A DNA stretch of 32,434 nucleotides from Acholeplasmataceae bacterium. Lineage in GTDB: Bacteria; Bacillota; Negativicutes; Acidaminococcales; Acidaminococcaceae. The notes under the pieces are model-generated. The model made no database searches, had not been told where the DNA came from, and saw only the letters and a program-made list of their open reading frames with translations. The stretch spans positions 1-32,434 of the forward strand of contig JAAYVM010000185.1 of assembly GCA_012517145.1 (NCBI GenBank), in the 5' to 3' direction. The translations under genes and the position numbers were made by a program. This document shows positions 1 to 32,434 of the stretch, piece by piece; position 1 is the first letter of the stretch, and the number at the start of each line of letters is the position of its first letter.

Positions 1-403
1 ATACCCATTTAAGTATTTGATTTAAATAACCTACGCTTGGGTTTAAGAGTTGAACCCAGGCAATCGCTCCGACATACGGAGGAATCATATAACTTGCTAC
101 CAATAAGGTACGGTAGGTTTTTTTACCCGGCAAATCAGTTCTGCCGACAAGCCAAGCCAAAGGGAATGTTATAATAACGCTGGCCACCATAACCATCAAT
201 GATAATTCTACTGTATTGGTCAATGCCTTCCAGTTGACAATAGTGCTGTAAACAACTTTATAATTATTTAAATTAAAATGACCATTCTGGTAGACACTGT
301 CAAAAACCAATACTCCCATCGGAAAAACAACAAAATAAACCAATAACAGTACCGAAATCAAAATTACGATCAGCTTACTGTTAATTCTTGAAATCAAGCC
401 CAC
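1..403 (-). CDS. Ferric-iron-type ABC transporter permease, N-terminal part (runs off the window)
   Basis: This is the first ~134 residues of an inner-membrane permease; the rest lies beyond base 1. A hydrophobic helix near residues 8-28 (LIVILISVLLLVYFVVF) is followed by a periplasmic stretch and a second helix group. The later segment with SYMIPPYVGAIAWVQLLNP is typical of FbpB/AfuB-type permeases that pass Fe3+ or similar solutes from a binding lipoprotein. The GTG start at 403 is chosen because AAAGGAG lies six bases upstream; in-frame ATGs at 424 and 427 lack a good SD. It lies downstream of the binding-protein gene on the same strand and is presumably co-transcribed with it, past a hairpin at 478-501. 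The iron assignment rests on the general family and the partner protein; other substrates are possible. Confidence 0.8.
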   Translation of the reverse strand, partial: MGLISRINSKLIVILISVLLLVYFVVFPMGVLVFDSVYQNGHFNLNNYKVVYSTIVNWKALTNTVELSLMVMVASVIITFPLAWLVGRTDLPGKKTYRTLLVASYMIPPYVGAIAWVQLLNPSVGYLNQILKWV

Positions 404-477
404 TGGAGCTCCTTTCCCCGGCATCATACCCTGCCGGTTAAAACAAAATTATGATACCCCGATAAAAATCGGAAAAC

Positions 478-501
478 AGGGACCGTCACATAACGGTCCC
501 T
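478..501 (-). terminator. Intercistronic hairpin between binding protein and permease
   Basis: A 9-bp perfect stem (AGGGACCGT / ACGGTCCCT, 6-nt loop) is followed, on the minus strand, by T-rich sequence (GTTTTCCGATTTTTA). The U-tract is interrupted, so it is probably a partial terminator or an mRNA 3' stabiliser. Either would leave more binding protein than permease. That role is inferred from position. Confidence 0.55.
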
Positions 502-540
502 GATTCTCTAAAAGTTGCTATTTTAGAATGAATGAAGGAA

Positions 541-1581
541 CTATTCCATTACCCTCATACGGAACTGTTCTTTAATTTGTGCATTATTATTAGCAAGTTT
601 CTGCCAATCAATCTTCACTGCTTTATCAATAAAGGTCTTAAGTGCAGGAGCGCCTGTAGGTGGCTCTACATCAGCACGAACGGAATGCATCCAGCCCTTG
701 ACAACAGCCTGTTGCCCTTCTTTGGACAGCCACCAGTCAACAATTGCTTTTGCACCATCAGGATTCTTGGTAGTGCTCATGATAGCAATCGGGCTTGGTA
801 CTACGATAACACCGTCACCAGGATAAACAACCTTCAAAGGTTCTTTTTTGGTAGCAGCAAGTTTCAGGATGTTTTCTTCCAAAATCATAGCTGCAGCATA
901 TTCGCCGGTCAGAAGTTTGTTTTGAATAGCGGAGTTACCTTGTTCAACGTGGATGTCATTGGCTTTCAGTTGATCGAAATATTCCCAGCCGTATTTGTCA
1001 GCCAAAGCACCAACTGCTACATAAGCAGTACCGGAAAGCATTGGGTTAGGCATAGCAATCTTGCCTTTCCATTTTGGATCAGTCAAATCTTTCCAGGTTT
1101 TCGGAGCATCTTCCGGTTTTAATTTATCGGAGTTATAAGCAATGATCATGTTGGAAATACGGACAGCAGTCCAGGCGCCATCTTTGTCTTTAGCGCTGAC
1201 AACGTCTTTCGCATTTGGTGAAACATAGCTCAACAAGCGTTTGTCGCTTTGCAGTTTCAGATAGTAAGAAGGATCTGCAACCATCAGAAGGTCAGCCGCA
1301 ACTTTGTCAGCCTTGATTTCGCCTGTTATCTTAGTGATAACATTTTCAGTACCGCCTTGGAACCAGGATACTTTCATGTCTGGGAAAGCTTTTGCAATAT
1401 TAGGTTTGCACATATTATCAATAATGTCTGGATAAATAGAGGTGTAAACCATTACATCACCTTTCACCTTACTACCGCCTTTGGTGTCAGCAGCTTTTTT
1501 ATCGCCGCCGCAGCCTGCTGCTACTACCATTGCAAGTACTGCAGCAGTAGCAATCAACCATTTTGCCTTTTTCACAAACAT
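541..1581 (-). CDS. Iron(III)-type ABC transporter substrate-binding lipoprotein
   Basis: 346-residue extracytoplasmic solute-binding protein of the FbpA/FutA type, which captures ferric iron or an iron complex and delivers it to the permease encoded downstream. It has a lipoprotein signal: MFVKKAKWL, a hydrophobic core, then the lipobox VAAGC, so it should be anchored by a lipidated cysteine. The mature part opens with VMVYTSIYPDI, the first strand of periplasmic-binding class II folds, and includes the typical segments WKDLTDPKWKGKIAMPNP and YAAAMILEEN. The ATG at 1581 is preferred over an in-frame start eight codons upstream because AGGGAGTGG sits directly before it. Iron is the best guess given the nearby feo genes; phosphonate or sugar-phosphate relatives are not excluded. 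No clear Fur box was seen upstream. Confidence 0.85.
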   Translation of the reverse strand: MFVKKAKWLIATAAVLAMVVAAGCGGDKKAADTKGGSKVKGDVMVYTSIYPDIIDNMCKPNIAKAFPDMKVSWFQGGTENVITKITGEIKADKVAADLLMVADPSYYLKLQSDKRLLSYVSPNAKDVVSAKDKDGAWTAVRISNMIIAYNSDKLKPEDAPKTWKDLTDPKWKGKIAMPNPMLSGTAYVAVGALADKYGWEYFDQLKANDIHVEQGNSAIQNKLLTGEYAAAMILEENILKLAATKKEPLKVVYPGDGVIVVPSPIAIMSTTKNPDGAKAIVDWWLSKEGQQAVVKGWMHSVRADVEPPTGAPALKTFIDKAVKIDWQKLANNNAQIKEQFRMRVME

Positions 1582-1769
1582 CCACTCCCTTGTGTATTTT
1601 TGCAATCTGCCTTATAGATTTCGCCCCATCAATTCAAAATCCTGCTTACAATTGGAAAAAATTTTACACATTTTAAAGTTTTTTCGCATTTTTTCACAAA
1701 AAACAGCCTCTCGAAAAAAACTTTCTTCTCTCAGGCGACAAAGGGACTTTTTGCATCCCCTATGGACGT

Positions 1770-2864
1770 TTATTGTCCCCGGGTGTCTTCCTTTGTAACA
1801 GCCAAAAAATTAAGCTCCCACGCCGGTACATAGGGATGCTTTCGCAAATAAATCTTATAGTTCTTATTTAGACACCATAATAATAATGGCAGACGCCATA
1901 AATCAACATCACGGTGATAAGCTGCCACAAATAATTTGGGCGCCCATCTTTCAATTGTTTCTTTGGCACCATTTAAAGCCTCGAATTCTGCTCCTTCCAC
2001 ATCAAGCTTCATATAAGATACTTGTTTGCCCTGCATAATATGATCAACCGAATCAACAGGAACTTCTACTTTACCGTCAGACTGCAGAGCCGACTGTCTA
2101 CCGCCGCTGGCTGCAAAACTCAATGTCCTTTCTTCATTCCATATGCCTTTATTAAGCAAATGGACATGTTCAAGTCCGGCTTCTTCGACAAAACGCTGTA
2201 ATTTCTTGAAATTCTTGCTATCTGGTTCCAAGGCTACTATTTCGCGATAAGAGGAATCCGTATAATTAAGGAACTCTTTGATAGTATCACCATCATAGGC
2301 TCCCAGATCAACAAAGGTTTCGTCCATACCAAACTGAAATATCTGCTGACAATCCTCCTGCCTCATCGTCGTTATAGCTTCCAGATAAGATAGTTTGCCG
2401 CTTAATTTATAATTAAGTGTTGCTGCAAATACTTCCCTGGACTTTTCGTCAGCCAGTTTTTGGTAGACTTCCATTAATTCTTCCTTATATTTTTCCAGCC
2501 AACTGAGGCTCACCACTTCATCGCCCTCGAAAAGCGGCAGGTGAGGTGCCAGTGTTTCATGCTTCTTCGCAAGGACAAAGAAATGCTCCAGTACTGCAGG
2601 TGACTCGCTGGCAAAAGCAATAACAAGCAAAAAGTCCTGGTATTGGCTAACAACATCTGCATACTTGCAAATCTTGTAGCCGCGGAAAATTTGTCCGCGC
2701 ACAAAATCATCGCTGGCAAAAATAGCGGCAACCTTAACACCGTTAGCGGCACACCAATCCAGTATCTTATCAGCTCCATTGCCCATGCCATACAAAACAA
2801 TCGGTTTGTTTGTATTTTTAAGCCTATCCCAGGCAGTTTCCGTTTCCTTTATAAAAGGCAGCAT
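1770..2864 (-). CDS. FkbM-family SAM-dependent methyltransferase with N-terminal nucleotide-binding-like domain
   Basis: 364 residues. The C-terminal half is an FkbM methyltransferase: SAM motif FVDLGAYDGDT (about 184-194), acidic strand end IVALEPD, and the FkbM signature YMKLDVEGAEFEAL. The first ~120 residues form a second domain with a Rossmann-like start (IVLYGMGNGAD, about 22-32), seen in FkbM proteins tied to surface-polysaccharide or glycan modification. Family members O-methylate sugars or other small hydroxyl groups; the substrate here is unknown. The ATG at 2864 follows AGAAGGAGAATT; an in-frame start 23 codons upstream has no SD. It stands alone between the iron ABC operon and a repeat-rich intergenic region, and no biosynthetic partner is adjacent. 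Confidence 0.8.
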   Translation of the reverse strand: MLPFIKETETAWDRLKNTNKPIVLYGMGNGADKILDWCAANGVKVAAIFASDDFVRGQIFRGYKICKYADVVSQYQDFLLVIAFASESPAVLEHFFVLAKKHETLAPHLPLFEGDEVVSLSWLEKYKEELMEVYQKLADEKSREVFAATLNYKLSGKLSYLEAITTMRQEDCQQIFQFGMDETFVDLGAYDGDTIKEFLNYTDSSYREIVALEPDSKNFKKLQRFVEEAGLEHVHLLNKGIWNEERTLSFAASGGRQSALQSDGKVEVPVDSVDHIMQGKQVSYMKLDVEGAEFEALNGAKETIERWAPKLFVAAYHRDVDLWRLPLLLWCLNKNYKIYLRKHPYVPAWELNFLAVTKEDTRGQ

Positions 2865-2959
2865 AATTCTCCTTCTTTCTACCTTTATAATTCTAGCATG
2901 AGGTTTGGCTTTCTGAAAAGCTACTTCAAACAATTATTATTGCCACCTTTAGAATATTA

Positions 2960-3076
2960 TAAGAGAGGCAAGGTATAAAGTGTTCCTCTGGCTGCTTCCA
3001 CACGCGACAATTCGCCAGCAAGCAGCCGGTCGCTGATGTGCAGCAAGCCCGTCACATCTTTACCCCTTGTCTCTTA
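2960..3076. repeat. Imperfect-palindrome repeat, copy A
   Basis: About 117 bp with imperfect terminal inverted repeats (TAAGAGAGGCAAGG left; TTGTCTCTTA right) and a GC-rich core holding GTGTTCCTCTGGCTGCTTCC, ACACGCGACAATTCGCC and CAGCAAGCCCGTCACATCTT. Copy B repeats the same core 217 bp further right in the same orientation, and copy C lies at 6721-6826 inverted. No coding capacity. It resembles a MITE- or REPIN-like non-autonomous element. The 2865-3466 gap holds copies A and B and the promoter of the next gene; I see no other feature in it. Confidence 0.85.
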
Positions 3077-3176
3077 GTAATTTTGCGATATACACCTTTT
3101 GCTTTTACAGAAAGGCTTTTATGTTAACCAAGTATCATATAGAAAGAAAAACCAATTAACCTTCTTTAGAATGTGC

Positions 3177-3294
3177 CAAGATCGGCAATGGTTAAAGTGT
3201 TCCTCTGGCTGCTTCCACACGCGACAATTCGCCTGCAAGCAGGCGGTCGCTGACGTGCAGCAAGCCCGTCACATCTTTACCCCTTGCCTCTTTG
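3177..3294. repeat. Imperfect-palindrome repeat, copy B
   Basis: Second copy, same orientation as A. Its outer arms are GGCAATGGTTAAAG and CTTTACCCCTTGCC, and its centre is a perfect 7-bp hairpin (CGCCTGC AA GCAGGCG) flanked by GCGAC/GTCGC. The right flank also resembles that of copy A (GTAGTTTTGATATAC versus GTAATTTTGCGATATAC), so A and B may come from a local tandem duplication of a longer unit. Confidence 0.85.
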
Positions 3295-3365
3295 TAGTTT
3301 TGATATACTTGCTACTCAGAAACAAAATTATATGAGCTCATTTATTTCGAAACACTTTTGATTTT

Positions 3366-3377
3366 TTGGTTAACCAA
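3366..3377. promoter_or_regulatory. 12-bp perfect palindrome just upstream of a promoter
   Basis: TTGGTTAACCAA ends 13 bp before the -35 hexamer of the following gene, a position suited to an activator or repressor site. A related GTTAACCAA occurs at 3123-3131 after repeat copy A. No regulator is identified; function is inferred from symmetry and position only. Confidence 0.4.
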
Positions 3378-3390
3378 TCATTTTACTAGG

Positions 3391-3419
3391 TTGACAATAA
3401 GGTGAAAGAGTACTACAAT
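3391..3419 (+). promoter_or_regulatory. Sigma-A-type promoter of the small membrane protein gene
   Basis: A perfect -35 TTGACA (3391-3396), a 17-bp spacer, and -10 TACAAT (3414-3419). The predicted start near 3426 leaves a leader of about 40 nt before the GTG start codon. Confidence 0.8.
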
Positions 3420-3466
3420 GCTATCGTAAACTATATTTTTAAGAACGTTAACGAAGAGGTGTTGCC

Positions 3467-3952
3467 GTGTTGAATCGTGAAAAACTGCAATTGCTGACAG
3501 AAACTGCCTTATTAGCCGCTTTCATTACGGTAAGCGGAGCCTTCAAACTCCCAGGATTATTCCCCGGCACAGAATTTCAGCTTTCAGCGCCGGTCGCTGT
3601 TGCCATCTGCGGCGTTTTCGGCATCAAAAGATATCTGGCAGCCGGCATACTTTCCAGTATAGTCGGTTTGGTATTAGGAACACAGAATGTTTTCAATGTT
3701 CTCATCGCCATGATCTTCCGTGTTGTCGTCGCCATCATTTATTATTTTTGCGGGAAAAACAAAGTCTTCTATGTTTTTTCCGGACCAATTGCCACCTTCT
3801 CGGCCCGCATCTGCCTCAGCTTTGTTGTGGGCAAAGCGGCAATTCCCCTTGTGTTAGCAGCAGCACCAGGCATGCTATATACCGCGCTTTGCGCCGGCAT
3901 GATAGCTACCGTTCTGGAAAAAGTCCTGGCAGCAAAAAAAAGATTTGCCTAA
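3467..3952 (+). CDS. Small integral membrane protein, possibly an ECF-transporter S-component-like protein
   Basis: 161 residues with four to five hydrophobic segments (roughly 11-25, 42-52, 58-70, 78-93 and 115-150) and a basic C-terminus (KKRFA). The layout, a short N-terminus, TALLAAFITVSGAF, a loop with PGTEFQLSAPV and then closely packed helices, is reminiscent of vitamin- or amino-acid-binding S components of ECF transporters. I do not recognise the exact family and no substrate can be given. The start is GTG at 3467, supported by AGAGGTG five bases upstream. It has its own strong promoter and a strong terminator, so it is monocistronic. Confidence 0.65.
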   Translation: MLNREKLQLLTETALLAAFITVSGAFKLPGLFPGTEFQLSAPVAVAICGVFGIKRYLAAGILSSIVGLVLGTQNVFNVLIAMIFRVVVAIIYYFCGKNKVFYVFSGPIATFSARICLSFVVGKAAIPLVLAAAPGMLYTALCAGMIATVLEKVLAAKKRFA

Positions 3953-3958
3953 AATACA

Positions 3959-3995
3959 GAAACGCGGGGTATCATTGAATGATACCTCGCGTTTC
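3959..3995. terminator. Strong bidirectional terminator hairpin
   Basis: Long stem (GAAACGCG and GGTATCAT pairing with ATGATACC and CGCGTTTC, one G-T mismatch) followed by TTCTT on the plus strand and TATTTT on the minus strand. It lies between the converging membrane-protein gene and feoB and can serve both. Confidence 0.8.
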
Positions 3996-4017
3996 TTCTT
4001 ATTATATTGGTACTAGA

Positions 4018-6030
4018 TTAAATTCTGCTGCCAATCTGATAAATCAAGGTTGCCATTACATAGGCCAAACCAGTTTGGTAAGCAAGTGCAGCGAAAGTCC
4101 ACTTCCAACTGCCCATTTCTCTTCTGATCGCCCCAATTGCGGCAAAGCAAGGAGAAGCAAGCAAAGTAAAGACCATAAAAGCATAGGCGCTGGCTGGCGT
4201 AAACATCGACTGCACAACTTGGATAAGGTTTGGATCTTCTTCAGCAGCCTCACCTAAGCCTGCCAGAATCGCGAAAGTTGAAACAACGACTTCTTTAGCA
4301 AGGAACCCGGATATTGCCGCGAAGGCCGCCTGCCAGGTACCGAAGCCCATCGGTGCGAAGATCGGTGAGATTGCGGTACCAATGCTCGCCAACATGCTTT
4401 CTTCAGGCTCTACCATTGCCAACGAGAAATTGAAGGTCTGCAACAACCAAACCAAAGCAGATGCTATAAATATTACGGTACCAGCTTTCACAATAAAGGA
4501 ACGTGCTCTTTCCCACATGTGAATCATAACACCCTTCATTGTCGGCATATGGTATTGAGGCAGCTCCATAACAAATGGTGCCGGTTTACCACCAAATGTT
4601 GAGGTTTTTTTCAACAGTATCCCAGAAAAGATAACCATGGCGATACCCCAGAAGTACATAGATGGTCCTACCCAAGACTCTTCCGGAAAAAGAGCTGCTG
4701 CAAAAAGAACGAAGACCGGCATTTTTGCACTGCAGGGAATAAAAGGCGTCAGCATGATCGTCATTTTTCTCTCTTGCTCGTTTTCGATGGTACGGCTGGC
4801 CATGATACCTGGGACAGAACAACCGCTCCCTATCAGCATAGGGATGAAAGACTTACCCGAAAGTCCGAAACGGCGAAAAATTCTATCCATGATGAAAGCA
4901 ACACGTGCCATATAACCGCAATCTTCTAAAAAAGAAAGGAAGAAAAAGAGAATCATAATTTGCGGTACAAAACCAAGCACGGCGCCAACGCCGCCGACAA
5001 TACCATCAAGTATAAGGCTTTGCAAAGGTTCTGATACTCCAGCATCTACCATCACGGCGCCAAAAAAATTGCTGATCGAAGCAAATGCATCCTCCATAAA
5101 GCCCGTGCTCAAATCGCCCAAGGTCTGAATAGAAACATAATAGACAAACCACATGATCAAAAAGAAAATCGGCAGAGCTAAAATCCTGTTGGTAAGTATT
5201 CTGTCGATTTTGTCTGAAGTACTCAGTTCATGAGACCTGCGTTTTTTGGTAATGCAGAGATGAATAATTGAGCTGATGTATTCATAGCGGGCATTAGTAA
5301 TGATGCTCTCAGCATCGTCGTCAACCTCATCTTCATACTGCGTAATTATTTGCTCAGTTTTTACTCTCATATTATGAAATATCTTATATTTGGTCCAAAC
5401 CTTCTCGTCTCGTTCAAAAAGTTTGATTGCAAACCATCCTTTGAGATGCTGCGGAATTTCATCCTCCAAAAGGTTTTCTATCTTCTTAAGTGTTTTATTC
5501 AGTTCACCTTTAAATATCGGCAAAGAGTAAGTTTTAACTTGAACTTCGGCAAGGCTTATTGCTTCTTTCAGCATTTCTGCAAGACCAATGCCGTGTGCTG
5601 CTTCAATAGGATAAACAGGACAGCCTAATTCACCTGCCAGGTTAGCGATATTTATTTCGTCGCCATTCTTTCTTATAATATCCATCATGTTCAAAGCTAC
5701 TACAACAGGAATACCTAATTCCAAAATTTGTGTTGTCAAATACAAATTGCGCTCCAAATTAGAAGCATCAACAATATTAATAATTACAGATGGTCTTTCT
5801 TCCAACAGATAATCGCGAGTAATAACTTCTTCCAATGTATAAGGTGATAAAGAATACACACCAGGTAAATCCATCACCTCAAAATCACTATGGCCTTTAA
5901 GTTTACCAGCTTTCTTTTCAACTGTAACGCCTGGCCAATTACCTACATATTGGCTGCTTCCTGTTAATTCATTGAACAAGGTCGTTTTCCCGCAGTTAGG
6001 ATTACCAACCAAAGCTAAAGTCTTGCCCAT
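4018..6030 (-). CDS. feoB: Ferrous iron transporter FeoB
   Basis: 670-residue GTPase-coupled Fe2+ importer of the inner membrane. The N-terminal G domain shows G1 GNPNCGKT (residues 9-16), switch I around NWPGVTVEKK, G3 DLPG and G4 NMMD. A helical spacer of the guanine-dissociation-inhibitor kind follows, then the membrane domain with the gate-type repeats LILDGIVGGVGAVLGFVPQI and GSGCSVPGIMASRTIENEQ, including the conserved cysteine of the first gate motif. The length is usual for bacterial FeoB without an extra C-terminal domain. ATG at 6030 follows a very strong SD (AAAAAAAGGAGG). It is the last gene of the feo operon, but a weak terminator and a 16-bp palindrome separate it from feoA, so its expression may be set separately. 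Confidence 0.97.
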   Translation of the reverse strand: MGKTLALVGNPNCGKTTLFNELTGSSQYVGNWPGVTVEKKAGKLKGHSDFEVMDLPGVYSLSPYTLEEVITRDYLLEERPSVIINIVDASNLERNLYLTTQILELGIPVVVALNMMDIIRKNGDEINIANLAGELGCPVYPIEAAHGIGLAEMLKEAISLAEVQVKTYSLPIFKGELNKTLKKIENLLEDEIPQHLKGWFAIKLFERDEKVWTKYKIFHNMRVKTEQIITQYEDEVDDDAESIITNARYEYISSIIHLCITKKRRSHELSTSDKIDRILTNRILALPIFFLIMWFVYYVSIQTLGDLSTGFMEDAFASISNFFGAVMVDAGVSEPLQSLILDGIVGGVGAVLGFVPQIMILFFFLSFLEDCGYMARVAFIMDRIFRRFGLSGKSFIPMLIGSGCSVPGIMASRTIENEQERKMTIMLTPFIPCSAKMPVFVLFAAALFPEESWVGPSMYFWGIAMVIFSGILLKKTSTFGGKPAPFVMELPQYHMPTMKGVMIHMWERARSFIVKAGTVIFIASALVWLLQTFNFSLAMVEPEESMLASIGTAISPIFAPMGFGTWQAAFAAISGFLAKEVVVSTFAILAGLGEAAEEDPNLIQVVQSMFTPASAYAFMVFTLLASPCFAAIGAIRREMGSWKWTFAALAYQTGLAYVMATLIYQIGSRI

Positions 6031-6047
6031 TTTTGCCTCCTTTTTTT

Positions 6048-6063
6048 GTTAGCATATGCTAAC
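6048..6063. promoter_or_regulatory. 16-bp perfect palindrome between feoA and feoB, candidate DtxR-type operator
   Basis: GTTAGCATATGCTAAC, of the form TTAGC-N4-GCTAA, with the same arms and spacing as the site at 6611-6624 before the operon. It lies immediately 5' of the feoB SD. It could be a repressor site or, in RNA, a small hairpin shaping feoB translation. No clear feoB promoter is visible next to it. Confidence 0.55.
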
Positions 6064-6071
6064 TATGCATT

Positions 6072-6095
6072 AAAAAAACAGATTATTACTCTGTT
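6072..6095 (-). terminator. Weak terminator-like hairpin after feoA
   Basis: On the minus strand AACAGA-N7-TCTGTT is followed by a run of Ts. The stem is only 6 bp and AT-rich, and it overlaps the feoA stop codon. It is probably partial, reducing read-through into feoB. Confidence 0.5.
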
Positions 6096-6315
6096 ATTCA
6101 ACAATAATATTTTCCGCATCAGCTTTCCGCAAAGAAACAGCATAGTTTCTGACATTGAGTTCTATAGGATCTCCTAAAGGAGCAACTTTGCGTACTGTAA
6201 CTGCAACGCCTTTAGTAATTCCCATATCCATGATGCGTCTCTTAACACTGCCGGCAACATTAATCTTACTTACAATAGCTGTTTCACCGGTCCTTACTTC
6301 CTTTAATGTTTTCAT
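6094..6315 (-). CDS. feoA: FeoA domain protein (proximal to feoB)
   Basis: 73 residues, a single SH3-like FeoA domain that acts in the cytoplasm with FeoB in Fe2+ uptake. Family features are MDMGITKGVAVTVRKVAPLGDPIELNVRNYAVSLRKADAENI, here named by its parts: the GI-x-KG turn (about 33-36), the PLGDPIE turn (about 46-52) and the LRKADAENI end. ATG at 6315 follows AAAGGAGATAA. It starts 11 bp after the stop of the upstream FeoA-type gene, so the two are clearly co-transcribed. Confidence 0.93.
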   Translation of the reverse strand: MKTLKEVRTGETAIVSKINVAGSVKRRIMDMGITKGVAVTVRKVAPLGDPIELNVRNYAVSLRKADAENIIVE

Positions 6316-6326
6316 ATTTATCTCCT

Positions 6327-6590
6327 TTACCCCACCAAGATACGATTAGCCATTTCGCGGCCTAAAGCAACGCGGGCGTCTTTAATTTTAAAAATTACAT
6401 TGCCTGCCAGCTCAGAAACGACTGTAACTTCGCTTCCCTCTGTAAAACCCAAACCGGCTAAAAAGCTCCTTGTCTTATCTCTGCCCTGAATGCGGACAAT
6501 TTTCATGGGACGCCCTGCTTCCAACATAGATGCGGGAATCATTCCCTGCAAAGAAAAATCATTTTCATAGTTTACGGCAGTATTTAGCAT
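6327..6590 (-). CDS. feoA: Second FeoA domain protein, first gene of the feo operon
   Basis: 87 residues: an N-terminal extension of about 15 residues, then an SH3-like FeoA domain (PMKIVRIQG, FLAGLGFTEGSEVTV, NVIFKIKDARVALGREMANRILV). It differs clearly from the other FeoA; paired unequal FeoA proteins are common in Firmicute feo operons and may have separate roles on FeoB. ATG at 6590 follows AAGAAGGGGAATT. Promoter and candidate operators lie directly upstream. Confidence 0.9.
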   Translation of the reverse strand: MLNTAVNYENDFSLQGMIPASMLEAGRPMKIVRIQGRDKTRSFLAGLGFTEGSEVTVVSELAGNVIFKIKDARVALGREMANRILVG

Positions 6591-6610
6591 AATTCCCCTT
6601 CTTTCTTCGG

Positions 6611-6624
6611 TTAGCCTTGGCTAA
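6611..6624. promoter_or_regulatory. Candidate DtxR-family operator of the feo operon
   Basis: TTAGCCTTGGCTAA, inverted repeat with 6-bp arms and 2-bp centre. It sits 11 bp downstream of the -10 hexamer, over the expected transcription start, which suits iron-dependent repression. A second, related inverted repeat (TTAGT-TT-ACTAA, 6634-6645) overlaps the -10 itself. The core resembles the DtxR/IdeR box. Confidence 0.6.
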
Positions 6625-6635
6625 TTCATGTTATT

Positions 6636-6664
6636 AGTTTACTAACATTAACTGTAGTTGTCAA
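6636..6664 (-). promoter_or_regulatory. feo operon promoter
   Basis: On the minus strand TTGACA (6664-6659), 17-bp spacer, TAAACT (6641-6636). Transcription would begin near 6629 and run into feoA, feoA and feoB. Confidence 0.7.
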
Positions 6665-6720
6665 GGGCTAATTTTGTGAAAAAAATATGGCTCACAATCT
6701 CTTTAGCCTCACTATATGTT

Positions 6721-6826
6721 GGACAAGGGTTAAAGAAGCGACGGGCTTGCTGCACATCAGCGACCGACTGCTTGCAGGCGAATCGTCGCGTGTGGAAGCA
6801 GCCAGAGGAACTCTTTAACCCTTGCC
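6721..6826. repeat. Imperfect-palindrome repeat, copy C (inverted)
   Basis: Third copy of the family, in the opposite orientation to A and B. The ends are the best preserved: GGACAAGGGTTAAAG left and CTTTAACCCTTGCC right pair almost perfectly. The core carries CGACGGGCTTGCTGCACATC and GCGTGTGGAAGCAGCCAGAG. It lies between the feo promoter and the DtxR-type regulator gene in the 6591-6930 gap, separating two divergent promoters. Confidence 0.85.
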
Positions 6827-6842
6827 TTGCTTGGTCTTTGTT

Positions 6843-6858
6843 AATTAGCGGGCTAATT
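6843..6858. promoter_or_regulatory. Candidate operator before the DtxR-family gene
   Basis: AATTAGC-GG-GCTAATT, perfect 7-bp arms with a 2-bp centre, so the spacing is 2 bp shorter than in the two feo-side sites. It overlaps plausible promoter elements for the downstream gene (TTGTAC 6857-6862, 18 bp, TAAAAT 6881-6886), which suggests autoregulation. Confidence 0.5.
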
Positions 6859-6930
6859 GTACTATTATCCGCTATTATGTTAAAATAGATGGAAATAAAG
6901 TCATATTTTTCTCAAAATGGGGGCTTTAAC

Positions 6931-7296
6931 ATGATTATCCAGGAATCTGGCGAAAATTACCTTGAAACCATCCTTTTGCTGCAAAAACGAAAAGGCTATG
7001 TCCGTTCCATAGACGTTGCTGCTGAACTCAATTTTTCGAAAGCCAGTATCAGCCGTGCTATGTCCATTTTAAGGCGTGAAGATTACATTTTAATGGAAGC
7101 CGATGGCAATATAGTACTGACAGAACGTGGCATGGCAAAAGCGCAGAGCGTTCTGGAAAGACATCTTGTTATAACTGTCTTTCTGCAAAAAATTCTTGGT
7201 GTTCCCTATGAAATAGCGGATAGAGACGCTTGCCGCATTGAGCATATTATTAGCCCTGAAACTTTTGAGAGTATTAAAGCATTGGTGAATAAATGA
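6931..7296 (+). CDS. DtxR/MntR-family metal-dependent transcriptional regulator
   Basis: 121 residues. The N-terminal winged helix (about 3-70, ESGENYLETILLL then VAAELNFSKASISRAMSILRRE) and the dimerisation/metal domain (about 75-121) match the two-domain MntR layout without the C-terminal SH3 domain. The metal-site helix reads DACRIEHIIS, which carries the Cys-x-x-Glu-His set of the primary Fe site of DtxR rather than the Glu seen at that place in MntR; the early MntR aspartate is Asn here. Iron sensing is therefore more likely than manganese. ATG at 6931 has GGGGG seven bases upstream; an in-frame ATG at 6889 has no SD. It is divergent from feoAAB, its likely target. It ends about 20 residues short of typical MntR. 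Confidence 0.85.
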   Translation: MIIQESGENYLETILLLQKRKGYVRSIDVAAELNFSKASISRAMSILRREDYILMEADGNIVLTERGMAKAQSVLERHLVITVFLQKILGVPYEIADRDACRIEHIISPETFESIKALVNK

Positions 7297-7395
7297 TTTT
7301 AGCCAATATACTTGCAATACCCATCGAAATTTTGAGTGCGATAGGTAGATTAACTGTGCCAGCTCCTGACATGCATATTGTTTGAAAAATTATTT

Positions 7396-7433
7396 AAGCC
7401 AACTTGTTTTGAAGAACAAGTTGGCTTTTGTTT
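7396..7433 (+). terminator. Rho-independent terminator
   Basis: 13-bp stem (AAGCCAACTTGTT / AACAAGTTGGCTT, 6-nt loop) followed by TTTTGTTT, about 100 bp after the DtxR-family gene and before the pyc promoter. Confidence 0.85.
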
Positions 7434-7490
7434 ACACTTATTATATTTTTTCATTCATTTCATGAATTTTGTATACTTGTTATCCTACCC

Positions 7491-7519
7491 TTGTAAACCA
7501 TGTGTAGATTTTATACAAT
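7491..7519 (+). promoter_or_regulatory. pyc promoter
   Basis: TTGTAA, 17-bp spacer, TACAAT, about 25 bp before a perfect SD (AGGAGG) and the pyruvate carboxylase start. No biotin-repressor-like palindrome was seen nearby. Confidence 0.7.
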
Positions 7520-7549
7520 ATATTAAGTTAGGCCATAGGAGGTATAACA

Positions 7550-10500
7550 ATGAAAAAAATTAAAACTGTTTTGGTTGCCAACCGTGGCGAGATTGCCATT
7601 CGCATATTCCGTGCCTGCAACGAACTTGGCATTCGCACAGTAGCAATCTATTCAAAAGAAGATATGCTCTCACTGCACCGTAACAAAGCTGATGAGGCTT
7701 ATTTGGTCGGTGCCGGCAAAGGTCCTGTTGAAGCCTACCTGGACATTGAAGACATTATGAGAATTGCCCGCGAGCATGAAGTCGATGCCATTCATCCTGG
7801 TTATGGGTTCCTTTCGGAAAACAGTCAATTGGCTAAACGCTGCGCAGAAGAAGGCCTGATTTTCATCGGCCCTGATCTTGAACATCTGGTTATGTTCGGT
7901 GATAAAATAAACGCGCGCAAACAAGCTGAGCTGGCTGGCATTCCTATGATTCCCGGCAGCAATGGTACTGTTAACAGCTTGGACGAAGTAAAAACTTTTG
8001 TTGAAAAATATGGCTATCCAATAATGATCAAAGCTGTCAACGGCGGCGGCGGCCGCGGCATGCGTATGGTCAGCAATTATGCTGAACTTGAGGATTCTTA
8101 CACTCGTGCAAAGTCAGAAGCCCTGAAGGCCTTCGGCAGCGATGAAATTTATCTGGAAAAATATCTGCAAAATCCAAAACATATAGAAGTTCAGATTATT
8201 GGTGACACACAGGGCAACATAGTACATCTGTACGAAAGAGATTGTTCGGTTCAAAGACGCCATCAGAAACTGGTCGAAATTGCTCCTGCTTTTTCACTTG
8301 ATCCAGCCTTCCGCAAAGAAATTTGCGATGCGGCAGTCAAATTAATGAAAAATGTCAAATATGTCAGCGCAGGTACCGTCGAATTCCTTGCCACCCCTGA
8401 CAACAAATTTTATTTCATAGAAGTTAATCCTCGTATCCAGGTTGAACATACTGTTACCGAAATGATTACCGGTATCGATATCGTGCAGACGCAAATCAAG
8501 ATTGCCGAAGGCTATTCTATCCACAGTGAAGAAATCGGCATTCCGGAACAAGATAAGATTTATTGCCATGGTCATTCTATCCAATGCCGTATTACAACCG
8601 AAGATCCTGCCAACAACTTCATGCCGGATACCGGTAAGTTGATCGCCTATCGTTCCGGCGGCGGCTTTGGCATTCGTCTTGACGGCGGCAACGCTTTTAC
8701 CGGTTCTGTTATTACTCCTTATTATGACTCCCTGCTGGTTAAAGCAACCACCTGGGGCTTAACACACAAAATCGTTATCTCCAAAATGCTGCGTTGTCTG
8801 AAGGAATTCCGCATTCGCGGCGTCAAAACCAATATCCAGTTTCTGGAAAACGTATTGACTCATCCGCAGTTCATCGAAGGTTCTTACGATACCAATTTCG
8901 TTGATGATAACACTGATTTATTCATCTTCCAGAAGCCACTTGACCGCGGCACCAAGCTTCTGGCTTATATTGCCGAAACGACTGTCAACGGCTACGCAAA
9001 TGTCGGCGTTCAGCCTAAACCTGATTTTGGTCCTCTAAATATGCCAAAATATGTCAAAGGTGAAATGCCAAGCGGCACCAAACAAATATTGGACAGCAAA
9101 GGCCCTGAAGGACTGGCTAAGTGGCTGCAAGCTCAAAAAGAAGTACTCTTCACAGACACGACCTTCCGTGACGCTCATCAATCACTCTTTGCCACCCGTC
9201 TTCGCACAGCTGATATGCTGAGGGTAATCGAGCCAACAGCGGCTAAACTGCCTAACCTGTTCTCCTTTGAATGCTGGGGCGGTGCAACTTTTGACGTTGC
9301 CTACAGATTCCTCTATGAAAGTCCTTGGGATCGTCTCGTACAGTTCCGTGAAAAAGTTCCTAACATCCTCTTCCAGATGCTGCTTCGCGGTGCCAATGCA
9401 GTTGGTTACACCAGCTATCCTGATAATGTAGTTAAAGAATTCATCCGTCTGGCTGCCGAGAACGGCATAGATGTTTTCCGTATCTTTGACAGCTTGAACA
9501 GCCTCGACAATATGCTTTTATCCATCGAGACCGTCCGCAGCTGCAATAAAGTTGCTGAAGCGGCTCTCTGCTACACCGGTGATATCCTGGATCCAAGCCG
9601 TGACAAATATAATTTGAATTACTATGTCACCATGGCCAAAGAACTCGAAAAAGCGGGTGCTAATATCATTGCCATTAAAGACATGGCCGGTCTCTTGAAA
9701 CCGGAAGCAGCCTACCAGTTGGTTTCCGCATTGAAAGACTCTGTCGACCTGCCAATTCATCTGCATACGCACGAAGGCTCCGGCAACGCTATTTATACCT
9801 GCGGCAGAGCCATTGATGCTGGAGTCGACATCGTTGATACCGCGCTCTCGTCCATGTCCAGCGGCACTTCACAACCGAGCGGCAACAGCCTTTACTATGC
9901 GCTTACCGGCAATCCGCGTCAACCTAAACTCGATATAGATGCCATGAATGAGCTTTCCCGTTATTGGGAAACCGTCCGTCCGTACTACAAAGCCGCAGAC
10001 CAAACCGAATTGTTCCCTAATCCGGAAGTCTACGTGCATGAAATGCCAGGCGGTCAATACACTAACCTGAAGCAACAATCTGCTGCACTCGGTCTTTTGG
10101 AACGTTGGGAAGAAATTAAAGCCATGTATCATACCGTCAGCATGATGTTCGGCGACCTCATAAAAGTAACACCTTCTTCTAAAATTGTTGGTGACATGGC
10201 ACTCTTCATGGTACAAAACAACCTCACTGAAGAAGATATTTATGAAAAAGGCGACACCTTGAGCTTCCCAAATTCTGTAATCGAGTTCTTTGAAGGCAAA
10301 ATCGGTGTACCTTACCAAAACTTCCCGGAAACTCTTCAAAAAATCATCTTGAAGGGTAAGACTCCTGTGTTAGGACGTCCTGGCGATACTTTGGCTCCAG
10401 TCGATTTCCGCAAAGTCAAAGACGAACTAGAAGCTATGGGTGCTCCAACTACGGATGAAGCTGTGAGTTCCTATTGCCTATATCCTAAAGTATTTACTGA

Positions 10501-11005
10501 CTGGGTCAGATTCATCGACCAGTACGGGGATGTTTCAGTCCTCGATACGCCGACCTTCTTCTTCGGGTTAACTCCTGGTGAAGAAGTAAACGTCGAGATT
10601 GAGCCAGGTAAAATCCTGGTAATCCGCCTTGTCCACATTGGTGCTGCCAATGAGGATGGCATACGTACTGTCAGCTTTGAATTGAACGGCTTGCCACGTG
10701 AAATAGATTTGAAAGACAAAAACGTCAAAGCAACCGGTATCTCTCGCAAAAAAGCTGACAAGAGCAACCCAGGCGAAATTGCCGCAACACTTTCCGGCTC
10801 TGTTGTCAAGGTTTTCGTGGAGAAAGGTCAGCGCGTCGCCAAGGGTGACGCACTCGTCGTAACCGAAGCCATGAAAATGGAAACTACGATTGTTTCTCCG
10901 CTCAGCGGCATTGTGGCCCAGGTCCATGTCGGCCCTGCCAGCAGGATTGAAAGCGGCGACTGCCTGCTTGAAATTGACATCAATTCTCAGGTTGCAATGA
11001 AGTAA
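7550..11005 (+). CDS. pyc: Pyruvate carboxylase, single-chain
   Basis: 1151 residues, full length for the single-chain enzyme that makes oxaloacetate from pyruvate, ATP and bicarbonate in the cytoplasm. The biotin carboxylase part is at about 1-460, with HPGYGFLSEN (82-91) and the ATP-grasp glycine loop GGGGRGMRMV (165-174). The carboxyltransferase part begins at FTDTTFRDAHQS (534-545), with AIKDMAG carrying the metal-bound lysine and HLHTHEGSGN carrying the metal-bound histidines; the usual HTHDTSG reads HTHEGSG here. The C-terminal biotin carrier domain has EAMKMET, with the biotinylated Lys at 1109. ATG follows AGGAGG at ideal spacing. It is monocistronic, with its own promoter and a strong terminator. 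It likely feeds the reductive C4 branch (malate, succinate, propionate) or gluconeogenesis; that is inference. Confidence 0.97.
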   Translation: MKKIKTVLVANRGEIAIRIFRACNELGIRTVAIYSKEDMLSLHRNKADEAYLVGAGKGPVEAYLDIEDIMRIAREHEVDAIHPGYGFLSENSQLAKRCAEEGLIFIGPDLEHLVMFGDKINARKQAELAGIPMIPGSNGTVNSLDEVKTFVEKYGYPIMIKAVNGGGGRGMRMVSNYAELEDSYTRAKSEALKAFGSDEIYLEKYLQNPKHIEVQIIGDTQGNIVHLYERDCSVQRRHQKLVEIAPAFSLDPAFRKEICDAAVKLMKNVKYVSAGTVEFLATPDNKFYFIEVNPRIQVEHTVTEMITGIDIVQTQIKIAEGYSIHSEEIGIPEQDKIYCHGHSIQCRITTEDPANNFMPDTGKLIAYRSGGGFGIRLDGGNAFTGSVITPYYDSLLVKATTWGLTHKIVISKMLRCLKEFRIRGVKTNIQFLENVLTHPQFIEGSYDTNFVDDNTDLFIFQKPLDRGTKLLAYIAETTVNGYANVGVQPKPDFGPLNMPKYVKGEMPSGTKQILDSKGPEGLAKWLQAQKEVLFTDTTFRDAHQSLFATRLRTADMLRVIEPTAAKLPNLFSFECWGGATFDVAYRFLYESPWDRLVQFREKVPNILFQMLLRGANAVGYTSYPDNVVKEFIRLAAENGIDVFRIFDSLNSLDNMLLSIETVRSCNKVAEAALCYTGDILDPSRDKYNLNYYVTMAKELEKAGANIIAIKDMAGLLKPEAAYQLVSALKDSVDLPIHLHTHEGSGNAIYTCGRAIDAGVDIVDTALSSMSSGTSQPSGNSLYYALTGNPRQPKLDIDAMNELSRYWETVRPYYKAADQTELFPNPEVYVHEMPGGQYTNLKQQSAALGLLERWEEIKAMYHTVSMMFGDLIKVTPSSKIVGDMALFMVQNNLTEEDIYEKGDTLSFPNSVIEFFEGKIGVPYQNFPETLQKIILKGKTPVLGRPGDTLAPVDFRKVKDELEAMGAPTTDEAVSSYCLYPKVFTDWVRFIDQYGDVSVLDTPTFFFGLTPGEEVNVEIEPGKILVIRLVHIGAANEDGIRTVSFELNGLPREIDLKDKNVKATGISRKKADKSNPGEIAATLSGSVVKVFVEKGQRVAKGDALVVTEAMKMETTIVSPLSGIVAQVHVGPASRIESGDCLLEIDINSQVAMK

Positions 11006-11026
11006 TCGGTACAAGCATCAGAAGTT

Positions 11027-11068
11027 AAAAGGTCCGTCATGCTATTTTTAGCATGACGGACCTTTTTT
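11027..11068 (+). terminator. Rho-independent terminator of pyc
   Basis: 18-bp perfect stem (AAAAGGTCCGTCATGCTA and its complement) with a TTTT loop and T-run, 20 bp after the pyc stop codon. Confidence 0.92.
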
Positions 11069-11147
11069 AATAGTGTTGTTAGCAGTCTAAAACCAGTTGC
11101 AGAAGCTTTTGCCACAAAGATTTCACCGCTAGAATTCTTGCCATTTA

Positions 11148-11156
11148 TGTTATAAT
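11148..11156 (+). promoter_or_regulatory. Extended -10 promoter
   Basis: TGT-TATAAT, an extended -10 with perfect TATAAT. No good -35 lies at the right distance. The predicted start is about 25 nt before the ATG of the following gene. Confidence 0.5.
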
Positions 11157-11188
11157 AGTTAAGCAAACCACTTTGGAAAGGATTTACC

Positions 11189-12772
11189 ATGAAAACAAAG
11201 ACTCGTCCCTGGCAAAGGGATAACAGCATATTTCAATACATAAAAAAACATATAGATGAGGATGGCTTCTTCACAGGCGATAACCTGCCGCGCGGGGAGT
11301 ACTCCTTTATTAATCCGTCAATCGGCCTTGAGTTAGGTGCCGGTGATGCTTTTGTCATCATGTCGACAGATGAAGATGACAAAAAAATTATGGAGGTCGT
11401 TTACAAAGCAATTAAGGATTATCTCCAACTGCCTAATGAAAAAAAACGTGATAATCTCTATCAGTTAGTTGCCTTTACTCAATGTGTGTCCTACTGTGAA
11501 AGTCTTGCGGTCAAACTTGAGAGCGAAGAAAATTTGTCAGATAATTTTATGGAGCTTGCTCTGGAATGGCTTTATGAAGCGCCCAGCCGTGAGGCAGTAA
11601 AATTCGCTATTGTCCTCTGCGGTCTTTTTGGCATTGATGAGCTCGCCAAAAGCGACCATACTGACCTCAAAGATGATCTCCGCACTCTTGCCCGCTGCGA
11701 CGAATTTACTTATTTCGTAATTTTCGCCTTCCATCTCAGCAATATTGAAGAAGAACTGGATTTGTGGGATATTATCCAGACCACCTATGGTTGGGGCCGT
11801 GTGCACGCAATGGAAGCCGCCGAATATGATACTTTGGAAAAAAGGGACTGGCTGCTCAGACATGGCAGCGAAATCGATGTGCATTATCCGGCAATTGCCT
11901 TGCGTTGCATCAAAGATGGCAATATGCTGTCTGCATTACAAAAAAGTGAAATCGACGAAGAATTATATCAGGGCACTCTGCATTCTTTGAACAACTATAT
12001 GGAATACCTGCTCGATCTTGATGCAGAAAACGATAACCTTGCTGATCTTGCTATGATCAATACCTACGGTCTACTGAAAGAAATCCTACGGCATGCAGAA
12101 AAATATGCTGACTCCATAGAAAACCTCGTAGGCATTATTAACCTCTCCAACAATCTCCAGCGTCTCGCAGATGAAGGCCGTTGGGAAACTCTGGATGCCA
12201 ATAAATGTCACCTTTTGATCAGCATGGCAGAAAAAATAATCTACAGCAAAGATTGGCTGCCGGAAATTAAGAATAAACTCATTAATTCCGACGACAGCAT
12301 AAATTTCCTCGCTGCAGACTTCGCTTATGCCCTGAACATTGATATCTGGGATACGCTAGCCGAATTATTGTATAAAGACCCAATGGCTACCAAGTTGTAT
12401 GAATATCTCTTGGCAACAGATAATGATGAACGTTATGAAAAAATTCTTAACTTTGCCCGCCAGCATCTTGATATTTATAAAGAAGACGAACATGCCCTGC
12501 CGCCAATTATTAAGGCCTTAGAAATAAGACCAGGCACAGGCGAAGACCTGCTCATACTAGCCTTGACTTCCCTCTATGACTGGCCGCGTTCCTGCGCTCT
12601 CGATGTTCTTGACGCCTGGGGCACCGAGTATCTGTCACCGGAAATCAAAGCAGCGTTGTTGAAGGCGCTTGACATGGCTCAGCATACTTTGCTTACTTTA
12701 CGCATCAAATCTTTGCTGGACAATAAAGTTTTCGATCTCGAAGGTGCCGTCAAGATAATGGCTTTGGAGTAA
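11189..12772 (+). CDS. Uncharacterised helical-repeat protein
   Basis: 527 residues, acidic, cytoplasmic (no signal peptide or membrane helix). It opens with KTRPWQRDNSIFQYIKKHID, then a short strand-rich piece (YSFINPSIGLELGAGDAFVIMS), and the rest is predicted to be almost all alpha helix in repeated pairs, such as LYQLVAFTQCVSYCESLAVKL and LEKRDWLLRHGSEIDVHYPA, named only by parts; this suggests a HEAT/ARM-like solenoid. I do not recognise a catalytic motif. I have a vague memory of legacy 'limonene hydroxylase' labels on similar Firmicute proteins, but nothing here supports that chemistry. ATG at 11189 follows AAAGGA. Its 3' end overlaps the convergent phoR gene by 23 bp, and no terminator is visible there. 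Confidence 0.8.
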   Translation: MKTKTRPWQRDNSIFQYIKKHIDEDGFFTGDNLPRGEYSFINPSIGLELGAGDAFVIMSTDEDDKKIMEVVYKAIKDYLQLPNEKKRDNLYQLVAFTQCVSYCESLAVKLESEENLSDNFMELALEWLYEAPSREAVKFAIVLCGLFGIDELAKSDHTDLKDDLRTLARCDEFTYFVIFAFHLSNIEEELDLWDIIQTTYGWGRVHAMEAAEYDTLEKRDWLLRHGSEIDVHYPAIALRCIKDGNMLSALQKSEIDEELYQGTLHSLNNYMEYLLDLDAENDNLADLAMINTYGLLKEILRHAEKYADSIENLVGIINLSNNLQRLADEGRWETLDANKCHLLISMAEKIIYSKDWLPEIKNKLINSDDSINFLAADFAYALNIDIWDTLAELLYKDPMATKLYEYLLATDNDERYEKILNFARQHLDIYKEDEHALPPIIKALEIRPGTGEDLLILALTSLYDWPRSCALDVLDAWGTEYLSPEIKAALLKALDMAQHTLLTLRIKSLLDNKVFDLEGAVKIMALE

Positions 12773-14492
12773 CATCGCTGCCCAGGTCGCGCGGTACAGT
12801 AAAGATGAAGGCTACCCCTTCGCCAGGCTTACTGCTCACTGAAATTTCGCCGCCGAACATTTCGACAATAAACTTCACAATTGATAATCCAAGGCCCGTA
12901 CCGCCTACCTGGCGCGTGCGGGCTTTATCTATGCGATAAAATCTGTCAAATATCCTTGAAGCTTCCTGCGCGGTTATTCCTTCACCCGTATTATGCACGG
13001 TAAAGATGGCAAATTTATCATTATGATCATATTTAATACTGATATCACCATTTCCAGGCGTATATTTAAGCGCATTTTCCAGTAAATTAACCAGTATTTG
13101 TTTCAGCCAATCTTTATTGGCCATGATTTTCCCAGGTTCTTTTTCATAGAGGACCTCAAGCTTCAGTTTACGCTCTTGTGCTCTCGGCAAGAATTCCTCC
13201 AGAAGCTCGCCCAAAATATCTGCCGGTGCAAAACTTGCAACAGTTATACTTTTTCTATATTCTTCGGAGTCAAAACGCGCCAGCTGCAGCAGGTCACGAA
13301 GCAAAGCCTGCATACGTTCACTTTCCTGCAAAATGATATTCAGGAATTTTTTACGCATTTCCGCGTCCATTGACGTTTCTTCCGTCAATAAGGTTTCAGC
13401 AAATCCTTTTATCGTCGTAAGCGGAGTTGCAAGTTCGTGCGAAGCATTGGACACAAATTCAGCTTGTTTCTCATAAACTGCCTGCAAAGCGGTGATATCA
13501 TGAAAAACAAAAATTACATTACTTGGCGTATCACTGTAGGCCGCCCTGAGAGGCGCAGCAAAAACCTGAAAAGATCTCTTCCCATGTGCCGAATTAACCG
13601 TAATATTCTTATTCACCGGCAAGCCGGTCTTTAAACAAGTTGTCAGCAATTCTTCAAGTGCAACATTGTTCACAACCTGCATATAATGCTGACCTTTGTC
13701 GAATTGGCCAAACTGATGTCTGAACTGATCATTGCAGTCACTGATAAGCCCGTCCTTATTAATAGTAACGACGGAATTATCAGTGTTTTTCATTATTAAT
13801 TCCAATTTTTTCTTTTCCCGGTAAATTTCATCCATTTTTTCTGCTAAACTGTCTGCCATAGTATTTAAGGCATGTGATAAAACAGCAAATTCGCCTGCAA
13901 CATTTCGCTGCAGACGTATGGATAAATCACCTTGGGACATTTTGGCCGCCGTCTCGGCTATTTCTTCAAGGGGCTGAGCAATCCTTCTGGCGAGATACCG
14001 GGCAAGCGCCGTCACTAAAAGCATCACCAGCAGCAAAGCAGCCAAAATGGCTGTACGCATTTTGGTATATTCTGCTGTAACGCTCCGCATGGAAAAAGGT
14101 GCATGCAAGACAAGACGATCTTGTCCAATGGCTTTTGCTATGTACAAGGTCCTTTCCTGATTTGCAGTGTCAACACGAATGGCAGTGCTCTGGCCATCTA
14201 TATATGCCCTTACTGCTTCATTGAAATCAGCATCAATCGCGTCAACAATTTCCAGTTTAAGTTTCAACTCTGCTGCAACCTTAGCCGTTTCCGCTTCCAT
14301 CTGCTCTCTTGTCGGATTTTTAGGCAATCTCTCCGTGAGCAGTTTAGCGGCAAAATCCATTTGCGCTATGCAGTTTTCTTTAAAAACCTGCGTACTGTAA
14401 TCCTGAAAAATGCTTAAAACATATGCGCCAATTGCTAAAAACCCGCATAAAAATAAGCCTTGCAGGAGCAGGATAACACGCTTGCGTACCAT
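12750..14492 (-). CDS. phoR: Phosphate-regulon sensor histidine kinase PhoR
   Basis: 580-residue membrane sensor kinase. Domains: TM1 (about 5-27), an extracytoplasmic region (28-145), TM2 (about 146-165), HAMP (166-218), PAS (about 228-340), DHp with the H-box SNASHELATPL (phosphorylated His352), and an ATPase domain with N-box NLLENALKYT, G1 HNTGEGI, F-box RIFDRFYRID and G2 GGTGLGLSIVK. The usual Arg of SHELRTPL is Ala, and the G1 Asp is Asn; both occur in working kinases. It is last in the pst cluster, 55 bp after pstA, and its ATG follows AGCGGGGAAA. It should phosphorylate the PhoB-type regulator encoded at the other end of the cluster. In known systems PhoU and the Pst transporter signal to this kinase. 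Confidence 0.93.
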   Translation of the reverse strand: MVRKRVILLLQGLFLCGFLAIGAYVLSIFQDYSTQVFKENCIAQMDFAAKLLTERLPKNPTREQMEAETAKVAAELKLKLEIVDAIDADFNEAVRAYIDGQSTAIRVDTANQERTLYIAKAIGQDRLVLHAPFSMRSVTAEYTKMRTAILAALLLVMLLVTALARYLARRIAQPLEEIAETAAKMSQGDLSIRLQRNVAGEFAVLSHALNTMADSLAEKMDEIYREKKKLELIMKNTDNSVVTINKDGLISDCNDQFRHQFGQFDKGQHYMQVVNNVALEELLTTCLKTGLPVNKNITVNSAHGKRSFQVFAAPLRAAYSDTPSNVIFVFHDITALQAVYEKQAEFVSNASHELATPLTTIKGFAETLLTEETSMDAEMRKKFLNIILQESERMQALLRDLLQLARFDSEEYRKSITVASFAPADILGELLEEFLPRAQERKLKLEVLYEKEPGKIMANKDWLKQILVNLLENALKYTPGNGDISIKYDHNDKFAIFTVHNTGEGITAQEASRIFDRFYRIDKARTRQVGGTGLGLSIVKFIVEMFGGEISVSSKPGEGVAFIFTVPRDLGSDVTPKPLS

Positions 14493-14547
14493 AGTTTTCC
14501 CCGCTTTTCGTATGTGCCGCCCGTGGCAGCATCATATCTACAAATAA

Positions 14548-15390
14548 TCAGGCTGACTTTAGTTTTCTTTGTGCAAAAATAAAGATTAAGTTGATAAACA
14601 AAACCACAAGTATCAGCAGCGCTCCGATACCATTGGCAATTGCAACACGGTCAGGAACAAGTCCGATACCCATTACATACCAAAGATGGACTGCCAAAGT
14701 TTCGCCGCCGGCGAAAACATCAAAATCCGCCATGTGCCTGGAAACCGTGGTTCCCGCTGTAAATATCAAAATAGCACTTTCGCCAATCGCTCTGCCGCTG
14801 GCCAGCATGATACCTGTAATTATACCACCCATTGCTTCCGGCAACACTACTTTACGTATGGTCTGCCACTTTGTAGCACCCAAAGCAATGCTGGCCTCCC
14901 TGTAAGTCTGAGGTACAGTCTGCAGCGCTTCTTCCGTTACCCTTACGAGAAGAGGCAGATTAAGCAGTGATAGGGAGAGCGCACCACCCAAAATACTGAA
15001 ACCCATACCCAGAAAGTCAACAAAAACAATCATGCCAAAAAGTCCTAACACTATCGAAGGAACTGTCGCCAAGCTTTCCGTGCTTAAGCGAATAAATCTG
15101 GTCAGAGCCGTATCTTTAGCATATTCTGACAGATAGATGGCCGCACCAATAGCAATGAAAACAGAGAAAGCCATAGATAGAAACAAAATGTAGATCGTAT
15201 TAAACAGCTGCGGCCCAACACCACCGCCAGCTTCCATATCACTCGGCATACCAAAAATAAATTTTGGGGTCAATACAGGCAAGCCTTTATAGAGCATGTA
15301 GCCAAGGAAAGCGGCCAGTATCGCGATTAAGAGAAATCCTATGAACCACAAACAAACTTTTGCTATTTTGTCCTGTGTTTTTGCATTCAT
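14548..15390 (-). CDS. pstA: Phosphate ABC transporter permease PstA
   Basis: 280 residues, six membrane helices, with the ABC-contact motif EASIALGATKWQTIRKVVLP and then GRAIGESA. It pairs with PstC to form the phosphate channel. Its ATG overlaps the pstC stop by four bases (ATGA), so the two are translationally coupled. The final RKLKSA is a short basic tail. Length and motifs are standard. Confidence 0.96.
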   Translation of the reverse strand: MNAKTQDKIAKVCLWFIGFLLIAILAAFLGYMLYKGLPVLTPKFIFGMPSDMEAGGGVGPQLFNTIYILFLSMAFSVFIAIGAAIYLSEYAKDTALTRFIRLSTESLATVPSIVLGLFGMIVFVDFLGMGFSILGGALSLSLLNLPLLVRVTEEALQTVPQTYREASIALGATKWQTIRKVVLPEAMGGIITGIMLASGRAIGESAILIFTAGTTVSRHMADFDVFAGGETLAVHLWYVMGIGLVPDRVAIANGIGALLILVVLFINLIFIFAQRKLKSA

Positions 15391-16271
15391 GCTTCCACCG
15401 CCTTTTTCGCACTTATTTTGCGTACGACAAGAATCATAATAAGTGAAATTAAAAGCAATACCAAGGCCATCAGAAACAGCGCATTGCCCCAGGTCGAGCC
15501 GAAAGGAGTGTTGCCCATTTCCACGACGATTTCACTCGGCAGGGTGCTGGTCGGTGAAAACAATGAATCAGCGAGACGCGGCGTATTGCCGATAACCATC
15601 TGTACTGCCATCGTTTCACCAATGGCGCGTGCCATACCTAAGATAATTGCAGTCACAATTCCAGGTTTGGCGGCAGGCAGTACAATATGCCAGATTGTCT
15701 GCCAGTAAGTGGCTCCCAAAGCAACTGAGCCCTCTTCCAACATTTTCGGAACAGACAGCAAAGCATCTGTTGAAATACTGATTACCGTCGGCAGAATCAT
15801 GATGGACAGAATGAAAGAAGCGGTTAAAATACCAAAACCGACCGGCACACCGAAGTATTCCCGCACCGCCGGTACCACAACAGTCAAGCCAATGAAACCA
15901 TAAACAACCGATGGAATAGCCATATACAGGTTTACAGCAGGCTTCATAATTTCACATACCCATTTTGGTGCCAATTTTGCCATGAAAACTGCGCCCATTA
16001 CACCAATCGGCCCTCCGACCAAAATAGCCAGAAAAGTCACAAGTAAACTGCCGAAAATGAAGCTGAACGCTCCGTATTGTCCGTTATCAGGGTTCCACTT
16101 TGTAGAAAAGAAAAATTCGAACGGACTAACATCTGTGAATGTCTGCAGGCCTTGCTGCCCCATGAAGACAATAAGGGCAATGATTACTACCGTCAGAAAA
16201 GCCGCGCTGCAGAGCAAAATGTTTTTAGCCAGTTTTTCATTGCGAAGCCTGTCAAGGTCATATTTTTTCAT
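15387..16271 (-). CDS. pstC: Phosphate ABC transporter permease PstC
   Basis: 294 residues with six membrane helices and a cytoplasmic N-terminus (MKKYDLDRLRNEKLAKN). Contact motif EGSVALGATYWQTIWHIVLP and ARAIGETMAVQMVIGNTP are typical of PstC. The ATG at 16271 follows GGGAGATAATT. It lies 104 bp after pstS, beyond a terminator-like hairpin, and overlaps pstA. Confidence 0.96.
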   Translation of the reverse strand: MKKYDLDRLRNEKLAKNILLCSAAFLTVVIIALIVFMGQQGLQTFTDVSPFEFFFSTKWNPDNGQYGAFSFIFGSLLVTFLAILVGGPIGVMGAVFMAKLAPKWVCEIMKPAVNLYMAIPSVVYGFIGLTVVVPAVREYFGVPVGFGILTASFILSIMILPTVISISTDALLSVPKMLEEGSVALGATYWQTIWHIVLPAAKPGIVTAIILGMARAIGETMAVQMVIGNTPRLADSLFSPTSTLPSEIVVEMGNTPFGSTWGNALFLMALVLLLISLIMILVVRKISAKKAVEA

Positions 16272-16288
16272 AATTATCTCCCATTAGT

Positions 16289-16322
16289 AAAAAACCAGGT
16301 CCATTAATGTACCTGGTTTTTT
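16289..16322 (-). terminator. Intercistronic terminator-like hairpin between pstS and pstC
   Basis: Stem AAAAAACCAGGT / ACCTGGTTTTTT around a 10-nt loop, with a uridine run on the minus strand. Partial termination here would give more binding protein than permease, as is usual for pst operons. The effect is inferred. Confidence 0.7.
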
Positions 16323-16375
16323 AATTAAACTCACTTACAAGTATTGGCGTAGCTAATATTTAAAAGAAGTTAGTA

Positions 16376-17236
16376 TTATTTTTTCATTTTGGTGATAGGT
16401 ACAAATCCTTGTTTCTCAGCATTGACATTTTGGAACTCAGCGCTGGTTACATAGTCAATAAAGGCTTTTACAGCACCTTTAGGTTCGCCCTTGGTAAACA
16501 TGCGGCCGAATGTATATACTGGATATTTACCGTCAACAACTGCTGCGATAGAATATTTCACGCCGTCATAAGATAAAGCTTTTACGCTGCTATCAACATA
16601 AGCTGCATCAACATAGCCGATAGCGCCGGGAGTCGTTGCGATAGCAGAACGAACAGCACCGTTGGAATCCTGAATGACTGCGGCATCAGTAAATTCGGCA
16701 CCTTTCAAAACTACATCCGCAATCGTTGCGCGGGAACCGGAAGATTTTGCTCTGTGCACCAAGGTAATTTGTTGATCCTTGCCGCCAACTTCTTTCCAGT
16801 TTTTGATTTTACCAGTAAGAATGTCCACATATTGTTGAGCTGACAAATTATCAACAGGTACATCCTTGTTAGCAATAAACACGAATGGTATCCCAACCAG
16901 CTTGGTCTCTACCAGGCCTTTATCTTTGAAATCGGCTCCTAAGGCAACATCTGAGTTACCAATATCTACTGAACCTGCTGCTACTTGCTTTTGACCGGTG
17001 AAAGAACCACCACCTGATAGGTTGATCGTAACCTTATCATGTTTCTTATAGAATTCTTCCTGACCAACTTTTAATAGTGGCAGCAAAGCAGTGGAACCTG
17101 ATGCCGATATCTTACCCTCAACTTTTGTTGATGCGGCTTTATCATCCTTCTTATCGCTGCCGCAGCCAGCCACCAAACTCATACCAACGGCCAGTGTTAA
17201 CGCCATTACTGTAGCTTTCTTAAAAAAACTTTTCAC
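16376..17236 (-). CDS. pstS: Phosphate-binding lipoprotein PstS
   Basis: 286 residues. Lipoprotein signal (MKSFFKKATVMALTLAVG, lipobox LVAGC), then a phosphate-binding fold with ISASGSTALLPL near the mature start, GGGSFTGQKQVAAGSVDIGNSD, and KSSGSRATI, the loops that hold phosphate in this family. It captures phosphate outside the inner membrane for PstCA. The start is GTG at 17236, preceded by AAGGGGGAAG; no ATG fits. Its own Pho box and -10 lie directly upstream, so it begins a phosphate-controlled unit with pstC, pstA and phoR. Confidence 0.95.
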   Translation of the reverse strand: MKSFFKKATVMALTLAVGMSLVAGCGSDKKDDKAASTKVEGKISASGSTALLPLLKVGQEEFYKKHDKVTINLSGGGSFTGQKQVAAGSVDIGNSDVALGADFKDKGLVETKLVGIPFVFIANKDVPVDNLSAQQYVDILTGKIKNWKEVGGKDQQITLVHRAKSSGSRATIADVVLKGAEFTDAAVIQDSNGAVRSAIATTPGAIGYVDAAYVDSSVKALSYDGVKYSIAAVVDGKYPVYTFGRMFTKGEPKGAVKAFIDYVTSAEFQNVNAEKQGFVPITKMKK

Positions 17237-17279
17237 TTTTACTTCCCCCTTGATAATTTTGTATTCCGATCATAATTTC

Positions 17280-17333
17280 ATTATAAGGGCAGATTGTTAT
17301 GACAGTATTATGTCAATGTTAAGGTTTTGTTAA
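17280..17333 (-). promoter_or_regulatory. Pho box and promoter of pstS
   Basis: On the minus strand four hexamers recur at exactly 11 bp: TTAACA (17333), TTAACA (17322), ATAATA (17311) and ATAACA (17300). A 9-bp gap then precedes TATAAT (17285-17280). This matches the direct-repeat layout of Bacillus PhoP operators. It begins two bases after the phoU stop codon. Confidence 0.85.
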
Positions 17334-17335
17334 GA

Positions 17336-17995
17336 TTACTTTTTAGGAACCCGCTGACCGGTAACAAGATAGATTACCCACTCCGCCAGATTAGTCGCAT
17401 GATCACCTATGCGTTCGATACGTTGAACAACTTTGTTCAGATCAAGGCCCTGCTCAATATTTGCCTGATCTTTCATCATGTAAAATAAAATATCACGTTT
17501 GCATGTTTCGCAGATTTCGTCAACCTTGTCATCCGCGGCACAAACCTCCGCAGCGGCATTAACATCCAATTCAACATAAGATTTTAATACCTTCTTTACC
17601 ATTTCCTGCACCATTTGAGCGGCTAACGGTATATCTACCAAAGGTTTGATCAACGGATCCTGTCCTATACGATTGGCAATTTTGGCTATTTTTTTTGCAT
17701 GATCACCAATACGTTCCAGATCAGTTGTCATCTTCATCGCAGTGGAAAGAATTCGCAAGTCCTTAGCGATTGGCTGTTGCAAGGCGATAAGTTCAACCGT
17801 CTTGTCTTCAATAATAACCTGCATTTCATCTATTTTGTCATCGCCGGCAATTACCGAATCAGCCAAATCCTTATTTTTTGTTTTAAGCGCCTCCACAGCA
17901 TCAGCTAATGCTTGCGTCACTAGTTGACCCATTGCCATAAGGTCATTTTGTATTAACGCCAGTTCTTTTGTAAAAGTGCCACGAGCGTCCACCAT
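17336..17995 (-). CDS. phoU: Phosphate signalling protein PhoU
   Basis: 219 residues, all helical, with the two tandem PhoU half-domains. Each half carries the metal-cluster motif: LERIGDHAKKIAK in the first and IERIGDHATNLAEW in the second. It is a cytoplasmic protein that links the Pst transporter to PhoR and restrains it when phosphate is plentiful. ATG at 17995 lies one base after the pstB stop, with SD GGGGAGG inside the end of pstB, so translation is coupled to pstB. An in-frame start 31 codons upstream would lie inside pstB and is not favoured. Confidence 0.95.
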   Translation of the reverse strand: MVDARGTFTKELALIQNDLMAMGQLVTQALADAVEALKTKNKDLADSVIAGDDKIDEMQVIIEDKTVELIALQQPIAKDLRILSTAMKMTTDLERIGDHAKKIAKIANRIGQDPLIKPLVDIPLAAQMVQEMVKKVLKSYVELDVNAAAEVCAADDKVDEICETCKRDILFYMMKDQANIEQGLDLNKVVQRIERIGDHATNLAEWVIYLVTGQRVPKK

Positions 17996-17996
17996 A

Positions 17997-18758
17997 TCAT
18001 CCAAACCTCCCCGTAATATAATCCTCCGTCTTTTGATTACTTGGTCGTGTGAACATCGTGCTAGTAGGCTGACACTCCACCATCTCACCCATCAGGAAGA
18101 AAGCCGTGTAATCAGAAGACCTTGCGGCTTGCTGCATATTGTGTGTAACCATTACAATACTGTATTTTTCTTTAAGTTCAACAAGGAGTTCTTCTATTTT
18201 CATTGTTGAAATAGGATCAAGAGCTGAACAAGGCTCGTCCATAAGCAATATCTCAGGCTCAACCGCTAAAAGTCTCGCAATACAAAGTCTTTGCTGCTGA
18301 CCGCCGGATAACCCCATAGCAGAAGAATTAAGCCTATCCTTCACCTCATCCCACAAAGCCGCACCACGAAGGCTCTTTTCCACCAATTCATCCAGTACAG
18401 ACTTTTGTTTCTGCCCGTGAATGCGGGGGCCATAAGCTATATTATCGTAAATACTCATAGGAAAGGGATTCGGTCTTTGGAACACCATGCCTACCCGTTT
18501 ACGCAGATTAACAACATCCGTACCCGGCTCATAAATATCCTGGCCTTCTATGATGACTTCGCCGGTAATACGCACACCTTCAATCAAGTCGTTCATGCGG
18601 TTCAAAGTCCGCAAAAAAGTAGATTTGCCGCAGCCAGACGGTCCGATAAAAGCAACTACCTTATTCTTGTACATATCCAGTGAAATATTTTTAAGTGCTT
18701 GATGTTCGCCATAATACAGACACAGATTTTTAACTGTTATAACTTTCTCCAGTTCCAT
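17997..18758 (-). CDS. pstB: Phosphate ABC transporter ATP-binding protein PstB
   Basis: 253 residues. Walker [11 protein letters not shown]-loop region [13 protein letters not shown] (the PstB hallmark NPFPMS), signature [15 protein letters not shown], Walker [14 protein letters not shown] and switch VTHNMQQA. It powers phosphate import through PstCA. ATG at 18758 follows AAAGGAAGGG; an upstream in-frame start at 18809 would extend into the Pho box and lacks an SD. Unusually, it precedes pstS and is separated from the permease genes by phoU and pstS. It has its own Pho box. Confidence 0.96.
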
Positions 18759-18785
18759 ATTTCCCTTCCTTTCTGTTGCCTGTAA

Positions 18786-18839
18786 ATCGTAACAAACTAT
18801 TGTTATCATTATATTACTGGAATGTTAATTTTTTGTTAA
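18786..18839 (-). promoter_or_regulatory. Pho box and promoter of pstB-phoU
   Basis: Minus strand: TTAACA (18839), TTAACA (18828), GTAATA (18817), ATAACA (18806), again at exactly 11 bp. A 9-bp gap then precedes a weak -10, TACGAT (18791-18786). The geometry is the same as in the pstS Pho box. It begins four bases after the phoB stop codon. Confidence 0.82.
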
Positions 18840-18843
18840 ATTT

Positions 18844-19542
18844 TTATTTTGCCAGCCTATATCCCACACCACGCACCGTTTCGATAACTTCGGCCATTTC
18901 AGGAACTCTTTCCAGCTTAGCGCGCAGATGCCTTACATGTACATCAACCGTGCGGGTATCGCCAAAATATTCGTAGCCCCAGATTTTTTCCAAAAGCTGT
19001 TCCCTGCTGAAGACCTTACCTGCATTCTCTGCCAATAATTTTAACATCTCGTATTCTTTTGGAGTTAATTCTAACTTTTCGCCATCCAGCCATGCTTCAT
19101 ATTGGCTGAAATTCATACGCAGCCTGCCGATAACCAGCTCTTCGCTGGCTCCAACAGCTACACTTGAGCGCCGTAGGACTGCTTTGATTCTGGCAAGCAA
19201 TTCTCTCTGGCTGAAGGGCTTAGTCATATAATCATCGGCTCCTAATTCAAGCCCGATAACACGGTCTATTTCATCGCTTTTAGCCGTCAGCATTATAATG
19301 GGAAGGGCGGCAGTCCGCGGATTCCTTTTCAGATTGCGGCACACTTCCAATCCATCAATACCAGGAAGCATCAAGTCAAGAATTATGATATCAGGGGTCA
19401 AATTCATTGCCATTTCTATGGCTTTGTTCCCATTCTCTGCCTCAAACGCCTCATAGCCGGCCTTTTCCAGATTAAATTTCACCAACATTCTGATGTTGTC
19501 TTCATCGTCCACGATTAAAACTTTTTGCTTTATTTTAACCAC
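18844..19542 (-). CDS. phoB: Phosphate-regulon response regulator PhoB/PhoP type
   Basis: About 230 residues, OmpR-family regulator. The receiver domain has the acidic pair in VLIVDDEDN, phospho-acceptor Asp in IIILDLMLPG, Thr in IIMLTAK and Lys in YMTKPFS. The C-terminal winged helix includes LTPKEYEMLKLLAEN and DVHVRHLRAKL. It should bind the two Pho boxes when phosphorylated by PhoR. The start is uncertain: GTG at 19542 is the nearest standard codon and has only a weak SD, while an ATA at 19533 lies five bases after AGGGGTGG and would give the common family N-terminus (x-KQKVLIVDDE). An open frame back to 19626 lacks an SD. No Pho box was seen upstream of this gene. Confidence 0.93.
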   Translation of the reverse strand: MVKIKQKVLIVDDEDNIRMLVKFNLEKAGYEAFEAENGNKAIEMAMNLTPDIIILDLMLPGIDGLEVCRNLKRNPRTAALPIIMLTAKSDEIDRVIGLELGADDYMTKPFSQRELLARIKAVLRRSSVAVGASEELVIGRLRMNFSQYEAWLDGEKLELTPKEYEMLKLLAENAGKVFSREQLLEKIWGYEYFGDTRTVDVHVRHLRAKLERVPEMAEVIETVRGVGYRLAK

Positions 19543-19748
19543 CCCTGATTTCTCTGCTTTTAAGCTTGTTATTTCGCCATATTTTCTCTCTTTCCTGCTT
19601 TTAGCAATGGGAACTTTTATTACCACTAATTTTCAACTATTCATTGCATTTTGCAGCTTTTTCCTTGCATACTGTCATTCGAACAGGAGTTAGTACTCAG
19701 ATTTGGCGGAAGACAGTCGCTTTTCTGCTAAAAATAAACTGAAAATTC

Positions 19749-19777
19749 TTGTTATTTTCTCCTAAAAATATTAAAAT
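19749..19777 (+). promoter_or_regulatory. Promoter of the ferritin-like protein gene
   Basis: TTGTTA, 17-bp spacer, TAAAAT; start predicted near 19784, leaving a leader of about 26 nt that includes the SD. Confidence 0.6.
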
Positions 19778-19809
19778 TAGTTTACAGAATAATTATGAAA
19801 GGAGAAGCT

Positions 19810-20298
19810 ATGATGAAACTAATCTATGGAATTCTGTTAGGCCTTCTTTTGATATTCAATACGGCTTTTGCAGCAGATGCAGGTTATGGTGCGAAGGGTG
19901 CTATAAACACACCTCAGCCAACTGTGCAAGAGATGCTGACCTTTGCAATCCAAGATGAATATCTGGCTCATAGTCAATATGGAACGGTACTTGATACCTT
20001 TGGCAAAGTTCGTCCATTTTCTAACATCATTTTATCCGAAGAACGCCATATCAGCTATTTACAGCCTCTATTTACCGACCGTGGCTGGGATATTCCTGCA
20101 GACAAAGGCAAAGACATGGTCATTAAACCGAAAACCTTTGCCGAAGCTTTGAAATTAGGCACGCAGATAGAAACTGATAACATTGCCATGTATGAGTATT
20201 TTCTCCAGCAGCCTGACCTTCCAAGCGACGCAAAAACTGTCTTTGAGTTATTGCTTGCGGCATCCAACAAACATCTACAGGCTTTCAGCAAATGGTAA
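19810..20298 (+). CDS. Secreted DUF2202 ferritin-like protein
   Basis: 162 residues. A signal peptide (MMKLIYGILLGLLLIFNTAFA, cut near AFA-AD; named by its ends) is followed by a four-helix ferritin-like domain. Metal-ligand motifs lie on successive helices: QDEYLAHSQY, SEERHISYL, QIETDNIAMYEY and ASNKHLQAF, the DUF2202 pattern related to rubrerythrin-like diiron proteins. Family members are thought to bind iron or act in oxidative stress; no activity is known for this one. It should act outside the cytoplasm. ATG at 19810 follows AAAGGAGA; an ATG five codons upstream would contain the SD. It is divergent from phoB and monocistronic. Confidence 0.82.
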   Translation: MMKLIYGILLGLLLIFNTAFAADAGYGAKGAINTPQPTVQEMLTFAIQDEYLAHSQYGTVLDTFGKVRPFSNIILSEERHISYLQPLFTDRGWDIPADKGKDMVIKPKTFAEALKLGTQIETDNIAMYEYFLQQPDLPSDAKTVFELLLAASNKHLQAFSKW

Positions 20299-20311
20299 AA
20301 GCAAGTAATAT

Positions 20312-20368
20312 AAAGAGCCCTGACCATTTCTTCCGCTTTTAGTGGAATACTTTGGTTAAGGGCTCTTT
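20312..20368. terminator. Bidirectional terminator between convergent genes
   Basis: Outer stem AAAGAGCCCT / AGGGCTCTTT with a partly paired interior. A T-rich stretch follows on the plus side and part of the A-run serves the minus side. It separates the ferritin-like gene from the RND pump gene. Confidence 0.75.
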
Positions 20369-20370
20369 AT

Positions 20371-23300
20371 TTATTCTATGTCATCATTTTTTTCAGTAAT
20401 CCAAGGCGCCAGCTCAACATAAAGTATCGGCACCGCGATAAGGGTAAGCAGTGTAGCCGTTACTGCCCCGAACATCATAGCTAAGGCCAATCCCTGGAAA
20501 ATCGGATCGAACAGCATAACTATTGAGCCAACCATCACAGCCGCTGCCGTAAGAACAATCGGGCGCATCCTTACAGTTCCTGCCGTCAAAACCGCTTCAT
20601 GAAGTTCCATGCCACTATTACGTGAATGTTGAATAAAATCAACCAATAATAAACTATTGCGCACTATAATCCCTGCCAAGGCGATAAAGCCAATCATGGA
20701 AGTCGCCGTAAAGAAAACTCCCGACAACGCATGTGCCGGTAATATACCGACTAAAGTCAACGGAATCGGAGCCATAATAACTACTGGAATAATGAAGCTG
20801 CGGAACCAGGCTACCACCAGTACATAAATCAGAACCAATACGGCAGCAAATGCCATGCCCAAATCACGGAAGACTTCTGCTGTTATATGTACCTCACCAT
20901 CCCATTTGACTGAAGGCACTCTTTTTTCCGGTTGATTAGCATAGTATTGTGGTATTTCTGACCCATTATCACCCATCTTTGCTACTGTGTCACGCATTGC
21001 CAAAACTGAATAGCCCGGACTTTCATAACGTCCTCCTACATCTCCCGTAACATAAACAACAGGTTGCAGATTTTTGTGATAAATAGTTTTATCTTCAATA
21101 CCAGGTTTCACGGTCACCAGTTCTGCCAAATTCACATGATTACCAGACGACGTTGGCAAAGACAGTTGTCGCAATAGCTGTGGATTATTACGTAAATCCT
21201 GAGGCATACGCAAACGAATCGGCACAGGCTCCTTTTCCTTAGCTATATGCAATAAACCGGCATCAGTTCCAGTAAGCCCCATTCTCAAAGTCTCATTGAC
21301 AGCTGCCACACTTACGCCTGCCAAAGCTGCTTTATCACGGGAAATCACATACTGATCCTTAGGCTGATCTGCTTCCCGCATCAGATCAGGTTCCAATACT
21401 CCCGGTGTCTTTTTGAAAAGCTCCAGAACCTTGTCCGCCAGCTGTTCACGGGTTTTAGCTTCCGGTGCATATACCTCTGCCATCAGTGTGCTCATTACCG
21501 GTGGTCCAGGCGGAATTTCTGCTATCTTTAGTTTTGCCCCATGTGCCAGCGCAATTTGTTCCAAATCATTTCTGACACGCTTCGCTATATCATGACTTTG
21601 GTCTTTTCTTTGTCCCTTTTCTACAAGATTAACCTGAATATCCCCTTGATAACCATAACTGCGCAAATAATAATGACGAATCAAGCCATTAAAGTTAAAG
21701 GGTGCGCTGGTACCAACATACGCCTGACAATCGGTCACCTCAGGCACTTTAACCAGATAAGCCATAAGTTCATCCAATACAATTTGGGTACGTTCCAGAG
21801 AAGTGCCTTCCGGCATATCGACGATAACTTGAAATTCACTTTTATTATCGAAAGGCATCATTTTAACCAGCACAGCTTTAATAGGAACTAATGCCATACT
21901 CAGAAGCAGCAGAGCGCTAATTCCTGCCAGCATCCATTTTCGCCAACGAGCATTGCTCATCAGAGCCTCCATAAAACGCCGATAACGTTCTGCCAATTTG
22001 CCAGAAGACTCCGCAGCACTTTCTTCGTGTTTTACGTTTTTTAACAGCTTATAGGAAAGCCAGGGTGTCACAATAAAAGCTATCAGCAAGGAGAAAAACA
22101 TAGCCGCTGATGCGCCCACCGGAATCGGCCGCATGTAAGGCCCCATCAGACCTCGCACAAATGCCATCGGGAGCAGCGCTGTAATTACTGTAATTGTGGC
22201 CAGAATAGTAGGATTGCCTACTTCATCAACTGCCATAGCGGCAATTTCAGGCGAAACACCATTCATTTTAAAATGACGATGAATATTCTCAACTACGACA
22301 ATGGCATCATCAACAAGGATACCAATGGAAAAGATTAAGGCAAACAATGTAACCCTGTTCAAAGTATAACCATATAAATAATTCACAAGCAAAGTCAATG
22401 CCAGTGTTACCGGCACAGCTACCAAAACAACAACTGCCTCACGCCAGCCCAAAAAGAACAGGATCAATGCAGCTACGGACAACGTGGCAATAAGGATATG
22501 CTGCAGTAACTCATCCGATTTTTCCTTAGCTGTCGCACCATAATTACGGGTTACTGTCACAGAAATATCACTAGGAATACGGTCGCCTTTCAGCTCCGCA
22601 ATTCTTCTCAAGGCATCATCAACGACTTCCGTCGCGTTAGTGCCTTTCTTTTTGGCTAATGCGATCGTTACCGCTTCATGCCTGCCGGTTCCCGCGCCTT
22701 TGATGCCTTTTTCGGAAGCAGCAGCGCCAGCCTGGAACAAACTTACATGATTTGCCTCCGCCGGTCCATCAACTATCCTTGCAACATCACGCAGATAAAC
22801 AGGCCTACCTTGACTTACACCAACAATTACCTGCTCAACATCTGCGGCTGAGTTAAAAAAGCCCTGCCCTTCAACCTTGATTTCTTTATTATCAGTAATA
22901 TAACTGCCTGCCGCAAGCGTCATATTTGCCTGCTGCAAAGTTTGCTGCACCGCCAAGGGAGATAAACCATAGGTGGTCAGCCGTCCCGGATCAAGCTCAA
23001 CCCTTAGTTCATGTTCCTGTCCGCCAATAATATTGATACCAGCCACATCCGGGCCTTTTTTTAATTCATCTGCCACTTCCATGGCAACTCTGCGTAGTTC
23101 ATAACCGCCATACAAATCGTTCGGACTCCACAAGCTAAGTGTCAATACCGGCACATCATCAATTGAACGCGCCTTGATAAGCGGCTGCGAAACACCCTGC
23201 GGAATGCGGTCATAATTAGCCATCAATTTGGTATAGAGTTTGACCAGGCTGGCTTCCAGATCCTGTCCAACATAGAACCTTACAATGGTCAGATTCTGGC

Positions 23301-23574
23301 CTGGCTGCGACATTGAATAGACATACTCGACACCGTCAATTTCCCATAATAGCTTCTCCATGGGATTCGTAACCAATTCTTCGACTTCAGAAGACGAAGC
23401 GCCCGGAAAAGAAACCATTACATCGACCATTGGTACGACAATTTGCGGTTCCTCTTCCCTCGGTGTCACAGAAATGGCGAAAACGCCCAAAAGCAAGGCG
23501 AAAGCAACGATAAGCGGTGTGAGTTTTGAAAACAAGAATGCTCTGGCCAGTGATCCAGACGCACCCCGCTTCAT
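20371..23574 (-). CDS. RND-family efflux pump, inner-membrane subunit
   Basis: About 1067 residues, full length for AcrB/MdtB-type pumps. TM1 (about 19-38) is followed by the large periplasmic loop (PREEEPQIVVPMVDVMVSFPGASSSEVEE, named by its parts), then helices TM2-6 with the proton-relay pair Asp-Asp in GILVDDAIVVVEN (about 422-423), a second periplasmic loop, and TM8-12, where GIIVRNSLLLVDF has Arg at the usual relay Lys position. Substrates cannot be told; the motif GVSPEIAAMAVDEVGNPTI places it among drug/solvent-type rather than CusA metal pumps. ATG at 23574 overlaps the adaptor stop by four bases. No outer-membrane TolC-type gene is adjacent. Confidence 0.93.
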   Translation of the reverse strand: MKRGASGSLARAFLFSKLTPLIVAFALLLGVFAISVTPREEEPQIVVPMVDVMVSFPGASSSEVEELVTNPMEKLLWEIDGVEYVYSMSQPGQNLTIVRFYVGQDLEASLVKLYTKLMANYDRIPQGVSQPLIKARSIDDVPVLTLSLWSPNDLYGGYELRRVAMEVADELKKGPDVAGINIIGGQEHELRVELDPGRLTTYGLSPLAVQQTLQQANMTLAAGSYITDNKEIKVEGQGFFNSAADVEQVIVGVSQGRPVYLRDVARIVDGPAEANHVSLFQAGAAASEKGIKGAGTGRHEAVTIALAKKKGTNATEVVDDALRRIAELKGDRIPSDISVTVTRNYGATAKEKSDELLQHILIATLSVAALILFFLGWREAVVVLVAVPVTLALTLLVNYLYGYTLNRVTLFALIFSIGILVDDAIVVVENIHRHFKMNGVSPEIAAMAVDEVGNPTILATITVITALLPMAFVRGLMGPYMRPIPVGASAAMFFSLLIAFIVTPWLSYKLLKNVKHEESAAESSGKLAERYRRFMEALMSNARWRKWMLAGISALLLLSMALVPIKAVLVKMMPFDNKSEFQVIVDMPEGTSLERTQIVLDELMAYLVKVPEVTDCQAYVGTSAPFNFNGLIRHYYLRSYGYQGDIQVNLVEKGQRKDQSHDIAKRVRNDLEQIALAHGAKLKIAEIPPGPPVMSTLMAEVYAPEAKTREQLADKVLELFKKTPGVLEPDLMREADQPKDQYVISRDKAALAGVSVAAVNETLRMGLTGTDAGLLHIAKEKEPVPIRLRMPQDLRNNPQLLRQLSLPTSSGNHVNLAELVTVKPGIEDKTIYHKNLQPVVYVTGDVGGRYESPGYSVLAMRDTVAKMGDNGSEIPQYYANQPEKRVPSVKWDGEVHITAEVFRDLGMAFAAVLVLIYVLVVAWFRSFIIPVVIMAPIPLTLVGILPAHALSGVFFTATSMIGFIALAGIIVRNSLLLVDFIQHSRNSGMELHEAVLTAGTVRMRPIVLTAAAVMVGSIVMLFDPIFQGLALAMMFGAVTATLLTLIAVPILYVELAPWITEKNDDIE

Positions 23575-24638
23575 GATTTTTCTCCCTTCCACAGTCCGCC
23601 GTCAACAGCATTTTCAACACCAGCAACAACAATACGCTCTTCTCCCGTCAGGCCGGAGATAACTTCTACATCATTGCCGGATGTGCGCCCCAATCGAATT
23701 AACCGGAAGGATATCACATTGTCCTGGCCCACAACATATACTCCTGTCAGCTGCCCGCGTTCCTGAACAGCAGAACGTGGCACTGCCAGTTTTTTTGCTA
23801 TTTCAAAAGGAAACTGTACCCTCACATATTCCCCGCTGCGCCAATCTTTGCCCGGAAGAAGGATTTTTATTAAAAAGGAACGTGCATCAGGAGTCACGCT
23901 CGGAGAAACATATAATATTTTGCCTTTCTGCAATGATTCGTCATTTCTCTGAATATCAACAGCCATACCGGAAGCTACTTTTCCTGCCTGCGCCACATCA
24001 ACCCAAGCTTCAACTTCATAATGTGACGGGTCTTCAATGCTTATTAATGGCTGATTGGCCGCAACAAGTGCTCCGACTTCGGCTAATTGTCGTGTTACCT
24101 GGCCGTCATAAGGAGCACGAATATTCAGGTATTCCTCTACGGCTGCCGATTCAGCAAAACCGGCACGTGCACGCGCTGCTTCTGCTGCCGCGCTTTGCTG
24201 AGCTGCATATGCGCGATCAAGTTCTTGTTTTGATATTGCATCACTTTGGTACAAAGCCAACATACGATTATAAGTAGCATCAGCCAATTGACTTGCTGCC
24301 GCAGCAGCCATTACTTGCTGCTCAGCTCCGCTGGTGCGCTGCACAGCGTCTGGTGCATCCAACACGACCAAGAGCTGTCCTTGAGAAACCACAGCGCCTT
24401 CCCTTACTAATACCTCTTTTACTCTCCCCGTAGTCTGCGGTGCTATATTGGTAACTTGAAATGCTTTTACAGTACCGGCAATTTCATAGCCACTCAAAGA
24501 CTTCTTTTCGACACTCCCAAGCTTTAAGCCGCTAACGACTGTTCGTTTCGGCTCCTCCTGGTGTATTTTTGTCGTAGAACAGCCTGTCAATAACAGTGAA
24601 AAGGTTATCAATAACGATGGAAAAATTTTTCCCAGCAC
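23571..24638 (-). CDS. Periplasmic adaptor (membrane fusion) lipoprotein of the RND pump
   Basis: 355 residues. Lipoprotein signal with lipobox LLTGC, then a lipoyl half-motif (APQTTGRVKEVLVREGAVVSQGQLL, about 67-91, named by ends), an alpha-helical hairpin rich in Ala (about 100-165), the second lipoyl half (LNIRAPYDGQVTR), a beta-barrel and a membrane-proximal domain (VPRSAVQERGQLTGVYVV). This is the HlyD/AcrA adaptor layout, which links the RND pump to an outer-membrane channel. The start is GTG at 24638 after GAGGGGGGCG. It is coupled to the pump gene. The 143 bp upstream hold no clear terminator, so read-through from the sulfur genes is possible. Confidence 0.92.
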   Translation of the reverse strand: MLGKIFPSLLITFSLLLTGCSTTKIHQEEPKRTVVSGLKLGSVEKKSLSGYEIAGTVKAFQVTNIAPQTTGRVKEVLVREGAVVSQGQLLVVLDAPDAVQRTSGAEQQVMAAAAASQLADATYNRMLALYQSDAISKQELDRAYAAQQSAAAEAARARAGFAESAAVEEYLNIRAPYDGQVTRQLAEVGALVAANQPLISIEDPSHYEVEAWVDVAQAGKVASGMAVDIQRNDESLQKGKILYVSPSVTPDARSFLIKILLPGKDWRSGEYVRVQFPFEIAKKLAVPRSAVQERGQLTGVYVVGQDNVISFRLIRLGRTSGNDVEVISGLTGEERIVVAGVENAVDGGLWKGEKS

Positions 24639-24781
24639 CTTTTCGCCCCCCTCTCACTTTGCAGAAATTTATGTTAATATTCAACGTTTCGCATACTAAT
24701 CCCTTGCAAACTCATAAAATAATGTTTTTAACCTTATTTTAGATAATTGACCCTGTTTTCCCAATTAATAAACTTTATGCT

Positions 24782-25357
24782 TTACTGCCTGTTTTTAATA
24801 CTACAACTATCTGAGAAGCCTGCCGGCGGCACACCTAATGACTTCAGGAGCCGTGCCCAATAGTTTACTTGTGCGGCAGTGGTTGCTAATATAACAATTT
24901 CACGCTCTGTAAAATCAGCTTTTAGTTTTTTTATAAATTCTTCTGGTATAACAACCGGAGTTTGAGAAATTAAATTAGCATACTCTAATGCCAATTTTTC
25001 TTTGGCAGAAAAGGAAGCAACAATTGCAAAGCCGCCTTCATCCATTAAACCTTTTATTTCGGCTTCAGACAGGCCATCATTTTTATATTCAAAGGAGTTC
25101 ATATCGATGCAAAATGGACAGGCAACGCTAAGAGATACTTGTATCCTGACCAATTTAAGAATACGTTTATTCAAATCTCCCTTGCCATGTGCCACTAATG
25201 CTTCCAATGCAGCCGAGCCAATAGCAGCTTTCGGATACCAAGCCAAAAGCCTGGGAGCAAGCAAATCTTTCTTTACAATCACTCTGGATATGAGAAGTCC
25301 AATCTTAAGATAGAAAGGAATTTTTTCCGGCGGCTTAATAAAAGCAGTGTCTTCCAT
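24782..25357 (-). CDS. Carboxymuconolactone decarboxylase / AhpD-like protein
   Basis: 191 residues, helical, cytoplasmic. The family core is present: RIQVSLSVACPFCIDMNSFE with a CxxC pair (CPFC), preceded by an Arg-rich helix and followed by LSEAEIKGLMD and a second helix pair (FTEREIVILATTAAQVNYWARL). AhpD proteins use E-x(n)-CxxC-xxx-H for thiol redox or peroxide reduction. Here the position of the His reads Asn-Ser (CPFCIDMNS), so classical AhpD proton relay may be absent. ATG follows GAGGAGTT. It is 36 bp after the membrane polyferredoxin gene, in the same operon. A thiol-redox role in sulfur handling is inferred from context. Confidence 0.83.
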   Translation of the reverse strand: MEDTAFIKPPEKIPFYLKIGLLISRVIVKKDLLAPRLLAWYPKAAIGSAALEALVAHGKGDLNKRILKLVRIQVSLSVACPFCIDMNSFEYKNDGLSEAEIKGLMDEGGFAIVASFSAKEKLALEYANLISQTPVVIPEEFIKKLKADFTEREIVILATTAAQVNYWARLLKSLGVPPAGFSDSCSIKNRQ

Positions 25358-25393
25358 AATAACTCCTCAATTAACAAAACTAAAAAACAATTT

Positions 25394-26479
25394 TTAATTT
25401 TGCTCTTTTTTTCGTGCATACTTTAATGCACTTACCGGGCATGCCTTCAGGCAGGCACCACAGGAATAACAATCGGCCGGATGTTTTTCCCCCGCTAACA
25501 AGCCAATGGTATGCTGCGATGGGCAAATCCTCTTGCAAGTACCGCAGGCAATACATTTTTTCTCATCCCAGTGAACCCGATATAAAGCGAAACGTTCAAA
25601 AAACCATCCCGTTAAGCCGAAAGGACACGCAAAGGTGCACCATGGCCGATAGGTTACAAGAGATAACAAAAGCAGGAGGGCAATAAAAATGCCCGCTAAA
25701 AAAGTCACCTTTGCTGGCGCGTATATCATAAAGGGATCGATTACACCGATTAAATCAAGAGATAAAAGAAAAGCTGCTAAGGTAAAAACAATAAAGACCA
25801 TTATTCTTATTCTTTGGCTCCACTTGAAAGGAACACGCAACTTTTGTTTGATTGGCGACATTTGGCCGATCAAATCCTGAAGCGTGCCGAATTGGCATCC
25901 CCAGCCGCAAATCATCTTATTGCCAACTATAACCATAGCTGTAAAGACAGCAAAGGCAACCAAACGTGGCGGGAAGAAAACACGCTCAATACCATAAAGT
26001 GCGATAGTGTCCTTTACTGTTCCCATCGGCGACGGATCGCTGCCCAGAAAAACGCCAAAGACCAACACTGCCAATAACAGCAGCCATTTGCGTCTTACCG
26101 GCGTGACCAGATTTCGTGTCAGAAGCACAATGCCGCCTATTACCAACATCCACCAGAGACCAAATTTCAGTACTATTAACTGCCAGTTTTTACTTGCCCC
26201 TTCGTTCTTCAACGTGATAGCCTTCCGCAAGGCCAGATCAGCCTGCTCTTCCGAAACATTCAATGAGCTAAGTTTTGCTGCCCTGTTTGCCTGGTTATCC
26301 GGAAGTTCAAGGTTGCGTAGAAGAACCTCGCCTGAAACACCATTTTGACTAGCTGTCTCTTCAATCGTCCAATTTAAATCGATGCGAGGTGATACTTCTT
26401 TCTTTGGAGCAGCAGACGCTACTGCGGAAATTCCAATCACTGTTGCCACAATTATTAACAAAGCAACGATTCTCTTCAT
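25394..26479 (-). CDS. Membrane polyferredoxin of the NapH/CcoG-like type with N-terminal helical domain
   Basis: 361 residues. A signal-like N-terminus (MKRIVALLIIVATVIGISAV) precedes a short extracytoplasmic helical domain (TIEETASQNGVSGEVLLRN...LNVSEEQADLALRKA, about 37-88). Five or so membrane helices follow, with two conserved Cys motifs in loops (ICGWGCQFGT and CTFACPFGL), and the C-terminus has two 4Fe-4S motifs (CIACGTCKRICP and CYSCGACLKACP). NapH/YccM/CcoG-type proteins move electrons across or along the membrane. The electron donor and acceptor are unknown. ATG at 26479 follows AAGGGATGG. It sits between the YeeE/YedE genes and the AhpD-like gene, which suggests electrons for reduction of an imported sulfur (or selenium) species. 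Confidence 0.87.
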   Translation of the reverse strand: MKRIVALLIIVATVIGISAVASAAPKKEVSPRIDLNWTIEETASQNGVSGEVLLRNLELPDNQANRAAKLSSLNVSEEQADLALRKAITLKNEGASKNWQLIVLKFGLWWMLVIGGIVLLTRNLVTPVRRKWLLLLAVLVFGVFLGSDPSPMGTVKDTIALYGIERVFFPPRLVAFAVFTAMVIVGNKMICGWGCQFGTLQDLIGQMSPIKQKLRVPFKWSQRIRIMVFIVFTLAAFLLSLDLIGVIDPFMIYAPAKVTFLAGIFIALLLLLSLVTYRPWCTFACPFGLTGWFFERFALYRVHWDEKKCIACGTCKRICPSQHTIGLLAGEKHPADCYSCGACLKACPVSALKYARKKEQN

Positions 26480-26556
26480 ATTCAGCCATCCCTTCCTGAA
26501 TCACAAGGCAGCTCTTATTTTCTCCCGCTACTAACATATAGTCAGAACTTTTGTAT

Positions 26557-27084
26557 TTAAAGACCCTTTTTCTCGAACCATCTGAATAGCATAACAGTTA
26601 ATACTATGAAAGGTACTATTACCAACCAATGATTAACTCCTAAAACCTGCGGAATAGTGATTTTGCCATAGTTGCCCCAGGTCAGCACTGTCTTTTGCAA
26701 ATACGGATATGCCTCAGCATATATACCTGCGCCTACCAGCATACCAGCAATGCCCCAGATAGCATCTGTACGGCCTTCGCCTAAAGCCCCGAGGGATGTA
26801 CCCGGACAATACCCAAGAAGCCCCCAGCCAAGTCCAAAAATTAATCCACCAAGTACCACGCCTCCTAAAATCATAGGTTTCAAGGAGAGCTTAGCTATTC
26901 CCATATCATACAGGAAATAAACACCAACCATTGCTACCGCTATATGTGAAAGCATGAATTTTACAATCGTCATATCTTTAAAAAGCAAGGCACCAATTTG
27001 TTTATCATACCTTAAGACACGACCCTTTTGCAGAAAGAAACCAAACAGTATGCCTGTAATCAAACCATATAGAAGAGTCATCAT
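26557..27084 (-). CDS. YeeE/YedE-family sulfur transporter half, second subunit
   Basis: 175 residues, about five membrane helices, with the family motif GYCPGTSLGALGEGR (about 91-105) that holds the conserved thiosulfate-path cysteine in the related single-chain protein TsuA. It starts with MMTLLYGLITGILFGFFLQKG, named by its ends. Its ATG overlaps the stop of the first half by four bases. Together the two short proteins cover what longer YeeE/YedE proteins hold in one chain. The substrate may be thiosulfate or another sulfur compound; selenium compounds are also possible. Confidence 0.88.
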   Translation of the reverse strand: MMTLLYGLITGILFGFFLQKGRVLRYDKQIGALLFKDMTIVKFMLSHIAVAMVGVYFLYDMGIAKLSLKPMILGGVVLGGLIFGLGWGLLGYCPGTSLGALGEGRTDAIWGIAGMLVGAGIYAEAYPYLQKTVLTWGNYGKITIPQVLGVNHWLVIVPFIVLTVMLFRWFEKKGL

Positions 27085-27599
27085 TTTTTGTCACCGCCTT
27101 TATAAAGCAAATTAGCTGAGATTATGCCGCCAATAAAGAAGCAAATAAGCGCCACGTAACCGCTTACTGCGAGCTGAAGGCCACCGCTGAGACCATGTCC
27201 GCTGGGGCAGCCATCGGCAAGACGCACACCAAACATTGCGATGATGCCACCGACAAAAGCAACCATAGCTCTGGGGGCTACCGCAGAACCAAAGCGGCTC
27301 TCCCACAGATCAGGCACTGCCTGCAATTTGAAACTGTTAGAAGTAACAGCAGCCACAAATGACCCAATAGCAATACCTATAACAACCATCCACTGCCAAT
27401 CGATGGCCGGAGTTTCCTTAATAAAATATGGCATTTTGGCTACCCGTTCAGGCGAAAAAATTTTTTCCAGCATGCCTGCCGTTTTAACAAAACTTGTCGA
27501 TGCGCCCAGATATTTACCTACAAACCAGACAGAACCGATAGATACTAACCCGCTTAAACCGCCCGCTACATATGGGCTCCAGCCTCCGTCCTTATTCAT
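27081..27599 (-). CDS. YeeE/YedE-family sulfur transporter half, first subunit
   Basis: 172 residues, with about five membrane helices and the family motif DGCPSGHGLSGG (about 131-142), the other conserved-Cys site of YeeE/YedE proteins. ATG at 27599 follows AAGGAGGTTTTTTGT; an in-frame start six codons upstream contains the SD and is rejected. It is the first gene of the leftward operon, with a strong promoter and a 25-bp inverted repeat upstream. Similar split pairs (PmpA/PmpB) accompany the ArsR-type regulator BigR in other bacteria, which supports a role in sulfur traffic. Confidence 0.88.
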   Translation of the reverse strand: MNKDGGWSPYVAGGLSGLVSIGSVWFVGKYLGASTSFVKTAGMLEKIFSPERVAKMPYFIKETPAIDWQWMVVIGIAIGSFVAAVTSNSFKLQAVPDLWESRFGSAVAPRAMVAFVGGIIAMFGVRLADGCPSGHGLSGGLQLAVSGYVALICFFIGGIISANLLYKGGDKK

Positions 27600-27637
27600 A
27601 CAAAAAACCTCCTTCATCTTTAGAAAATTTTATAACC

Positions 27638-27662
27638 ATACAGATATTCCTTATATCTGTAT
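27638..27662. promoter_or_regulatory. Inverted repeat downstream of the yeeE promoter, candidate ArsR operator
   Basis: Perfect 10-bp arms ATACAGATAT and ATATCTGTAT around the 5-bp centre TCCTT. It abuts the -10 and covers the predicted transcription start, so a bound repressor would block initiation. The gap 27600-27927 otherwise holds two divergent promoters and about 170 bp of AT-rich sequence in which I see nothing. Confidence 0.7.
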
Positions 27663-27689
27663 ATTACGATTTAACGTTATTTGTGTCAA
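27661..27689 (-). promoter_or_regulatory. Promoter of the YeeE/YedE operon
   Basis: Minus strand TTGACA (27689-27684), 17-bp spacer, TAATAT (27666-27661). The start is predicted near 27654, inside the inverted repeat. Confidence 0.8.
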
Positions 27690-27856
27690 TAGTAAAACAC
27701 TCTATCGGTAAAATATTTTTGAAGTTTGCAATATCCCATCTTTAATTAAAAATACACCTTGCTTAATTTCAATATAAACCCCATAATATACAAAAGCAAG
27801 AATTTTCAGTTTTTTAAGACAGGTACGTCTAATTTTTATTGGCTCTATAATCTTAC

Positions 27857-27885
27857 TTGACATTGCTCCTAACCCGAATTATTAT
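27857..27885 (+). promoter_or_regulatory. Promoter of the arsR-cdr unit
   Basis: TTGACA, 17-bp spacer, TATTAT (27880-27885). The predicted start is near 27892, within the element shared with the divergent promoter. Confidence 0.75.
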
Positions 27886-27905
27886 TAAATCGTAATATAT
27901 AGATA
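27885..27905. promoter_or_regulatory. Shared 21-bp element, candidate ArsR operator of arsR-cdr
   Basis: TTAAATCGTAATATA, then T, then AGATA. The minus strand at 27674-27654 has the same 21 bases except C for that T. The two lie in inverted orientation, each over its own promoter or start site. Common control of both transcripts by one regulator, most simply the adjacent ArsR protein, is inferred. Confidence 0.65.
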
Positions 27906-27927
27906 AGCTAATGAAAGGATGTCTCAT

Positions 27928-28221
27928 ATGGACATGGATACCAGCAAATACAATGAAATTGCGGAAATTCTGAAGGCCTTGGCGCATCCCGTTCGCCTTT
28001 GCATTGTGCGAGGTTTGATTGCAAAAGGCGGCTGCAATGTTTGCCATATGCAGGAATGCTTTGGTATGCCGCAATCCACTACCTCTCAGCACTTGCAAAA
28101 ACTACGCTCTGCCGGCATAATTTCCGGACAACGCAAAGGCCTGGAAGTCACTTATCAAGTTTGCGATCAGCGCGTCATCAAATTAATCGAGATACTATTC
28201 TCTGAACAGGAAGAAGGCTAA
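27928..28221 (+). CDS. Cys-rich ArsR-family transcriptional repressor
   Basis: 97 residues, winged helix-turn-helix. The core reads ILKALAHPVRLCIVRGLIA, then the recognition region MPQSTTSQHLQKLRSAGII and the wing GQRKGLEVTYQVCD. Five cysteines are present: C25, C36, C39, C44 and C79. C36-x2-C39-x4-C44 just before the recognition helix could bind a metal or form persulfide or disulfide links. ArsR relatives BigR and SqrR sense sulfane sulfur with two cysteines. The neighbours (CoA-disulfide reductase-rhodanese, YeeE/YedE) favour such sensing over arsenic. ATG at 27928 is eight bases after AAAGGA; an ATG at 27919 overlaps the SD. It is three bases from the next gene. Confidence 0.88.
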   Translation: MDMDTSKYNEIAEILKALAHPVRLCIVRGLIAKGGCNVCHMQECFGMPQSTTSQHLQKLRSAGIISGQRKGLEVTYQVCDQRVIKLIEILFSEQEEG

Positions 28222-28224
28222 AAG

Positions 28225-29922
28225 ATGAAAAAGATTGTTATAGTCGGCGGTGTTGCCGGCGGCGCATCAGCAGCAGCAAGATTACGCAGGTTAGACGAGC
28301 GGGCAGAAATTGTTTTGCTGGAACGGGATGAGCATATATCCTTTGCCAACTGTGGCCTGCCTTACTATATTGGAGAAACAATTTTGAACCGCAATAAGCT
28401 CCTGGTGCAAACTCCTGAGGCCATGCGAACCCGCTTTGCCATCGATGTCCGAGTTTATAGCGAAGTTACCGCTGTTCATCCAGACAAAAAAACTATCACT
28501 GTCAACAGCAAAGACCGCGGTCAATATGAAGAAAGCTATGATTATCTGATTCTCTCGCCGGGTGCCAAGCCTATCCGTCCTAATATTCCCGGCATATACA
28601 GTAACCGTATCTTAACATTACGTAATATTCCTGACACCGACCGTATCAAAGCCCTCGTTGATCAAGATGCTACTCGTAGAGCTGTCGTTATTGGCGGTGG
28701 TTTCATCGGCTTAGAAATGGCTGAAAACTTGAAAGAACGCGGTTTGGAGGTATCAGTAGTTGAAGCGGCGCCGCATGTTCTGGCACCATTTGATAGTGAT
28801 ATGTCTGTTTTGGTTGAACGCGAACTAAAAGAAAATGGCATAGATTTATTTCTCAGTGACGGTGTTGCCAGTTTCCAAGAACAACCGGATACCATTACTG
28901 TTACTCTGCAGAGCGGCAAAATACTGGCAACGGATATTGTCATTCTGGCAATTGGCGTCGCACCTGAGACAGCCTTCCTTGCTGGCAGCGGAATTACCCT
29001 TGGCCGACGCGGCCATATCATTGTAAATGATCAAATGAAAACCTCTCAGCCAGACATTTACGCCGTCGGTGATGCAATCGAAGTCGTTGACTTCATCAGC
29101 GGTCAGCCTACGGCTATTCCTTTGGCTGGTCCGGCGAATAAACAGGGCAGAATTGCCGCTGATAACATAGCCGGCATATCCAGCCGCTTTCAAGGTAGCC
29201 AAGGAACCTCAATTCTAAAAGTTTTTTCACTTACTGCTGCTTCAACAGGCAATAATGAGCGCACGCTGAAACAACTTGGCATCAACTACCACGTCGCAAT
29301 CGTTCATCCTAATTCCCATGCAACCTACTATCCTGGCTCCCAGCCTCTGACAATCAAACTGCTGTTTGACGATTCAGGCCGCATTTTGGGTGCTCAATCG
29401 ATTGGTCTCGAAGGTGTCGACAAACGCATAGATGTCATCGCCACCGTAATACGCCTCAAAGGCACAGTCAGCGATCTTACAGAATTAGAACTAGCCTACG
29501 CACCGCCATATTCTTCAGCTAAAGATCCAGTTAACATGGTTGGATTCGTAGCAGAAAATATCCTTTCAGGTCTATGTGATGCCTTCACCTATGAACAACT
29601 TGCTTCCTTTAGCCCAGAAGAAACGATTCTTCTGGATGTACGTACAGCAACGGAATTCGCTAATGGTTACCTGCCTGGAGCACTCAACATTCCTGTCGAC
29701 GAATTGCGGCAGCGCATGTCGGAGCTTGATAAAGAAAAGTTGATTTTAGTCTACTGCCAGGTTGGTCTGCGCGGCTATATCGCATCTCGAATTCTTAGTC
29801 AAAATGGTTTTCGCGTTAAAAATATGACCGGCGGTTATAAATCAGCAGCACCTGTTTTTGCCAAATCTCCAGTCGCCCCATGTGGCATGGCTCTTGACCC
29901 TGAAACCCAAGTAATGCGTTAA
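28225..29922 (+). CDS. cdr: CoA-disulfide reductase with C-terminal rhodanese domain
   Basis: 565 residues. The N-terminal FAD-binding motif is IVGGVAGGASAAARLRRL (6-23), with active-site Cys43 in FANCGLPYYIG exactly at the place used by CoA-disulfide reductases. The NAD(P)H-binding motif VVIGGGFIGLEMAENL (about 152-167) and the second FAD motif DIYAVGDA come next, and the C-terminal rhodanese domain (about 465-545) has active loop CQVGLRGY with Cys511. CoADR-rhodanese fusions reduce CoA-persulfide or polysulfide with NAD(P)H, releasing sulfide. The protein is soluble. AGGAAGAAGG lies before the ATG. It is co-transcribed with arsR and ends at a strong terminator. It is the reductive arm of the sulfur module. 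Confidence 0.93.
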   Translation: MKKIVIVGGVAGGASAAARLRRLDERAEIVLLERDEHISFANCGLPYYIGETILNRNKLLVQTPEAMRTRFAIDVRVYSEVTAVHPDKKTITVNSKDRGQYEESYDYLILSPGAKPIRPNIPGIYSNRILTLRNIPDTDRIKALVDQDATRRAVVIGGGFIGLEMAENLKERGLEVSVVEAAPHVLAPFDSDMSVLVERELKENGIDLFLSDGVASFQEQPDTITVTLQSGKILATDIVILAIGVAPETAFLAGSGITLGRRGHIIVNDQMKTSQPDIYAVGDAIEVVDFISGQPTAIPLAGPANKQGRIAADNIAGISSRFQGSQGTSILKVFSLTAASTGNNERTLKQLGINYHVAIVHPNSHATYYPGSQPLTIKLLFDDSGRILGAQSIGLEGVDKRIDVIATVIRLKGTVSDLTELELAYAPPYSSAKDPVNMVGFVAENILSGLCDAFTYEQLASFSPEETILLDVRTATEFANGYLPGALNIPVDELRQRMSELDKEKLILVYCQVGLRGYIASRILSQNGFRVKNMTGGYKSAAPVFAKSPVAPCGMALDPETQVMR

Positions 29923-29952
29923 AACAGTTCCATTTTTGAACTCTTAGCAAAT

Positions 29953-29995
29953 AAAAAAGGCATTCCTTCGCTCTCAACCGCGGGAATGCCTTTTT
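29953..29995. terminator. Bidirectional terminator
   Basis: 13-bp stem (AAAAAGGCATTCC / GGAATGCCTTTTT) around a 16-nt loop, between the convergent cdr gene and the SHOCT gene. It has Ts on both strands. Confidence 0.88.
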
Positions 29996-30009
29996 CATTA
30001 AAATACTAC

Positions 30010-30255
30010 CTACTGAATGTCTTTTTTCATCTGCTCAAACTCTTCTTTACTTATTTCGCCCTTAGCATAACGCTCTTTTAAAATTTCGAGCGCAGTTTTA
30101 GATACCTTAGAAACTTGGTTATCACTATTTTCCCACCATAGCTTACGCACTAGCAAAATACCAATCACAATAATGAGAAGCCAAAATAAAAACATCGGCA
30201 ACATCATAAACGGTCCTAAACCATCCCAATGACTGCCCCAATATGGTCCCATCAT
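30010..30255 (-). CDS. Small membrane protein with C-terminal SHOCT domain
   Basis: 81 residues: a Trp/Met/Gly-rich start (MMGPYWGSHWDGLGPFMM), one membrane helix (about 19-37, LPMFLFWLLIIVIGILLV), and the short SHOCT helical domain (ALEILKERYAKGEISKEEFEQMKKD, named by ends, about 55-79). SHOCT domains are oligomerisation or targeting elements of unknown detail. The ATG follows GAGGTGAG. It is monocistronic, and no function can be given from context. Confidence 0.85.
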   Translation of the reverse strand: MMGPYWGSHWDGLGPFMMLPMFLFWLLIIVIGILLVRKLWWENSDNQVSKVSKTALEILKERYAKGEISKEEFEQMKKDIQ

Positions 30256-30637
30256 AACTCACCTCACATTTTATTTTTATCGAAGCAAAACATAATCATT
30301 ATTTTAGTAAAATTAGATAACAATTATATTTTTCTTTTGTATTGATCCTATTTTTCACTTTATTCTATTGTCTGTATTTATTTAATAGCGAGCGCTAAAT
30401 GTACATTCCTTCTTTTCGATTATATAATATTCAGAAAATTAAAACAAGTATTTTTTCTCTATTACGCCCCGCATAAATTCTAGCATAAACAATTTCAAAT
30501 AAAGAAAACCGCCAAGACTAAGTCTTGGCGGTACTTTTTTTGCTGTAATCCAAATATACCTGCTGCATACTGCGCTATACTGACAATTATTTTGCTTGTA
30601 TACAAAACTTGTTAAAACGAAAAATCATCAGCAGCTG
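30256..30637. other. Intergenic region of 382 bp
   Basis: Very AT-rich, no convincing gene. It holds a small inverted repeat, TAGCG-AG-CGCTA (30386-30397), which could be an operator for the SHOCT gene, and the hairpin at 30508-30532 described separately. I see no RNA gene in it. Confidence 0.6.
30508..30532. terminator. Terminator after the amidohydrolase gene
   Basis: ACCGCCAAGACT / AGTCTTGGCGGT with a single central A, a T-run on the plus side and TTTTCTTT on the minus side. It is about 105 bp downstream of the M20 gene stop, on the minus strand, so it probably ends that operon. Confidence 0.7.
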
Positions 30638-31831
30638 CTATTTATTGGCATTCAACCAATCAATTGCAAACTGCGCATATACCCCTGAACCGCCGGACAA
30701 AACAGAATCGTCCAAGTTGAAGTTATTGCTGTGATGAGGGTATACAGCGCCAACCTTCTCATTCTTGATGCCTAGGAAACCATAGCAGCCTGGTTTATTT
30801 TCCAGGTAATAGGCGAAATCTTCTCCACCAGTAACTTTGGTCATTTTTACAAGGTTCTCCACACCTAAAACTTTGACAACTGACTCTTCTGCTATTTTTG
30901 ACGTTACTGCATCATTAATCGTAGCAGGAACCATCAGTTCATATTGAAATTCAGCTTCTGCGCCGTAGGCATGCGCAGTGTTTTTAATGATCTTCTCCAT
31001 TTGTTCCTTGATATCCGTCCCTATTTCCCTACTGAAATAGCGTGTCGTTCCTTCCATTTCGGCCTCACCGGAAATGACATTGAAACGGGTGCCGCTATGG
31101 AGGGATCCCACCGTAATAACAACCGAATCCAGCGGGTTTATGTGGCGCGACGCAATGGACTGAAGATTCATCATTATCGCAGCAGAAACAAGCGTAGCAT
31201 CTATTGTTTGATGCGGTTGGGCTGCATGTCCGGAACGACCGTGTATTTTTATATAAAAGCGAGCTCCGGCCGCCATTCGTTCTCCGGCTTCGACCGACAT
31301 CTGCCCTGATGGCAGGTCTGACCAAACATGAGCGCCGTAAATTGCACCAACCTCTTGATACCAATTGCCAAAACGCTGCATATAGGGAGCACCATCGCCT
31401 ACTTCTTCTGCCGGCTGAAAAATAAGATAAACCGTACCGCTTATTGCCTCCCGCATATCCATCAACATGCGTGCTGCGCCCAGAAGCATAGCAATGTGGG
31501 CATCATGTCCGCAGGCATGCATCGCGCCTGGGGTACGAGATTTAAAATCAAAAGTATTATTTTCCGTAACACTCAGGCCATCAATATCAGCCCTCAGTGC
31601 CACTGACTTTCCAGACTGCATTCCTTTGATGAAGCCTACAATACCAGTATTTTTTTCGCTGTTTATTTCATATGCAATACCGAGTTTATCAAGTTCAGCC
31701 GCAATACGTTTGCTTGTTTCTACTTCCTGATAACTTAACTCAGGATACTGGTGAAAATATCTTCGCAGTTCTCGCACGTATTCTTTATATTTTGGCACCA
31801 ATTCTTTCGTTTCTATGATATTTCCCTCCAA
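30638..31831 (-). CDS. M20-family amidohydrolase / metallopeptidase
   Basis: About 392-397 residues, cytoplasmic. Metal ligands are in ACGHDAH (Cys107, His109), EE at about 142-143 and the C-terminal HHSNNFN; GRSGHAAQPH lies in the dimerisation domain and GGEDFAYYLE near the end. This is the N-acyl-amino-acid or hippurate/indole-acetyl amidohydrolase type: it cuts acyl-amino acids or similar amides. The exact substrate is unknown. The listed start is TTG at 31831, which has no SD. A strong GGAGGG lies at 31829-31824, seven bases before an in-frame ATA at 31816, which would leave 17 residues before the conserved RRYFHQYPELS. It follows a paralogous gene by a few bases, so they are an operon. 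Confidence 0.88.
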   Translation of the reverse strand: MEGNIIETKELVPKYKEYVRELRRYFHQYPELSYQEVETSKRIAAELDKLGIAYEINSEKNTGIVGFIKGMQSGKSVALRADIDGLSVTENNTFDFKSRTPGAMHACGHDAHIAMLLGAARMLMDMREAISGTVYLIFQPAEEVGDGAPYMQRFGNWYQEVGAIYGAHVWSDLPSGQMSVEAGERMAAGARFYIKIHGRSGHAAQPHQTIDATLVSAAIMMNLQSIASRHINPLDSVVITVGSLHSGTRFNVISGEAEMEGTTRYFSREIGTDIKEQMEKIIKNTAHAYGAEAEFQYELMVPATINDAVTSKIAEESVVKVLGVENLVKMTKVTGGEDFAYYLENKPGCYGFLGIKNEKVGAVYPHHSNNFNLDDSVLSGGSGVYAQFAIDWLNANK

Positions 31832-31834
31832 TAA

Positions 31835-32434
31835 TTACTCAACCAGATCTTGGAAACGCAAAGCACCGTTGGCCATCATAGTAACACCCATTTCGAAAGC
31901 ATCTTCATCAATCTGGAATTTTGTGTTATGCCCCAGGTATATGCAACCCTTTTCAGGATTTTTTACCCCCAAATACATAATGCAGCCAGGAACTTTTTCC
32001 AAGAAATAAGCGAAATCTTCGCCGCCCATGCTTGGTTCCATCGTAACGGCCGTTCCCACTCCGTAAAATTCATCTGCCAAAGCGCACATAGCATCAACAT
32101 GAGGCTGAGTATTGATGGGCGTTGGGTAACCCCAAGTATACTCGACGGTTGCGGTGCAGTTTTCCGCTTCGCTTAGATTAGAAGCAATTGTACATATACG
32201 TTCATAAGCTTTTTTGCGATTTTTGTCAGTATAAGTACGTACAGTACCGCCAATCGTCACCTTGTCAGGAATAACATTATCAGCTGTACCGCCGTTAATC
32301 CTTGTCACAGAAACCACAGTACTATCAATCGGGCTGATAGTTCTGCTTACAATTTGCTGCATCGCAGTTACAATCTGCGTCGAAACCGGAATAGGATCAA
32401 TGCACATTTCCGGTTTGGCAGCATGGCCGCCGCG
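31835..32434 (-). CDS. M20-family amidohydrolase, C-terminal part (runs off the window)
   Basis: The last 199 residues of a paralogue of the downstream gene. Visible are RGGHAAKPE (dimerisation-domain His, in frame up to the last base of the window), GGTADNVIPDKVTIGGTVR, GGEDFAYFLEKVPG and the C-terminal metal-ligand His in LGHNTKFQIDE. The N-terminal catalytic half lies beyond 32434. Tandem M20 genes suggest use of related acyl-amino acids or peptides. Confidence 0.88.
   Translation of the reverse strand, partial: RGGHAAKPEMCIDPIPVSTQIVTAMQQIVSRTISPIDSTVVSVTRINGGTADNVIPDKVTIGGTVRTYTDKNRKKAYERICTIASNLSEAENCTATVEYTWGYPTPINTQPHVDAMCALADEFYGVGTAVTMEPSMGGEDFAYFLEKVPGCIMYLGVKNPEKGCIYLGHNTKFQIDEDAFEMGVTMMANGALRFQDLVE

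Follow-up and report, generated by a model that had tools for sequence, protein, structure and literature searches.

Introduction

The closest described relatives of the transport genes treated here are YedE1E2 from Cupriavidus and PmpAB from Serratia, which consist of two half-size membrane proteins from adjacent genes, with one conserved cysteine each, and which match the two halves of TsuA. YedE1E2 imports zero-valent sulfur, in the inward direction only, and has one essential cysteine per half (PMC10812762). The known split pairs of this kind mainly accompany oxidative enzymes and mostly feed a persulfide dioxygenase; in Acinetobacter and Serratia, the yeeE-yedE-pdo2 genes are controlled by the ArsR-family regulator BigR (PMC7315123). 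On the reductive side, T. maritima has a cytoplasmic, CoA-stimulated enzyme that uses NAD(P)H to reduce S0, polysulfide and thiosulfate (PMC9431562), and a flavoprotein domain with a redox-active cysteine is combined with a rhodanese in CoADR-RHD, Npsr and CoAPR (PDB entries 3icr, 3nta and 8a56).

In this work, we analyzed a stretch of 32,434 nucleotides (the window, in what follows) in which a split YeeE/YedE pair adjoins not a dioxygenase, but an NAD(P)H persulfide reductase and a membrane iron-sulfur protein. Most of the parts are known, but no description of their combination with an unstudied membrane iron-sulfur family was found in the literature searched, which included few subscription papers. 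Judging from the encoded proteins and promoters, the locus is probably an ArsR-controlled module, responsive to sulfane sulfur, that would join import (by the YeeE pair) to reduction (by a CoA-disulfide reductase-rhodanese, CDR-Rhd). Together with its Negativicutes relatives, the window suggests the existence of a reductive, anaerobic counterpart of the oxidative systems, which would sense, import and reduce sulfane sulfur.

Results and Discussion

Gene arrangement and shared promoter element

The ORF listing of the window contains six intact genes, with families confirmed by Pfam and NCBIfam. On the + strand, an ArsR/SmtB-family regulator of 100 residues (27919-28221) is the first gene of its transcript and is followed by CDR-Rhd (565 residues, 28225-29922). 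The divergent transcript, on the - strand, carries the C-terminal half of YeeE/YedE (PmpA/YedE-like, 27081-27617), the N-terminal half (PmpB/YedE-like, 26557-27084), whose reading frame shares a 4-nt overlap with the former, a membrane polyferredoxin with Fer4/Fer4_5 domains (polyFd, 25394-26479) and, as its last gene, a CMD/AhpD-like protein (PF02627, 24782-25357). This is the arrangement that the first-pass annotation had read from the DNA. A putative terminator, GGCATTCC...GGGAATGCC-TTTTT, is placed after cdr on the + strand (29955-29996), based on a predicted match at 29967-29984 and on the sequence, terminator matches around the locus being no better than those in shuffled sequence.

Each of the divergent promoters contains one copy of a 21-nt element, the two copies being identical at 20/21 positions and oppositely oriented. 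In the YeeE/polyFd promoter, copy 1 (TTAAATCGTAATATACAGATA, 27654-27674, - strand) lies over the predicted -10 and is overlapped by a perfect 10-5-10 inverted repeat (ATACAGATAT-TCCTT-ATATCTGTAT, 27638-27662); in the arsR-cdr promoter, copy 2 (TTAAATCGTAATATATAGATA, 27885-27905, + strand) is placed a short way downstream of the predicted -10. The best match in shuffled sequences reached 16/21. When the 2.47-Mb host genome (which is of the anaerobe type) was searched allowing up to 3 mismatches, the element was found in no other promoter, and the one further match (3 mismatches, contig C38) is located inside coding genes. A similar sequence, ATCGTAATATATAAATATA, is present upstream of arsR-cdr in a related locus, L018, which retains the divergent arrangement of arsR-cdr against polyFd. 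A loose 13-nt palindrome was uninformative (352 matches on each strand), and the 21-nt element was taken instead.

These observations bear on one alternative, namely that unrelated genes became neighbors by chance after horizontal transfer. This idea is favored by the absence of polyFd, of CMD and of the close CDR type from the 58 same-family genomes searched (where CDR is at most 44% identical), as well as by the lack of a recurring context for CMD. However, the element is shared by both promoters and by no other in the genome, pairwise linkage of the genes recurs across phyla and the layout is kept in L018, which already contradicts chance for every gene but CMD and makes it highly improbable as an explanation of the locus. 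The shared element and the recurrent partners are more than chance adjacency.

The regulator

The ArsR protein belongs to the ArsR/SmtB metalloregulator superfamily (HTH_5; NF033788 at 85.6 bits, cut-off 55), and its nearest solved structures are PagR, BigR and YgaV. It has five cysteines, none of them after position 82; C28 and C47 are common to the Negativicutes relatives that adjoin CDR or YeeE, and C39 is present in most of these. The first-pass annotation had associated it with BigR-type sensors, an assignment that we do not retain, given that both positions of the BigR/SqrR persulfide-sensing cysteine pair (C42/C108 in BigR) are absent, with Arg31 aligning with BigR C42, and that the NCBIfam BigR model gives 58 bits against a cut-off of 155. 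The lack of this known pair is a point against a module responsive to sulfane sulfur and makes the inducer uncertain. In the mechanism that we propose, ArsR would repress the two divergent promoters by binding the element that they share, and reactive sulfur would react with its cysteines, relieving the repression. Like the window, the BigR-controlled operons combine an ArsR-family regulator with a split YeeE pair and an enzyme that consumes persulfide; the window differs from them in a regulator devoid of the C34/C100-type (BigR C42/C108) pair, in a reductase instead of a dioxygenase, and in a divergent layout with two element copies.

A regulator of this superfamily could also head a regulon for redox or metal(loid) stress, in which ArsR would sense a metal or an oxidant, CDR, CMD and the Fe-S protein would restore thiol balance, and sulfur transport would be incidental. 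The fact that ArsR passes the cut-off for a model of a metalloregulator subfamily, its five cysteines, the CPFC-containing AhpD-like protein that ends the operon, the DUF302/OsmC context in Planctomycetes and the discussion of the Fusibacter CDR-Rhd as a possible arsenate reductase (PMC5525254) are all in line with such a regulon. Nevertheless, we consider it quite unlikely, since metal efflux and arsenate reductase genes are absent from the module, the relatives have sulfur proteins as partners (TusA, DsrE2, rhodanese, molybdopterin/NrfD reductases), and CsoR-family proteins replace the regulator while YeeE, CDR and NapH stay.

The split YeeE/YedE pair and its substrate

The two adjacent half-length genes correspond to different parts of PF04143, the N-half matching positions 14-150 (and aligning to TsuA 4-121) and the C-half positions 175-310 (and aligning to the C-terminal part of TsuA), which identifies them as a split YeeE/YedE pair of the PmpAB and YedE1E2 kind. 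C93 of the N-half (in GYCPGT, kept in 48/48 N-halves) and C137 of the C-half (in DGCPSGHG, kept in all 38 aligned homologues having that position) occupy the positions of TsuA C91 and C293, with one conserved cysteine per half. By analogy with YedE1E2, the halves would pair in the membrane, with one cysteine in each relaying sulfur, and would pass zero-valent sulfur or polysulfide inward, yielding a low-molecular-weight or protein persulfide inside the cell. The pair was not classified as TsuA (34-60 bits against cut-offs of 400-645 for the TsuA models, and two chains instead of a single one) nor as a selenium YedE (TIGR04112 and NF033796, 29-33 bits against cut-offs of 200-350).

Thiosulfate, polysulfide or a selenium analogue had been put forward in the first-pass annotation as the imported species. 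Polysulfide agrees with our analysis and the selenium analogue is disfavored by the model scores, while thiosulfate, although possible, ranks behind zero-valent sulfur and polysulfide, given that a split pair with two cysteines corresponds to YedE1E2 (PMC10812762) and not to TsuA. If the locus served thiosulfate utilization, the YeeE pair would import thiosulfate, CDR-Rhd would reduce the sulfane sulfur of the latter, and the pathway would act as an electron sink in fermentation. This is consistent with both halves having TsuA as their nearest solved structure, with the thiosulfate reductase activity of the NAD(P)H polysulfide reductase from T. maritima and the 42.6-fold increase of T. maritima yeeE on thiosulfate (PMC9431562), and with the occurrence of YeeE pairs in Phs/Psr-like operons. 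Against it, besides the low scores with the TsuA models, no TsuB/TusA partner gene adjoins the pair in the window and the tested substrate of the split two-cysteine form is zero-valent sulfur, so that we find thiosulfate utilization rather unlikely. On the other hand, pmpAB of H. denitrificans showed no response to thiosulfate (PMC11582611), which counts against the sulfane-sulfur module that we favor.

The reductase

CDR-Rhd contains Pyr_redox_2, dimerization and C-terminal Rhodanese domains (Pfam), scoring above the cut-off of PRK13512 (407 bits, cut-off 394) and just under that of TIGR03385 (529 bits, cut-off 579). In the PDB it matches 3icr (E 3.7e-186), as well as the Shewanella structure 3nta and the CoA-persulfide reductase 8a56. 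Alignment to 3icr locates the redox-active cysteine at C43 (SFANCG) and the catalytic cysteine of the rhodanese at C511 (YCQVGLRG); having flavin/NAD(P)H reductase domains, a rhodanese and both cysteines, in the same domain order as CoADR-RHD, Npsr and CoAPR, the protein is a CoADR-RHD. Its nearest relatives (69-74%) possess extra TusA and DsrE2 domains, which the protein of the window lacks. From its characterized homologues, CDR-Rhd would be expected to accept sulfur on the cysteine of its rhodanese, in the form of CoA persulfide, or both, and to reduce the persulfide to sulfide with NAD(P)H.

Gene neighborhoods in relatives

The neighborhood survey that had been suggested as a check revealed recurrent partners, both for polyFd (with CDR) and for YeeE (with ArsR/CsoR, CDR and NapH-like genes). 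CDR lies within 4.5 kb of polyFd homologues in 7/48 loci from many phyla, against an expectation of 0.13 (P about 1e-10); it was not seen nearby in 41 of the 48, which is a point against the sulfane-sulfur module. The genes are ordered ArsR-polyFd-CDR in L034, polyFd and CDR overlap in L038, and Sporomusa ovata has CsoR-NapH-polyFd-CDR/Rhd/TusA/DsrE2 (L013/L017).

Of the 29 other Negativicutes loci with a split YeeE pair, 10-11 have ArsR/CsoR, CDR or NapH-like Fe-S genes as neighbors of the pair. The pair stands with CsoR-NapH-CDR in L099 and L116, with CsoR-CDR in L067, with ArsR and NapH in L094 and L096, and with ArsR in L104 and L109. Pairs are also found within molybdopterin/NrfD reductase operons (L072, and L085 with a molybdopterin subunit), and in L082 the pair adjoins a beta-lactamase-fold/rhodanese protein resembling persulfide dioxygenase. 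The CsoR-NapH-CDR-YeeE clusters of Negativicutes (L099, L116, L067, L097), for which we found no published description in the literature searched, have the functional parts of the window, in operon order, but with a CsoR-family regulator, a short NapH-like protein (about 210 aa) and a different CDR subtype. Taken with the shared element and with the domains and cysteines of the proteins, the recurrent partners support the earlier proposal of one co-regulated divergent sulfur module, combining YeeE import and CDR-Rhd reduction. The published findings on YedE1E2, on the BigR-controlled operons and on T. maritima, with the rise of its yeeE on thiosulfate, speak for the module as well.

The same proposal had included the AhpD-like protein, which we leave out. 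It belongs to the CMD/AhpD-like family (PF02627 at 29.9 bits, cut-off 23; CPFC at 80/83; PDB 2gmy, E 8.5e-10), but it is absent from the 379 other Negativicutes genomes searched and its homologues (62-68%) sit in unrelated neighborhoods. Because of this lack of recurrence it was rejected as a module member, being probably a co-transcribed passenger of the - transcript.

The membrane polyferredoxin

PolyFd is formed by a signal/anchor, a helical domain of ~75 residues and about 5 TM helices, with two CxxxC and two C-terminal 4Fe-4S motifs. Membrane ferredoxins of the NapH/NosR/CcoG type likewise have TM helices with CxxxC and two 4Fe-4S motifs, whereas the N-terminal helical domain and an invariant DPSPMGT motif are extra features of polyFd. 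The long polyFd family comprises 50 loci over many phyla, and 12 cysteines, together with DPSPMGT, show little or no variation among 48 homologues; among the loci surveyed, a long polyFd near a YeeE pair was found in this window alone, which also counts against the proposed module. The NapH models did not accommodate the protein (TIGR02163 78 and NF007013 71 bits, against cut-offs of 213 and 234), and its confident AF2 model (pLDDT 89, pTM 0.84) gave no Foldseek match in the PDB at E<=0.001.

Conceivably, polyFd might link the cytoplasm or the quinone pool, by electron exchange, to a thiol/persulfide step outside the cytoplasm or in the membrane and might, for example, reset the YeeE transporter. 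Such a role, like the supply of electrons that the first-pass annotation had attributed to the membrane ferredoxin, is not required, because CDR uses NAD(P)H directly and needs no ferredoxin. It is also imaginable, although we think it improbable, that the family serves sulfane-sulfur import as a membrane redox partner, linked to quinone or to ferredoxin, and couples the reduction of S0/polysulfide to the membrane with no molybdopterin reductase involved; the locus would then amount to a minimal unit, for sulfur respiration or as an electron sink, controlled by an ArsR whose cysteines are arranged in a new way. Through its linkage to CDR, this membrane Fe-S family, which is widespread but uncharacterized, is now connected with persulfide reductases and thereby acquires a testable function.

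Gene organization and the element shared by both transcripts

As judged from the ORF calls in the window, the six genes of the module lie exactly where the first-pass annotation had placed them, and the families it named agree with Pfam and NCBIfam. On the + strand, arsR (27919-28221) is followed after 3 nt by the gene of a CoA-disulfide reductase-rhodanese (CDR-Rhd, 28225-29922), while the - strand carries the two halves of a split YeeE/YedE transporter (C-half, 27081-27617; N-half, 26557-27084; 4-nt overlap), a long membrane polyferredoxin (polyFd, 25394-26479, starting 77 nt beyond the N-half) and a CMD/AhpD-like protein (CMD, 24782-25357, 36 nt beyond polyFd).

The 300-bp region between arsR and the YeeE C-half contains a 21-nt element in two copies of opposite orientation (20/21 identical). 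One copy (27654-27674), overlapped by a perfect 10-5-10 palindrome, lies at the - strand promoter and overlaps the predicted -10; the other (27885-27905) touches the predicted -10 and the start region of the + strand promoter, the promoter matches over the whole region being no higher than in shuffles. When the two 150-nt halves were shuffled with their dinucleotide composition kept (60 trials), the best result was 16/21, and the genome holds one further match with up to three mismatches, within coding genes. A related sequence precedes arsR-cdr in a distant Negativicute (locus L018). The best support for one regulon comprising both transcripts comes from the sharing of this element, its rarity and its placement, and we infer from position and family that ArsR is the protein binding it. 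Comparison with solved structures gives PagR, BigR and YgaV as relatives of this ArsR. It had been described as BigR-type, a designation that we withdraw: the alignment shows no conservation of the BigR cysteine positions and the protein therefore falls outside BigR, though it may act in a BigR-like manner. C28 and C47 are common to its Negativicutes relatives, and C39 is present in most of them.

The reductase and the polyferredoxin

The best solved matches of the CDR are a CoADR-RHD and a homologue (3icr, which we take to be the B. anthracis enzyme, and 3nta, presumably from Shewanella), together with CoA-persulfide reductase, and both expected cysteines are present in the alignment. Sporomusa-type CDRs are 69-74% identical to it, and those of same-family (Acidaminococcaceae) genomes at most 44%. 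Its nearest relatives (L120, L121, L122, L013) are proteins of 820-830 aa, with a CDR-Rhd-TusA-DsrE2 architecture shown for L120 and L013, whereas the window CDR ends after the rhodanese domain.

Twelve polyFd cysteines are invariant, and the GSDPSPMGTVKD motif nearly so, in 48 sequences; a Foldseek search with the AlphaFold2 model (pLDDT 89, pTM 0.84) found no solved-structure match. An assignment as NapH was rejected, since NapH models score far below cut-off. The protein was found in none of the 58 same-family genomes searched and in 4 of 379 other genomes of the class, and a wider scan, covering 84,980 species, yielded 50 loci, distributed over Negativicutes, Planctomycetes, Deltaproteobacteria, Spirochaetes, Bacteroidetes, Elusimicrobia and other lineages. 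Because the CDR is closest to the Sporomusa type rather than to its own family, and polyFd was otherwise found only outside the family, both genes were likely acquired horizontally.

Of the 48 polyFd loci tested, 7 have a CDR within 4.5 kb, where the number of CDRs that these genomes carry would predict 0.13 (Poisson P 1e-10, phylogeny not modelled). The gene orders vary (ArsR-polyFd-CDR in L034, overlapping polyFd and CDR in L038, polyFd divergent from ArsR-CDR in L018, and CsoR-NapH-polyFd-CDR/Rhd/TusA/DsrE2 in Sporomusa ovata), arguing, with phylogeny likewise not modelled, against a single inherited block. No YeeE pair was detected within the 48 polyFd loci, though 38 of the 48 genomes have the YeeE family. 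In three Planctomycetes loci (L049, 5655-8158; L034; L038), polyFd recurs in company with ArsR, DUF302, OsmC and an MMPL-like transporter, which looks like a distinct sulfur or thiol cluster that contains polyFd.

The window also encodes a secreted protein (19795-20298, +), 4.5 kb from the module and lacking a Pfam match at 1e-5, which we take to be a ferritin-like DUF2202 protein. Its homologues (58% and 51%) in two further lineages, L018 (4692-5183) and L051 (5495-6013), are immediate or near neighbours of polyFd, which makes it a possible additional partner.

The YeeE pair and its neighbourhoods

The N- and C-parts of TsuA align with the YeeE N-half and C-half respectively, and C93 and C137 are kept across 48 aligned pairs. 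PmpB and PmpA, each having one cysteine, correspond to the halves of YeeE (PMC11582611), and the YedE1E2 pair imports zero-valent sulfur inward, both cysteines being essential (PMC10812762).

ArsR or CsoR, CDR or NapH-like genes occur within about 3 kb of the pair in 10-11 of 29 other Negativicutes loci. The orders found are ArsR-YeeE-YeeE-NapH (L094 and L096, two same-family genomes), ArsR-YeeE-YeeE (L104, L109), CsoR-NapH-CDR-YeeE-YeeE (L099, L116), CsoR-CDR-YeeE-YeeE (L067) and CsoR-NapH-DUF2703-YeeE-YeeE (L097); the short NapH-like protein of these loci (about 210 aa in the CsoR clusters) and polyFd are related but distinct. According to Pfam, molybdopterin, Fe-S and NrfD subunits and a rhodanese lie near the pair of L072, and a large oxidoreductase of this type with its Fe-S subunit adjoins about 7 of 17 other-Bacillota pairs, a visual assignment based on gene order and on how the sequences begin. 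In L082, a beta-lactamase-fold/rhodanese protein precedes the pair. Sulfane-sulfur chemistry is the common denominator of these neighbourhoods.

The genome of the window has a second split pair (contig C43; L011, 1599-2641, -), 84% and 76% identical, which adjoins a DcuA/DcuB-type transporter and has no sensor, CDR or Fe-S gene nearby; the 21-nt element is absent there within three mismatches. In three Planctomycetes loci (L069, L070, L071) the N-half carries a large fused extension at its C-terminus, giving proteins of 665-733 aa, with weak CDR/rhodanese similarity in two of the three.

Limits of the module and related systems

Recurrent co-occurrence was seen for polyFd with CDR and for the YeeE pair with ArsR/CsoR, CDR and NapH-like genes, but not for CMD. 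The latter is probably co-transcribed with the module, of which it had been considered a component; it is not a conserved part of it, as a search of 379 other Negativicutes genomes at E<=1e-15 gave no homologue and the other-Bacillota homologues (62-68%) are surrounded by unrelated genes.

The known counterpart on the oxidative side is the BigR-yeeE-yedE-pdo2 operon (PMC7315123), with a dioxygenase where the window module has a reductase. In T. maritima, yeeE is induced by thiosulfate, and an NAD(P)H enzyme whose activity CoA stimulates acts as a reductase on S0, polysulfide and thiosulfate (PMC9431562). No description of the present gene combination was found in the open-access literature.

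Directly downstream of CMD, on the same strand, lies an operon for an RND permease and a membrane-fusion protein (20371-24638, -), for which no link to the module was found. By eye, a Pst phosphate-uptake operon (12750-19626, -) with a PhoU-like gene and a PhoB/PhoR-like two-component gene set is also present in the window.
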